Assembly: GCA_020351855.1 (NCBI GenBank) | Contig: CP070670.1 | Coordinates: forward strand, 2,515,550 to 2,571,485 | Reading direction: 5' to 3' | From: Gemmatimonadota bacterium | GTDB lineage: Bacteria; Gemmatimonadota; Gemmatimonadetes; Palauibacterales; Palauibacteraceae | DNA: 55,936 bases | Shown here: positions 1-55,936 of the stretch, piece after piece | How positions within the stretch are numbered: the first letter of the stretch is position 1 | How the letters are laid out: each line of letters begins with the position of its first letter | Notes under the pieces: model-generated | The model's input: only the letters and a program-made list of their open reading frames with translations | Told to the model about the DNA's origin: nothing | The model's database searches: none | Program-made: the position numbers and the translations under genes

Positions 1-141
1 CCCCGCGCAGAGCGCGCTGCGGGCCAGGAACCGCCGCCGGGTCAGCGGTGGCACGCCGGTCGGCCTCCCCGTGGACCCGGATGCTGGCGTGGGCCCGGAG
101 CGCGCGACGGGGCCTCCCACCCAGATCGGCAGCTGCCGCAT
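1..141 (-). CDS. Tat-exported protein, 5' part only (possible gluconate 2-dehydrogenase subunit 3-like partner)
   Basis: Only the first 47 codons lie in the window; the gene runs off the left edge. The ATG at 141-139 overlaps the TGA of the upstream GMC oxidoreductase (TGATG), so the two are translationally coupled. The visible residues include a twin-arginine motif, LTRRRFLARSALCAG at about residues 33-47, preceded by a Gly/Pro/Ser-rich stretch. A second possible start is the GTG that reads VPPLTRRRFLA. In many bacteria membrane-associated GMC dehydrogenases are encoded beside a Tat-exported small subunit of the gluconate 2-dehydrogenase subunit 3 family, and that is my guess here. Nothing in the visible part proves the family. 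Confidence 0.6.
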   Translation of the reverse strand, partial: MRQLPIWVGGPVARSGPTPASGSTGRPTGVPPLTRRRFLARSALCAG

Positions 142-1787
142 CAGAGCGATCCCTTCCTCGCCTCGGCGACGAAGTAGTCCGCCACGCGGTAGGCGGTGGC
201 CAGGATGGTGAGCGTCGGGTTGTAGCCGGCCGACGTGGGAAACACGCTGCCGTCCACGATCCACAAGTTCGGCACGTCGTGGCTGCGGCACCAGCGGTCC
301 ACCACGGAGCGCTCCGGGTCGTCTCCCATGCGGCAGGTGCCCATGAGGTGGGAGCCGCCCTTCATCGGCTGGTCGGCCGTGACAGTGAGCGGAATCCAGC
401 GTTCCTGGGCATCCGCCGCGTCCGCGATCTCCAGCAGCTTGCCCTCGAACCACTTCGCCATCGCCAGATCGTTCGGGTGCTGCTGGTGGGTGATCCGCGG
501 AGCCGGCAGGCCGTAGGCGTCCGTGACGTCCGGATCGAGATCGATCCGGTTCGTCGCCATGGGGAGGTCCTCGAGAAGGGCGGCGATCCCGGCGACGCGC
601 GGAAACTTTCGCAGGTACGCCTTGAGCTCCGGGCCCCAGGTCGGCCGGCTGTCACCGTAGCCCTCGCGGCTGACCAGGGCATAGCTGAGCGGCTGCTTGT
701 GCGGGAAGTTGGCCTCGATCACCACGCCACCGCGTATGAAGCCGCGGCTTGCATCGCTCGGGTGCAGGTCGTCGATCGCCCGGTGGGTCTCGAGCCCCGC
801 GAAACCGTGTGCCGGCTCGTCGATGACGTACGAGGCCTGCACGAGCGCATGGAACATGAGGTTGCGCCCGACGAGGCCGCTGTGGTTCGACAGGCCGTCC
901 GGATACGGCCCGGACATGGACATGAGAAGGAGGTGAGGGGTTCCGATGGCGTTGGCGGCGAGCATGACGTGACGTGCGTACACCTCCCGTGCCTCCATGC
1001 TCGCCTGATCCAGGTAGCGGACGCCGCGCGCCTGACCGGAGCGGTCCAGCACGATCTCGGTGGCGAGGGTGCCCGGCCGCAGGTCGAGCCGTCCGGTGGC
1101 CTCGGCCCTCGGAATGGCGACGGACAGCGCCGTGGCCTTGGCGTTGATCGGACAGCCGTATCCGGAGCAGGCGCCCCCGTACAGGCTGCCGGGGCGGTTC
1201 CCGTACGGCCGGGAGTTGATCGCCATCGGCGTCGGGAACGGGTGGTAGCCGACCCGTCTTGCCGCCTGGGCGAACCTGCGGCTGGCCGTGCGATCGGGGA
1301 CCGGCGGATTGGGGAAGCCGCGCCTGCGAGGAGCGGCGAACGGATTGGCGAACGCGTCCCCCGACACCCCGTAGTCCCACTCGGCGCGCTCGTAGTAGGG
1401 CTCGAGCTCGTCGTAGTCGATCGGCCAGTCGGCCAGGTTGGCACCGGTGACGGGACCCTCGGTGGACAGCACCCTGAACTCGTCGGGGCGCAACCGCCAG
1501 TTCCAGGCGCCCCAGATGGTCATCGTGCCGCCCACGCAGTGCGCCACGTAGTTGTAGCGTCCGGGTTCGGCGGGCGTGTGGGCGTCCGGTCGCCACGTCT
1601 CGGTTTGGTCCGGGGAAAAAAGCCGGACGGCCTCGAGCTCGTCGTCGCTACCGAAGTCCTTGGGCCGGAGGTACGGGCCTCTCTGGAGCGCGACCACACG
1701 GAAGCCGGCCGCGGTGAGCTCCTGGGCCATTACGCCGCCCGCGGCCCCCGTGCCGACCAGGCAGACGTCGAAAACGTCCTTGTTCAT
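141..1787 (-). CDS. GMC family FAD-dependent oxidoreductase
   Basis: A 548-residue flavoprotein of the glucose-methanol-choline family, expected to oxidise an alcohol or sugar hydroxyl and pass electrons to FAD. The N-terminal Rossmann motif is VGTGAAGG at residues 11-18. The C-terminal GMC_oxred_C block is clear: SHLMGTCRMG followed by the NLWIVDGSVFPTSAGYNPT segment that carries the family's active-site region. The enzyme has no signal peptide of its own. Its TGA overlaps the ATG of the downstream Tat protein, so it could be exported as a partner of that subunit, as in gluconate/sorbitol dehydrogenase complexes (inference). The start is the ATG that places the Rossmann strand right at the N-terminus. 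The substrate cannot be told from sequence; gluconate, choline or cholesterol type are all possible. Confidence 0.9.
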   Translation of the reverse strand: MNKDVFDVCLVGTGAAGGVMAQELTAAGFRVVALQRGPYLRPKDFGSDDELEAVRLFSPDQTETWRPDAHTPAEPGRYNYVAHCVGGTMTIWGAWNWRLRPDEFRVLSTEGPVTGANLADWPIDYDELEPYYERAEWDYGVSGDAFANPFAAPRRRGFPNPPVPDRTASRRFAQAARRVGYHPFPTPMAINSRPYGNRPGSLYGGACSGYGCPINAKATALSVAIPRAEATGRLDLRPGTLATEIVLDRSGQARGVRYLDQASMEAREVYARHVMLAANAIGTPHLLLMSMSGPYPDGLSNHSGLVGRNLMFHALVQASYVIDEPAHGFAGLETHRAIDDLHPSDASRGFIRGGVVIEANFPHKQPLSYALVSREGYGDSRPTWGPELKAYLRKFPRVAGIAALLEDLPMATNRIDLDPDVTDAYGLPAPRITHQQHPNDLAMAKWFEGKLLEIADAADAQERWIPLTVTADQPMKGGSHLMGTCRMGDDPERSVVDRWCRSHDVPNLWIVDGSVFPTSAGYNPTLTILATAYRVADYFVAEARKGSL

Positions 1788-1913
1788 CGCATCCCCGCCG
1801 GGCGATCAGGTCGGCTGTCCCGCTCCTCCCCCCGTTAGACGGCCCGCGGGTCCATCGGGCCACCAGAACGGGGGGCGCCGCCCCGCCCGGGCCGCTGGCG
1901 GCCCGCGCGGACG

Positions 1914-2432
1914 TCAGCGGATGAGGGCATCCAGGCGGCCGAGGTCGAGACCCTTCGAACCGTAGTGCTCGCGGGCCAGCTCGAGCAGGGTGAAGCCGTC
2001 CTCGTAGGCGGCAAAGTTGCCCTCATCGTCAGTGAACACGAGCCCGCCGCTCACGATGAAGAGGATGATCGCCGGTTCGTCGGCGTCTTCCGGTACGACC
2101 AGCGTGTGGGATTCGCCGGAGGGCTCGAAGATGAACGTGCCCGCCCCGGCGAGCCAGTCGTGCTCCCGGTAGCCCCAACTCCCCTGGAGCGTCCAGCCCT
2201 GCACGGTGCTGACGTGGTAGTGCTTGGGCACGACCGTTCCCGGCAGCGCCTTGAGCACGGCCGTGAAGCCCCCGGTGGTCACATCGAATCGACATGGCTG
2301 AAACCACGCCGTATCGCCGTAGGGGATCCAGAGACGGTCATCATCCAAGTCGAGATCGGTGATGAAGTGGTCCCGCCTTCGGTCCGAGGTGGCGAGGCCG
2401 TCGTCGTAGCTTGCGAATGCGGACACGGGCAT
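1914..2432 (-). CDS. Cupin protein, 2,4'-dihydroxyacetophenone dioxygenase-like
   Basis: A 172-residue single-domain cupin. The metal motif reads HYHVSTVQGWTLQGSWGY, then GTFIFEPSGESHTLVVPE, giving the usual two-His plus downstream His arrangement. Overall it resembles the 2,4'-dihydroxyacetophenone dioxygenase (DAD)/ChrR-like cupins, which use Fe to cleave a carbon-carbon bond beside an aromatic ketone. An AAGGAG ribosome site lies 7 bases before the ATG. The gene is transcribed away from the fused phenol-lyase at 2730 and shares a 297-base divergent control region with it, so a common role in aromatic compound metabolism is possible. The DAD reaction itself is unproven; many relatives have other or unknown substrates. 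Confidence 0.75.
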   Translation of the reverse strand: MPVSAFASYDDGLATSDRRRDHFITDLDLDDDRLWIPYGDTAWFQPCRFDVTTGGFTAVLKALPGTVVPKHYHVSTVQGWTLQGSWGYREHDWLAGAGTFIFEPSGESHTLVVPEDADEPAIILFIVSGGLVFTDDEGNFAAYEDGFTLLELAREHYGSKGLDLGRLDALIR

Positions 2433-2576
2433 GGAGCGACTCCTTGTTCAAGGAGAGCGGGTGCAGCGCGAGCGTCAAGTGGCGGCTTCCGTCAACGCGC
2501 GTCAATGCCTGGTGAGCGGGGATGACTCCGCCTGACCGCTGAGCGATGAATACCGAGGTGGGAGATATCCTTACAG

Positions 2577-2625
2577 TGGCAGTCGGAAATCACCGCGGGC
2601 GCCGTCAACCGATTCCCGACTGCCA
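2577..2625. promoter_or_regulatory. Inverted repeat, candidate operator
   Basis: Arms 2577-2591 (TGGCAGTCGGAAATC) and 2611-2625 (GATTCCCGACTGCCA) match as an inverted repeat at 14 of 15 positions, with a 19-base spacer. It sits in the middle of the 297-base region between the divergent cupin and fused phenol-lyase genes, about 105 bases before the latter's start. There is no T-run, so a terminator is unlikely; a dimeric regulator's binding site is the better guess. The same region carries four CGTCAA hexamers at 2473, 2490, 2500 and 2603. No regulator gene is present nearby. Confidence 0.45.
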
Positions 2626-2729
2626 GACCGCAGCGTGCGCCGTAACGTGCTCTTAGACCGCACGTTGCGGGGTCGGGCCGGTGGTCGGGCCCGCCCGGCT
2701 GCCGTGTACAGAAAGGTGGGGATTCAGCC

Positions 2730-5393
2730 GTGAGCACACCGCTGTGCGAGCCGCACAAGATCAAGACCGTCCGACTGCTGTCGTTTCCGACGCGGGAGGA
2801 GCGCAAGAAGCACCTCGCCGAGGCGGACTTCAACGTCGTCAGGCTCACGCCCTCGCAGCTGAGCTTCGACATGTGTTCGCTGGGAACGAGCGCCTTCAGC
2901 CAGGAGCAGCTGGCCGGCCAGCTGGTCGGCGACGAGGCGTATGCCGGAAGCCGCAACTTCGAGCGTCTCCAGGGTGCAGTGCGCGATGTCCTGGGACACG
3001 GTTACGTATGTCCGACCCACAACATCCTCGGCTGCATCAAGCTCGTCGTTTCCACCCTCGTCCCGCGGGGCTCCATCGTGCCGAGCAACGCGCGGGGCAG
3101 CATCGACGTCCTCACGCCACGTGGGATCGAGGTGGCCGACGTTCGGGATCGCGAGGAGCGAGTGTTCACCGGGAACATCGGCCTGACGGCGCTCGAAGGT
3201 GTGCTGGCCCGGGGCGGCGTTCCCATCATCGACTTCCGTGCCTTCGCGGACGGCCAGCATCCGTTCAGCCTCTCCAACCTCCGGGGAGTCCGGTCCCTGG
3301 CGGACCGGCACCACGTGCGTCTGGTGGTGGATGGCTCGCGGGTGATCGAGAACGCCTGGTACATCCAGCGTCACGAGCCCGGCCAGGCGGACCGCTCCAT
3401 CGCCGAGATCGTGCGACAGATCGTCAAGACCAGCCACGTGCTCATGCTGGATGGAGCCCAGGATCCGAAGTCCAACACGGGCGGGCTGCTGAGCACTGAC
3501 AATCCCGACGACCACGAGAAGTTCATGAACGAGGTCGTCGTGTACGAGGGGCTCCACACGTACGGCGGCATGGCCGGACGGACGATGGAGGTGCTCGCGC
3601 GTGGTCTGTGCGAGATGTGCGATGAGGCGGAGGTGCGTTGGGTCATGCACCAGACGGAGCGCTTCACGCAGCGCCTCCGGGAGGCCGGCGTGCCGCTGGA
3701 GCGCGGGTGCGATGGCGCCTACGTGATGGCGGACGAACTCCTCCCCCAGGCGGAGGAGACGGCGCAGGACACCTTCTCCGCGGCGCTCTATCTCATGTCG
3801 GGCGTCCGTGCCGTAGCGCCCCATCCGACGATCAGCCGGCGGATCGTCCCGGTGCAGATTCCCCGTCTGGCGATGACGAACGAGCAGCTCGACCAGGTGG
3901 CGGATGCGATCATCAGCCTATTTCGCCAGCGGGAGGCGGTTCCGCCGCTCAAGGCCACCGTCTCCGGCCGATGGCGCGACGAGCTGGCCTATCACTGGGT
4001 TCTTCCCGATCTCGAGCCCTACCGCTTCGACACCTTCTCCTACGAGATCCACACGATCGAGCGCGTCGGCGAGCTGTCCCGGCGAAGACGCCAGGAGGCG
4101 ATCCGCGCCGCGGGCTACAACACCTTCCTGCTGCGATCGGCCGACGTGACGATCGACCTGCTCACCGACTCGGGGACCTCGGCCATGAGCACCGACCAGT
4201 GGGCGGCGTACGACGGCGTGCGGGCGAGTCCGAAGGCCACCGACGAGTACCACCGTCTGGTCGACACTCTTCGTGAGACGCTGGGCTACGAGCACATCAT
4301 CCCCACGCATCAGGGAAGGGCAGCCGAGCACATCCTGAGCGAAATCATGATCCGCCCGGGCCAGTTCGTGCCCGGGAACATGTACTTCACCACGACGAAG
4401 CTCCACCAGGAGCTGGCCGGCGGGGTGTTTACGGACGTCATCGTGGACGAGGCGAAGGACCCCGAATCGGCCTATCCGTGGAAGGGCGACATCGATCTCT
4501 CGAAGCTGCAGACCCTCGTCGAAGAGCATGGGGCGGAGAGGATCGCCTACGTCTCCTTCGAGCACTCGGTCAACATGGCCGGCGGACAGCCGGTCAGCAT
4601 GGACAACATGAAGGAGGTGTACGCCTACTGCGGGGGCTTCGGGATCCCCGTGTTCTTCGATGCCACGCGCCTGGTCGAGAACGCCTACATGATCCAATGC
4701 CGCGATTCCAGGTACGCCGATATCCCGATCAGGGACATCTTGCGCGAGATGATGCTGTACGGCGACGGAGCCACGGTCAGCGGCAAGAAGGACTTCCTGA
4801 TCAACATCGGCGGCATCCTGGCCTTTCGCGAGAACGACGAGTGGAAGCAAAGGGCCGAGGAGCTGCTTCGGGTCTACGAGGGAAGCGTCACGGACGGGGG
4901 GCTGGCGACCGCCGACCTGGCAGCGATCGCCTGCGGCGTCCGGGAGATGGTGGACGACCGCTACATCCGGGCCCGCGTTCGGCAGACCCAACTCCTGGGC
5001 GAGATGCTGCTCGAGGCAGGCGTGCCGATCGTCGTTCCACCGGGCAGCCATGCGATCTTTCTCGATGCCAAGCGCTTTCTGCCCCATGTCGACCAGGATG
5101 AGTTTCCGGCCCAGCGGCTTGCCGCAGAGATCTTCGTGGAGACGGGGGTCCGGGCGATGGAGCGGGGCAACGTCTCGAAGGGCCGTCACCCCGAGACGGG
5201 GCAGAACTATCGGCCCGAGCTAGAGTTGGTCAGGCTGACGATCCCGCGCCGCGTCTACACGAACGACCACATGCGCGCGGTCGCCGACGGGATCATCCGC
5301 GTCTTCGAGCGCCGGAAAGAGATCAACGGCCTCCGGTTCGTCTACGAGCCGGAGAAGCTGCGCTTCTTCCAGGGTCGGTTCGAGCCCGTCTAG
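2730..5393 (+). CDS. Fused tandem tyrosine phenol-lyase/tryptophanase-type protein
   Basis: 887 residues, about twice the 460 usual for this PLP fold-type I beta-eliminating lyase family. The C-terminal half (from about 430) is full length and phenol-lyase-like: PTHQGR at 525-530, VSGKKD with the PLP lysine at 687, MERG with Arg812 and RFF at 878-880, the last two being phenol-lyase rather than tryptophanase signatures. The N-terminal half (1-about 420) is diverged: the KK pair is Ala243-Gln244 and THQGR is lost, yet it keeps DEAYAGS (Tyr71) and TYGGMAGR (Tyr278). In the C-half those two sites are degraded (RASPKAT; TDGG with Asp722). Starts at GTG after AAAGGTGGGG. Predicted reaction: L-tyrosine to phenol, pyruvate and ammonia, or a related elimination. 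The stop overlaps that of the convergent DoxX gene. Confidence 0.9.
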   Translation: MSTPLCEPHKIKTVRLLSFPTREERKKHLAEADFNVVRLTPSQLSFDMCSLGTSAFSQEQLAGQLVGDEAYAGSRNFERLQGAVRDVLGHGYVCPTHNILGCIKLVVSTLVPRGSIVPSNARGSIDVLTPRGIEVADVRDREERVFTGNIGLTALEGVLARGGVPIIDFRAFADGQHPFSLSNLRGVRSLADRHHVRLVVDGSRVIENAWYIQRHEPGQADRSIAEIVRQIVKTSHVLMLDGAQDPKSNTGGLLSTDNPDDHEKFMNEVVVYEGLHTYGGMAGRTMEVLARGLCEMCDEAEVRWVMHQTERFTQRLREAGVPLERGCDGAYVMADELLPQAEETAQDTFSAALYLMSGVRAVAPHPTISRRIVPVQIPRLAMTNEQLDQVADAIISLFRQREAVPPLKATVSGRWRDELAYHWVLPDLEPYRFDTFSYEIHTIERVGELSRRRRQEAIRAAGYNTFLLRSADVTIDLLTDSGTSAMSTDQWAAYDGVRASPKATDEYHRLVDTLRETLGYEHIIPTHQGRAAEHILSEIMIRPGQFVPGNMYFTTTKLHQELAGGVFTDVIVDEAKDPESAYPWKGDIDLSKLQTLVEEHGAERIAYVSFEHSVNMAGGQPVSMDNMKEVYAYCGGFGIPVFFDATRLVENAYMIQCRDSRYADIPIRDILREMMLYGDGATVSGKKDFLINIGGILAFRENDEWKQRAEELLRVYEGSVTDGGLATADLAAIACGVREMVDDRYIRARVRQTQLLGEMLLEAGVPIVVPPGSHAIFLDAKRFLPHVDQDEFPAQRLAAEIFVETGVRAMERGNVSKGRHPETGQNYRPELELVRLTIPRRVYTNDHMRAVADGIIRVFERRKEINGLRFVYEPEKLRFFQGRFEPV

Positions 5394-5812
5394 CCTGAAG
5401 GTTCCGCGCCCTTGGCGCGACGCCTGGCTCCGTCGACCGAGAACGAGCCGGCGCCGAGGGCGGCCACGAGCAGGAAGAAGAAGGCGTAGAAGGCCGCTTT
5501 CTCGCCCCCGTTCTCCCAGGGCCAGAAGCTCCCGCGCGGTACGTGCATCCAGAAGTAGGCAACGGCCATCTGGCCCGACGCGATGAACGCGGCCGGCACG
5601 GTGAACAGCCCCAGGATGATGAGGAGCCCCCCGACGAACTCGACGACGCCGGCGGCCCCGAAGCGGGACATGAACTCGGCCGTACCGGCCTCACCGAATC
5701 CGCCGAACCAGCCTAACAGCTTTTGCGCGCCGTGGACCCAGAACAGGAATCCGATGGCGATCCTCGTGATACCCAGCACGTTTGCCTGCAGCGGGGCAAG
5801 TCCTGGCTTCAT
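5390..5812 (-). CDS. DoxX family membrane protein
   Basis: A 140-residue inner-membrane protein with about four hydrophobic segments. ARIAIG-type first helix (ITRIAIGFLFWVHGAQKLLGWF), EFVGGLLIILGLF and AVAYFWMHVPRG are typical of the DoxX/DoxD-like family. Members are small quinol-linked or redox-associated membrane proteins, mostly of unknown role. AGGAGGT lies 4 bases before the ATG. It converges on the fused phenol-lyase and the two stop codons overlap (CTAG at 5390-5393), so there is no terminator space between them. Confidence 0.85.
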   Translation of the reverse strand: MKPGLAPLQANVLGITRIAIGFLFWVHGAQKLLGWFGGFGEAGTAEFMSRFGAAGVVEFVGGLLIILGLFTVPAAFIASGQMAVAYFWMHVPRGSFWPWENGGEKAAFYAFFFLLVAALGAGSFSVDGARRRAKGAEPSG

Positions 5813-5911
5813 GGTGACCTCCTGGATGCCGCTGATCGGTCCTCTATGGCCGAGGCCAAGCGATCGATCAAGAACGGGTCAGGCTGTTCGTTGCGCAAGT
5901 GATTCCGCTCG

Positions 5912-6823
5912 TCAGCCCATCCACCGCTCGTCCTCCGTGAACACCGTGTCGATCACGAGCCTCGGATGGAGATCTTCGAGGGCGGCGTGAATGTCGGCAC
6001 GGATCGCGTCCAGCTCCGCGACCCTTTGGATCCGGAAATCACGGTCCACCCGGATGTGGTTCAACAGATAAAAATACCTGCCGGCCGCGATCATGCGCAG
6101 CCGGGTGTCGCGGAACCCCCGTCCCTCGACCGACCGAAGAAACCGGCTTCGGACCTCGGCCTGAACGTCGGGCCCGGGGGCCACGCGGAGCAACTCGCCC
6201 ATGTTCTCACGGATGATCTTAAGCGGCACCGGAAGGACGAGGAGAACAAGGAGGATCACGAGCGCCGGATCCACGTAGCTCACCCAAGGCTCCCAGCGGG
6301 TACCCTGGACGAGAAGGGCGCCCAGGAAGGTGGCGGCCACGACGAGGCTCAGAAAGCCATCCATCAGCCACGCCTTGGCGTCCACGTCCAACAGCGGCGT
6401 TGCGGCGGCCCGGGCGGCTCGTCCCTGGATCCAGGCCAGGAGAAGACAGCCGGCCAGCGCGATGACGGCGTAGACCAACGCCCACTCGGGCACGATGTGC
6501 CGACCGCCGTGCAGAAGCGCCGTGATCGCGCTGAACAGCGCGTAACCGGTAACGGCGATCAGGATCAACCCGCGCACGGAATTCAGGACGGGCTCGAAGT
6601 AGGCGTAGCCGAAGTGGAACCACTCGTCGTCGGGGCGCTCTACGAGATCCGAGACCTTCAGGGTAAGCAGGGCGAGAGCGAACCCCGCAAAGGAGAAGAT
6701 CCCGTCCAATAGAATGGCTCCCGACTGCGTGACAAGCGCGAACCCGATACCGAGGAGGCCGAAAGACAGATTGGCGCCAGCCGAGATCTTGAGTGCCGTG
6801 GATTCATGCTGGGTGGACTTCAT
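5912..6823 (-). CDS. Cation diffusion facilitator-like transporter (COG3965 type)
   Basis: 303 residues with about six membrane helices and a cytosolic C-terminal domain ending at residues 220-303, as in cation efflux (CDF) proteins. The predicted helix 2 reads LLDGIFSF (Asp40) and helix 5 reads WLMDGFLS (Asp155). In well-studied CDF pumps these helices carry Asp/His pairs spaced by three residues; here the partner positions are Ser44 and Ala151, so the canonical four-ligand site is incomplete. The same LDG..S pattern is what I remember for the COG3965 predicted Co/Zn/Cd transporter branch, so this may be a family property. AAAGGGG lies just before the ATG. Confidence 0.8.
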   Translation of the reverse strand: MKSTQHESTALKISAGANLSFGLLGIGFALVTQSGAILLDGIFSFAGFALALLTLKVSDLVERPDDEWFHFGYAYFEPVLNSVRGLILIAVTGYALFSAITALLHGGRHIVPEWALVYAVIALAGCLLLAWIQGRAARAAATPLLDVDAKAWLMDGFLSLVVAATFLGALLVQGTRWEPWVSYVDPALVILLVLLVLPVPLKIIRENMGELLRVAPGPDVQAEVRSRFLRSVEGRGFRDTRLRMIAAGRYFYLLNHIRVDRDFRIQRVAELDAIRADIHAALEDLHPRLVIDTVFTEDERWMG

Positions 6824-7057
6824 GAGCCCCTTTCGCCTGTTCCTTTTCTGTTCTCAATCCGGGGTGCGCGAGAACCGGCGCTCAGCAGCTGCCGGGCTGC
6901 CGAACACACCGACGGGCGCGCCGCGGCGCGCGTCGTGCTTCCCGCGCCTTGATTCGGCACAGCCGATCAGGGAGTATTCCGGGGTGGTCCGGTGACCCCA
7001 AGGCAAGTCGCGCGCTGGCACGCCTCGCCTACCCCAACTTACCGATATGGCGGTGCC

Positions 7058-8458
7058 ATGGCCCGATACCAGACAAGTCGGTCGCTTCGCGCCGCGGTTC
7101 CGGCCGCGCTGCTGCTCCTGTCGGTGGGTGTCCAGGACGCATCCGCTCAGGACTCGCACTACTGGACGACGCAGTACGGCAACCGTTCGCGGCTACTCGC
7201 GGGTGCAGTGATCGGGAGCGTGGACGACGTGAGCGCGGTCTTCTACAACCCGGGGGCCTTGGCGCTCATCGAGTCGGCGGAGCTCCTCCTCTCGGGTAAC
7301 GTGTTCGAATACACGGCGGTGAACTACGAGGGCCTCGTGGCCGGTGGTGGGGAGTTTGACTCGAACCGGTTCAAGTCGCTGCCATCGATGGTGGCGGGGG
7401 AGTTCCCGTTCGAGTTCCTGGGCGAGAACCGGTTGGCATACTCGTTTCTGGTGCGGCAGGATTTCGATTTCCGGATACGCGAGCGCGGGGTGTTGACGGG
7501 GGAGGATTTGGGTCTGCCGGACGTGGAGGGGTTGGCCGGCGATGTCCGAATCGACCAGGACCTGACGGAGTCGTGGGGCGGCCTGACGTGGGCCCGGACG
7601 GTGGGTCCGCTCTCCGTGGGGGTTACTCAGTTCATCGCGGTGCGCAGCCAGCGCACGGAGTACCAGATCGCCGCGCAAGCGGCCCTGAACCCGGGTTCCA
7701 TCCTCGCGCTCCAGAACCGGGATCTCCGTTATACCGCGTGGCGGATCCTTTGGAAGGCGGGAGTGAGCAAGAGGCTGGGACCCTGGCAGCTCGGTCTGAG
7801 CCTTACGACGCCCAGTGTTTCGCTGGGCGGCAGCGGCGACATCGGCTTCGATAGCACGTACGTGGTCTCGGGGGGCGAGATGCCGGACGGCAGGTTGGTG
7901 ACCTCTACGCAGGAGGATCTCCCGGCCCGCTACAAGAGCCCGCTCTCGATCGGGGCAGGTGGGGCCTACCTGTTCAACGGCGAGCGCACGCGGGTACACC
8001 TCGCGGCTGAATGGTTCAACCGGGTCGGCGAGTACCGGGTGATCGACTCGGAGCCGTTCCGGGCACCCGAGGGTGGGGATCCGATCAACTTCGATATCAC
8101 GCAGGAGCTCGAGTCGGTTTTCAATGCCGGGGTGGGGGTCGAGAACCAGTTTAGTCAGTTGCTGGGCGCTTACGCGGGCTTTCGCACGGACTTCAACGCG
8201 GGACTGGAGGAGCCCCGGGGCGGCGGCCAATTCGCTGCCAACGTATCACGCTGGGACCTCTACCACCTCGCCCTCGGGAGCACGTTCACCATCGAGCGCT
8301 CCGACTTCACGCTCGGAACGGTGTTCTCATTTGGTCAAAGCGAGCCCTTCGACCCGTTGGATTTCCTGCCGGGCATCCAGCCACCCGATGACAAGCTTGC
8401 CGAGGCGAGCCTGTTCCGAATCACCGTCATTCTGGGATTCGGCCTGGCCGGTCTCTGA
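7058..8458 (+). CDS. Outer membrane beta-barrel protein, OmpP1/FadL-like
   Basis: 466 residues from the chosen ATG. An upstream in-frame start at 6992 would add 22 residues before the signal peptide, so 7058 is preferred. The signal peptide is about MARYQTSRSLRAAVPAALLL followed by SVGVQDASA, cleaved before QDSHYW. The mature start with DDVSAVFYNPGALAL is typical of OmpP1/FadL-type long-chain hydrocarbon transporters, in which an N-terminal hatch carries an NPA-like motif. Alternating hydrophobic strands continue to the C-terminus. Ligand unknown. It is followed 108 bases later by another exported protein gene on the same strand. Confidence 0.75.
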   Translation: MARYQTSRSLRAAVPAALLLLSVGVQDASAQDSHYWTTQYGNRSRLLAGAVIGSVDDVSAVFYNPGALALIESAELLLSGNVFEYTAVNYEGLVAGGGEFDSNRFKSLPSMVAGEFPFEFLGENRLAYSFLVRQDFDFRIRERGVLTGEDLGLPDVEGLAGDVRIDQDLTESWGGLTWARTVGPLSVGVTQFIAVRSQRTEYQIAAQAALNPGSILALQNRDLRYTAWRILWKAGVSKRLGPWQLGLSLTTPSVSLGGSGDIGFDSTYVVSGGEMPDGRLVTSTQEDLPARYKSPLSIGAGGAYLFNGERTRVHLAAEWFNRVGEYRVIDSEPFRAPEGGDPINFDITQELESVFNAGVGVENQFSQLLGAYAGFRTDFNAGLEEPRGGGQFAANVSRWDLYHLALGSTFTIERSDFTLGTVFSFGQSEPFDPLDFLPGIQPPDDKLAEASLFRITVILGFGLAGL

Positions 8459-8566
8459 GTTTTCGGATGGGGCGACATCCGCATCCTCATCGTGATGGCA
8501 AACGACGAAGGCCGCGGAGCTGCCCCGCGACTACGCACACCTAGACCCCCGCATCGGAGTGTCGCT

Positions 8567-9625
8567 ATGCGCCGATCGTGCCGATCCTGCTCCCGAGCGC
8601 TGGCCTTCCGCAGCGTCTTCGGCCTCTCAGCGATCTTCCTCTCGATCGCCCCGGCGCACGCCCAAAAGACCGATGTGCTCATCCTGAGCAACGGGGACCA
8701 TGTCACGGGAGAGATCAAGGAGTTCAACCGTGGCAAGGTACGCTTCAAGACCGACCCGATGGGAACCGTCTACGTCAAGTGGCAGGACATCGTCTCGATC
8801 ACCAGCGACAAGACCTTCGAGATCGAGCTGACCTCCGGTCAAAAGTTCTTCGGGTCGCTTCAGCCCGCCCCGGAGACCGGGCAGCTGGAGATCGTCACGC
8901 GCGAGGCTACGGTCGACGTGCGCCATCTCTCGGTCGTTCGGGTGACGCCGATCAAGAGCACCTTCTGGTCGCGCCTCGACGGCTCGATCGATCTCGGCCT
9001 TTCCTTCCTGCAGCAGAACTCGCAGTTCGACTACAACCTGGGGGTCGAGGCCAGGTACCGGGCCGCCAATTCTCAAACCACGCTCAAGGTCAGTTCCATC
9101 GTCCGCTTACAGGACGAGGCCGAGACGACCAACCGACAGAGCGTGACGCTCGCCCACGTGCAATCGTTCGCCCCCCGGTGGTTCTGGGCGGGGCTGGGCG
9201 CTTTCGACAAGAACGCGGAGCTGAGCCTGGCTGGCCGAGGCAGCGCTGGTGGCGGGGCGGGCCGCTTCTTCGTTCAAACGAACAAGGTGAACCTGCTCAT
9301 CTGGGGCGGGGTCATCTACGCGCACGAGCAGTTCGAGGATCAATCTCCAGACAACCTGCTGAACGGGATCGTGTCGACTCTGTTCGACTTCTTCGTGGAC
9401 CGGGACCGGAAGTCCGACATCACGGCCAACGTGGATATCATTCCGAGCTTCACCCAAGGCGGACGGGTGCGCATCGAGTCCAGTCTGGAGGGGAGGCACG
9501 AGTTCGTTAAGGACTTCTTCTTCAAACTCTCGCTGCTGAACAGCTTCGACAGCAAGCCGCCCACGGAGGGCACGACGAGGAAGAATGACCTCGCTCTCAC
9601 GACGTCCATCGGGTACTCGTTCTGA
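8567..9625 (+). CDS. DUF481 family outer-membrane protein
   Basis: 352 residues starting at the ATG that opens a signal peptide cleaved near AHA-QKTD. Residues about 35-100 form a small beta domain (LSNGDHVTGEIKEFNRGKV and EIELTSGQKFFGSL), as often seen ahead of the barrel in YdiY-like proteins; the rest (from about 125) is a DUF481 barrel ending in GYSF with a C-terminal aromatic residue. The E. coli relative YdiY is an acid-inducible outer-membrane protein without a settled function. A GGAG lies upstream of the ATG. Likely co-transcribed with the flanking plus-strand genes. Confidence 0.75.
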   Translation: MRRSCRSCSRALAFRSVFGLSAIFLSIAPAHAQKTDVLILSNGDHVTGEIKEFNRGKVRFKTDPMGTVYVKWQDIVSITSDKTFEIELTSGQKFFGSLQPAPETGQLEIVTREATVDVRHLSVVRVTPIKSTFWSRLDGSIDLGLSFLQQNSQFDYNLGVEARYRAANSQTTLKVSSIVRLQDEAETTNRQSVTLAHVQSFAPRWFWAGLGAFDKNAELSLAGRGSAGGGAGRFFVQTNKVNLLIWGGVIYAHEQFEDQSPDNLLNGIVSTLFDFFVDRDRKSDITANVDIIPSFTQGGRVRIESSLEGRHEFVKDFFFKLSLLNSFDSKPPTEGTTRKNDLALTTSIGYSF

Positions 9626-9670
9626 GCTGGGGGACGCCATTCTGCGGTTCGAGGGTGCTAGGAGGTAGCG

Positions 9671-10234
9671 ATGGAAGTGTCGAGTAGCATGCTCGTCGCT
9701 GTCATGTTCGTCATCATCCTCAGCATGGGGATCGGCCACATTCTGGCTGCGGCCGCTGCGATGGTGGATCGCCGTCGCGCAGGGCAGATCGACCGCCTAC
9801 ACGTGAGCTGGATGCTTCTCCTGCTGCTTTGGTACTTCAACCTCTTCTGGCACACGCTCGATCTGCTGTCGACCGAGAAGTGGAGCTTCGCGACCTTCCT
9901 CTTCATCATGACCGGCGCGATTCTCCTCTACTTCGCGACCTACATTCTGATCCCGGAGCAGTCCGACGTCGAGTCTCGGGATATGCGGGCCTACTACTTC
10001 GAGGCGAGCAGCCAATTCTTTCTCATCCTCGCCATCCTGCAGGCGTGGATCATGGGCGTGGATTGGCTCCTTCGGAGCGGCTTCACGTCCGCCGGTATCG
10101 TGAACCTGATCGTTCTGCTCTTGGCGTTGCTTCTCGCGATCTCGCGCGCGCCGGCCGTTCACATAGGAGGAACGGTAGCGGCATGGATCCTCTTTCTCGG
10201 ATCGATGGTCCTGCGCGGCCTGGGAGTGATCTGA
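9671..10234 (+). CDS. Integral membrane protein of unknown function
   Basis: 187 residues, almost all in hydrophobic segments: about six helices around residues 5-30, 44-62, 70-95, 112-130, 140-155 and 165-183. A charged loop, EQSDVESRDMRAYYFE, lies near the middle. An AGGAGG site precedes the ATG by 6 bases, so translation is well supported. I recognise no catalytic motif. It follows the DUF481 gene by 45 bases on the same strand. Confidence 0.65.
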   Translation: MEVSSSMLVAVMFVIILSMGIGHILAAAAAMVDRRRAGQIDRLHVSWMLLLLLWYFNLFWHTLDLLSTEKWSFATFLFIMTGAILLYFATYILIPEQSDVESRDMRAYYFEASSQFFLILAILQAWIMGVDWLLRSGFTSAGIVNLIVLLLALLLAISRAPAVHIGGTVAAWILFLGSMVLRGLGVI

Positions 10235-10265
10235 GTCCCCGACCTCGAACGGATCCGGCGGCTGC

Positions 10266-10634
10266 TCAGTCACCCGGCTCCGGCTTCAGCTCGCCGACGC
10301 TGTACAGCCACCAGGTCCAGTGGGCCTTGATGTGGCGAAAGGTGAGGAGTACCGAGACGATGGCGCAGCCGACGGAGACCCAGGTGACCCAGGCGGAGTA
10401 GCCCATCCACAGGAAGAGCACCGCGAACGTCCCCAGCCCGGTGATCCCCCCTACGGCGTAACCCAGGATGATCGGACCGCCGTAATGCGCGCCGTGCTGC
10501 CCCTGCAGGTCCAGGCCGCAGTCGGGGCAGCGGTCGCGGAGCGCGAACCTCGAGCTGAAGAGGGGTCCGCGTCCACAGGCCGGACACCGGTGGCTGAACG
10601 TGGTGCGAACCATCCCTCCGAGGTCGACGTGCAT
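10266..10634 (-). CDS. DUF983 family zinc-ribbon membrane protein
   Basis: 122 residues. The N-terminus has two CxxC pairs, CPACGRGPLF and CPDCGLDL, forming a zinc ribbon typical of DUF983, followed by two transmembrane helices (about residues 55-78 and 80-98). In some alphaproteobacteria DUF983 proteins are linked to cytochrome oxidase genes; no such neighbour is present. It begins 14 bases after the stop of the threonine synthase-like gene on the same strand and may be the last gene of that transcript. Confidence 0.8.
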   Translation of the reverse strand: MHVDLGGMVRTTFSHRCPACGRGPLFSSRFALRDRCPDCGLDLQGQHGAHYGGPIILGYAVGGITGLGTFAVLFLWMGYSAWVTWVSVGCAIVSVLLTFRHIKAHWTWWLYSVGELKPEPGD

Positions 10635-10648
10635 CTTCGCGGCGGAGG

Positions 10649-11887
10649 TTAGAGGGCGAGCCGCCCCCGGACGGCCTCGAGCGTCGGCGGGATGGCCCTC
10701 GGCAGACGAACGGCCTGGCCTGCGGCGGGAATGTCCTTCAGCCCGCTCCCGGTGACGAGGAGCACGATCCGTTCATCCCGCCCTACGAGCCCCTCTCGGA
10801 GTGCGGCATGCAGCCCGGCCAGGGCGGCCGCGCCCGCCGGCTCGGCGAAGACGCCCGTCAGCCGGGCCAGCGCGGGGATCGCCTCGAGGATGGCGTCGTC
10901 CGAGACCGCCACGGCGCCACCGCCGGACTCCCGGATCCGCCGCAGGCAGAGGAGCGCGTTGCGTGGGCTCTCCACGGTCAGGCTGTCGGCCACGCTGGCC
11001 GCGCCGCGGTGGGGCGTGACCTCGTTTGCCCCCGCGCGGAACGCGGTGACGAGCGCTGCCGATCCCTCGGGCTGGACGGCGACAAGGCGCGGGGGGCGGG
11101 CGAGCAGTCCGGCCCGCTGCAGGTCCAGGAAGCCCTTTGCCACCCCGGCCAGAATCGCCCCATCCCCCGTCGGCACGAGCACGACATCGGGGGCCTCGGG
11201 CGACATGGCGGCGGCGATCTCGAGGGCCGCCGTCTTCTTGCCCTCGATGGTGAAGGGGTTGAGCGCCGTGTTGCGGTTGTACCACCCGAACGTCTCGCAA
11301 GCGGTCCGGCAGAGCTCGAAGGCTTCGTCGTAGCTCCCCTCCACGACCACGACCTCCGCGCCGCAGCAGAGCACCTGGATGAGCTTGGCCTCCGGGGCGG
11401 ACGCGGGAACGAAGACGATCGTCTCCACGGCCGCCGCCGCGCCCACGGCGGCCAGGGCGGCCGCAGCATTGCCCGTGGAGGCGGTAGCGACCGTTCCGAG
11501 TCCGTACTCACGGGCCTTCGCGACGACCAGCAGGGAAGCGCGGTCCTTCGTCGATCCGCTCGGGTTGCGCGTGTCATCCTTCACCCAGAGCCGCGGCAGC
11601 CCCAGGCTCTCGCGCAGCCCCGGCACCGGCAGGAGCGGCGTGCCGCCCACCTCCAGCCGCGCCAACGCGGCCGGATCTTCGAACGGCAAGAAGGCGGCGA
11701 GGAAGTCGGGGTCGGAGGGGCGTGAGGGCGGCCAGGCAAGGGGCAGGGCGTCCAGCTCGACCTCCAGGACGCCGCGGGTGGCCCCTCCCGGTTCCTGAAG
11801 CGCAGCGCAGGCGGCACATACCAGGCGGCCGCGCTCCTCGGGGTACTCCCGGGCACACTCGGTGCAGCGGAAGCGGAAGGCGGTCAC
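10649..11887 (-). CDS. Threonine synthase-like PLP enzyme in the purine cluster
   Basis: 412 residues, fold-type II PLP enzyme. An N-terminal zinc-ribbon-like segment has Cys8, Cys11, Cys24 and Cys27. The PLP lysine is Lys114 in NPSGSTKDRAS, and the glycine loop TASTGNAAAALAA follows. GTG start after GGAGGT. The overall pattern is threonine synthase of the archaeal/plant-like class. Its location, 43 bases behind the carbamoyltransferase and no other threonine biosynthesis gene nearby, suggests that it works on a product of purine ring breakdown, perhaps an amino acid such as 2,3-diaminopropionate or serine. That is inference; ordinary threonine synthase remains possible. Confidence 0.75.
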   Translation of the reverse strand: MTAFRFRCTECAREYPEERGRLVCAACAALQEPGGATRGVLEVELDALPLAWPPSRPSDPDFLAAFLPFEDPAALARLEVGGTPLLPVPGLRESLGLPRLWVKDDTRNPSGSTKDRASLLVVAKAREYGLGTVATASTGNAAAALAAVGAAAAVETIVFVPASAPEAKLIQVLCCGAEVVVVEGSYDEAFELCRTACETFGWYNRNTALNPFTIEGKKTAALEIAAAMSPEAPDVVLVPTGDGAILAGVAKGFLDLQRAGLLARPPRLVAVQPEGSAALVTAFRAGANEVTPHRGAASVADSLTVESPRNALLCLRRIRESGGGAVAVSDDAILEAIPALARLTGVFAEPAGAAALAGLHAALREGLVGRDERIVLLVTGSGLKDIPAAGQAVRLPRAIPPTLEAVRGRLAL

Positions 11888-11930
11888 CCGGCAGACCTCC
11901 GGATCGGGTCGGACGGGCTCATCCCCAAAC

Positions 11931-12923
11931 TCACATCACGAGCGCCATGAGCGCCTTCTGGACATGGAGCCGGTTCTCGGCCTCGTCGTACACGGCCGAG
12001 TGGGGGCCGTCGATTACCTCGTCCGTCACCTCGCGCCCCCGGTCCGCCGGCAGCGGGTGCATGTAGACGAGGTGCTCCTTGCCGAGCGCGATGCGCTCGG
12101 CATCGCAGCGCCACCGCGGGTACTTTTCGATCAGCCGGAGTCCCTCCGCGACGTCCCGCGTGTGAACGAGCGGGCCCCACGACTTCGGCACGACGACGTC
12201 CGCGTCCTCGAAGGCGTCTTCGAACCTATGGGAGATCTGGAAGCGGCTGCCGGCCGCCTCCGCGTTCGCCCGCGCCTGCTCCTCGATCTCCGGCAGGAGG
12301 CGGAACTCCGGCGGATAGGCGAGGGTCACGTCGAGCCCCAACCGCGGCATCATCAGAATCAGGCTCTGCGGCACCGAGAGAGGGCGCACGTAGTTGGGGG
12401 CGCTGGTCCAGGCCACGCCGAGCTTCAGTCCCCGCGTGCTCGGGAACCGTTCCCGGATCGTCATGTAGTCGGCCAGCACCTGACAGGGATGATAGACGTC
12501 GTCCTGCATGCTGAGCACGGGGATGTCGGCGTGCTCGGCGACCTCACGAATGTACGCGTTCCCCTCGCCGTACGTGCAATGGCGAATCGCGATCCCGTCC
12601 CCGTAGCGGGAGAGCACCTTGGCGGTGTCCTTCGCGTTCTCGCCGTGGCTGATCTGCATCCTGTCCGGCGAGAGGTAGATTCCGTGGCCGCCCAGCTGGG
12701 TGATGCCGGTTTCGAAGGAGTTGCGTGTGCGCGTCGAGGCATCGAAGAAGATCATGTAGAGCGTCTTCGCCGGGAGCAGGTGGGTCGGCTCGGCCTCGCG
12801 TCTGGCCTTCTTGAGCTGACCGGCGAGGATGAAGAGCAGCTCGAGCTCCTCGAGCGACCAGTCCTGGGTCGAGATGAAGTCGCGACCGCGCAGGCGATCC
12901 GGGACGACGACCGAGGGGTTCAC
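11931..12923 (-). CDS. ygeW: YgeW-like carbamoyltransferase
   Basis: 330 residues of the aspartate/ornithine carbamoyltransferase superfamily. The carbamoyl-phosphate motif is DASTRTRNSF (Ser63-Arg67), the second is HPCQVLAD (145-152), and HPLPADRG lies near the C-terminus. DASTRTR and the cluster context match YgeW of the E. coli urate/purine gene set, whose true second substrate is not settled; it may run in the direction that releases carbamoyl phosphate from a carbamoylated intermediate. The GTG start overlaps the TGA of the M20 peptidase gene (GTGA). No carbamate kinase gene is visible in this cluster. Confidence 0.85.
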   Translation of the reverse strand: MNPSVVVPDRLRGRDFISTQDWSLEELELLFILAGQLKKARREAEPTHLLPAKTLYMIFFDASTRTRNSFETGITQLGGHGIYLSPDRMQISHGENAKDTAKVLSRYGDGIAIRHCTYGEGNAYIREVAEHADIPVLSMQDDVYHPCQVLADYMTIRERFPSTRGLKLGVAWTSAPNYVRPLSVPQSLILMMPRLGLDVTLAYPPEFRLLPEIEEQARANAEAAGSRFQISHRFEDAFEDADVVVPKSWGPLVHTRDVAEGLRLIEKYPRWRCDAERIALGKEHLVYMHPLPADRGREVTDEVIDGPHSAVYDEAENRLHVQKALMALVM

Positions 12924-14140
12924 GGAAGGAGCTCCTCCTTCCTCCGGGAGAGGGACGCCGGAATGAGGCTGTAGACAGCGGTGGCGCGGACGAGGTCCTC
13001 GATGGCCACCCATTCGTCCGTCGTATGGGCCAGCTCCTCGAGTCCGGGCGCGAAGCCTACCGTGGGGATGGCATGACGGCCCATCGTGGCGACCCCGTTG
13101 GTCGAGAAGGACCAGCGGGAGATCGAGGGCGGCGAGCCGAGCACCGCCTGCACCGCCTCCGCGACGGCCCGCACTAGGGGATGATCCTCCGGGAGAACCC
13201 AGCTCGGAAAGACCTTCTCCTGGCGGGCGCGCTGGCCGCGCCAGCTCACCTCGTCGTACTCGAGCAGCGACACGATGGCGTCCCCGATGTGGGGCAGCGA
13301 TCGAAGCTCCTCCAGGGCACCCTCCGGGGACTCCCCGGCGGTCAGGCGGCGGTCGATGTAGACCCGTGCGCTGTCCGGCACCGCGTTCAGGGACACGGTC
13401 GTACACTCGATGTTCGAGGCGACCACCGTGCCCTTTCCGAGGAAAGCGTCTCGCGGAAGCCGCTCGTTCAGCTGTTCCAGATCGAGGATGATGGGCGCGA
13501 CCCTGTACAGCGCGTTGACGCCCTCTTCGGGATGGGCGGCATGCGAGGAACGTCCCCGGGTCGTGATCGTGGCCTCCACACGGCCTCTCTGGCCGCGGTA
13601 GACGCCGAGGTCGGTGGGCTCGCCGAGGATCACGACGTCCGGCCGGATGCCTTCGTTCTCGATGAGGTGCAGCAGGCAGTAGCCGTCACAGTCCTCCTCC
13701 ATGACGGATGCCGTCAGATGGATCGTGACGTCATCGGGCAGTCCCTCCGCCTCGCGCGCTACTGCCATGCCGTATGCCATGCAGGCGATCGCCGGAAGCT
13801 CGTCGACGGCGCCACGGCCCCAGATCCTGCCCGCCTCCAGCTTGCCCTCGAACGGATCGTGCCTCCAGGCGGCGGGATCGCCGATCCCCACGCAGTCGAC
13901 ATGACCGTCCATGAGGATCGTCAGGGGCCCGTCCCCCAGGGTGGCCACGACGTTCCCGAGGCGATCGATGCGGACGTCGTCGAAGCCCAGCCGCTCGTAC
14001 TCGGTCCTCACCCTCTCGCAGCGCTCGCCCTCCCGGCAGCTCTCCGCCGGGATCGCGATCATGTCGCGCAGGAAGCGGACGATCCTCGCTTCGAGCGCCC
14101 GCGCCGCGTCCAAGGCTGCCCTTCCGTCTCCGGTCATCAT
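12920..14140 (-). CDS. ygeY: YgeY-like M20 family metallohydrolase
   Basis: 406 residues, M20 peptidase/deacylase family. Metal ligands: His80 and Asp82 in MDGHVDCVG, Asp113 in GRGAVDE, Glu148-Glu149 in VMEED, Glu in LGEPTD, and a late His in HTTDEW. A dimerisation domain separates the two halves of the catalytic domain. The ATG overlaps the TGA of the upstream PLP enzyme (ATGA). By cluster position it corresponds to YgeY, which is thought to hydrolyse an amide or carbamoyl bond of a ring-opened purine product. Relatives include ArgE and DapE, but neither arginine nor lysine biosynthesis genes are near. Confidence 0.85.
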   Translation of the reverse strand: MMTGDGRAALDAARALEARIVRFLRDMIAIPAESCREGERCERVRTEYERLGFDDVRIDRLGNVVATLGDGPLTILMDGHVDCVGIGDPAAWRHDPFEGKLEAGRIWGRGAVDELPAIACMAYGMAVAREAEGLPDDVTIHLTASVMEEDCDGYCLLHLIENEGIRPDVVILGEPTDLGVYRGQRGRVEATITTRGRSSHAAHPEEGVNALYRVAPIILDLEQLNERLPRDAFLGKGTVVASNIECTTVSLNAVPDSARVYIDRRLTAGESPEGALEELRSLPHIGDAIVSLLEYDEVSWRGQRARQEKVFPSWVLPEDHPLVRAVAEAVQAVLGSPPSISRWSFSTNGVATMGRHAIPTVGFAPGLEELAHTTDEWVAIEDLVRATAVYSLIPASLSRRKEELLP

Positions 14141-15639
14141 GGGCTCAGGCCCGTCTCCGCGTTGAAGGCCTCGATCGCCGCGTCCCACTCGGGCAGCCGC
14201 GCCGACAGCGCACTCCAGAATCCGGGGTCCCAGAGGGCGTCCAGCTCCTCCACCGTCTTCCCCTGCTGCTCCACCCAGGTGAAGTACTTGAGGTTGTGGA
14301 TGGCCTTCCGGTCGGTGAACCGAAGCTCCCGCAGGTGGTCGGTCGTCGCGCCCAGGAGATAGCGCTCCAGCTCTACGGCCGCCTGTCGCTCCGTGTACTC
14401 GCCGTGTGCCGTCCGGAGCTCGCTCAGCCGGGTGCGGTACAGGTCGATGGAGTCCGTGAACGGGGTGAGGACGATGTCGTGTTCGTCCAGCTCGTAGTAT
14501 CGGGCCGTCTTGATCGCTGCCAGCAGGTTGCAGACGCTGGAGATGCCGAGTAGCGGAAGCCGCTCGATCAGCTCGGCCGCGACGCCGCGGGCGGTCAGCA
14601 CCGGCCGGGCGGCGGGCTCGTTGAAGAGTCTCAGGAGGCGCAGCGTCGCCTCGTCGTCGATCGCGGTCACCAGATCGGTATTTCGGACATTGTGGATCCA
14701 GGGGACGTGCTTGTCACCGATCCCCTCGATGCGGTGGCTCCCAAACCCGGCCATCAGCAGGGTCGGGCACTGCAGCGCCTCGGCGGCCGTGATGCGGCAG
14801 GAGGGATGACGACCCTTAAGCCAGTCTCCGGCGCCCAAGGTGCCCGCCGATCCGGTCGCTCCGACCCAGGCCGCGCATCGATCATCCTCCGACGCGATCT
14901 CTTCGAAGACGGCTCCCGCGGCGGGCCCGGTGACGCCATAATGCCAGAGATAGTTACCGAATTCCGCGAACTGGTTGAAGATGATCGCGTCGGGCCGGGT
15001 CCGGCGGATCTCCCAGCAGGCATCGAAGATCTCCTTGACGTTGCTCTCGCCGCCGGGCGTGCGGATGATCTCGGCGCCGACCCGCTCCAGCCAGTCGAAC
15101 CGCTCACGGCTCATCCCCTCGGGAAGGATCGCCACGGCCCGGCATCCGAGCAGGGCGCTGTCAAACGCGCCTCCGCGGCAGTAGTTGCCGGTCGACGGAC
15201 ATACGGCGCGGTGCACCGTGGGATCGAATGCTCCGGTCACGAGGCGGGGCACCAGGCAGCCGAAGGCGGCCCCCACCTTGTGGGCCCCGGTGGGAAAGTG
15301 CGTGCCGACCAGGCCCACGATGCGGGCCCGCACGCCCGTCAGCGCGGTCGGTAGTTCGAGGTGGTTGATCCGGCCGAAGCCGCCGGTCGCCGGGTCGTTG
15401 TGCCAGGTGATGCGGAAGAGGTTCAGCGGGTCGACCGCCTGCATGTCGACGGCGGCGATCCTTCGCTTCAGGTCCGCGTCGAGGGCGTTCGGGTCGCGCA
15501 TCTGGGCAAGCGTCGGGATCAGGACGCCCCGCTCGCGACAACGGTCGATCGCCCTCGACCGCGCATCCCCATCGACAACTGATGTCAGGTGAATCGATCT
15601 ATCTCCTTGCCTATCCAATGAATGGCGTCGACCAATCAA
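14137..15639 (-). CDS. Fold-type II PLP enzyme of unknown specificity (YgeX position)
   Basis: Up to 500 residues. The PLP lysine is Lys121 (counted from the ATG at 15639) in PTGAHKVGAAFG, followed by PSTGNYCRGGAFDSALLG, a substrate loop, and GATGSAGTLGAG for the phosphate. It is cysteine-synthase-like but longer, with a C-terminal extension of about 150 residues. It occupies the place of YgeX (2,3-diaminopropionate ammonia-lyase) yet lacks the YgeX sequence pattern. The start is uncertain: a strong AAGGAG at 15603-15608 lies inside the open frame just after the SsnA stop, 8 bases before an in-frame ATT at 15594, so the true protein may start near there rather than at the ATG that overlaps ssnA by 29 bases. 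Its TGA overlaps ygeY. Confidence 0.85.
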   Translation of the reverse strand: MIGRRHSLDRQGDRSIHLTSVVDGDARSRAIDRCRERGVLIPTLAQMRDPNALDADLKRRIAAVDMQAVDPLNLFRITWHNDPATGGFGRINHLELPTALTGVRARIVGLVGTHFPTGAHKVGAAFGCLVPRLVTGAFDPTVHRAVCPSTGNYCRGGAFDSALLGCRAVAILPEGMSRERFDWLERVGAEIIRTPGGESNVKEIFDACWEIRRTRPDAIIFNQFAEFGNYLWHYGVTGPAAGAVFEEIASEDDRCAAWVGATGSAGTLGAGDWLKGRHPSCRITAAEALQCPTLLMAGFGSHRIEGIGDKHVPWIHNVRNTDLVTAIDDEATLRLLRLFNEPAARPVLTARGVAAELIERLPLLGISSVCNLLAAIKTARYYELDEHDIVLTPFTDSIDLYRTRLSELRTAHGEYTERQAAVELERYLLGATTDHLRELRFTDRKAIHNLKYFTWVEQQGKTVEELDALWDPGFWSALSARLPEWDAAIEAFNAETGLSP

Positions 15640-16969
15640 GGGCGTAAAAGCGATCCCACAAGGCCGGCGAGACCTCCCGGGCCCGGGCGGCCAGGCGCTC
15701 GGGATCCAGGGTCGTGAGGCAGAAGTCCTCCAGCAAGACCGTGCCGCGCGCGATCGTGTGTCGGACCGGCGCCTCGCTGGCCCCGTACACGAGCTGCGCG
15801 AACGCGTTGTCGTCCTTGATCGGCGTGGGTGGGGGAGAGTCGAGCGCGATGAGGTCGGCGGGAGCGCCCTCCGCGAGCTCCCCCAGCCGGGGCTCGTCGA
15901 AGAAGCGGCGCGCGATGGTCAGGTTCGCGGGCAGGAGCGCCGGCACGCCCTCGAAGCCCGCCGACGGATCTCCTGTCGCTCCACGGTGGCTCAGGAAGGC
16001 GAAGCGAAGCGACCGCAGCATCGAGGACGACATCCCATCCGTGCCGAGACCGATCGTGCATCCGAAGCCGGCAGTTCGCGCGACATCGAGACGACCGACC
16101 CCGTTGTTCGCGTTCGATTCGGGGTTGTGGATCAGCACGGATCCGGCTTCGGCGACGCGCTCGTAGTGGCGGTCCTCCAGGTGAATGGCGTGCGCCAGCA
16201 GCGCCTGTTCGTCGAGGAGGCCGAATCGGTCGAGCCGCTCGATCGGTCCGAGGCCGAAAGCGTCGTGGGAGGCCTCGACGTCTACCGGATCCTCGGCCAC
16301 ATGAATGTGACAGCCGGCGCCGGCCGGTCTGCGGTCGGCGACCTGGGCCAGCGTCTCGTCGCGTAGCGTGAAGCTGGCGTGAAGTCCCACCACGCCACGG
16401 ATGCGCCGATCCTGCTGTCTCGCTTGCAGGAAGCGGAGGTTCTCCCCCAGCCCGGCCCACGCCCCGGCGCTGCCGTTGCGGTCCGAGATCTCGTAGCAGA
16501 GCAGGGCCGAGATGCCGCCTTCCTCCACAGCCTCGGCGATCCAGTCGAGACTACCCTCGATGCATGACGGAGAGGCGTGGTGGTCGAATACGGTCGTGCA
16601 CCCCTGCCGGATGCACTCGGCCACCGATAGCTGCGCGCAGATCCGGATGCACTCCGGGTCCAGCGCCCGGTCGAGCCGCCACCAGAGGCGCTGCAGCACC
16701 TCGGGAAAGCTGGCCATCGGGACGGCGGGATCCAGTCCCCGGGCAAGGGCGGAATAGAAATGGTGGTGGGTGTTCACGAGGCCCGGCAGGATCAGGCCGC
16801 CTCCCGCATCCAGGTAGCGGGCTCCGCGGTGTCTCGCCATCAGGCTGGCCTCGGGGCCGGCTTCCAGGATCCGCTCCCCCCGCCACGCCACCGCGCCCTG
16901 CGGCACCACCTGCGGCGCCGGTCCGCCGGTCACCAGGGTCCCGTTTCCCAGAACCTGCGTCTCGGTCAT
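15611..16969 (-). CDS. ssnA: SsnA-like amidohydrolase
   Basis: 452 residues, metal-dependent amidohydrolase superfamily, cytosine/guanine deaminase-like branch. Metal-site segments: NTHHHFYSALARG (His68-70), HASFTLRDE, HIHVAED, LLAHAIHLED and GTDGMSSSM. E. coli SsnA (442 residues) belongs to the urate-degradation gene set and is thought to hydrolyse a ring or amidine bond of a purine-derived intermediate. The ATG overlaps the TGA of the hydantoinase-like gene (ATGA), so it is translated as part of the same operon. A simple guanine or aminopurine deaminase role is an alternative. Confidence 0.9.
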   Translation of the reverse strand: MTETQVLGNGTLVTGGPAPQVVPQGAVAWRGERILEAGPEASLMARHRGARYLDAGGGLILPGLVNTHHHFYSALARGLDPAVPMASFPEVLQRLWWRLDRALDPECIRICAQLSVAECIRQGCTTVFDHHASPSCIEGSLDWIAEAVEEGGISALLCYEISDRNGSAGAWAGLGENLRFLQARQQDRRIRGVVGLHASFTLRDETLAQVADRRPAGAGCHIHVAEDPVDVEASHDAFGLGPIERLDRFGLLDEQALLAHAIHLEDRHYERVAEAGSVLIHNPESNANNGVGRLDVARTAGFGCTIGLGTDGMSSSMLRSLRFAFLSHRGATGDPSAGFEGVPALLPANLTIARRFFDEPRLGELAEGAPADLIALDSPPPTPIKDDNAFAQLVYGASEAPVRHTIARGTVLLEDFCLTTLDPERLAARAREVSPALWDRFYALDWSTPFIG

Positions 16970-18369
16970 GACGTTGTCCGCGATTCCCGCTCGATCCGCC
17001 CGCCGAATCCCGGCTTTCCGAAGCGCTCCGATCCATCGGATGACCGGGAGTAGACGGGCTCGGCGCGAACGTAGGTCTGGCAGATGCGGCCCTTGAGCTC
17101 GTAGCCCTCGAGCGGCGTGTAGCGATTTAGGTTGTGGAGGCCCTCCGCGCGCACCGTCCAGCGCTCGTCCGGCTCCAGTACGGCCAGGTCGGCGTCGAGT
17201 CCCGGTGCGAGCCGACCCTTGCGGTGCTCGAGGCCGAAAAAGCGCGCCGGCTCGGAGGCAGTGACCTCGGTCAGCCGCTCCAGCGTGATCCGGCCGCGGC
17301 CCACGCCTTCCGACAGCAGGTAGGGCAGGGACAGCTCGACGCCCGGCACCCCGCCGTAGTCGGTCCAGATGGACCCGGTGCGCTTCTCCTCCGGCCACTG
17401 TCCGGCTGCGTGATCGGTGGCCACGAACAGGAGCTCGCCGGACGCCAGCCCTTTCCAGAGCCGCTCCCGGTCGGCCGGGTCCTTGACCACCGGGGCCGTC
17501 TTGAGCAGGGCGCCCTGCTCGCGGAAATCCGACAGAGTGAACTGGAGGAAATGCGGGCAGGTCTCGGCCGACATGGGCAGTCCTTCGTCGCGCGCCGCGC
17601 TCACGATGTCGAGTGCACCTCCGGAAGCGACGTGCACGATGTGCACCCGGGCGCCCGTCTCCCGGCAGATCTCCCGCATCGTTTCCACGGCCGCAATCTC
17701 CGCCGCTGCGGGGCGCGAGGCGGCATAATCCGCCGGTTCGTCGCGCCCCTCCGCCCTCAGCCGGCCCGTGAGCTCGCGCACCATCTCCCGGTCCTCGGCG
17801 TGCACGCCCACGGGCACGCCGTGCCGGGCGACCTCCTCCACGGCGTCCCGCAGCTGAGGTCGGGAGAGGTCCCGGAAGCTGTCCATCCCGGAGAGCATGT
17901 ACACCTTGATCGCCGCCACGCCCGCCGCGACGATCTCCGCGAGGTCTCGTCGCCACTCCGGGCTGGCCAGCGCGTTGTGCGACAGTCCGCCCCACAGCAT
18001 GTAGTCCACGTGCGCCTTCGCCTCGATGACCGCCAGCTTGGCCTGGAGGTTGTGCAGCGATGTGACCGGCGGCAGGGAGGTGCAGGGCATGTCTACGACA
18101 CAGGTGACGCCGCCGGCGGCGGCGGCCCGGGAGCCGGTCTCGAACGTCTCGCGATGCGTGAAGCCCGGGTCGTCGAAGTGGACGTGGCCGTCGATGGCCC
18201 CCGGCAGAACGAGTCGTCCCCCCAGGTCGAGGGACTCGACGTCCTCCTCGGCCGGCTCCGCGGCAGGGGAGGTGATCTCCTGGATGCGCCCGTCCACCGC
18301 GAGGATCGTGGCAGGCCTGGTCTCGCTCCCACCGGCAGGGATCCGGAGGTTCGTGAAGCGCCGTCTCAT
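16966..18369 (-). CDS. hyuA: HyuA/allantoinase-like cyclic amidohydrolase
   Basis: 467 residues of the dihydropyrimidinase/allantoinase/hydantoinase group. The metal site is complete: DGHVHFDDPG (His62, His64), the carboxylatable Lys155 in AAIKVYM, His190 in GVHAED, HIVHVAS and ATDHAAG. GHVHFDDPGFTHRE is closest to the allantoinase motif I know. The reaction should be hydrolytic opening of a five- or six-membered cyclic amide made from purine breakdown. The ATG overlaps the YgfK TGA. In E. coli the matching gene is hyuA in the ygeW-xdhD region. Confidence 0.85.
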   Translation of the reverse strand: MRRRFTNLRIPAGGSETRPATILAVDGRIQEITSPAAEPAEEDVESLDLGGRLVLPGAIDGHVHFDDPGFTHRETFETGSRAAAAGGVTCVVDMPCTSLPPVTSLHNLQAKLAVIEAKAHVDYMLWGGLSHNALASPEWRRDLAEIVAAGVAAIKVYMLSGMDSFRDLSRPQLRDAVEEVARHGVPVGVHAEDREMVRELTGRLRAEGRDEPADYAASRPAAAEIAAVETMREICRETGARVHIVHVASGGALDIVSAARDEGLPMSAETCPHFLQFTLSDFREQGALLKTAPVVKDPADRERLWKGLASGELLFVATDHAAGQWPEEKRTGSIWTDYGGVPGVELSLPYLLSEGVGRGRITLERLTEVTASEPARFFGLEHRKGRLAPGLDADLAVLEPDERWTVRAEGLHNLNRYTPLEGYELKGRICQTYVRAEPVYSRSSDGSERFGKPGFGGRIERESRTTS

Positions 18370-20345
18370 GACGGTGCCGGGTTCACCGGGTTGGGGTCGG
18401 GCGAGCGGAAGATGGCATACCATACGGCCCTGGCGCGCCACACGTCGAGCGGTCCCAGCCCGGCGTCCTCGAAGCGATCCTCCCGCTCGGTGTCGATCCG
18501 GTACTCGCGTCCTCCGAGCCGCGCCAGCAGCAAGCCGTCTTCCCGGCAGAACCCATCCAGGGCGGATGCTTCGTAGGCCTCCCGCGTGAGGAAGACCATC
18601 TCCTTCTCCACTAACGGAGCGCCGGCTTCGGGGCAGTAGACCTCGCAGTTCGAACACTCGTTGCAGGCGCCCTCGAAGACCGCGAGTTGGTGGGCTTCCC
18701 GCACCGCGAAGCCCTCGCCGACGGCCGGTTCGACCTCGTAGGCGAAGATCGCGTCGTTGGGGCATGCCTGGATGCAGAGATCGCAGCTGATGCAATCGTG
18801 AAGGCCGAGGACGCTGTCGATCTGGCGTGGCGAGCGCGAGTTGTGCAGGGCGTGGTAGCGTGAATCTCCCGCCACCGCCGGGACGATGTCGCCCCCGTTC
18901 AGGCGGCCGGCCACCCGGCTGGCGTGGAGCAGCAGAGCGTCGCCGTCCAGCCGGGCCTCCTCGGCGGCCCGGCGCAGGGCACGCGGCGCTTCGTTCGGCG
19001 ACTGAGCGGCGGTGTGGAGCAGCTTCTCCCTCGTCCGGGACGGCAGGGCGGTGTGGCCGGGGAAGGTCGCCAGCGCCTCCTCGATCGCCCGCGCGGCGTG
19101 TCCGCGCGCGGCCAGCACGTAGGCTTCGCGTGAATCGACGCCGCACCGTTCCAGCGCCCGCGAGAGCGCCCTCAGATAGCCGGGCAGGCGGCCGAATCCC
19201 CCCTGCTTCAGGAGGTCCGTGCAGGTGGTGACCGGGACCATCCCGCAGGCCACCGCGTCGGGAAAGTTCCGGACGTCGATGCCGGCGGAGAAGGAGACGG
19301 GCAACTCGAATCCCAGGTCTTCCCGCACCCGCTGCATCAGGTTCATCGCGAGCACGTGCAGGGGCGCGCCCGACACATACATGTACGGATCGGTCTGCGT
19401 CGGGAAGAGCGTGGGGTCGTTCTCCACCACGAGCGTGTTCGTGAACTTCGCCCCCACGATCGATCCGAGCCGCTCGGCCGCGGACCGGAGGCGACGCAGG
19501 ATGTCGAGCCCCTCCTGGTACTGCAGGTCCGTGTCGAACGCCGCGCGTCGCAGCCTCAGGTGCCGGTATCCGAGGCGGTCGATCAGGAGCTCCCGCACCC
19601 GCTCAAAGCCGAGCAGCGTGGGGTTCAGCTTGATGATCGTGTGGACGCCGACCTCCTCCAGCAGGTAGAGGCAGATCGCCTCGATCTGGTCGGCCGGGCA
19701 CCCGTGGAAGGTGGAGAGGGTGACAGTGTCCGAGATCGGCGTGGGCGGCTCGATGTCGGCGAACGGCTCGAGGTCCCCCGTCAGCTCCGACCGCAGGGTC
19801 CCGTACACGCGGCCCGGGTCCTTCAGCGTCTCGATGAACCCGGTGACCTTGCGCGTGCGGATCCCCTCGAGGTCATAGCCCACGCTGATGTCGAAGACGG
19901 TGTGCAGGCCGCGGTCGGAGGGCAGGAGGCCGAAGGCGCGCGTGGCCTTCAGGATCTCGATCAGATAGGCGGCCTTCGCGTACTCCAGCACGGACTGTTC
20001 GACGCGCAGCTCCTGAGACCACTCGACGTTGTAGCCGATGTTCGGGACGTGGATGCAAGGTCGAGGGATGTGCAGGCGGTCGTTCGCCTGGACGGTCTTG
20101 AGCTCGATGATGCGTCCCCCCGCCAGCCACGCCAGCACGATGTTCTGGGCAAGCTGCGTGTGGGGCCCGGCGGCCGGCCCCACCGGGTTGGAAGCGCGAT
20201 GACCGAAGTGAAAGGCCGAAAGGTCGATACCTTCGTCGGCCCGCCACCACTTTCGCACCGGCAGGTCGAAGATCGCGCCGCGACGTTCGGCTTCCCGCCG
20301 CATCCGGCGCACGAGGTCGGGGAAGGGGATCGGTTGCAGCTCCAT
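18366..20345 (-). CDS. ygfK: YgfK-like iron-sulfur oxidoreductase, short form
   Basis: 659 residues against about 1,030 for E. coli YgfK. The N-terminal dihydroorotate dehydrogenase-like domain is strongly conserved: NPVGPAAGPHTQLAQNIV, ELKTVQ, LSTFHGCPADQIEAIC and KLNPTLLG. The C-terminus keeps the two-cluster ferredoxin domain, CISCDLCIQACPNDAI (about 517-532) and CNECSNCEVYCPEAG (about 560-575). What is missing is the central GltD-like module with its two Rossmann GxGxxG motifs that binds FAD and NAD(P)H; the join between the two domains is a short helical stretch. YgfK is usually called a putative selenate reductase but sits in urate-degradation clusters. It ends in ATGA overlap with hyuA. 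Confidence 0.9.
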   Translation of the reverse strand: MELQPIPFPDLVRRMRREAERRGAIFDLPVRKWWRADEGIDLSAFHFGHRASNPVGPAAGPHTQLAQNIVLAWLAGGRIIELKTVQANDRLHIPRPCIHVPNIGYNVEWSQELRVEQSVLEYAKAAYLIEILKATRAFGLLPSDRGLHTVFDISVGYDLEGIRTRKVTGFIETLKDPGRVYGTLRSELTGDLEPFADIEPPTPISDTVTLSTFHGCPADQIEAICLYLLEEVGVHTIIKLNPTLLGFERVRELLIDRLGYRHLRLRRAAFDTDLQYQEGLDILRRLRSAAERLGSIVGAKFTNTLVVENDPTLFPTQTDPYMYVSGAPLHVLAMNLMQRVREDLGFELPVSFSAGIDVRNFPDAVACGMVPVTTCTDLLKQGGFGRLPGYLRALSRALERCGVDSREAYVLAARGHAARAIEEALATFPGHTALPSRTREKLLHTAAQSPNEAPRALRRAAEEARLDGDALLLHASRVAGRLNGGDIVPAVAGDSRYHALHNSRSPRQIDSVLGLHDCISCDLCIQACPNDAIFAYEVEPAVGEGFAVREAHQLAVFEGACNECSNCEVYCPEAGAPLVEKEMVFLTREAYEASALDGFCREDGLLLARLGGREYRIDTEREDRFEDAGLGPLDVWRARAVWYAIFRSPDPNPVNPAPS

Positions 20346-20394
20346 CAGCGGACGCCGCCGAGGGCCGCTGCAGCGGCTGGGTCGATCATCGCGT

Positions 20395-23064
20395 CTATCC
20401 TCCGGGCCGCCTTGCCTTCGGGACGGAGGGCACGGCCGCCGGAGCGTCGCTCATCGGCAGGCTGAACCGGCGCTTCCCGTCATACGCGAAGAGGGCGCCC
20501 GCCACCGCACCGGCCGTGGGCACGAGGCCGATCTCGCCCACTCCCTTCGAGCCGTACCCCCCTACCTCGTCCGGGACCTCGATGAGGATCACGTCGATCG
20601 GCGGCGTGTCCTTCGCCTTGAGGATGCCGAGGTCGCGAAGGAGCAGGGAGTCGGGATGGCCGCCCGTGCATGGAAGGTCCTCCGACAGCGCGTAGCCGAG
20701 GCCCATGTGCACGGAGCCCTCGATCTGGCCGCTGCAGAGGAGAGGGTTGATCGCCCGGCCCACGTCATGCGCGGCGACGACGCGCGCCAGCCGCCCCCGC
20801 TCATCCAGGATGACGACCTGCGTCGCGTAGCTGAACGTCATGTGCGTGACCGGATCCGCGTCCCTCTCTCCCGGCTTCGTGGTGAAGTCGCACACGTACT
20901 CGCCGAGGTACTCCTGCCCGGCAAGCTCCCCGAGCGGCGCCCCCTGCAGATCCGCAGCCAGCTTTCGGGCCGCGATCCGGCCGGCTTCCGTGAGAAGCGC
21001 GGTGGCGCGAGAGGCGGTGGTCATTCCGCATGGCACCCTGGGATCGCTGCTCGTGCGGACGGACATGCACCCGGGCGGGAGGGCCGTCTCTTCCTGGACC
21101 ACCTGCCGGAGCACCGTATACAGCCCCTGTCCCATCTCGGTGTAGCCCGTGAGGATCTCTAGGCGCCCGCCCTCCAGCACCCGCAGCAGAAGGCGTCCGC
21201 TGTCGTCCATCCCGTTTCCGATCCCGGTGTTCTTGATGCCGCAACCGATCCCCGCGTAGGTGGCACCCTTGTACACGTCCCGCACGGCCTCCAGCGTCTG
21301 CCGGATGCCGCAGCTCTCGGTCAGCCGCTGCCCCGTGGCGAACCGATCGCCCGGCCCCAGGATGTTCCGCTCGCGGATGTCGTAGCCATCGACCCCCACC
21401 CGCTCCGCCAGGAGATCCATCATCCCCTCGATGGCAAAGGCGGCCTGGTTGGCGCCGAAGCCACGCATGGCCCCGCAGGGCGGGTTGTTGGTGTAGACGG
21501 TCTTGGCCTCGACCGTCACGTTCGGCACCCGGTACGGGCCGCAGGAGTGCCCGGCCGCCCGCTCGAGCACCTTCATTCCGACCGACGCGTAAGCGCCCGT
21601 ATCGCCCACGATGCGGGCGCGTACAGCGGTGAGCCGGCCCTCCTCGTCGGCGCCCACGACGTAGTCGAGCGTGATCGGGTGCCGCTTGGGGTGCAGCCGG
21701 ATCGACTGCTCGCGGGTCAGCACGGTCCGGACGGGCCGACCGGTCACCCGAGCCGCCAGGGCGGTCTGCGCCTGGACCGACAGATCCTCCTTGCCGCCGA
21801 ACGCACCACCGTTCGCCACGAGCACGACCTCGATGGCGGTCGGCGGCAGGTCCAGCACGGCGGCGATCTGAGCCTGGTCGTCGTGCACCCCCTGGCCCTG
21901 GGTATACACCTTGACGGCGTCGTCCCCGACCGGCTCTGCCAGGCAGGCCTCCGGCTCCAGAAAGGCATGCTCGACACGCTGCGTCGTGAACCGCTGCTCC
22001 ACGACGTGGGCTGCCTTGGCGAGGGCCGACTCGACATCGCCGCGGGTGAAGGAGCACACCTCAAGCAGGTTGCCACCCTCGTGCACCGGCGGCGCCGAGG
22101 CCTCGAGTGCCTCGAACGGATCGGTCACCGGCTCGAGCACCTCGTACTCGACCGACTCCTCGAGCGCTTTCGCCGCCCCGCGGGCACGGAACGGCGTGTC
22201 CGCGAGGACGAGCGCCAGCAGATCGCCCACGCAGCGGGTGAGCTCGCCCTCCGCCACGAACACGGGCCAGTCCGGCCGGATCAACCCGACGAAGCGCTGG
22301 CCCGGCACGTCGCGGGCCGTGATCACGCGCTCCACACCTGGAAGGGCGAGGGCGACGCCGGGATCGATCCTGAGCACTCGGGCCCGCGGATGTTGGCTCA
22401 GAACGGCGGCGCCGTGGAGCATTCCCTCGGCCAGCATGTCGGCGACGTACGGCTTCTCGCCCAGCGTGAGTGCACGCCCCCGGAAGCGGGGGCTGCTGCT
22501 TCCGATGCCGGTCGTGGCAGCCGGAGAGGCGCGGGTGAGGCCGAAGCGCTCTCCGAAGAACAGGCTGTTCCGGGGCGCGCTTCCCGACCGCGTGGCCCCG
22601 TCATCCCAGGCCTCGCCAGCGGTCAGGATGGCGTCCACGATGCGATGGTAGCCCGTGCAGCGGCAAAGGTGGCCGGAGATAGAACGGGCCACGGCCTGGG
22701 CGTCGGGTTCGGGACCGTGACGGAGGAGCGAACAGGCGCGGACGGCGAGGCCGGGCGTGCAGTAGCCGCACTGCAGCGCGCCCTCGCGAACGAAGGCGTC
22801 AGCGATGAGAGCGCGCTGCTCCACCGGCAGGCCCTCGAGGGTGGTGACGGCGCGCCCGGCGACCGACGCGGGGTCTCTGAGGCAGGAGAGGGCGGCCCGG
22901 CCTTCGATCAGGACGGTGCAGCAGCCGCAATAGCCCTGAGGGGCGCAGCCGTCCTTGGGCGAGGTGAGGCCGCACACGTCGCGCAGCACTTCGAGCAGAT
23001 GCATCCCCGCCTCGTACTCGATGCTCGTGTGTTCGCCGTTCAGCGTGAACTCGAGGTGCGGCAT
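20395..23064 (-). CDS. xdhD: XdhD-like fused molybdenum hydroxylase ([2Fe-2S] plus Mo domains)
   Basis: 889 residues from the ATG at 23064, which follows GGAAGG. An N-terminal ferredoxin-like domain has Cys40, Cys46, Cys48/49 (GCAPQGYCGCC); the second cluster domain has LQCGYCTPG and HLCRCTGY at about 100-150. The molybdopterin part starts near 210 and shows GGAFGGKED, GAMRGFGANQ, ACGMTTASR-like TASRAT, and GVGEIG with the catalytic Glu near the C-terminus. The fusion of FeS and Mo parts without FAD matches XdhD of E. coli, thought to hydroxylate or reduce purines such as urate/xanthine. No FAD subunit (YgfM) gene is adjacent, so its electron partner is probably YgfK or a ferredoxin. First gene of the cluster. 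Confidence 0.92.
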   Translation of the reverse strand: MPHLEFTLNGEHTSIEYEAGMHLLEVLRDVCGLTSPKDGCAPQGYCGCCTVLIEGRAALSCLRDPASVAGRAVTTLEGLPVEQRALIADAFVREGALQCGYCTPGLAVRACSLLRHGPEPDAQAVARSISGHLCRCTGYHRIVDAILTAGEAWDDGATRSGSAPRNSLFFGERFGLTRASPAATTGIGSSSPRFRGRALTLGEKPYVADMLAEGMLHGAAVLSQHPRARVLRIDPGVALALPGVERVITARDVPGQRFVGLIRPDWPVFVAEGELTRCVGDLLALVLADTPFRARGAAKALEESVEYEVLEPVTDPFEALEASAPPVHEGGNLLEVCSFTRGDVESALAKAAHVVEQRFTTQRVEHAFLEPEACLAEPVGDDAVKVYTQGQGVHDDQAQIAAVLDLPPTAIEVVLVANGGAFGGKEDLSVQAQTALAARVTGRPVRTVLTREQSIRLHPKRHPITLDYVVGADEEGRLTAVRARIVGDTGAYASVGMKVLERAAGHSCGPYRVPNVTVEAKTVYTNNPPCGAMRGFGANQAAFAIEGMMDLLAERVGVDGYDIRERNILGPGDRFATGQRLTESCGIRQTLEAVRDVYKGATYAGIGCGIKNTGIGNGMDDSGRLLLRVLEGGRLEILTGYTEMGQGLYTVLRQVVQEETALPPGCMSVRTSSDPRVPCGMTTASRATALLTEAGRIAARKLAADLQGAPLGELAGQEYLGEYVCDFTTKPGERDADPVTHMTFSYATQVVILDERGRLARVVAAHDVGRAINPLLCSGQIEGSVHMGLGYALSEDLPCTGGHPDSLLLRDLGILKAKDTPPIDVILIEVPDEVGGYGSKGVGEIGLVPTAGAVAGALFAYDGKRRFSLPMSDAPAAVPSVPKARRPGG

Positions 23065-23237
23065 CTCCGCCTTCCCGAAGGAGCCAAGGGCCTGCCTAAA
23101 GAATGGGTGTTCGGGCCCAACTGTGCCACGGGTGCCACACCAAACTGGGGGCGGGGAAAAGGCTACTGGTGGCCAGGTCAGCCGACACGTTACTCTAAAC
23201 GGTGGATTATCGTCCCGCTCAACAACGGAGAGGTCAC

Positions 23238-24368
23238 ATGCTCGCTCGGCCCAAGCTGCCGGCGGCCGTGATGTTCCTGCTCGCCGCGCCCGTGCTCGCG
23301 TCTCCCCACCTGTTCGCCCAGACCTCTCCGCCCGGGGAAACACCCGCGGGCCGCGAGGCCGACGTCGCTGGGGGATCGGTGGTCGCGGCGGCGGATTCCG
23401 TCGATGTTTCCCCTTCCGAAGAGGAAGACCGGCCGGGCTCCAGCGGACCGCAGGAGATCGTGCAGGATCGGAAGCTGCCGGTTCTGAGCGGCCACCGCTT
23501 CATCCCGACCTCGACGGTGCCGGATCCGTTTATCACGAGCTATCTGCGCAGCCAGACCGGGTTCGGACTGCTGCTCGACGCGCGGCTCCCGGTGCTCACG
23601 GAGGCCGATACCGTTGCGGTGCTGGAGGGTGACATCGCCTTCGCCATCCTGGGCTTCGAGTACCAGCAGGCGATCGTGGACTTCCTCGCCCTCAGGATCG
23701 GCTTCGGAGGGGCGGTGCGCACCGGAACGAGCGGGGAGTCCCTGCTTGCGGAGGGGCTGAACGCGAGCTACGCGTTTCAGGCCGGCCTCACGGGTCGCGT
23801 TCTTCAGACGAGACGCGTCGTGCTCTCGGCCGTTGCCGATTTCCAGAGCAACAGACTGATCGCGATGGACCCGTTCGGATTCGCGCAGCGGGTCGCCGAC
23901 GAGTGCGCGGAGGCGCCCGACGTCAGCCAGTGCATCCTCGATTCGGAGGAGGAGCTCCTGAGTTCCGGGAGGAGCAACGCGTTCACGGGCGGGCTGCGGG
24001 CCGCCTGGAGCCCGATCGATTGGTTCGGCCTGCGCGGGCGGACCGAGTTCGGGGCGGGTGACGCCTTCGATCCGAACTCGGATTTGGGCACGACGATCCT
24101 CAGGGTGGGTGCGGTGGCCGACGTGGACCTGATCGAGGTGACCCCGGTGCCGATCGGCTTCCTCCTCGGATTCGATGCGCAGCTCTTCGGGAGCCGCGGG
24201 TCCGATATCGCCGAGAGCGCTACGCGATTCAGTCTCGGCTTCTTCTACACGGGTCGGAAGGAGTTCAGCGTGGGCCTGGAGTCCGTCTTCGGCCGCGTCG
24301 CGCTCGCCCAGGTGGACGACAGCGTCGACAGCATCTCGTTCAACCTGCGCCTCCGCTATTTCTTCTAG
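23238..24368 (+). CDS. Exported outer-membrane beta-barrel protein
   Basis: 376 residues from the ATG after GAGAGGT. Signal peptide of about 28 residues ending in ASPHLFAQ; then a low-complexity acidic linker, a central section of alternating strands, and a C-terminal strand SISFNLRLRYFF ending in Phe, which is the classic barrel-insertion signal. A loop carries two cysteines (DECAEAPDVSQC). It is divergent from the purine cluster, separated from xdhD by 173 bases. I do not recognise the family, and a link to purine uptake is only positional. Confidence 0.65.
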   Translation: MLARPKLPAAVMFLLAAPVLASPHLFAQTSPPGETPAGREADVAGGSVVAAADSVDVSPSEEEDRPGSSGPQEIVQDRKLPVLSGHRFIPTSTVPDPFITSYLRSQTGFGLLLDARLPVLTEADTVAVLEGDIAFAILGFEYQQAIVDFLALRIGFGGAVRTGTSGESLLAEGLNASYAFQAGLTGRVLQTRRVVLSAVADFQSNRLIAMDPFGFAQRVADECAEAPDVSQCILDSEEELLSSGRSNAFTGGLRAAWSPIDWFGLRGRTEFGAGDAFDPNSDLGTTILRVGAVADVDLIEVTPVPIGFLLGFDAQLFGSRGSDIAESATRFSLGFFYTGRKEFSVGLESVFGRVALAQVDDSVDSISFNLRLRYFF

Positions 24369-24522
24369 CTGCTTCGGGCGCTCCGGCGCTGCCGCGTCGG
24401 GTCCGCGGCGCTCTCAGCTCCCACTCTGCAAGGGATTGGAACAGCCCGGCGTGCCGCCCGAGCACGGAACGTGCGAAACAGATCCGGCCTTGGAGCGTAA
24501 CAGGGCGGCTGTGGAGGCGAGA

Positions 24523-25194
24523 ATGGATCCGAACGAGCGTCTGACACTGGGAAGGATGCAGAATCCCGTGAGGGGCATCCTGCATGGTGCTGCCGCGGTC
24601 TTCTTCGCGGCCGGGGCCGTGCTTCTCTGGCTCCGTGCCGCGCCCGACACCTCGCACAAGGTCGCCCTCCTCGTCTTTGCTCTCAGCCTCATCCTGCTCT
24701 ACACGGTCAGCAGCCTCTACCACTCCGTCCCCTGGCGGGAGGTGTGGAAGCACCGGATGCAGAGGCTTGACCACGCCATGATCTTCGTTCTCGTCGCGGG
24801 CACCTACACGCCGTTCGCGATGATCGCGCTGGACGGGAACCTCCGGCTCTGGACGCTTGCCGTCGCCTGGGGGATCACCCTGGTCGGCATCGCGCAGAAG
24901 GCCTTTCTGCCGCAGATCGGCAACTGGTTTTCCATCACCCTGCAGGTTTTTCAGGGTTGGATCGGCCTGCTGCTCGTCATCCCGCTTGCCCGGGCGCTAC
25001 CCGATCTGGCGATTCTCCTGATGGCGATCGGGGGGCTGCTCTACACCACGGGCTCGCTGTTTCTCGCCGTGAAGCCGAGGCTCTGGTACAGGGTCTTTTC
25101 CTACCATGAGGCGTTCCACGTCTTCGTCGTCGCGGGAAGCGCCGCCCACTACGGGCTGGTCTTCTGGTACCTGGCGGCCTTTCCGGGGGCGTGA
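24523..25194 (+). CDS. Hemolysin III family membrane protein
   Basis: 223 residues with seven hydrophobic helices. Diagnostic segments are SLYHSVP, HRMQRLDHAMIFVLVAGTYTPF and HEAFHVFVVAGSAAHY, which hold the conserved His, Asp and Ser residues of the PAQR/HlyIII (YqfA/TrhA) family that binds a metal in the membrane. GGAGG lies 5 bases before the ATG. Bacterial members affect membrane energetics or fluidity; a true hemolysin role is doubtful. It follows the beta-barrel gene by 154 bases. Confidence 0.9.
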   Translation: MDPNERLTLGRMQNPVRGILHGAAAVFFAAGAVLLWLRAAPDTSHKVALLVFALSLILLYTVSSLYHSVPWREVWKHRMQRLDHAMIFVLVAGTYTPFAMIALDGNLRLWTLAVAWGITLVGIAQKAFLPQIGNWFSITLQVFQGWIGLLLVIPLARALPDLAILLMAIGGLLYTTGSLFLAVKPRLWYRVFSYHEAFHVFVVAGSAAHYGLVFWYLAAFPGA

Positions 25195-25551
25195 CCTTCG
25201 GAGGGGAAGGGGAGACGCCGCGAAGGCCGAGCAGAGACCGGTTCCGAAGAGCGAGGCGCGAAGCTGCCTTGCCAGGTCCCGGCTGATCGACGGGATCACC
25301 GCGGTATCTTTCTCGGAGGCTCGCCTCAGCTCCCCCAGCCGCGGGAAGCGCTCGACCAACGCCTCCCCGCGGCGCGGTCCGAGACGCGGTTTCGGGTGTC
25401 CGCCCCGCGGTGCGTGGTCCGTCTTCGTCCGGTCTTGCGCGGGCAGGAGTTCCCGTGTCATTTGCTCGGCCGCGCGGCGAGATTCAGTGCGCTCGTTTCG
25501 GTTGTATCGCTTTCCCGTAACAGCTTTCCATAAGCGCAGCGTGCATCGGTC
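25195..25551. other. 357-base stretch with no gene seen
   Basis: Between the hemolysin III gene and glgP. No frame here has good codon use or a ribosome site in front of it. Long frames crossing it on the minus strand are antisense to glgP. The last 100 bases are less GC-rich (TTTCGGTTGTATCGC) and most likely carry the glgP promoter, but I cannot name -35 and -10 boxes with confidence. Confidence 0.6.
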
Positions 25552-27708
25552 ATGACGGCAGCCGAGCTCAGAATACCGTACCTGCCCGAGCGCATCGAGG
25601 GACTTCGCGAGCTGGCGATGAACCTCTCCTGGCGCTGGCACAGACGTGCCTGGAAGCTGTTCGAGGAGATCGATCCGCCCGTCTGGGCGGACACCCGGTA
25701 CAACCCGATCGATCTGCTGCGGCGGACCGGCCCGGCGCGACTCGCTGAATGCGCGAACCATCCGGCGTTCCTCGAGCTCTATGAGGCCGCGCTGCGTGAC
25801 GCTCGTCAGGAGCTGGCCACCGCGGACACGTGGTTCCACAATCGGTTCCAACTCTCGGACGATCGTCCGGTGGCCTACTTCTGCGCCGAGTTCGGGGTGC
25901 ACCACTCCGTGCCGATCTACTCGGGTGGCCTCGGTGTCCTGGCAGGGGATCACTGCAAGTCGGCCTCGGACCTGGGCGTGCCGCTGATCGCGGTCGGGCT
26001 GCTGTACTCCAAGGGCTACTTCGACCAGATCATCACCCTGGATGGCTGGCAGAAAGACTCCGACGCGACGCTCAACCCCGACATCACCCCGCTCGAGAGG
26101 GTGATCGGCCGCGATGGCAGCGTACCGCTGGCGTCGGTCACGACCTCGGGGCGCGAGGTCAGGATCGCGGCCTGGAAGCTCCGAGTCGGGCGTGTGCCCA
26201 TCTACCTGCTCGACACCGGGCTGGAGGAGAACGACCCCCTCGACCGCGAGCTGACGAGCAAGCTGTACGGGGAGGGTCTCGAGCTGCGACTCAAACAGGA
26301 GTGGATTCTGGGTGTCGGCGGGGTCCGCGTGCTCCGGGCCCTCGGGATCGACCCGGGCGCGTGGCACGCCAACGAGGGACACGCGACCTTCATGCTCATC
26401 GAGCGCCTTCGCGAGTTGCATGCGGAGGGGCTGAAGCTCGAGGATGCGATCCAGCAGGTTCGGGCCCGTAGCATCTTCACCACTCACACCCCGGTTCCGG
26501 CGGGGCACGACAACTTCTCGCTCGAGCTGATCGAGGACTGTACCGGAGATTACTGGGAGGGGCTGGGCGTGAATCGGGAGGCCTTTCTTCGCCTGGGCTT
26601 CAACCCCGACACGAACCATGGCTCGTTCCACATGACGGCGGCGGCGATCCGTCTTTCCGGTAGGGTCAACGCCGTGTCGAAGCGGCATGGCCAGGAGACG
26701 AGATACATGTGGCGCAAGCTGTGGCCGGGGAGAGATCCGTCCGCGGTGCCGATCGGCGAGATCACGAACGGCGTTCATCTCGCCAGCTGGATGTCCCATG
26801 CGATCCTCGATCTCCTTGACGGGCGCCTGGGTGATGATTGGAAGCTGCGCCGCGATGACCCGACGATGTGGGATCAGGTGCTCGATCTGGACGATGCCGC
26901 CCTGTGGGAGGTCCACGTCCAGCTGAAGCGGCTGCTCATCGGCTTCATTCGCGAGGATGCCCGGAGGCGCTGGCGGGACCAGTGGCGCGAGGCCGTGCAC
27001 CTGGTGGGTGCCGGGACCCTACTGAGCCCGCAGCCGCTGACGATCGGCTTCGCCCGCCGCTTCGCTACCTACAAGAGAGCCGACCTGCTGTTTCGGGATG
27101 AGGAACGGCTGCGGCGGCTTCTCACGGACGTGCGGCGGCCCGTTCAGGTCATCTTCGCCGGCAAGGCCCATCCCTCGGACGGGCCGGCGAAGGAGGTCTT
27201 GCAGCGGGTCTACTCGTTCACCCGGGAGCCTCGCTTCGAGGGCCGCGTGGCCTTCCTTGAAGACTACGACCTGCTGGTGGCGGCGCGTCTCGTTCGAGGG
27301 GTCGATCTGTGGCTCAACGTCCCGCGCCCCCCTCTGGAGGCCTCGGGAACGAGCGGGATGAAGGCGGCGCTGAACGCCGTCCCCCAGTTGGGGACACTGG
27401 ATGGCTGGTGGGCCGAGGGGTTCGACGGGGAGAACGGATGGGCGCTGCCGCTATCCGAGAAGGGTGCGGATGCCGATGCCGCCGATGCGGAGGCGCTGTT
27501 CGATGTTCTGGAGGGCGAGATCGTCCCGCTGTACTACGATCGTGATATGCGGGGCATCCCCCTGGGCTGGGTCCGTAAAATGAAGCAGGCGCTGCGAGTA
27601 GCGGGATCCCGGTTCACGACGTGGCGCATGGTCGGCGACTACTGCACGGAGTACTACGCTCCGGCTCTGGAGGGCCGGTTGGATGGAGATGACCCCCCGA
27701 CCGGTTAG
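25552..27708 (+). CDS. glgP: Alpha-glucan phosphorylase, short form
   Basis: 718 residues, glycosyltransferase family 35, the short-form class lacking the long N-terminal extension of the E. coli enzyme. Motifs: AYFCAEFGVHHSVPIYSGGLG, WHANEGHATF, EITNGVHLASW, FARRFATYKR, and the PLP lysine Lys604 in SGTSGMKAALN. It removes glucose from alpha-1,4-glucan ends as glucose 1-phosphate in the cytoplasm. The ATG has no clear purine-rich site before it. Its stop overlaps the stop of the convergent glgB gene, placing phosphorylase and branching enzyme tail to tail. Confidence 0.93.
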   Translation: MTAAELRIPYLPERIEGLRELAMNLSWRWHRRAWKLFEEIDPPVWADTRYNPIDLLRRTGPARLAECANHPAFLELYEAALRDARQELATADTWFHNRFQLSDDRPVAYFCAEFGVHHSVPIYSGGLGVLAGDHCKSASDLGVPLIAVGLLYSKGYFDQIITLDGWQKDSDATLNPDITPLERVIGRDGSVPLASVTTSGREVRIAAWKLRVGRVPIYLLDTGLEENDPLDRELTSKLYGEGLELRLKQEWILGVGGVRVLRALGIDPGAWHANEGHATFMLIERLRELHAEGLKLEDAIQQVRARSIFTTHTPVPAGHDNFSLELIEDCTGDYWEGLGVNREAFLRLGFNPDTNHGSFHMTAAAIRLSGRVNAVSKRHGQETRYMWRKLWPGRDPSAVPIGEITNGVHLASWMSHAILDLLDGRLGDDWKLRRDDPTMWDQVLDLDDAALWEVHVQLKRLLIGFIREDARRRWRDQWREAVHLVGAGTLLSPQPLTIGFARRFATYKRADLLFRDEERLRRLLTDVRRPVQVIFAGKAHPSDGPAKEVLQRVYSFTREPRFEGRVAFLEDYDLLVAARLVRGVDLWLNVPRPPLEASGTSGMKAALNAVPQLGTLDGWWAEGFDGENGWALPLSEKGADADAADAEALFDVLEGEIVPLYYDRDMRGIPLGWVRKMKQALRVAGSRFTTWRMVGDYCTEYYAPALEGRLDGDDPPTG

Positions 27709-29930
27709 GGTGTGGGGCCCGGAGTTCGGGGCTTGAAGTAGAGCACCGCCTGCGGCGGCAGGGTGAAGTCGAGGTAGGCCGGGCGACCGAGATAACTCTC
27801 ACCTACGGCCTCCAGCGTTCCCGACACCAGCACTCCGGTGCCCCCGTACTCGGGCGCATCGCTGTTCAGGATCAGCCGATACTCGCCGGGCCATGGCACC
27901 GCGAGCCGAAAGTGCTCCCAGGCTACGGGGGTGAAGTTGGCGGCCACGACGACCGCCTCCCGCCACCCGGCGGCCCAGCGCACGAACGAGAGGGTCGTTC
28001 GGTCGGCATCGTGGCAGTCGATCCACTCGAACCCCTCGGGGCTGAAGTCCGCCTCGTGGAGGGCAGGCTCCTCGCGGTAGATCCGATTCAGGTCCCGCAC
28101 GAGCTGCTGGAGCCCGCGGTGCGTGTCCCATTCCAGGAGCTCCCAATCGAGCGTCCGATCGGAGCGCCATTCCTCCCACACCCCGAACTCGCCTCCCATG
28201 AAGAGGAGCTTCTTCCCCGGATGGGCATACTGGTAGCCGAGCAAAAGCCGCAGCCCGGCGAACTTGTCGGCGGCTTCGCCCGGCATCTTGGATATCAGAG
28301 AGCGCTTTAGATGAACGACCTCATCGTGTGAAAAAGGAAGAAGAAAGCGCTCCGTAAATGCGTAGAGCATGGAGAAGGTCAGCTGGTTGTACATCCAGCG
28401 ACGGTATACCGGATCCTTGCCCATCACGGCCAGCGTATCGTGCATCCACCCCATGTTCCACTTCATGTCGAAGCCGAGTCCGCCCTCCCAGCCGGGGTGC
28501 GAGACCTTGGGCCAGGCGGTCGACTCCTCGGCGATCGTGAGGACGTCCGGCTGTTCGGCGTGCAGGATGTCGTTGAGCCGACGGAGGAACGAGATCGCGT
28601 CCAGGTTCTCCTTTCCCCCATGTACGTTGGGCACCCACTGACCCGCCTCTCGCGAGTAGTCGAGGTAGAGCATGGACGCGACGGCGTCGACCCGCAGTCC
28701 GTCGATGTGGTACTGCTCGATCCAGAAGAGGGCGCTGGAGACGAGGAAGGAGCGGACCTGCGGACGGCCGTAGTCGAAGATCGCCGTCCCCCAGTCCGGA
28801 TGGATGCCCTGTCTCGGATCGCCGTGCTCGTAGAGGTGGGTTCCGTCGAAGTAGATGAGGCCGGGGCCATCCGTTGGAAAGTGCGCCGGGACCCAGTCGA
28901 GGATCACGCCGATCCCCAGCTTGTGAGCTCGGTCCACGAAGTGCCGGAAGTCATCGGGCGCACCGAACCTCGAGGTCGGGGCGAAGTAGCCGACGGTCTG
29001 GTATCCCCAGCTCTCGTCGAGCGGGTGCTCGGAGACCGGTAGCAGCTCGACATGGGAGTAGCCCATGTCGGCCACGTAGGGGAGCAGCTCATCGGCGAGC
29101 TCCCGGTAGCTCAGCCAGCTTCGGGTGCCCTCGCCGCCGGCGGAGCCCTCCGGGCGCCGCCACGAGCCGAGGTGCACCTCGTATACGGATATCGGCGCCT
29201 CGGGACGCTGCCGCTCGCCGCGGCGTCGCAGCCACTCCGCGTCCGCCCATTCGTAGGTGCCCAGATCGACGACGATCGAGGCCGTGGCCGGCCGGAGCTC
29301 CATTGCAAACCCCACGGGGTCGGCCTTCTCGAGCCTCTGCCCGTCGATCGTCCGGACCTCGTACTTGTAGATCGTCCCCGCGGTGACCCCGGGAACGAAC
29401 AGCTCCCAGATGCCGGTCGTGCCTCGAGGCCGCATCGGATGGCACCGTCCATCCCACCCGTTGAAGTCGGCGAGGAGATTCACGTTGTGCGCGTGCGGTG
29501 CCCACACGGCGAAGGAGGCTCCCGCCACGTCTTCGTGCACCCGCAGGCGCGCCCCCAGAAAGTCCGAGATCCGGATCTCCTCTCCACGGTTGAAGCGCTC
29601 GAGGCGTGCCTCATCCAGCACGGGAGGGAAGCGGTACGGATCGTCGACGATCACCTCCTGTCCGGCAGCCGAAAGGATACGGAAGCGATACGGGAAGAAG
29701 GTTGCCTCGGCGGGAAAAGTCGCCTCGAAGAGGCCGCTCTTGCCGGCACGCCGCATCGGGCACTCGGCGCCCTCGCGCAGCACGCTGGCCTGCCTCGCCC
29801 AGGGGAGGAACGCCCGCACCACGCGCCCCGGTCGGTCCGCGCTCGTCACGGGATGAATGCCGAGCAAGTCGAACGGGGCGGCGCACATCCCGCGGGTGAG
29901 CTCCTCGATTATCCGCGCGGCGCGGCTCAC
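27705..29930 (-). CDS. glgB: 1,4-alpha-glucan branching enzyme
   Basis: 741 residues, GH13 with the long N-terminus of classical GlgB. Segments in order: an N-terminal carbohydrate-binding region, the CBM48 domain (WAPHAHNVNLLADFNGWDG), the GH13 barrel with DWVPAHFP, the nucleophile region DGLRVDAVASML, the acid/base region TIAEEST and FSHDEVVH, and a C-terminal beta domain. It moves a short glucan to an alpha-1,6 branch point. It is divergent from glgA, with about 100 bases between the starts, and convergent with glgP. Confidence 0.95.
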   Translation of the reverse strand: MSRAARIIEELTRGMCAAPFDLLGIHPVTSADRPGRVVRAFLPWARQASVLREGAECPMRRAGKSGLFEATFPAEATFFPYRFRILSAAGQEVIVDDPYRFPPVLDEARLERFNRGEEIRISDFLGARLRVHEDVAGASFAVWAPHAHNVNLLADFNGWDGRCHPMRPRGTTGIWELFVPGVTAGTIYKYEVRTIDGQRLEKADPVGFAMELRPATASIVVDLGTYEWADAEWLRRRGERQRPEAPISVYEVHLGSWRRPEGSAGGEGTRSWLSYRELADELLPYVADMGYSHVELLPVSEHPLDESWGYQTVGYFAPTSRFGAPDDFRHFVDRAHKLGIGVILDWVPAHFPTDGPGLIYFDGTHLYEHGDPRQGIHPDWGTAIFDYGRPQVRSFLVSSALFWIEQYHIDGLRVDAVASMLYLDYSREAGQWVPNVHGGKENLDAISFLRRLNDILHAEQPDVLTIAEESTAWPKVSHPGWEGGLGFDMKWNMGWMHDTLAVMGKDPVYRRWMYNQLTFSMLYAFTERFLLPFSHDEVVHLKRSLISKMPGEAADKFAGLRLLLGYQYAHPGKKLLFMGGEFGVWEEWRSDRTLDWELLEWDTHRGLQQLVRDLNRIYREEPALHEADFSPEGFEWIDCHDADRTTLSFVRWAAGWREAVVVAANFTPVAWEHFRLAVPWPGEYRLILNSDAPEYGGTGVLVSGTLEAVGESYLGRPAYLDFTLPPQAVLYFKPRTPGPTP

Positions 29931-30029
29931 GGCGGATCTGTCCTCAACCGTCAGATCGCTGCGATCGTTGGCGAACCGATTCGTGGCGCCTAGCTTCCTG
30001 TGGATGACGCATCAGGGATCCTCCGCAGA

Positions 30030-31502
30030 ATGAACGGTTCGTACACCGCGGTTCACCTCGTGGCCGAGTACTGGCCCTTCGCCCAGGCCGGCGGGCTAGC
30101 CGAGGCCGTTCGCGGGATGGCGCGATTCCAGAGCGCGGCCGGGCTGCCGACGGTGGCGATCCTTCCGCTCTACCGGGTCGTCCGGGAGCGTTTCCCCAAG
30201 ATGGAGGCATACGGCGAGCCGTTCCAGATCCCGATCGGTTCCCGCAAGGAGGAGGCCCGCCTGTTCAGGGCCGACACGGATCCGGGCGCGCCGGGCGGTG
30301 AGGCGCCCGAAGTCTACTTCATTCAGAGCGACGCGCATTTCGACAGGCCGGGCATCTACGGCGAGTCGAGCGGAGATTATCCCGACAACCATCGACGCTT
30401 CGCCCTGTTCAGCCGGGCCGCTCTCCATGTCCTGCCCCGTATCGCCCCGAACGGTGCGCTGCTCCACGCGCATGACTGGCACGCGGCCTGGGCGATCGTC
30501 TACCTGCGCACGGTGCTGGCCGGAGATCCGTACTGTGACGCCGTTCCGACCGTGATGAGCGTCCACAACGCCGGTTATCAGGGCCACTTTCCATTCGAAG
30601 TGCTGGCCGATGTCGGTCTGCCTACCGACCTGTTCCACTTCAGCCGCATGGAGTGGTACGGGCGCGTCAACGTTCTCAAGGGCGGGTTGAACCTTGCGGA
30701 CATGGCCACGACGGTGAGTGCCGGCCACGCTCACGAGCTTCGGACGCGGGCGGGGGGGTTCGGGCTAGACGAGACCTTCATCGCGCTTCAGGATCGCTTC
30801 GCGGGTATCCCCAACGGCATTGACGAGGGCCTCTGGAATCCGGCTCACGATACGGAGATCGCGGCCCGCTACGATCGCGACCACCTGGCCGGGAAGGCCG
30901 AATGCAAGCGCTGGCTCCAGGATGCCTGCGGGTTCGCGGTCCGGCCGGAGATCCCTCTAGTCGCCATGGTGGCGCGCATGGTGCAGCAGAAGGGAATGGA
31001 CCTGATCCTGGCCGCCGACTTTCTCCACGCCGCGGGCGGCCAGTTCGTCTTCCTCGGCTCCGGGGATGCCCGGTACGAGGAGGCGTTGGCGAAGCTGGGC
31101 ATGCAGTTTCCGGAGCGGATCGCCGTCCGGTTCGATTTCACGCATGCGCGCGAGCGACAGCTGCTCAGCGGCGCCGACGTGCTGCTGATGCCTTCGCTGT
31201 ACGAACCATGTGGACTCACGCAGATGCGGGCACAGCGCTACGGCACCTTGCCCGTCGCTCGTCGGGTCGGCGGCCTCGCGGACACGATCGAGGATCAGGT
31301 GACCGGTTTCCTGTTCGATGCCTTCGAGCCGGCGGCCCTGGAGAGGGGACTGCGACGCGCCTTCGGTCTGTTCACCGACCGGAATGCATGGGAATGGCAC
31401 ATGCGCGAGGCGATGAGTCGCGATTTCAGCTGGGAGCGGTCCGTGGCGAAGTACATGGAGGTCTACGGCCGCGCACGAGCGAGGCGATCTCGGGCCGCGT
31501 GA
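30030..31502 (+). CDS. glgA: Glycogen/starch synthase-like glycosyltransferase
   Basis: 490 residues from the ATG at 30030, chosen over an upstream GTG at 30000 because AGGGAT lies in front of it. GT5 family: WPFAQAGGLAEAV at the N-terminus, LHAHDWH, VHNAGYQGHFP, IPNGIDEGLWNP, MVARMVQQKGMDLIL (Arg and Lys of the nucleotide site) and SLYEPCGLTQM near the C-terminus. One oddity: the N-terminal KxGGL motif, whose Lys contacts ADP-glucose in E. coli GlgA, is Gln19 here. It overlaps the next gene by GTGA. No ADP-glucose pyrophosphorylase gene (glgC) is in the window. Confidence 0.88.
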   Translation: MNGSYTAVHLVAEYWPFAQAGGLAEAVRGMARFQSAAGLPTVAILPLYRVVRERFPKMEAYGEPFQIPIGSRKEEARLFRADTDPGAPGGEAPEVYFIQSDAHFDRPGIYGESSGDYPDNHRRFALFSRAALHVLPRIAPNGALLHAHDWHAAWAIVYLRTVLAGDPYCDAVPTVMSVHNAGYQGHFPFEVLADVGLPTDLFHFSRMEWYGRVNVLKGGLNLADMATTVSAGHAHELRTRAGGFGLDETFIALQDRFAGIPNGIDEGLWNPAHDTEIAARYDRDHLAGKAECKRWLQDACGFAVRPEIPLVAMVARMVQQKGMDLILAADFLHAAGGQFVFLGSGDARYEEALAKLGMQFPERIAVRFDFTHARERQLLSGADVLLMPSLYEPCGLTQMRAQRYGTLPVARRVGGLADTIEDQVTGFLFDAFEPAALERGLRRAFGLFTDRNAWEWHMREAMSRDFSWERSVAKYMEVYGRARARRSRAA

Positions 31503-33553
31503 GGCGCAGGCCGCTCTTCTTCGTCCTCCACGGGCATTTCTATCAGCCGCCCCGTGAGGACCCGTGGTTCGAGACGATTCCCAGGCAGCCATCCGCCCTG
31601 CCGTTCCACGACTGGAACGCCCGCGTGGAGCAAGAGTGCTACCGAGCCGTGATCGCGGCGCGCCTGCCCGGCGACGACGGACGGATCACGAGGATCGTGA
31701 ACACCCTTGCCTGGATCAGTTTCGACTTCGGACCGACGCTGTTGAGCTGGCTGGAAAGGGAAGCCCCTCGGACCTATCGGGGCGTCCTCGAGGGCGATCG
31801 CCTGAGCCGGGTCCGCCTTCGCGGTCATGGAGGCGCCATCGCCCAGCCCTTCCACCACACGATCCTCCCGCTCGCCTCGCGGCGGGAGAAGGTCACGGAG
31901 GTCCGGTGGGGCATCGCCGACTTCCGGCGGCGCTTCGGACGCGAGCCGGCCGGGATGTGGCTTCCGGAGGCTGCAGTGGACGACGAGACGCTGGACGTGC
32001 TGGCGCAGGAGGGGGTGGCGTTCACCGTGCTGGCGCCTCGTCAGGTGGAACGGGCACCCGAGGGCGGGTTGCCGGGCCTCTACCGAACGCGCGCAGGGGG
32101 GAGAGAGATCGCCCTGTTCGTGTATGACGGCGGGTTGAGTCACGATGTCGCGTTCGGCGGACTGCTGCAGGACGCGCACGCGTGGGCGGATCGGGTGGTA
32201 GACGGATCGAACGGGACCGGGGAGGTGACCCTGGTCTCGATGGCCACCGACGGGGAGACGTTCGGCCATCATCACGGATTCGGCGAGATGGCGCTGGCGG
32301 CGCTGATCGACGGGCTGGAACGCCGCGGCGACGTCGGGCTGGAGAACTTCGAATCCTTTCTCGCGCGCCACCCCGCGCGGGAGCCCGTCACCCTCGTAGA
32401 ACCCAGCTCCTGGAGCTGCGACCACGGCGTGGAGCGCTGGAGATCGCACTGTGGCTGCAGGGTGGGCGAGGAGGCGACAAGCCAGGAGTGGCGACGTCCT
32501 CTCCGGAGCGCCATGGACAACCTGGCCGAGGGACTGCATGCCGTGTTCGAGCGGGAGGGCGCCGCGCTGCTCTCGGATCCCTGGGAGGCGCGCGATGCAT
32601 ACGGCGCGGTCGCGAGCACGATCGGCACGGAACGCTTCGCGCCGTCGCTCGATGGGTTCTTGGAGATCCACGCCCGCGAGGCGCTGGCAGGGGAGAGCCG
32701 CGTGCGCACGCTCGAGCTGCTCGAGTTGGAACGGAACGCCCTCAGGCTGTTCACCTCCTGCGGTTGGTTCTTCGACGACGTCGCCGGCATCGAGGCGGTT
32801 CAGCTCCTGCGGTACGCGGCCCGGGCCATCGAGCTGTCCGGGCAGGCGGCAGGCCGCCTGGAGGAGGCGTTCATGGCCGATCTCGCGCGCGTCCTGAGCA
32901 ACGACGTGGCCGCCGGCGACGGGGCCTGTCTGTATGCCGAAGTGGCGTTGCCCGCTCTGCCAGCCGATGTGGGCGCCGCGGCGGCACTCACCATGAGCGG
33001 GGCGATCGGCGCGTCGCAGGTGGACTCGATCGGTGCGTACGGTGGTGTCGCGCAGGAGGGTCATGTAAGCGTGACGCACTCGATCACCGGGTGCACCTCC
33101 GAGTTTCGAGCCGACGTCAGGCGGTCGGTCGGCAATTCGATCGAGGTGGCCATCAGGGCCGCGACCGGAGGGGACGTCTGGCGGCTTTCGCCGCTGGACC
33201 TTCCCGATCCGGGCCTCGATCGACTCGGCCGCGGTCTGTCCCAGGTCGTGATCGAGCGGTGGCTCGGCGAGGAGGAGTCTTGGCGGTTCCGCGAAGGCTC
33301 GGAAAGCCTGCAGCAGGCTGTTGTACAAGCCTTGGAGAGAACGATCGGCGATCTGGCATCTCGGCGGCGGTCCGCGACGGCCAGCCGGCTTGAGGATCTG
33401 CTCGACTGGCTCGATGTGATGGGGGTACAGGCACCGTTCGATGCCCAGACGGCGTTCTGGGAGGCCTGGGAGGGTGCAAGCGGGAAGAGCGAGCGGGAGG
33501 TCCTCCGCCCGCTCGGCCGCCGCCTCGGGTTCGCATGCAAGGAGGCCGGGTGA
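31499..33553 (+). CDS. GH57 glycoside hydrolase with DUF3536
   Basis: 684 residues starting at the GTG that overlaps the glgA stop. The N-terminal GH57 barrel begins LFFVLHGHFYQPPREDPW; the family nucleophile should be the Glu in GMWLPEAAVDD (about residue 160) and the second acid the Asp in SMATDGETFGHHHG. The second half (from about 310) matches the DUF3536 region found in a GH57 subset. Relatives act as amylases, branching enzymes or glucanotransferases, so a role in trimming or branching glycogen with GlgA is likely. Specific activity unknown. Confidence 0.85.
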   Translation: MRRRPLFFVLHGHFYQPPREDPWFETIPRQPSALPFHDWNARVEQECYRAVIAARLPGDDGRITRIVNTLAWISFDFGPTLLSWLEREAPRTYRGVLEGDRLSRVRLRGHGGAIAQPFHHTILPLASRREKVTEVRWGIADFRRRFGREPAGMWLPEAAVDDETLDVLAQEGVAFTVLAPRQVERAPEGGLPGLYRTRAGGREIALFVYDGGLSHDVAFGGLLQDAHAWADRVVDGSNGTGEVTLVSMATDGETFGHHHGFGEMALAALIDGLERRGDVGLENFESFLARHPAREPVTLVEPSSWSCDHGVERWRSHCGCRVGEEATSQEWRRPLRSAMDNLAEGLHAVFEREGAALLSDPWEARDAYGAVASTIGTERFAPSLDGFLEIHAREALAGESRVRTLELLELERNALRLFTSCGWFFDDVAGIEAVQLLRYAARAIELSGQAAGRLEEAFMADLARVLSNDVAAGDGACLYAEVALPALPADVGAAAALTMSGAIGASQVDSIGAYGGVAQEGHVSVTHSITGCTSEFRADVRRSVGNSIEVAIRAATGGDVWRLSPLDLPDPGLDRLGRGLSQVVIERWLGEEESWRFREGSESLQQAVVQALERTIGDLASRRRSATASRLEDLLDWLDVMGVQAPFDAQTAFWEAWEGASGKSEREVLRPLGRRLGFACKEAG

Positions 33554-33726
33554 CCTTGGATGGGTCGAGGTTCGTCTGTCGGGTAAACTCCCACGCAGGG
33601 AAGCGAAGATCTCCCCCTAGGCGACCGGCCGTCGACATCGTAGCCTGAGGGTGTAGGTGGATGACATCGGTCTCGGCCATGGCGGCGCCCCGGCCGAAGC
33701 ACGGGATCGGAGCCGAGGAGGCAGGC

Positions 33727-34029
33727 ATGAAGAACTACGTGGCTTACTGCGCGGCCTGCGATTGCGAGGTTCTGGTGAAGGTGGACCCGGACTCGGAGCG
33801 TCCCGTCGACCTGTCGGATGTGGTCTGCCTCGAGAGGGTCGATTCATGTGACGCGGTCGAGTGTCCCCTGATGGGTGCGTCCGGCGAAGAGCTGCTGGAG
33901 CGTCTCGAGTTTCTGCCGCTCGAGCTCCACGGCCAGGGCGAGCGCTCCCTCGATGAGTCGGAAGAGCTCGTCAAGAAGGCCCGGATCTCTGCCCTGCGAA
34001 GAGGGACAGGGCGTGGGCACGAGGGCTGA
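33727..34029 (+). CDS. Small cysteine-rich protein of unknown function
   Basis: 100 residues. An upstream start at 33661 would add 22 residues, but GAGGAGG sits 5 bases before the ATG at 33727. The N-terminal half has six cysteines: CAACDC (Cys8, Cys11, Cys13), then Cys34, Cys41 and Cys46 in VVCLERVDSCDAVECPLMG, suggesting a zinc site. The C-terminal half is an acidic helix followed by a basic tail (ARISALRRGTGRG). I do not recognise the family. It lies 173 bases after the GH57 gene. Confidence 0.6.
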   Translation: MKNYVAYCAACDCEVLVKVDPDSERPVDLSDVVCLERVDSCDAVECPLMGASGEELLERLEFLPLELHGQGERSLDESEELVKKARISALRRGTGRGHEG

Positions 34030-34092
34030 AACCGGCAACACCGGCAAGGCGGCCGGCCCCCAAGCGCTTTGCGTCCGCAGGCGCCTCCCGTC

Positions 34093-34818
34093 CTAGCCGG
34101 AGGCTCGGTCCTCCGGCGTGTCCCCAGTGAGGAGTGATTCGACGAGGCGCTTGCGGAACCGGGTGCCTGGCGCGAAGAAGCTCGGAATGCTGGCCCGCCG
34201 GGCCTCGGCTCCCTCGGCGTGACGATCCAGGAGCACGCGCCCATCCAGCGTGCGGAATACCGTGCGGAGGCTGTCGCCGCGAACCGAGAAGAGGATCTGA
34301 TCCCCCTTCTTGACGCCCGTCTCCTCGAGGAAACCGAACCAGACCGGAAGGTTTTCCGAGAACTGCTCGTAGTACCCCTCGGTGATGTACTCGGCTTCCG
34401 CCGCCTTTCTCGCCGTTTCGCGCATGCCTCCGAGTAGCCTCCCGAAACTCACGTCCCTCATGAAGACCTGGCGAGCCCAGGCGCGTTCCGCGTCGAGCAG
34501 CACGGAGGCGACGGAGTCGGCGAGCGCCTCGCTGTACTCGTGCCCCGCCGCTAGCGCTGCGAGACGGGCGGCTCCCTCGGGGCCCACGCGGACGGTGAGC
34601 GTGAGCACGTCGATCTCGAAGATGGTCACCTCGAGCAGCGCGCTCATCGTCGAGTAGGGACCTTCCGCGAGGCCGGAAAGCTCCTCCGGGTCCTCCCCGT
34701 CGGCCGAGGGAGAGGTTTGAGAGCGGGCGTGCTCGATCGGCTGAGACAGTCCCGGAGAGGGAACCGCCCCCGCGAGCAGGACCACGGCCACGAGGTGGCG
34801 TAGACTGGCTTGTCGCAT
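34093..34818 (-). CDS. Exported protein of unknown function
   Basis: 241 residues with a Sec signal peptide (MRQASLRHLVAVVLLAGAVP, cleaved near LSQ). The mature part is mostly helical with many Arg and Glu residues and ends in a basic segment. The middle part, EITIFEIDVLTLTVRVG-like (VTIFEIDVLTLTVRVG), and GDSLRTVFRTLDGRVLLD are two beta stretches. It resembles the chalcone isomerase-like fold family in pattern (GVKKGDQILFSVRGDSL), but I am not sure. It faces away from the carotenoid operon, 111 bases from crtY. Confidence 0.65.
   Translation of the reverse strand: MRQASLRHLVAVVLLAGAVPSPGLSQPIEHARSQTSPSADGEDPEELSGLAEGPYSTMSALLEVTIFEIDVLTLTVRVGPEGAARLAALAAGHEYSEALADSVASVLLDAERAWARQVFMRDVSFGRLLGGMRETARKAAEAEYITEGYYEQFSENLPVWFGFLEETGVKKGDQILFSVRGDSLRTVFRTLDGRVLLDRHAEGAEARRASIPSFFAPGTRFRKRLVESLLTGDTPEDRASG
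34096..34117. repeat. Perfect 8-bp stem with 6-base loop at the 3' end of the exported-protein gene
   Basis: GCCGGAGG (34096-34103) and CCTCCGGC (34110-34117) form a perfect stem around CTCGGT. It lies in the last codons of the minus-strand gene, between two convergent genes. No T-run follows on either strand, so if it terminates transcription it is not a classical intrinsic terminator. Confidence 0.35.
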
Positions 34819-34920
34819 GTTCGTATCCCGGTGAAGGCCTCCGGAGCGCTGGCGGTGCAAGCGCCACCACTCCAATAAGCACCGACGGCCACGGTTGGTT
34901 CCACCGGGGCGAGGCCCCAT

Positions 34921-34926
34921 CATAAT
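34921..34926 (+). promoter_or_regulatory. Candidate -10 box right before crtY
   Basis: CATAAT, 5 of 6 matches to TATAAT, ends 3 bases before the crtY ATG. Transcription would then begin close to the start codon, giving a leaderless carotenoid mRNA; in line with that, no ribosome site precedes the ATG. A -35 box is weak (TTGGTT at 34895, 20 bases upstream). Confidence 0.3.
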
Positions 34927-34929
34927 CCG

Positions 34930-36072
34930 ATGGACCATTTCGACTATATCCTCGTAGGCGGCGGCCTGCAGAACGGCCTCATCGTGCGGGCCCTCCGGGC
35001 GCGCCGTCCCGCGGCACGCATCCTCCTCATCGAGCGGGCCGCCAGGCTGGGCGGCAACCACACCTGGTGCTTCCACGAGGAGGATGTGGAAGCGCGTTCC
35101 CGCGAATGGCTGGAGGCCCTCGTCGTTCATCGCTGGCCCGGCTACGATGTGCGCTTCCCGAGGCTGCGACGAACCATCGAAGGGGTATACTCGGCCGTGA
35201 CGAGCGAGCGGCTGCATGCCGTCGTCGGGGCCGAGGTCCAGGACCACGCCGCCTCCAGGCTGCTGCTGGAGAGCGAAGTGTCGGACGTCGAAGCGGGTCG
35301 CGTGACGTTACGCTCCGGCGAAACGGTGGAGGGAGGCGTGGTGGTGGACGGGCGGGGACCGCTGCCGCCGGCGAACGGCAGCAGGGCAGGGTACCAGAAG
35401 TTCCTCGGGCTGGAGCTGCAGTTGGCCGATGCGCACGGTCTGGAGCGGCCCCTCCTGATGGACGCGACGGTGGACCAGTCGGAGGGTTTCAGGTTCTTTT
35501 ACGTGCTCCCCCTCGCTCCGGCGGGGCTCCTGGTCGAGGACACGTACTTTCACCAGTCACCCGCTCTCGAGCCCGACGCCTTGCGCAGGGGGATCCTATC
35601 TTATGCGGCCTCGCGCGGGTGGGAGGTCCGTCGGATCGTGCGGGAGGAAGTGGGGGTGCTGCCCATGCCGTGGTCCGGGCGCTTCGTTCCACCGCGCCGC
35701 GGCCCGCTGGCCGCGGGCTACCGAGGTGGCTGGTTTCACCCCGGCACCGGCTATTCCTTTCCGGTGGCCGTGCGGCTGGCGGAGTTCATCGCGGGCCGGC
35801 CGCCGAGCGCGCTGTTCGGTCCGCAGCTTACGCGCTTCGGCCGCCGTCACGCTCGACAGGTGCTGTTCACGCACTTCCTGAACCGGTTTCTTTTCCGTTG
35901 GTATCCCCCCGCTGCCCGTCACTCCATCTTCGAGCGCTTTTACCGCCTGCCGGCGGCGACGATTGGCGATTTCTATGCCCTCCGTCTAACTTCGGCCGAC
36001 CGTTTTCGACTCTTGTCTGGGCGGCCGCCGAGCGGTCTGTCCCTGCGCTACCGCCTGGGAGGAAAAGATTGA
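34930..36072 (+). CDS. crtY: Lycopene beta-cyclase, CrtY type
   Basis: 380 residues of the FAD-binding CrtY lycopene cyclase family. The dinucleotide motif is LVGGGLQNGLIV at residues 8-19, followed by the family's GGNHTWCFHEEDV block near residue 40; GFRFFYVLPLAP and a late GYRGGWFHPGTGYSF segment are also typical. It turns lycopene ends into beta-ionone rings, yielding beta-carotene. It is the first gene of a seven-gene plus-strand carotenoid operon, with crtE 3 bases downstream. Confidence 0.92.
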   Translation: MDHFDYILVGGGLQNGLIVRALRARRPAARILLIERAARLGGNHTWCFHEEDVEARSREWLEALVVHRWPGYDVRFPRLRRTIEGVYSAVTSERLHAVVGAEVQDHAASRLLLESEVSDVEAGRVTLRSGETVEGGVVVDGRGPLPPANGSRAGYQKFLGLELQLADAHGLERPLLMDATVDQSEGFRFFYVLPLAPAGLLVEDTYFHQSPALEPDALRRGILSYAASRGWEVRRIVREEVGVLPMPWSGRFVPPRRGPLAAGYRGGWFHPGTGYSFPVAVRLAEFIAGRPPSALFGPQLTRFGRRHARQVLFTHFLNRFLFRWYPPAARHSIFERFYRLPAATIGDFYALRLTSADRFRLLSGRPPSGLSLRYRLGGKD

Positions 36073-36075
36073 GCG

Positions 36076-37104
36076 ATGAGCGTTAAGGCCAGGGTGCTGG
36101 CGCCTGATGAGGGACTGGCGCGGTCTCTGGCCGAACTGTTCGACGAGCTTCCGGATTCGCTCACGGGGGAGGGGGCGTTCGACTCCCGGCTATGGGACGC
36201 GGCGCTCCTGGATCCGGCACGGGACATCCTCGGCCGAAGCGGAAAGGGGTTGCGGGCCCGTCTGCTCGAGTACGCCTGGCAGATGGGCGGCGGCGATCCG
36301 GATGGACCGCCTGCCCTGCTGCCGATGGTCATCGAGCTGCTGCACGTGGGCTCCCTGGTGATCGACGACATCGAGGATGACTCCGCCTCGCGGCGCGGGC
36401 AGCCTGCCCTGCATCGACGCTACGGCCTGCCGCTCGCCCTCAACACGGGGAACTGGCTGTACTTCCTCGCGCTCGCCCTGCTGCCTCGGCTCCCCGTCGC
36501 GGCGGAGCGGCGGCTGGACCTCTACGAGGACATCAGCACCGCCCTCGTGCGATGTCACCGGGGACAGGCGCTGGATCTATCGGTGCGCATCACGGCCGTG
36601 AGGCGATCGGACGTTCCCGGCGTGGTCGCTGCGACGACGCGGCTGAAGACCGGGTCGCTCATGCAGCTCGCGGCAACGCTCGGCGTGCGCGCCGCGGGCG
36701 GTTCCGCGGCACAGATCGAGGGCATTGGCCGCTTCGGCTCGGAGCTGGGGGTCGGCCTGCAGATGCTGGACGACTGGAGCGGCATCGGGGTCGATGCCCG
36801 GAAGCAGAAGGGCATCGAGGACATCAAGCTGGCCCGGCCGACCTGGCCCTGGGCATGGCTCGCGCGGGCGGATGACGAATTCGGGTATGCGGAACTCGTC
36901 CGCCAGGTGCGCGGCCTGTCGATCGACTGGGAGGCCGAGCGGATTCTCGAGCGCATGAGGGCGGCCCTCGGTTCGACGGCGCGCGGCAGGATACGCGCCC
37001 ATCTGGATGCTGCGGTGGAGGGGCTTCGCGACACGGCTGGTGACGATCCGTTACTGGAGGCCGTTCGAGAGGATGTCGACCGGCTCGAGCGTGCCTTTGG
37101 GTGA
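36076..37104 (+). CDS. crtE: Geranylgeranyl diphosphate synthase-type polyprenyl synthetase
   Basis: 342 residues of the isoprenyl diphosphate synthase family. The first aspartate-rich motif is DDIED at 97-101, preceded by GLRARLLEY and ELLHVGSLVID. The second motif is DDWSG at 232-236, where most members have DDxxD, so the last Asp is Gly. Family role: condense isopentenyl units to geranylgeranyl diphosphate for phytoene. Starts 3 bases after crtY and overlaps crtI by 32 bases in another frame. Confidence 0.85.
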   Translation: MSVKARVLAPDEGLARSLAELFDELPDSLTGEGAFDSRLWDAALLDPARDILGRSGKGLRARLLEYAWQMGGGDPDGPPALLPMVIELLHVGSLVIDDIEDDSASRRGQPALHRRYGLPLALNTGNWLYFLALALLPRLPVAAERRLDLYEDISTALVRCHRGQALDLSVRITAVRRSDVPGVVAATTRLKTGSLMQLAATLGVRAAGGSAAQIEGIGRFGSELGVGLQMLDDWSGIGVDARKQKGIEDIKLARPTWPWAWLARADDEFGYAELVRQVRGLSIDWEAERILERMRAALGSTARGRIRAHLDAAVEGLRDTAGDDPLLEAVREDVDRLERAFG

Positions 37105-38605
37105 CGTCCAGGCCGCTCCGCGCGCCGCCGTCGTCGGGAGTGGCTTCGGAGGACTTGCCGTGGCGGCGCGGCTCCAGACTGCCGGAATCGAGACCACCAT
37201 CTTCGAAGCCAGGGATCGACCGGGCGGCCGGGCCTACGTCTATGAGCAGGACGGCTTCATCTTCGATGGTGGTCCCACCGTGATCACGGCGCCGCACGTC
37301 TTCGAGGATCTGTTCGCCGAGGCGGGTCACTGCCTGGAGGATTACACGGAGCTCCTGCGAGTCGAGCCGTTCTACCGGCTGTACTGGGAGGATGGGGTCC
37401 GCTTCGACTACAACGGCGACACGGACTCGATGGTGGAGCAGATCGGAGCGCTCGATTCGGGCGACGTGGACGGGTATCTGGACTTCGTGAGGTATGCCAG
37501 CCGCGTCTTCGAGGCCGGCTACAGCGAGCTCGCCTCGAAGCCGTTCCTGCGATTCTCCGACATGGTGCGCGTTGCTCCGGATCTCATCCGCCTGCGTGCC
37601 GACCGATCCGTCTACGCGACGGTCAGCCGGTTCGTGCGCAACCGGCACGTGCGTGAGGCGCTGAGCTTCCACTCCTTGCTCGTGGGCGGCAACCCGTTCG
37701 AGACGAGCTCCATCTACACCCTGATCCATCACCTCGAGCGGGAATGGGGTGTCTACTTCCCGAGGGGCGGGACGGGAGCGCTCGTCAAAGCGCTGGTCCG
37801 GCTGCTCGAGGAGCTGGGAGGCGAGGTCCGGCTGAACACGCCCGTCGAGCGCATCGAGATCGAGGAGGTTGCGGGGCGCCCGCGGCACCGCGTGCATGCC
37901 GGCTCGGAGGATGGGGAGATCTTCGACCTGGTGGTGTCCAACGCCGACATCCATCATACGTACGCCAAGCTCTTTCGGTCGGTTCCGGCCGCCGACCGCA
38001 TGCGACGGCGACTCGAACGGATGAAGTGGTCGATGTCGCTCTTCGTCCTCTACTTCGGTACGGACCGGCGGTACGCGGACACGATAGCCCACCACACGAT
38101 CCTCTTCGGACGCCGCTACCGCGGACTGCTCGACGACATCTTCCGCGGGGACCGCCTGCCGGACGACTTCAGCCTCTACCTGCACGCTCCCACGGTCACC
38201 GATCCGTCCCTGGCGCCCCCCGGCTGCGAGGCCTTCTACGTACTCGCCCCTGTTCCGCATCTCGGCCAGGCTCCCATCGACTGGGATTCGGCCGCGGAGG
38301 GTTACGCCGAGCGAATATTCGAGTACCTGGAGCGCTACCTGCCCGAGTTGAGGCGTCACCTGGTGACGAAGCGCTGGCTGACGCCGGCCGACTTCGAGAG
38401 CGTGCTGAACTCCTATCACGGATCGGCCTTCTCGTGCGCGCCGAGCCTGACGCAAAGCGCCTGGTTCCGCCCGCACAACCGAGACGATCGTATCCCCGGC
38501 CTTTACCTGGTCGGGGCGGGCACGCATCCCGGAGCCGGGGTGCCCGGCGTGATGAACTCAGCCAAGGCGACGGCGCGCCTGGTGATCGACGACTTCAGAC
38601 GATGA
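37073..38605 (+). CDS. crtI: Phytoene desaturase
   Basis: 510 residues from the ATG at 37073; a GTG at 37091 is an alternative. FAD motif VVGSGFGGLAVAARL near residue 20, then GGRAYVYEQDGFIFDGGPT, PRGGTGALVKAL, and the C-terminal CrtI signature GLYLVGAGTHPGAGVPGVM. It adds double bonds to phytoene to give lycopene. The stop overlaps the crtB start (ATGA). Confidence 0.93.
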   Translation: MSTGSSVPLGDVQAAPRAAVVGSGFGGLAVAARLQTAGIETTIFEARDRPGGRAYVYEQDGFIFDGGPTVITAPHVFEDLFAEAGHCLEDYTELLRVEPFYRLYWEDGVRFDYNGDTDSMVEQIGALDSGDVDGYLDFVRYASRVFEAGYSELASKPFLRFSDMVRVAPDLIRLRADRSVYATVSRFVRNRHVREALSFHSLLVGGNPFETSSIYTLIHHLEREWGVYFPRGGTGALVKALVRLLEELGGEVRLNTPVERIEIEEVAGRPRHRVHAGSEDGEIFDLVVSNADIHHTYAKLFRSVPAADRMRRRLERMKWSMSLFVLYFGTDRRYADTIAHHTILFGRRYRGLLDDIFRGDRLPDDFSLYLHAPTVTDPSLAPPGCEAFYVLAPVPHLGQAPIDWDSAAEGYAERIFEYLERYLPELRRHLVTKRWLTPADFESVLNSYHGSAFSCAPSLTQSAWFRPHNRDDRIPGLYLVGAGTHPGAGVPGVMNSAKATARLVIDDFRR

Positions 38606-39549
38606 GCACCGGCGTAAGCGTGTGCTACGAGGTCATTCGGGCACACTCCAAGAGCTTCTCGCTTGCCTCACGGCTTCTTGCGCCCGACGTGCGGGACCGG
38701 GCCGTCGCCGTGTACGCCTGGTGCCGAAGGGCGGACGATGCGATCGACCTGGCCGGGCCCGCCGGGCCCCAGGTGGCTCTGTCGGTTCTCCGTTCGGAGT
38801 TGGACGAGATGTACGCCGGTCGAGAGGTGGGCGAGCCCGTGCTTCGCCAGTTCCAGCGGACGGTGTGGGAGCGGGGCATCCCGCGCCGCTACGCGGACGA
38901 CCTGCTGGCCGGAATGGCGATGGATGTCGCCGGACAGCGATATGAGACGCTCGAGCCGCTGCTGCAGTACTGCTACTGCGTTGCGGGCAGCGTCGGCCTC
39001 ATGATGTGCCACGTCATGGGCGTAAGGGACGAGGGCGCAATGCGAAACGCCGCCCACCTCGGAATGGCGATGCAGCTCACGAACATCTGCCGGGACGTGA
39101 AGGAAGACTGGGAGAGGGGGCGGCTCTACATCCCTGACGCGGTGCTGGCGAGCTTCGGGATCCCCCGGCTTGCCGGCCGGCTGGGGGAGCCATTCCCGCC
39201 GTCTGCCCGCCTGCCTGTGGCACGGGCCATCGGCTGCCTTCTCGATGAGGCCGATCGTTACTACGCTTCCGGTGACGAGGGCCTTGCGGCGCTCTCGTGG
39301 AGATCCGCCTTGGCCATCCGAACGGCGCGCACTGTTTACGCGTCCATCGGGGACCGCATCCGGCAGGTCCGATGCGATCCCCTGGCCGGCCGGGCCTTCG
39401 TTCCGCTCTCGCGAAAGCTGGTGCTGCTGCTGTCGGCCGCGGCTGCTGCCGGGGCGGACATCCCGCTGCGGCTGCTTCGACTGCAGGTCGGCGGGGCCTG
39501 CGCACCGGCGCGCCTCGTGCGCTATCCGGAAGATGTGCTGCCCGTCTGA
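38602..39549 (+). CDS. crtB: Phytoene synthase
   Basis: 315 residues of the squalene/phytoene synthase family. The N-terminal AHSKSFSLASRLL, the first Asp-rich region YAWCRRADDAID, GMAMDVAGQRYET, YCYCVAGSVGLMM, and the second Asp-rich region QLTNICRDVKEDWERGRLYIP are all present. It joins two geranylgeranyl diphosphates head to head. ATG overlaps the crtI stop. Confidence 0.95.
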   Translation: MSTGVSVCYEVIRAHSKSFSLASRLLAPDVRDRAVAVYAWCRRADDAIDLAGPAGPQVALSVLRSELDEMYAGREVGEPVLRQFQRTVWERGIPRRYADDLLAGMAMDVAGQRYETLEPLLQYCYCVAGSVGLMMCHVMGVRDEGAMRNAAHLGMAMQLTNICRDVKEDWERGRLYIPDAVLASFGIPRLAGRLGEPFPPSARLPVARAIGCLLDEADRYYASGDEGLAALSWRSALAIRTARTVYASIGDRIRQVRCDPLAGRAFVPLSRKLVLLLSAAAAAGADIPLRLLRLQVGGACAPARLVRYPEDVLPV

Positions 39550-39555
39550 GCAGTG

Positions 39556-40277
39556 ATGAGAACGGGGGGCGAGTGGGCCCCGGCGTCCGAGAAGGACTCC
39601 CTCGCCATGCGCTTCGACCGGGTGGCCGCTCGCTATGACCGGTTGAACGCTCTCAACCCCGGCTATACCAAGCACCTGCGGTGGAGCGCGGAGCGCCTCG
39701 CGCTCCCGGAGGATGCCCGCGTCCTCGACCTCTGCTGCGGGACGGGGCTTTCGACGTCGGCGCTGCGACGAGCCTACCCGCGTGCCCGGATCACAGCGCT
39801 GGATGCGTCCGCCGGCATGCTTAACGTCGCGCGGCGCAAGCCCGAACTAGGGGGCGTGACCTGGCTGCTCGGGGATGCGATGGATCCGGCATCGGCAGGC
39901 GCAGAGGGGCCCTACGATGGGATCCTCATGGCCTACGGCATCCGGAATGTCGTGGACCTCGACGCCTGCCTCCGCCGGCTGCGTGATCTTCTGGCCAGCG
40001 GCGGCGCGCTCTGCCTCCACGAGTACTCCGTCGCGGGATCGCGCCGGGCCCGTACCGTGTGGAAGTTGGTCACGTCCCTCGTCATTATTCCGGCGGGCTT
40101 CGTATTGACCGGCTCGACGGCCCTGTTCCGATACCTTCGGCGGAGCGTTCTGGAGTTCGATGACGTGAGCAGCCTACAGGACCGGCTTCGGAGGGCAGGC
40201 TTCGTCGACGTGCGGACAGAGGCGATGGACGGCTGGCAGCGGGACATCGTGCACAGCTTCATGGCGTGGCAGCCGGA

Positions 40278-40281
<4 letters not shown>
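39556..40281 (+). CDS. UbiE/COQ5-like class I methyltransferase
   Basis: About 241 residues, SAM-dependent class I methyltransferase. The SAM loop is VLDLCCGTGLSTSAL with the acidic residue in ITALDAS, and the start FDRVAARYDRLN is like UbiE/MenG. A GTG one codon upstream (39553) is an alternative start. It lies between crtB and crtU. Streptomyces isorenieratene clusters carry a methyltransferase gene called crtT, so a role in the carotenoid operon is plausible; menaquinone methylation is the alternative. ATGA overlap with crtU. Confidence 0.8.
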
Positions 40282-41807
<1,526 letters not shown>

Positions 41808-41808
41808 G

Positions 41809-42747
41809 ATGAGCGAGACGCGATTCCTCAAGATCGGGCGGAGGCTTCCCCCGGCCGACCTGTTCTCGGAGGCTCCAGACTGGCAGCAGGCTCAGCCCGC
41901 ATGGATCGAGGGCGCGTTGCGCCATGCGCTCTCGCTTCCTTCGGGCGGCTGGTACGTCGTCGATGCCGCTCGGGCGATCGAGCGGCGCGCGCGCCGATAC
42001 CGAATAGCCGGAGAGGACTATGTCGTGTGGCGGACCGACCGAGGCCCGGTCGTCGCGCCCGACAGCTGTCCGCACATGGGGGCACGGCTGTCGGACGGCG
42101 TCGTGCGCGAGGGGCGGGTCGTCTGCCCCTGGCACGGTCTGGCGCTGGGCCAGGAGCCGCACGGAACCTGGCGACCGCTTCCCGTGCATGACGACGGAGT
42201 GCTGCTCTGGGTGCAGGCGAGCGGAAGCGAGGAGAGGACGGCCACGCCGCTGCTCCCCGTCCGGCCGGAGCGGTACTTTGCCGCCGTGATGCGCCTCGAG
42301 GCCCGCTGTGATCCGCGGGACGTGGTGGCCAACCGCCTCGATCCCTGGCATGGCGTCCACTTCCATCCGCACTCGTTCGGCCGGCTCAGGGTGCTGGAGA
42401 GGGATGAGACGACGATCACCGTTCGGGTGGTCTACCGGATCGCGCCGTGGCTCGGAATGGAGGTCGACGCCCTCTTTGACTGCCCGGACCCGCGAACCAT
42501 CGTGATGACGATCATCCGCGGCGAGGGCGCGGGCTCCGTCGTGGAGACGCATGCCACACCGATCGAGCCGGGCCGTTCGGCGGTCATCGAGGCGACCCTC
42601 GCCACATCGGAGCGTCCCCAGTTCCATGCCTTCTTCAGAGCCTTCGGCGGACTCCTCCGGCCCGTAGTGGAAAAGCGGGCCCGCCGCCTATGGGTGGAGG
42701 ATGGGGCGTATGCCGAACGGCGATACGAATTGCGGCAGGGGAGCTGA
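41809..42747 (+). CDS. Rieske [2Fe-2S] protein of the carotenoid operon
   Basis: 312 residues. The Rieske ligands are Cys87 and His89 (CPHMGARL) and Cys106 and His109 (CPWHGLAL). The remaining 170 residues resemble the DUF5914 region that accompanies Rieske domains in actinobacterial carotenoid clusters. It has WHGVHFHPHSFGRL in the second half, which could form a mononuclear iron site, so it may be a ring or chain oxygenase. The start is one base after the crtU stop; the first 20 residues (LKIGRRLPP) look like a real N-terminus. Last gene of the operon. Confidence 0.8.
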   Translation: MSETRFLKIGRRLPPADLFSEAPDWQQAQPAWIEGALRHALSLPSGGWYVVDAARAIERRARRYRIAGEDYVVWRTDRGPVVAPDSCPHMGARLSDGVVREGRVVCPWHGLALGQEPHGTWRPLPVHDDGVLLWVQASGSEERTATPLLPVRPERYFAAVMRLEARCDPRDVVANRLDPWHGVHFHPHSFGRLRVLERDETTITVRVVYRIAPWLGMEVDALFDCPDPRTIVMTIIRGEGAGSVVETHATPIEPGRSAVIEATLATSERPQFHAFFRAFGGLLRPVVEKRARRLWVEDGAYAERRYELRQGS

Positions 42748-42788
42748 CGCTCGAGCCAGAGACCGGAAGTCGGAGCGGAGCGTGCCGG

Positions 42789-43958
42789 TCAGAGGAGCAG
42801 ACTGCTCAGGTACGCGGTAGCCACGCCCAGGTAGTTGCCCAACGCGTAGCCGATCAGGGCCAGCATGATGGAGATCGGCACGAGTTCCTCCCGATGGTAT
42901 CCGGCCGCGACGGGCGCTGATGCCGCGCCGCCAACCGCGGATACGCTGGACACCGCCGCCATGCTGACATCCATGCGGAAGATCCGGGCGCCGGCCACGA
43001 TGAAGACGAGGTGGATCGTGATGGCGAGGAATCCGGCGATGAGAAACCACTGTGCTCCACCGATGTTGGACAGGTCGGCCTGCGCACCGATCATCGTCAT
43101 GTAGATGTAGACCAGCGTCATGGCGAGCGGCTCCGTTCCGGGCACGTTCTTCAGGGGCGTTCCCGACAGCCCAATGCCGATCGTGGTCACGAGCAGGATG
43201 GCCCACGTGCGGACCGTGAGGACCGGCCGCAACTCAGGGAGAAAGCCGGCCACGATCTCGGCCACGAGGATGGCCGTAAAGGCGATGCCGACCAGCGTGA
43301 CCAGGTCCTTGAAGTGGACCTCGTGCGTCTTTTTCTCGACCTCGGCCGCCGCCTCCGCGATATGATCGATCTGCCCCTGGGAAACCCGCGTGAACCGGTT
43401 GAACGACGCCGCCCAGCGCTTGCAGGTGAGGATGAGCGGGAAGTAGGCCACGTAGACGAAGTTGTCGACGATCACCACGATCCCGACCATCGCCTCCGGG
43501 GTGTCCAGGCTCTCGGCGACGGCCGCGAGATTGCCGGTGCCTCCGATCCAGCTGCCGGCCAGTGCCCCGAAGCCAGACCAGGAATCCGGAGGCAGCGCCT
43601 CACGGAAAAGGAAGAATGCGACGACGCAACCGATCACGATGCCGATCGAGCCGAGCGTCATGACCGCGGCTCCGCGCCAGGCGACCCGCATGGTTTGCCG
43701 AATGTTGATGTCCAGCAGCATCAGCACGATGAACATCGGCACGGCGAATGATCGGAAGGTGCTGTAGATCGGCGAGGACTTGGGGATGACGTTCAGGTTG
43801 CTCAGAAAGATCGGCGTGAGAAAGATCCAGATGATGGCGGGGAGGATGTCGAAGATCTTCCACCGCGTCCGCTTTTCCAGCCAGAGAAAGAAGACCGGGA
43901 TCATCGTGATCACGGCCATCACGCCGACCAGGTCGTTGAAGAAAGGCTCGGAGCTCAC
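42789..43958 (-). CDS. DUF819 family membrane protein
   Basis: 389 residues with about ten hydrophobic helices. GSWIGGTGNLAAVAESL and SMAAVSSVSAVGGAASAPVAA are hallmark segments of DUF819 (YjcL-like), a family that looks like a two-fold repeated secondary transporter; substrate unknown. The gene converges on the carotenoid operon 41 bases after the Rieske stop. Confidence 0.85.
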   Translation of the reverse strand: MSSEPFFNDLVGVMAVITMIPVFFLWLEKRTRWKIFDILPAIIWIFLTPIFLSNLNVIPKSSPIYSTFRSFAVPMFIVLMLLDINIRQTMRVAWRGAAVMTLGSIGIVIGCVVAFFLFREALPPDSWSGFGALAGSWIGGTGNLAAVAESLDTPEAMVGIVVIVDNFVYVAYFPLILTCKRWAASFNRFTRVSQGQIDHIAEAAAEVEKKTHEVHFKDLVTLVGIAFTAILVAEIVAGFLPELRPVLTVRTWAILLVTTIGIGLSGTPLKNVPGTEPLAMTLVYIYMTMIGAQADLSNIGGAQWFLIAGFLAITIHLVFIVAGARIFRMDVSMAAVSSVSAVGGAASAPVAAGYHREELVPISIMLALIGYALGNYLGVATAYLSSLLL

Positions 43959-43969
43959 GGTCGATCCCC

Positions 43970-44701
43970 TCAGTCCTCGAGGAAGTACTCGATGGTCGAT
44001 ACGACGCGTACGGTCTTTTCCAGCTGGCCCTGCTCGGTGAGACCGGGTGCTTGGTCGCGCGGCAGGATGACGAACACGCCCTGATTCGCCCTGCGGATAC
44101 CGGCGATGCGGCTCCGGGAGTCCGCGGCGAACTGCTCGGCGGCCTCACGGCCCCTCGCCGTTGCCTCGGCGATCATCTCGGGCTTGATGTCGTTCAGGCC
44201 CGTGAACAGGAAGGTCGGCCCCCCGATTCCGTACTCGCTCCCCGAGCTCAGCACCACGCCGGCATCAACCAGCTTGCCGATCCGCTCGCTCGCGGCCAGG
44301 GCCCGTCTCGGCTCGGTGGAGCGCAGGACGAGCGTCTGCTGGACCACGAAGCGGTTCACGGTTCGCTGCTGCTGGTAGGGGTTGGCAAGGACGTCCGTCA
44401 CCCGCAGGCCCTGCAGCCGCGTCTCCGTCGTGTCGAGGCCCTGCTCGGCAAGGAAAGCCAGCGTGACCCGAATGCTCTCATCCAGACGACGCTGTGCTCG
44501 GCTGAGATCGTTGTCCGCCGAAACGAACTGCAGAGGCCAGAGGGCCAGGTCCGCCTCCACGCCCCTCTCGGACACGCCCTTGACCGTGACGAAGCGATCG
44601 ACGGCGCGACCCTGGCTGAAGCCGTGGCCGACCTGCCACCCAGCGGCGGCGATGCCGATCGCGATCAGCGACGCCCCGAGGATTCCGCGGTTCCCGTTCA
44701 T
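43970..44701 (-). CDS. SIMPL domain (DUF541) protein
   Basis: 243 residues, anchored or exported by an N-terminal hydrophobic segment (about 6-24, ILGASLIAIGIAAAGWQVG). The body is the SIMPL/DUF541 fold: FVTVKGVSERGVEADLALW, then RVTDVLANPYQQQRTVNRF, and DIKPEMIAEATARGREAAE at about 170-190. Members are periplasmic, mostly of unknown function. The ATG follows GGAGGG. It lies 11 bases upstream of the DUF819 gene in the same direction, so the two may be one transcript. Confidence 0.8.
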   Translation of the reverse strand: MNGNRGILGASLIAIGIAAAGWQVGHGFSQGRAVDRFVTVKGVSERGVEADLALWPLQFVSADNDLSRAQRRLDESIRVTLAFLAEQGLDTTETRLQGLRVTDVLANPYQQQRTVNRFVVQQTLVLRSTEPRRALAASERIGKLVDAGVVLSSGSEYGIGGPTFLFTGLNDIKPEMIAEATARGREAAEQFAADSRSRIAGIRRANQGVFVILPRDQAPGLTEQGQLEKTVRVVSTIEYFLED

Positions 44702-44782
44702 TACGGCCCTCCGCACGGGTTGACGATGTGGGAGGCAATCGGCGGGCGGACCGACGGATGCGCAAGTCGGTAACAGGGGACC

Positions 44783-45631
44783 ATGCCGATGCGATCGTTC
44801 CGCGATTTGACGCGACTGCTCGAGACTCGGAGGGCTCTCGTCCTGAGCGGCGCCGGCTGCAGCACCGAATCCGGGATTCCCGATTACCGTGGTCCCGACG
44901 CCAGGCCTCGGAATCACAGACCTGTCCTCTACCAGGAGTTCGTCCGCGATGAGCGGGCCCGGGTTCGGTACTGGGCGCGCAGTGCGCTGGGTTGGCAGCG
45001 TGTGATGAACGCTCAGCCGAACGCTGGTCATCGTGCGCTGGCCGTTCTGGAGAGGGTAGGCCGGGTGAGCGGCATCCTGACTCAAAACGTCGACGGTCTG
45101 CACCAACGGGCGGGCAGCCGTCGCATCGTCGAACTGCACGGCAACCTGGCGCATGTCGTGTGCCTCGACTGCGGGGCGTCGGAGGGGAGAAGCGAGCTGC
45201 AGCGGCGGCTCGGGCGACTGAACCCCGGGTGGACGGATGGTGGAGAAGGGGGTGTAACCGGGAGTACGGTGCGCTCGGCACCTGATGGGGACGTCGAGCT
45301 GCCGATCGGGGCGGTGGAGGGTTTTCGCGTCGCTGGCTGCCTCGGCTGCGGGGGCGTCCTGAAGCCTGACGTGGTGTTCTTCGGCGAGAACGTTCCCAAA
45401 GCGAGGGTAGAGGAAGCCTGGAGCATGCTGTCGGAAGCACAGGCCCTGCTCGTCGTCGGCTCCTCGCTGACCGTCTACTCGGGATATCGCTTTGTGGTCA
45501 GGGCGGCACTAGAGCGGATACCGGTGGCGATCGTCAACCTGGGCCCGACGCGAGGCGATGACCTGGCCAGCGTGAAGCTGGAGGGAAAGACCGGCTCGGT
45601 GCTGGCCGCGCTGGCGGACGCGCTGCCCTGA
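44783..45631 (+). CDS. Sirtuin (NAD-dependent protein deacylase), SIRT4-like
   Basis: 282 residues, Sir2 family. NAD site LSGAGCSTESGIPDYRG (21-37), TQNVDGLH (100-107), catalytic His119 in ELHGN, zinc cysteines 127, 130, 186 and 189, and VVGSSLTVYSGYRF. The 55-residue zinc insert with LNPGW and APDGDVELP, and the tail NLGPTRGDDLASVKL, closely follow mitochondrial SIRT4 (class II) rather than bacterial CobB. SIRT4 has lipoamidase, ADP-ribosyltransferase and deacylase activities, so a simple deacetylase label may be wrong. Divergent from the SIMPL gene over 81 bases. Confidence 0.92.
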   Translation: MPMRSFRDLTRLLETRRALVLSGAGCSTESGIPDYRGPDARPRNHRPVLYQEFVRDERARVRYWARSALGWQRVMNAQPNAGHRALAVLERVGRVSGILTQNVDGLHQRAGSRRIVELHGNLAHVVCLDCGASEGRSELQRRLGRLNPGWTDGGEGGVTGSTVRSAPDGDVELPIGAVEGFRVAGCLGCGGVLKPDVVFFGENVPKARVEEAWSMLSEAQALLVVGSSLTVYSGYRFVVRAALERIPVAIVNLGPTRGDDLASVKLEGKTGSVLAALADALP

Positions 45632-45781
45632 AGGGCGGGCCGACCCTCGCCCGCCGGGGAGCCGGCGCCTCCGGGACCCGCTCACGACGAGCGCCCGAAG
45701 CGCACTTGCGCGAAGGGCTTGCGGGCGGGAAGCTAGGACTCGGGAGCAGTCCCGACGGAATCGACCCATCAGGAGGTGCGG

Positions 45782-46264
45782 ATGGCGAAGGTCAGGCTCA
45801 CCGTGAACGGAGCGGCGCGGGAGCTGGATGTCCCGCCAGAGATGCCCATTCTGTGGGTTCTTCGGGATGTGCTCAACCTCACCGGCACGAAGTACGGCTG
45901 CGGGACGGCGCTCTGCGGCTCCTGTACGGTGCTGCGGGATGGCGAGGCGATTCGAGCTTGCGTCGAGCCGATCTCATCGGCGGAGGGCACGGCCCTGGTA
46001 ACGATCGAGGGGCTATCGGCCAATGGGACACATCCGCTGCAGGTGGCTTGGCGGGATCTGAACGTGGCGCAATGCGGTTACTGCCAGCCCGGCCAGATCA
46101 TGAACGCCGCTGCGCTGCTCGCCCGCAACCCGAGCCCGACGGATGAGGAGATCGACGCGGCTCAGCAGGCGAACCTGTGTCGGTGTGGTACCTATCTCCG
46201 CATTCGCGAGGCGATCCGAGTGGCTGCCGGTGAGGGCTCCACGGGCCGGGGGGGTGACTCGTGA
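45782..46264 (+). CDS. [2Fe-2S] subunit of isoquinoline 1-oxidoreductase-type hydroxylase
   Basis: 160 residues, small subunit of the xanthine oxidase superfamily. Plant-type cluster: [14 protein letters not shown]; second cluster: [10 protein letters not shown] and [13 protein letters not shown]. It carries electrons from the Mo site in the next gene to an acceptor. AGGAGGT precedes the ATG at 45782; a GTG two codons upstream is unlikely. GTGA overlap with the Mo subunit gene. Confidence 0.92.
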
Positions 46265-48531
46265 GCCGGCCCGTGTGGGACCTGTTTCCGGGTGGTGGGG
46301 GAGTGACGCGCCGGTCGTTCATTCGGACGGCCGCGGCGGCGGGCGGCGGGCTCATTCTCGGCGTGTCTACCGCCTGCGAGGGTGGGGGGAGCCGGACACC
46401 GGCGGGTGGCCGGTCCGTGGGGCTGGAGGGCGGGTTTTCCCCCAACGTGTTCGTGCATCTCCACCCCACTGGAGACGTAGAGATCGTGGTCGCCCGCTCG
46501 GAGATGGGACAGGGGGTCCGCACCAGCCTCGCCGCCGTCGTGGCGGACGAGATGGAGGCCGACTGGTCTCGCATTCGGGTGGTCCAGGCACCGGGTCATC
46601 CGGATTTCGGCGACCAGAACACGGGTGGCTCCCAGAGCGTGCGCAACCACTTCCAGCGCCTGCGGGAAGCCGGGGCCGTCGCCCGACGCATGCTGGAGGA
46701 AGCCGCGGCGCGCCAGTGGGAGGTGCCGGCAGCGGAGTGCGCAGGCCGAAACCACGAGGTGGTCCATTTGCCCACCGGCCGGACAGCGGCGTACGGCGAG
46801 CTGGCCGAGGCGGCCGGGCGGCTGCAGGTGCCGGAGAACGCCGTTCTCAAGGGGGCCGACCAGTTCCGCTATATCGGTCGTCCGTTGGGCGGCGTGGACA
46901 ACCTCGACATCACGGTCGGCGCGGCGCTCTTCGGTGCCGATGTCCGGCCGCCCGGAATGGTCTACGCTGCCATCGCTCGCTGCCCGGTGGTGGGAGGCAC
47001 GCATCGGTCCTACGACGCGCAAGAGGCGCTGCGGCGGCCCGGCGTGCTCCGGGTGGTCGAGATCCCCCCGGCGGAGAGCCCGCCCGGATACGGGAGCCTC
47101 GGTGGGGTGGCAGTGGTCGCCGAGAACACCTGGGCCGCTCTCGCCGGAAGGGACGCCCTCCGCATCGAGTGGGATCTCGGTCCGCACGCCACCCACGAGT
47201 CGTCTGCCTATCGCGCTAGCCTGGAGGCGGCCGTGCGGGAGCCGGGTCGACCGGACCGATCGGAGGGGGACGTGGATGGGGCGCTTCGGGCGGCGGACCG
47301 GACGCACTCGGCCGAGTACTACGTCCCGTACCTGGCCCATGCATCCATGGAGCCTCCGGCCTGCGTTGCGTCGGTCACGCGGGAAGGCTGCGAGATCTGG
47401 GCTCCCGTGCAGGCGCCCCAGACCACGCGCCGCGTGGTGGCTGGGATGCTCGACGTACCGGAAGACAGGGTCACGGTCCACGTCACGCTGCTCGGAGGGG
47501 CGTTCGGCCGCAAATCGAAGCCTGATTTCGTGCTCGAGGCGGTGTGGATCTCGAAGGAGGTGGGGCGACCCGTGCAGGTATTCTGGACGCGGGAGGATGA
47601 CATTCGGCACGACTTCTACCATGCCGTGAGCATGCAGCGGCTCGAGGCCGGTCTGGATGACTCGAAGCGGGTCACGGCGTGGCTGCACCGGTCGGCGTTC
47701 CCCAGCATCTCGGCCACCTTCGCGAGCGGGATCGACCGCCCACCCGCCGACGAGTTGGGGCTCGGGAACACGACGGTTCCCTTCGACGTCCCCAACCTGC
47801 GTTGCGAGTCGTGCCCCGCGTCCTGGCACACCCGAATCGGCTGGCTCCGCTCCGTATCGAACATCCACCACGGGTTTGCCGTCGGCGCCTTCGCCGATGA
47901 GCTCGCGGCGCTGGCCGGACGAGACCCCAGGGAGTTCCTCCTCGATCTCATCGGCCCGGCCCGGGTCATCGATTACTGGGCGGGCGAGGAGAATGCCTAT
48001 GGGGTCGACAAGCGCGCGTACCCGTATGACACGGGACGGCTGCGCGGGGTGGTCGAGCTCGCGACGGGCGAGGCGGGCTGGGGACGTTCCCTACCGGCAG
48101 GGCGCGGGCTGGGGCTGGCGGCTCACTACTGCTTCGTCACCTACGTGGCACAGGTCGCGGAGGTCTCCGTTACGGGTGACCGGCTGAGGATCCATCGAAT
48201 CGACTGCGCGGTGGACTGCGGCCTCGTCGTGAATCCGGATCAGGTGAAAGCGCAGATGGAGGGGGCGATCGTCTTCGGGCTCAGCCTGGCCCTCCACGGC
48301 AACATCACGATGCGTGCCGGGCGCGTGGAGCAGGGCAACTTCGACGATTATCCGATCTGCGCGTTAAGAGAGGTGCCCGAGATCCACGTCCACATCGTGA
48401 ACAGCGACGCTCCTCCCACGGGGGTGGGCGAGCCCGGCGTGCCACCCGTCGCGGCGGCCGTCGCCAACGCCATCTTCGCGGCGACCGGACGGCGCATCCG
48501 GGAGCTTCCGATCCGGCTCGCGGGCGTCTAG
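46261..48531 (+). CDS. Molybdopterin subunit of isoquinoline 1-oxidoreductase-type hydroxylase
   Basis: 756 residues, xanthine oxidase superfamily, IorB-like. A Tat signal is present, [19 protein letters not shown] at about 16-34, followed by a Cys (VSTACEGG) that might be lipidated, so the folded cofactor-bearing enzyme should be exported. [14 protein letters not shown] and [12 protein letters not shown] are typical of the branch, and [11 protein letters not shown] near residue 715 carries the catalytic Glu. No FAD subunit follows, consistent with IorAB-type enzymes that pass electrons to a cytochrome. Substrate unknown: aldehydes or N-heterocycles are usual. Confidence 0.92.
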
Positions 48532-48558
48532 CCGGTTACGGGCAGCCCAGCGTGCCGG

Positions 48559-49026
48559 TCATATGCTGCCCGAGGGCTCGGCGGGGCGTCCCTCCGGACC
48601 GGGGCGCCGATGGCCGGGATCGGGGGGACCCGGCCCCGCGCCAGGCCGTCGGTGAGGGCGCCCCCTCCTGAAGCGCTGCACGGCTTCCTCGAGGCGCCTC
48701 TGCTGATCTTCGCTGAGCAGGGGTGCGAGCTGCTGCCGCATCTCCTCCATGTTGGTCCTGATCTGCTCCCGTGTGCTCGACATCGCGGCCCGGTTCTGCT
48801 CCGCAGTGGTCCTGAGGATCGTGCGGATGGCCTCGGCCTGGGTCGCGTCGGCGGGCTCGATGATCCGCTCCAGGTGCATCGCGAAGCCACCACGGTCCCG
48901 CAGCTGTTCAATCCGTGAGATTCGCCGCTGCGCGAGCGCTCCGCTGGCCAGTGCGCCCAGGAGGATGCCGAGGGCCAGCGTGGCGAGCAGGATCAGCAGG
49001 GACTTCGTTTCGATCCGCATGGTCAT
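48559..49026 (-). CDS. Spy/LTXXQ-like exported protein
   Basis: 155 residues with an N-terminal membrane anchor or signal (LLILLATLALGILLGALASG, about 9-28), then a long helical region with Arg/Gln/Glu-rich repeats and SEDQQRRLEE, as in CpxP/Spy-like periplasmic proteins, and a Gly/Pro/Arg-rich disordered tail from about 118. It is the fourth gene of the ECF operon, 10 bases after the anti-sigma factor. GAGGAAT lies in front of the ATG. Confidence 0.65.
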   Translation of the reverse strand: MTMRIETKSLLILLATLALGILLGALASGALAQRRISRIEQLRDRGGFAMHLERIIEPADATQAEAIRTILRTTAEQNRAAMSSTREQIRTNMEEMRQQLAPLLSEDQQRRLEEAVQRFRRGRPHRRPGAGPGPPDPGHRRPGPEGRPAEPSGSI

Positions 49027-49036
49027 CTCGGATTCC

Positions 49037-49387
49037 TCATTCGCTCTCGCCGAAGCCCGAGGCATCAAGCGAGCCGTCGAAGGCGTACGCGGCCTCCAGG
49101 GTGATGGGCTGCAGGCCGAGCGCCGTCTCGACGACCGATTGGCCGCTGGCGGAGCCCGGACCGAGCAGGTTGTAGGCGCCGAGCGCCAGCAACAGTCCAG
49201 CGGCGACGGTCGCGAGCCGCCAGAACTGCCGGGTGAGAGCAGCTGAAAGGACGACGACGGGCGGCCCGCCCTCCGCGCGGATCCGCCCCATGACGCGATC
49301 GACAAAGCCGGGCTCGAAGCGCAGCTCTTCGGCGCCCCGGATGAGGGGGCCGAGTGACCCGGCGATGTCGGTTCTTTGGTCCTTCAT
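49037..49387 (-). CDS. Putative membrane anti-sigma factor
   Basis: 116 residues. The cytosolic part (1-50) starts MKDQRTDIAGSLGPLIRGAE, one transmembrane helix lies at about 55-72 (FWRLATVAAGLLLALGAYNLL), and the periplasmic part is about 43 residues. No zinc-binding HxxxCxxC motif is present. The call rests on position: its ATG overlaps the TGA of the ECF sigma factor, the usual arrangement for sigma/anti-sigma pairs. Confidence 0.65.
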   Translation of the reverse strand: MKDQRTDIAGSLGPLIRGAEELRFEPGFVDRVMGRIRAEGGPPVVVLSAALTRQFWRLATVAAGLLLALGAYNLLGPGSASGQSVVETALGLQPITLEAAYAFDGSLDASGFGESE

Positions 49388-49947
49388 GGTTCCACCAGCG
49401 GCCTCAGATGCGGTTCCAGCCTCTCCAGAGCCCTGGAAAGGCGGGAGAGCACCGTGCCCTCGGGCACCTCGAGGATCTGCGCGGTCTCCCTAGTCGAGTA
49501 CCCGTCGATCAGTCGCAGCGTCACGACGGCGCGGTGCTTAGAGGGAAGCTGATCGATGGCAAACCTGACCCTCTCGCGAACCTCTCCACTCTCAAGCTGG
49601 CCCGCCGGGTCGGGACCCGAATCCGCCAGCCGCTCGCCCGCCTCCTGGCCCTGCACGTGTCGCGCGAAGAAGCGCTTGCGGCGCTTGAGGGCGTTCAGGG
49701 ACAGGTTCATCGCGATGCGGGTAAGATAAGTGGCCAGGGATGCTTCCTCCCGAAAGCGGTTCAGCGTCCGGTAGAAGCGCACGAACGTCTCTTGCCCGAC
49801 ATCGTCCGCTTCGGCGCCCGGGCCGAGCATCCCGATCACCGTCGAGGCGACCACGTCTTCGTAGCGCTCCACGAGAGACCGAAATGCCGCCGGGTCCCCT
49901 GCTGTCGCCCTTGCCAGAAGCTCGTGGTCGGAGACGCGATCGCTCAT
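49384..49947 (-). CDS. ECF-type RNA polymerase sigma factor
   Basis: 187 residues from the ATG at 49947; a longer open frame to 50061 has no better start. Region 2 includes DDVGQETFVRFYRTLNRF and ASLATYLTRIAMNLSLN (about 50-85); region 4 has LPSKHRAVVTLRLIDGYSTR and EVPEGTVLSRLSRALERL, a helix-turn-helix for the -35 element. It redirects RNA polymerase to stress or envelope genes when released from its anti-sigma factor. Sits between two Spy-like genes. Confidence 0.92.
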   Translation of the reverse strand: MSDRVSDHELLARATAGDPAAFRSLVERYEDVVASTVIGMLGPGAEADDVGQETFVRFYRTLNRFREEASLATYLTRIAMNLSLNALKRRKRFFARHVQGQEAGERLADSGPDPAGQLESGEVRERVRFAIDQLPSKHRAVVTLRLIDGYSTRETAQILEVPEGTVLSRLSRALERLEPHLRPLVEP

Positions 49948-50005
49948 CGGGCACCAATGTGCGGGCGCGTCGTGCCCTCCGCACGGCCACGTCCAGCACG
50001 GGCTT

Positions 50006-50413
50006 TCAGCCTTCCGAGGGTGGCGGACCGCGACGCCCACCGTCGCGGCGACCCTGCTCACGGCGCTGAGCCCGTAGCTGCCTCAGCTCCTCCATCTGCT
50101 CGTTCGTGAGCACCTCGCCGAGCTGTTCGTCCAACTCGGATCTAAGGGTTTGCATGCGCGCCCGCATCGCCTCCCGGTAGCGGCTCTGCTCCTCGAACAT
50201 CTCCTGGCGCTGCTGGTCGTGCCGGGCAAATATCGGCTCGAGCTCGTCGACCTGCTCGTCGGTGAGTCCGAGCCTCTCCCGCAGCAGCTCCAGGCGTTGT
50301 TCCGGGTCCGGTCCGCGGCGTCGCTGGGCCTGCTGTGCCTCGGCGGGCGTGGCCAGGGCGAGCAGCAGCACGAGCCCCCCAAAACCGGCCAGCGAGATCC
50401 CTCTCCTCATCAT
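50006..50413 (-). CDS. Spy/LTXXQ-like periplasmic protein
   Basis: 135 residues from the ATG after GGAGG. Signal peptide: MMRRGISLAGFGGLVLLLAL, cleaved near AEAQQAQ. The mature protein is helical and charged, with two LTxxQ repeats (LTDEQVDEL and LTNEQMEEL) as in CpxP/Spy and in CnrX-type metal sensors, and an Arg/Gly-rich tail. It is the first gene of the ECF operon, 58 bases ahead of the sigma gene. Family members act as chaperones or signal sensors in the periplasm. Confidence 0.75.
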   Translation of the reverse strand: MMRRGISLAGFGGLVLLLALATPAEAQQAQRRRGPDPEQRLELLRERLGLTDEQVDELEPIFARHDQQRQEMFEEQSRYREAMRARMQTLRSELDEQLGEVLTNEQMEELRQLRAQRREQGRRDGGRRGPPPSEG

Positions 50414-50512
50414 CGTCTTCGCCTCCAATGTTCGTGATCACCCCGGCCCGCCAGATCCTCAACCGAGGTAAGGCGCCGGTTTGCGACCGATTCTCACCTG
50501 TTGGACAACCCC

Positions 50513-50544
50513 GCGGCCCGACTCATTCCGGTGACGCGGGCCGC
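50513..50544. repeat. Perfect 8-bp inverted repeat in a divergent promoter region
   Basis: GCGGCCCG (50513-50520) and CGGGCCGC (50537-50544), spacer of 16 bases. It lies between the divergent ECF operon and a lipoprotein gene. It brackets GGAAT on the minus strand (50529-50525), which could be the -35 of an ECF-type promoter with GTC 18 bases on (50506-50504). Confidence 0.35.
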
Positions 50545-50609
50545 CGTCGCCGAGTCTATTCGATGTGAGGGACAGGAGCCGGGGACCATCGCAGCGGGGG
50601 GTGGCGCCG

Positions 50610-51035
50610 ATGTCCAGAGCAACGATCAGGATCGCTTCAGCGCTGTTGCCCACCCTGATGCTCGTCGGGTGCGCTCCCAAGTACCAGCGGGTGAGCGTGG
50701 AAACGTGGCCCGCGGGAGCGGAGGTCTACCTGCAGAGGAGCGGCGAGCTGAGCGTGGCCGCCTCGGTGGCGGGATTCCACGGGACCCTCGCTGCCAGCTC
50801 CTTCGAGGAGCCGTTCCGCTCGCTAGGCAATGCGCCGGTCGGCTACGAGTTCCGGATCGCCGAGCAGGAAGGGATGATGGCGGGCGGACCCGCTTACGGA
50901 GAGGTGACCCGCCGGTACCTGGAGGGCCGCATTCGGGTCGTCATGAGCGGATACGATCCGGTAGAGCGAGCCGTCCGCTTCACGGGAGACCCGATCGACC
51001 TCCAGGTGCAGCTGAAGCCAGCTACCAGCCCCTGA
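50610..51035 (+). CDS. Small lipoprotein of unknown function
   Basis: 141 residues. A lipoprotein signal ends in the lipobox LMLVGC with Cys21, so the mature protein should be lipid-anchored. The remainder is mostly beta strand with VETWPAGAEVYLQRSG near 30, a pattern of PEGA-like repeats that often sit in surface lipoproteins, and IRVVMSGYDPVERAVRF near the end. The ATG at 50610 is chosen because it places the lipobox at residue 21. Convergent with bcp, 39 bases apart. Confidence 0.65.
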   Translation: MSRATIRIASALLPTLMLVGCAPKYQRVSVETWPAGAEVYLQRSGELSVAASVAGFHGTLAASSFEEPFRSLGNAPVGYEFRIAEQEGMMAGGPAYGEVTRRYLEGRIRVVMSGYDPVERAVRFTGDPIDLQVQLKPATSP

Positions 51036-51074
51036 TCGAGGTGCCAGCGACTCGGGGGACGGGCGACTCCAGGT

Positions 51075-51527
51075 TCAGAGCTCCTGGAGGATCTGCTCCG
51101 CGTGACCGCCGGGCTTGACCTTCGAGTAGACTCTCTCCACCCGACCATCCGGGCCGATGATCACGGTACTTCGGAGCACGCCCTCGTACTCCCTCCCGTA
51201 CATCTTCTTCTTTCCCCAGGCGCCGTAGGCCTCGGCCACCGAGTGATCGGAGTCGGCTAGCAACGGGAAGTTCAGGCCATGCTTGTCCCGGAATCGCCGA
51301 TGCGAGGCGACGCCGTCTGGACTGACTCCCAGGACCACCGTATCGCGCTTCTCGAACTGTGGCAGGCAGTCCCGGAATCCGCAGGCCTCCTTGGTGCACC
51401 CGCTGGTGTCATCCTTCGGGTAAAAGTACAGTACGATCCGCCGGCCCTCGTAGTCGTCGAGCCGGATCGTGTCGCCCGAGTCCGACTCCAGTTCGAAGGC
51501 CGGTGCCTTCGCTCCCACCTTGACCAT
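51075..51527 (-). CDS. bcp: Thioredoxin-dependent peroxiredoxin, Bcp type
   Basis: 150 residues, peroxiredoxin of the Bcp/PrxQ group. The peroxidatic Cys44 and resolving Cys49 are in TSGCTKEACGFRD, the five-residue spacing typical of PrxQ. LYFYPKDDT before and a C-terminal thioredoxin-fold strand follow. It reduces peroxides with electrons from thioredoxin. GGAGG lies 5 bases before the ATG. Next gene upstream on the same strand is the SDR, 63 bases away. Confidence 0.93.
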   Translation of the reverse strand: MVKVGAKAPAFELESDSGDTIRLDDYEGRRIVLYFYPKDDTSGCTKEACGFRDCLPQFEKRDTVVLGVSPDGVASHRRFRDKHGLNFPLLADSDHSVAEAYGAWGKKKMYGREYEGVLRSTVIIGPDGRVERVYSKVKPGGHAEQILQEL

Positions 51528-51590
51528 GCTCAGCCTCCGAGGCGGTTCGTGTTGGTTCCCGTACACGTGATGCGGAGAACGTTCTCGTGA

Positions 51591-52373
51591 TCAATAGTAT
51601 ACGATTCCACCATCGACGTTGATCGCCTGAGCGGTGATGGCGCTCGCCGCATCCGAGGCCAGGAAGAGCGCGACCGCGGCGATTTCGTCGACCGTCTGGG
51701 CGCGGCCCTGCAGGATTCCCCGCAGGACGCCCTCCCGCTGCTCCTCGACGTCCATGCCAAGACGCTCCGCGAGGGCCTGGCCGAGCCGCTGTGACATGCG
51801 GGTTTCCGTCACCGGGCCCGGGCAGATGGCGTTGACCCTGACGCCGCGGGGCGCGGCTTCCGCGGCGAGCGAGCGGGTGAGCCCGAGCATTCCCGCCTTG
51901 GAGGTGCCGTAGGCGCCACCCATCGGATAGGCCTGCTTCCCCCCGATGCTCGAGATGTTCAGTATCACGCCCGAGCCCCGCTCGTACATCTCCGGCAGCA
52001 CCAGCCGGCAGAGGAGAAAGGGCCCGCGAAGGTTGATCGCGATGACCTCGTCGAACTCCTCCGGGCTGATCTCCTCGGCTGGCCGCACGGGGCCGAAGAT
52101 GCCCGCGTTGTTCAAGAGAATGTCGATCGGCCCGAAGCGGGCCCGGGCTTCCTCGACGATGCGCTCGCAGTCCCCCTCGTGGCTGACGTCGGCCACGACC
52201 GAGGCGGTCCGTCCCCCCCGCTTCGATATCCAGGCGGTCGTGCGGTCCAGCTCCTCTTCCGTGCGCGCGGTCGCCAGCACGGCCGCGCCCTCGGAGGCGA
52301 AGCGCCGAGCGATGCCCCGGCCGATGCCACGGCCCGCTCCCGTCACGATGGCCACCTTGCCGTCCAGTCTCAT
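51591..52373 (-). CDS. SDR family NAD(P)-dependent oxidoreductase
   Basis: 260 residues, classical short-chain dehydrogenase. The cofactor motif is TGAGRGIGRG (11-20), NNAG follows at about 90, and the catalytic Ser, Tyr and Lys are in ISSIGG, AYGTSK. It resembles FabG-like 3-oxoacyl reductases and 3-hydroxybutyrate-type enzymes; the sequence ending INVDGGIVYY is common in both. No fatty acid genes are near, so the substrate is open. Confidence 0.9.
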   Translation of the reverse strand: MRLDGKVAIVTGAGRGIGRGIARRFASEGAAVLATARTEEELDRTTAWISKRGGRTASVVADVSHEGDCERIVEEARARFGPIDILLNNAGIFGPVRPAEEISPEEFDEVIAINLRGPFLLCRLVLPEMYERGSGVILNISSIGGKQAYPMGGAYGTSKAGMLGLTRSLAAEAAPRGVRVNAICPGPVTETRMSQRLGQALAERLGMDVEEQREGVLRGILQGRAQTVDEIAAVALFLASDAASAITAQAINVDGGIVYY

Positions 52374-52413
52374 CCGTTCTCCGCGTGCTCCATTCCAGGG
52401 GCCGTCCGGCCCG

Positions 52414-52866
52414 CTAGCGAAAGTCGTCGAGCCGCACCAGGCGGGCGCTCCAGGGACAGTACTGCCCCACCGTGCTCAGCCAAACGTCCAGCTCCTCCTC
52501 GACGAAGGAGGGCAGCCCGCTGCACACCTCGATCGTGGCCTCCGCCATCGACGTCTCGTCCGGGTCCAGATGCCAGCTCCACGGCAGATTATGTTCGCCG
52601 CGGCCCGCTCCCGCCCGAAGCGGTCCGTTCGGGATGTTCGCGTTCCCCACTCCGTCGCGCAGGTCCAGCAGCTGCTGCACGGTGGCGGGGTTCGTAACCC
52701 AGACGCGGAACGTCTCATCTTCGACATCGAAGGTGGCCAAAACGCCTCCGCGGAGCTCGTCATCCGGACCGGGAGGCGCCTCGCCGCAGCCGACAAGAGC
52801 CGCACATACGGTCAAGATAAGTGACTTTTTAAATAGCAACTTGGATGCAATCCTATTAAGCGCCAT
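52414..52866 (-). CDS. Lipoprotein with a BP74-like domain
   Basis: 150 residues. The lipobox is ALVGC with Cys27. The mature part has FRVWVTNPATVQQLLDL, then NIPNGPL and HNLPWSWHLDPDETSMAEA, and CSGLPS...YCPWSARLV. This is the pattern I know from the domain named after Dictyostelium calmodulin-binding protein BP74, which occurs in scattered bacterial exported proteins. The first 20 codons are A/T-rich compared with the neighbours (for example AAAAAGTCACTTATC). Function unknown. Confidence 0.7.
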   Translation of the reverse strand: MALNRIASKLLFKKSLILTVCAALVGCGEAPPGPDDELRGGVLATFDVEDETFRVWVTNPATVQQLLDLRDGVGNANIPNGPLRAGAGRGEHNLPWSWHLDPDETSMAEATIEVCSGLPSFVEEELDVWLSTVGQYCPWSARLVRLDDFR

Positions 52867-52876
52867 GCGAGCTGAT

Positions 52877-53803
52877 TCAGGACTCTGTCTTCGGGTACTC
52901 GATCTCCAGCGGAAGCTTGATCCGGTAGGTGAGCTGCAGAAGATCGTGGCGCCCCTCGGGAAACACCGTCTCCACCCTGCCGTCGAGGTAGGTCACGGTC
53001 AGAGGCTGCACCTTGAACGGGCCCTTCCGGGCGGTCGCGTACGTCACGACGAGGCCGTCCTCGGCGACGGCCAGCCGGTTCTGGACCGCGCTACCGTCTC
53101 CGACGATCGAGAAGAGGGTGCCGAGCGCCCCTCCCAAGGGGCGGGCCTGTACGCCGGAGATCCGGTCCTGGACGATCATGTTGCCGAAGTCGAGGAGCCA
53201 GTACTCGATACGGCGACGGTTCGTGATGCGGAGTTGCGGACTGGTCGTCGTGTCCACGAACGTGTAGCGGTCGGGCGCGCCCGGCTCGTCGGGCCAGCCG
53301 ACCCGCACCCTCGCCACGAGGTCGGGCGTCTCCCCCTTCTTCACCCTGATCTGTCTCGGCGCTCCGTTGAACTCGATGACCCGATCCTGACCGTGCTGAT
53401 GGGCCAGGGCGATGTACTCGGGCACCTCGCCCGGCTCGAGTCCGAGCGTGGTCCGAAAAGCCTCGTACCAGTCCTCGTGATGAAGCAGCAGAGGAGGGCC
53501 CTCCGGATCCTCGGCGATGGCATCGCGAACCAGGGAGAGCAGGACGGCGGTCTCGAACCGCGTGGAGTTCGTGGACGCGAGGAGGTTGTAGCCGAGCCTC
53601 GCCTGCCTCTCCATGGCCGCCTGGACGTCGGCGAAACTGACTCTCGCCGGCGGGGCCTCGACCGACTGGGACGGGGCCGGTAAAGGAGGGAGCAGGATCA
53701 GCGCGGCCAGGCTCCAGGCGCCGAGGACCCCGCCCCCATGGGGCGTCGCCCGCCGCACGGGCGCTCCGGCTGCTGGGTGGGGCCGCGAGGTGCTGGGTCG
53801 CAC
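52877..53803 (-). CDS. Exported protein of unknown function
   Basis: 308 residues with a GTG start and a long charged N-terminus before a hydrophobic stretch (about 27-43, LGAWSLAALILLPPLPAPS). The translation start may lie further in. The rest mixes beta strands and charged loops, with VRVGWPDEPGAPDRYTFVD and RIEYWLLDFGNM in the middle and a C-terminal strand LPLEIEYPKTES. I do not recognise it. It ends 10 bases before the BP74-like lipoprotein and may be co-transcribed with it. Confidence 0.55.
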   Translation of the reverse strand: MRPSTSRPHPAAGAPVRRATPHGGGVLGAWSLAALILLPPLPAPSQSVEAPPARVSFADVQAAMERQARLGYNLLASTNSTRFETAVLLSLVRDAIAEDPEGPPLLLHHEDWYEAFRTTLGLEPGEVPEYIALAHQHGQDRVIEFNGAPRQIRVKKGETPDLVARVRVGWPDEPGAPDRYTFVDTTTSPQLRITNRRRIEYWLLDFGNMIVQDRISGVQARPLGGALGTLFSIVGDGSAVQNRLAVAEDGLVVTYATARKGPFKVQPLTVTYLDGRVETVFPEGRHDLLQLTYRIKLPLEIEYPKTES

Positions 53804-53958
53804 GAGCGCTCCGTTGGTTGACGTCGCAGGCTATCCGGTTGAGGGGCGACTACACCGACGTCGCGGTCCTGGTTTCGTCGATGGAGGGGCGGGTTTTCAC
53901 GACAAGCGGTCGGAGCCATCGTGCGCCTTGGGCTGATACGGCACGCGGAGCGCATGGA

Positions 53959-55155
53959 TCAGAAGAAAAGGGCGAGCGACGCGAAGACGGTCGCCGGGAC
54001 GATGCCGAACTCCGATGGAAGCGGGTCATCCGGCCGGGCGTCGCCGTTCCCGAGGCCCAGAAAGATGCCTCCCTGTGCCGTCGCCTCGTTCGTGAGCGAG
54101 TAGCGGATCCCGGGAGTCAAAAGGGCGCTCAGATCGTTCAGGCTCCAGAGGACGAGGAGCTGCGCGGAAAGGAGCGGATGGAGGTCATAGGAGCCCTGCC
54201 AGACCGTGACGTCGGCGCTCAGCACCTGAAGCTCGCCACGGGCGAACGGCGCCGAGCGCACGACGCCTTCCAGCTCGTCCGCGCTGGAGGCGCCGAAGCC
54301 GTCGTGCTGGTACTCGAAGACGAGGTACAGATCCCGACCGAGCGCCTCGACGCGGCTGTCGATTCCCACGGTGCCGCGCACGGCGATGCCGGATTCTTCG
54401 CGTAGCTGGATCTCGCCCCGAACGGCCGCGGCGCCGACACCTCCGGAAGCGGCCAGGCTGAACGCAAGATCGTCGTACAGCAGTCCGGCGTATCCGGAGA
54501 GCTCCCAGGTCGAGAGCACTCCCCTGTAGCGGCCGAGCACGCTCAGCGCGTTGCCGAAGGCGAAGGCGGCCGGCCGGACCACGATCTCGGCCTCACTGAG
54601 CGGTCCGGGGAATACCCTCAGCCGTGCGGCGTCCACGCCGCCCCGATACTCCCGGAACGGATCGGCCGGGTCGAAGGGCACGAACGGATCGGCCGGAGTG
54701 AGAAGGAGGGTGGTGGCCCAGGAAATCGTCTGGCGGCCGACGGTCGCGGCCAGCACATCGCCGGCTGCCGCGGTCAGGTTGAGCCGGTCGAAACGGTGGG
54801 TCCAGCGCAGGTTCTCGTCGTCCTCGATCACCCACTGGAGGTCCAGCCACTCACCTCCGGCAGGGGCGATCGCTCCGGGCACGCCAAATCCCACCCCGCC
54901 GCCGGCGGACGCGCTCCAGGCGATGAGCTGCTCGTAAGCCATGTCGAAGGCCACCGGACCGAGGCTCGGATCGGCCATCAGGCGGAGGCGCTGAGAATCG
55001 GCGAAGCCTCCCGGACCGAAGGAGCTCGCATCGCTCCACAGCGGAACGTTCAGGTAGTAGCCGCTCAGCCAGGGCAGCGGGATCTGCGCCCCGACCTGCG
55101 ATGGGGTGAGCAGCAGCGCCGGCAGGAGGAGCGCTGCGGCCAGCGGTCGGGTCAA
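53959..55155 (-). CDS. Exported beta-barrel protein coupled to an ABC ATPase
   Basis: 398 residues with a TTG start that overlaps the TGA of the ABC gene. Signal peptide about MTRPLAAALLLPALLLTPSQ, cleaved near VGAQ. The mature part alternates hydrophobic and polar residues throughout and ends in VFASLALFF, a typical outer-membrane barrel terminus. Internal LRWTHRFDRLNLTAAAGDVL and FREYRGGVDAARLRVFPG look like strand-turn-strand units. I cannot name the family. Coupling to a LolD/MacB-like ATPase suggests an export or lipid-trafficking role (inference). Confidence 0.7.
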   Translation of the reverse strand: MTRPLAAALLLPALLLTPSQVGAQIPLPWLSGYYLNVPLWSDASSFGPGGFADSQRLRLMADPSLGPVAFDMAYEQLIAWSASAGGGVGFGVPGAIAPAGGEWLDLQWVIEDDENLRWTHRFDRLNLTAAAGDVLAATVGRQTISWATTLLLTPADPFVPFDPADPFREYRGGVDAARLRVFPGPLSEAEIVVRPAAFAFGNALSVLGRYRGVLSTWELSGYAGLLYDDLAFSLAASGGVGAAAVRGEIQLREESGIAVRGTVGIDSRVEALGRDLYLVFEYQHDGFGASSADELEGVVRSAPFARGELQVLSADVTVWQGSYDLHPLLSAQLLVLWSLNDLSALLTPGIRYSLTNEATAQGGIFLGLGNGDARPDDPLPSEFGIVPATVFASLALFF

Positions 55156-55895
55156 CGGTCGGACTCGGCGGTCGGCTCGGGAGAGAGCCGGCTCCCATCC
55201 GCCGCGCGGCGCACGCCCTCGTTCAGCAGCTCATCCGAGACGATCCGGCCATCCACGAGCCGGATCAGCCGTCTCGCCCGCTCCATCACCTGCGGGTCGT
55301 GCGTGGCGAAGACGAAGGTGGTCAACAGCTCTCGATTCAGCTCCTGCATCATGTCGAGCAGCGATGCGCTCGTTTCGGTGTCCACGTTGGCCGTCGGTTC
55401 GTCGGCCAGGACCAGGGCGGGGCGCGAGGCCACGGCCCGAATGATCGCCACTCGCTGCTGCTGTCCGCCGGAGAGCTTGCCGGGGCGCCTGTCCTCCAGG
55501 CCGGTGAGACCGGTCCGCTCGAAGAGCTCGTGCACGCGGGCCCGACGCTCGGTCTCCTCGATCCCCAGCATCAGGAGGGGGAGCTCGGCGTTCTCGAACG
55601 CGGTGAGGACCGGCAGGAGGTTGTAGGCCTGAAAGACGAAGCCCACCTTCTCCAGGCGCAGGCGGGCAAGCTGTCGAGCGGACAGCGCCGCGAGGTCTCG
55701 CCCCGCCACGCGTACCGCTCCTCCGGTCGGCCCGGTGAGACCGCCGATCAGATTGAGCAGGGTCGTTTTCCCGGAGCCGGACGGCCCGGCCAGCGCCACG
55801 AACTCGCCCGGCTGGATCGAGAGGGTCACGCCGCGCACGGCCTGTACCTCTTCCGGTTCCTGCTCGAACACCTTCCAGACCTCATCCGTGCGCAC
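55152..55895 (-). CDS. ABC transporter ATP-binding protein, LolD/MacB-like (5' end uncertain)
   Basis: 247 residues from the GTG at 55895. The frame stays open to the right edge of the window, so the true start may lie outside. Walker A is GPSGSGKTT, the Q-loop FVFQAYNLLPVLTAFEN, signature LSGGQQQRVAI, Walker B ALVLADEPTANVD and the switch His in FATHDP. The DLAALSARQLARLRLEKVGF segment is that of the LolD/MacB/FtsE group, which powers transport of lipoproteins or exported compounds, partnered by a permease not seen here. Confidence 0.9.
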   Translation of the reverse strand: MRTDEVWKVFEQEPEEVQAVRGVTLSIQPGEFVALAGPSGSGKTTLLNLIGGLTGPTGGAVRVAGRDLAALSARQLARLRLEKVGFVFQAYNLLPVLTAFENAELPLLMLGIEETERRARVHELFERTGLTGLEDRRPGKLSGGQQQRVAIIRAVASRPALVLADEPTANVDTETSASLLDMMQELNRELLTTFVFATHDPQVMERARRLIRLVDGRIVSDELLNEGVRRAADGSRLSPEPTAESDR

Positions 55896-55936
55896 CGCGG
55901 CGCCCGTTGCGCGGGCGTTGCCGCCACCCTCGCTGC

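What the first reader, a model, noticed from the sequence alone, without database searches (positions are those of the whole stretch)
10649..23064. Urate/purine degradation cluster in an apparently non-enteric diderm
Order on the minus strand: xdhD, ygfK, hyuA, ssnA, PLP enzyme, ygeY, ygeW, threonine synthase-like gene, nearly all joined by 4-base overlaps. The E. coli set ygeX, ygeY, ygeW, ygfK, ssnA, hyuA, xdhD has been tied to anaerobic urate breakdown in gut bacteria. Finding six of the seven types tightly packed in a soil- or sediment-like genome suggests that the pathway is wider and may run with other electron carriers.
Basis: partly seen in the sequence, partly recalled or inferred. 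Interest (0 to 1): 0.7.

Follow-up and report, generated by a model that had tools for sequence, protein, structure and literature searches.

The report
Environmental variant of reductive urate-degradation operon
A soil- or sediment-type Gemmatimonadota bacterium carries an eight-gene operon that looks like the recently solved oxygen-free uric-acid breakdown pathway of gut bacteria, but it lacks the NAD(P)H-binding parts of both reductases and has a different last enzyme, and related versions turn up in many environmental phyla.

Summary
Eight minus-strand genes at 10649-23064 form one operon: xdhD, ygfK, hyuA, ssnA, a CysK-like PLP enzyme, ygeY, a ygeW-like carbamoyltransferase and a threonine-synthase-like gene. 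Four of seven junctions are 4-base overlaps, so "nearly all" is overstated. Gene order is conserved in Gemmatimonadota relatives. In one relative (G175) the operon is flanked by guanine deaminase, a second xanthine-dehydrogenase gene and an NCS2 purine permease, which ties it to purines.

Best reading: a variant of the reductive urate pathway. Differences from E. coli: YgfK lacks the whole FAD/NAD(P)H half, and XdhD is the clostridial type with no YgfM, so both probably take electrons from ferredoxin. YgeX is absent from nine cluster-bearing genomes; a CysK/CBS-fold PLP enzyme stands in its place. HyuA is allantoinase-like, and YgeW is a remote, shorter relative. No uricase or OHCU decarboxylase was found in those nine genomes.

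Short YgfK occurs in 79 of the 80 nearest named loci, spread over more than ten phyla, 44 of them with SsnA. I found no paper describing this environmental, FAD-less, YgeX-less form. New variant of a known kind. No activity has been tested.

The parts
20395..23064 (-). xdhD-type molybdenum hydroxylase, [2Fe-2S] domain fused to Mo subunit, 889 aa, clostridial 'Se-dependent XDH' type, no FAD subunit; proposed urate -> yanthine reductase
   Evidence: TIGR03311 880 bits > cut-off 830; Fer2_2, Ald_Xan_dh_C, MoCoBD_1/2; C-terminal catalytic Glu present; 25% to E. coli XdhD
18366..20345 (-). short ygfK, 659 aa: FMN TIM-barrel (DHODH/DPD-like) + two [4Fe-4S] clusters, no FAD/NAD(P)H domain; proposed yanthine reductase
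   Evidence: TIGR03315 partial; alignment with the 1032-aa E. coli protein shows the whole middle region missing; eight Cys invariant in 36 relatives; model pLDDT 89, best PDB folds DPD and DHODH
16966..18369 (-). hyuA-like cyclic amidohydrolase, allantoinase type, 467 aa; proposed ring opening of ureidomethyl-hydantoin
   Evidence: TIGR03178 387 > 358; 31% to E. coli HyuA
15611..16969 (-). ssnA aminohydrolase, 452 aa; proposed opening of reduced yanthine
   Evidence: NF005540 440 bits vs cut-off 444, next best family 174; 34% to E. coli SsnA
14137..15582 (-). CysK/CBS-fold PLP enzyme, about 481 aa (start uncertain); proposed stand-in for YgeX (diaminopropionate ammonia-lyase)
   Evidence: PALP; invariant PLP lysine in GxHKV-type motif and STGN loop; model pLDDT 93.8, best PDB folds CysK/CBS/SbnA; not YgeX family (NF006058 21 bits vs 276)
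12920..14140 (-). ygeY M20 hydrolase; proposed ureido-group hydrolase
   Evidence: TIGR03526 444 > 321.5; NF009555 455 > 321; 46% to E. coli YgeY
11931..12923 (-). short ygeW-like carbamoyltransferase, 330 aa; proposed phosphorolysis of the other ureido group to carbamoyl phosphate
   Evidence: OTCace domains; PKSW and H-LPAD motifs shared with YgeW, lacks its long insertions
10649..11887 (-). threonine-synthase-like PLP enzyme with N-terminal zinc-ribbon-like Cys residues, 412 aa; role unknown, accessory to the pathway
   Evidence: PRK08197 278 bits vs cut-off 303; in 15 of 53 short-ygfK loci of 12 kb or more

Best explanation
The operon encodes a reductive (oxygen-independent) urate/purine degradation pathway, in a variant that takes electrons from a low-potential carrier (ferredoxin) rather than NAD(P)H and ends with a non-orthologous PLP lyase. 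Steps: (1) XdhD reduces urate to yanthine; (2) short YgfK reduces yanthine at an FMN site fed through its two [4Fe-4S] clusters; (3) SsnA opens the pyrimidine ring, pulling step 2 forward; (4) allantoinase-type HyuA opens ureidomethyl-hydantoin (allantoin plus one CH2) to 2,3-diureidopropionate; (5) the YgeW-like enzyme and YgeY remove the two ureido groups, with carbamoyl phosphate going to a carbamate kinase encoded elsewhere; (6) the CysK-fold PLP enzyme eliminates ammonia from 2,3-diaminopropionate to give pyruvate. Shown here: gene content, operon conservation, domain losses, absence of YgeX and uricase. Inferred: all substrates, direction, ferredoxin use, and the role of the PLP enzyme.
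For: Steps 1-6 are established for E. coli, C. difficile and C. sporogenes enzymes (PMC12507026, PMC12990295). Family assignments. Conserved operon in the class. G175 (L054) has an xdhA-type gene, xdhC/coxI, guanine deaminase, xdhD, ygfK, ssnA, plp, ygeY, ygeW, thrC-like and NCS2 permease on one strand; L060 adds yqeA and guanine deaminase next to the cluster. Carbamate kinase in 8 of 9 genomes including the window's; NCS2 permeases in the window's genome. No uricase or OHCU decarboxylase in 9 genomes. YgfK fold matches the substrate half of dihydropyrimidine dehydrogenase, which does the analogous chemistry. No FAD/NAD(P)H half in 79 of 80 loci. PLP enzyme tracks SsnA: 22 of 36 loci with ssnA against 0 of 17 without (Fisher 1e-5, not corrected for kinship); no YgeX in nine genomes (best 45 bits vs 532); in Acidobacteriota loci L093, L101, L104, L137 otherwise near-complete E. 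coli-like sets carry the PLP enzyme and no YgeX.
Against: No activity data. YgeW and HyuA assignments are remote; XdhD is 25% identical to E. coli XdhD, and its Glu606-equivalent cannot be aligned securely. The PLP enzyme lacks the YgeX Asp120 (Thr131 instead) and also occurs without a nearby urate cluster in four genomes, so it may have another substrate. Fourteen loci with ssnA have none of plp, thrC-like or ygeX nearby. No ferredoxin partner gene is linked. The carbamate kinase is not in the operon.
Confidence: 0.7

Rival explanations
1. The operon degrades another N-heterocycle (xanthine in the oxidative direction, a pyrimidine or a hydantoin), using XdhD as an ordinary hydroxylase, YgfK as a dihydropyrimidine-dehydrogenase analogue and HyuA as hydantoinase.
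For: YgfK fold resembles DPD; HyuA is an allantoinase/hydantoinase-type enzyme; XdhD is named xanthine dehydrogenase in NCBIfam.
Against: SsnA, YgeY and YgfK belong to the families linked to the reductive urate route, and purine genes (guanine deaminase, second XDH, NCS2 permease) flank the operon in relatives.
Confidence: 0.14
2. The operon degrades urate, but its end differs: the PLP enzyme and/or the threonine-synthase-like enzyme act on a ureido-amino acid (such as albizziin) or convert diaminopropionate to another product, so the route is not simply YgeX-like.
For: CysK/CBS/SbnA-type fold; Thr in place of YgeX Asp120; two PLP genes in the operon.
Against: Loci with the PLP enzyme often still carry YgeY/YgeW or two other carbamoyl hydrolases, implying that both ureido groups are removed first.
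Confidence: 0.2
3. The set is a selenium/selenate metabolism locus, as old annotation ('putative selenate reductase YgfK', 'selenium metabolism protein SsnA') suggests.
For: TIGR names; selD in 9 of 9 cluster-bearing genomes.
Against: The E. coli enzymes are now shown to act on urate intermediates (PMC12507026). Selenium may serve as an XDH cofactor only (PMC2276186); selD also carries an in-frame TGA, pointing to a general selenocysteine system.
Confidence: 0.03

Closest known systems
E. coli reductive urate cluster (xdhD-ygfM, ygfK, ssnA, hyuA, ygeW, ygeY, ygeX, yqeA)
   Same: six of seven catalytic types present and packed in one operon; carbamate kinase elsewhere in the genome
   Different: YgfK lacks the FAD/NAD(P)H half; no ygfM in the operon; YgeX replaced by a CysK-fold PLP enzyme plus a threonine-synthase-like gene; YgeW short and remote; XdhD 25% identical; HyuA allantoinase-like
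C. difficile / C. sporogenes uricolytic clusters (XdhD/XdhAC, UacX, UacY)
   Same: XdhD without a FAD subunit; dearomatizing reductase without a FAD domain, for which ferredoxin has been proposed (PMC12507026)
   Different: here the FAD-less reductase is a YgfK (TIGR03315 N-terminal part), not a UacX (PF01180); a carbamoyltransferase instead of UacY; no YgeX
Reductive pyrimidine pathway (DPD/PydA, PydB, PydC)
   Same: FMN barrel fold and dearomatization followed by ring hydrolysis
   Different: gene families SsnA, YgeY and XdhD belong to the purine route
CysK/CBS/SbnA-type PLP enzymes
   Same: fold and catalytic lysine; alpha-aminoacrylate chemistry
   Different: about 480 aa with a long C-terminal extension and 59 invariant columns of its own family; far below all cysteine synthase cut-offs

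Membership tests
Reductive urate degradation gene cluster (E. coli type) | SsnA marker gene | tested here: met
   NF005540 440 bits (cut-off 444), next best family 174; marginally below the curated cut-off
Reductive urate degradation gene cluster (E. coli type) | XdhD-type Mo hydroxylase next to ssnA | tested here: met
   TIGR03311 above cut-off; clostridial rather than E. coli type
Reductive urate degradation gene cluster (E. coli type) | YgfK with FAD/NAD(P)H domain | tested here: not met
   domain absent; only the FMN and Fe-S parts remain
Reductive urate degradation gene cluster (E. coli type) | YgfM FAD subunit with XdhD | tested here: not met
   no ygfM in the operon or in the aligned Gemmatimonadota operons; whole genome not searched for it
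Reductive urate degradation gene cluster (E. coli type) | YgeY and YgeW | tested here: inconclusive
   YgeY above cut-off; YgeW-like protein below the YgeW cut-off, 35% identical
Reductive urate degradation gene cluster (E. coli type) | YgeX diaminopropionate ammonia-lyase | tested here: not met
   none in nine genomes, best 45 bits vs 532
Reductive urate degradation gene cluster (E. coli type) | degrades urate via yanthine without oxygen | not testable with these tools
   needs enzyme assays
Oxidative urate pathway | uricase and OHCU decarboxylase | tested here: not met
   PF01014 and PF09349 absent in nine genomes, controls positive; PuuD/HpxO not searched in these genomes
Selenium-dependent Mo hydroxylase | SelD in the genome | tested here: met
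   TIGR00476 365 bits, in-frame TGA
Selenium-dependent Mo hydroxylase | YqeB/YqeC accessory proteins | not tested

The most novel reading that the evidence does not exclude
The FAD-less, ferredoxin-driven and YgeX-less form is the widespread environmental form of the reductive urate pathway, present in more than ten phyla of soil, sediment and water bacteria, with a previously unrecognised CysK-fold 2,3-diaminopropionate lyase and interchangeable ureido-removing modules (YgeW/YgeY or HyuC plus a nitrilase-type hydrolase).
Probability: 0.5. Interest if true: 0.65.

Novelty: new variant of a known kind. Interest (0 to 1): 0.52.

Why it matters
The reductive urate pathway has been treated mainly as a gut-microbe trait relevant to gout. 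A coherent variant in Gemmatimonadota, Acidobacteriota, Planctomycetota, Myxococcota and others would make it a general route for purine nitrogen in low-oxygen soils and sediments. It predicts a different reductant and a new lyase family that annotation and PF00291-based surveys would have counted as 'YgeX'. It also offers a possible NAD(P)H-independent enzyme set for uricolytic engineering. Cultured carriers (Pleomorphomonas, Propionivibrio dicarboxylicus) make the electron-donor question testable.

Tried and rejected
PDB search by sequence with YgfK hit only ferredoxin domains; the fold search was needed. An all-against-all ORF clustering was spoiled by shadow ORFs at high GC and was redone with codon scoring. 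Looked for a linked FAD/NAD(P)H partner of short YgfK: only one stand-alone GltD-like gene (L133) and one fused long form (L126) in 80 loci, so a conserved linked partner was rejected. Looked for the E. coli XdhD Glu606 as a yanthine-specificity mark: that loop aligns poorly and varies among close relatives, so it was not used. Strict exclusion of YgeX by the PLP enzyme in loci cannot be claimed: 22 and 4 of 36, with one locus carrying both. Promoter and terminator scans at chance level. No GC shift over the operon, so no sign of recent import. Literature searches for a Gemmatimonadota or environmental description found none in the held library; subscription papers and preprints are not held.
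Full report
OBSERVATION. The window is part of a 2.96 Mb single-contig genome. Eight minus-strand ORFs at 10649-23064 are real and belong to the named types. Starts and junctions were recomputed: xdhD starts at 23064; 4-base overlaps join ygfK/hyuA, hyuA/ssnA, plp/ygeY and ygeY/ygeW; the other three junctions are gaps of 49, about 31 and 43 bases. So it is a tight operon, slightly less tight than described. Composition does not change across it.

HOST. The same-genus genome G069 has its cluster on a 176,398-base contig. The contig of the same length in the named collection (L058) is CAMYMV010000008.1, an uncultured Gemmatimonadales MAG.

CONSERVATION. SsnA above a strict threshold is in 15 of 295 genomes of the class. 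Where contigs are long enough, the order xdhD-ygfK-hyuA-ssnA-plp-ygeY-ygeW-thrC-like is kept in same-genus, same-family and same-class genomes, with hyuA missing from the operon in G175 and in the G050 and G212 fragments. In G175 (L054) the same strand carries an xdhA-type gene, xdhC/coxI, guanine deaminase, the cluster and an NCS2 purine permease; in L060 a carbamate kinase (43% to YqeA) and guanine deaminase follow. This ties the operon to purines independently of the family names.

ENZYMES. XdhD matches TIGR03311 (the 'selenium-dependent xanthine dehydrogenase' family) above cut-off and is 25% identical to E. coli XdhD. C. sporogenes XdhAC and E. coli XdhD-YgfM reduce urate to yanthine (PMC12990295, PMC12507026); I did not compare the window protein with XdhAC directly. 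YgfK is 659 aa against 1032 in E. coli; alignment shows that the missing part is the FAD/NAD(P)H half. The eight cysteines of two [4Fe-4S] clusters are invariant in 36 relatives. The model (pLDDT 89) matches dihydropyrimidine dehydrogenase and dihydroorotate dehydrogenase. SsnA and YgeY are close to their families. HyuA passes the allantoinase cut-off; since ureidomethyl-hydantoin is allantoin with one extra CH2 (established chemistry), an allantoinase-like enzyme is a reasonable opener (inference). The YgeW-like protein lacks the insertions of E. coli YgeW but shares its PKSW and H-LPAD motifs; the genome has three other carbamoyltransferase-family genes, one of them a strong ornithine-carbamoyltransferase-type match.

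THE MISSING YgeX. No YgeX exists in nine cluster-bearing genomes. The 481-aa PLP enzyme has the PLP lysine and phosphate-loop motifs invariant in 32 relatives and a CysK/CBS/SbnA-like fold. Among 53 loci of at least 12 kb around short ygfK, 36 have ssnA; 22 of those have the PLP enzyme and 4 have YgeX (one has both), while none of the 17 loci without ssnA has the PLP enzyme. In Acidobacteriota loci L093, L101, L104 and L137 it accompanies XdhD (with YgfM, except that L104 is truncated), YgeY, YgeW-like, YqeA and SsnA with no YgeX. In YgeX, Asp120 sits in the TDGN loop; the PLP enzyme has Thr131 in an STGN loop. From memory, Asp120 is tied to use of the D-isomer in YgeX, so the stereochemistry here may differ. 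The PLP enzyme also occurs in four genomes without a nearby urate cluster (G077, G172, G196, G284), so its role is inferred, not shown.

DISTRIBUTION. A named-genome scan with a YgfK alignment matched at least 585 relatives; the best 80 were kept. Seventy-nine have short YgfK (588-747 aa where complete) and only L126 has the fused long form. These 80 were ranked by similarity to a short form, so the share of short forms overall is not measured. They come from Acidobacteriota, Planctomycetota, Myxococcota, Proteobacteria, KSB1, Calditrichota, Marinimicrobia, Elusimicrobia, Sumerlaeota, Bdellovibrionota and others (by record title). Li et al. list SsnA in Pseudomonadota, Bacillota, Chloroflexota, Actinomycetota, Spirochaetota and Elusimicrobiota. 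In Pleomorphomonas (L102, L107) and in several other loci, a HyuC-type carbamoylase and a nitrilase-type hydrolase stand where YgeW/YgeY would be; this is inferred from position and family.

ALTERNATIVES. Uricase and OHCU decarboxylase are absent from the nine genomes, so the best-known oxidative route is unlikely in them; PuuD and HpxO were not searched there. Selenium: selD is present in all nine and carries an in-frame TGA in eight, so a selenium-dependent XDH is possible but not shown. Other N-heterocycles as substrate remain the main rival.

ELECTRONS. With neither YgfM nor the YgfK FAD half, ferredoxin is the simplest donor, as Li et al. proposed for C. difficile UacX (PMC12507026). No linked ferredoxin or reductase gene was found. 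This step is inference.

VERDICT. A conserved, environmental variant of the reductive urate pathway: known in kind, new in anatomy and range. Confidence 0.7 that it degrades urate reductively; lower (about 0.55) that the PLP enzyme is the diaminopropionate lyase.

Noticed in passing
G000:C1:1116219-1117136 (own genome, outside window): selD with one in-frame TGA, also in seven of eight cluster-bearing relatives: SelD is probably itself a selenoprotein, so this Gemmatimonadota lineage makes selenocysteine.
   Followed up: no
L085 about 17528; L092 5895-7196: A PuuD-like (membrane urate oxidase, identified by eye) gene lies near short ygfK in a Rhodospirillales and a betaproteobacterial MAG: oxidative and reductive urate genes side by side.
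   Followed up: no
L102 and L107 (Pleomorphomonas), L098, L100, L124, L132: HyuC-type carbamoylase plus nitrilase-type hydrolase appear where YgeW/YgeY are missing, an apparent alternative ureido-removal module.
   Followed up: partly
L149 6891-9629: A PLP-enzyme relative (61%) outside any urate cluster sits next to a gene with a weak arginine-deiminase match, hinting at another role for the family.
   Followed up: partly
window 34930-42747: Carotenoid-type gene run: lycopene cyclase, polyprenyl synthetase, phytoene synthase, UbiE-like methyltransferase, amine-oxidase/desaturase family, Rieske-DUF5914.
   Followed up: no
window 25552-33553: Glycogen metabolism run: DUF3417 phosphorylase, GlgB, starch synthase, GH57-DUF3536.
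   Followed up: no
G000:C1:2604528-2604792 and 2320616-2320746: 16S rRNA model matches only as two separate fragments about 284 kb apart in a single-contig genome; assembly gap, masking or split gene.
   Followed up: no
window 2730-5393: Beta-eliminating-lyase (tryptophanase-type) domain in the C-terminal half of a long ORF.
   Followed up: no
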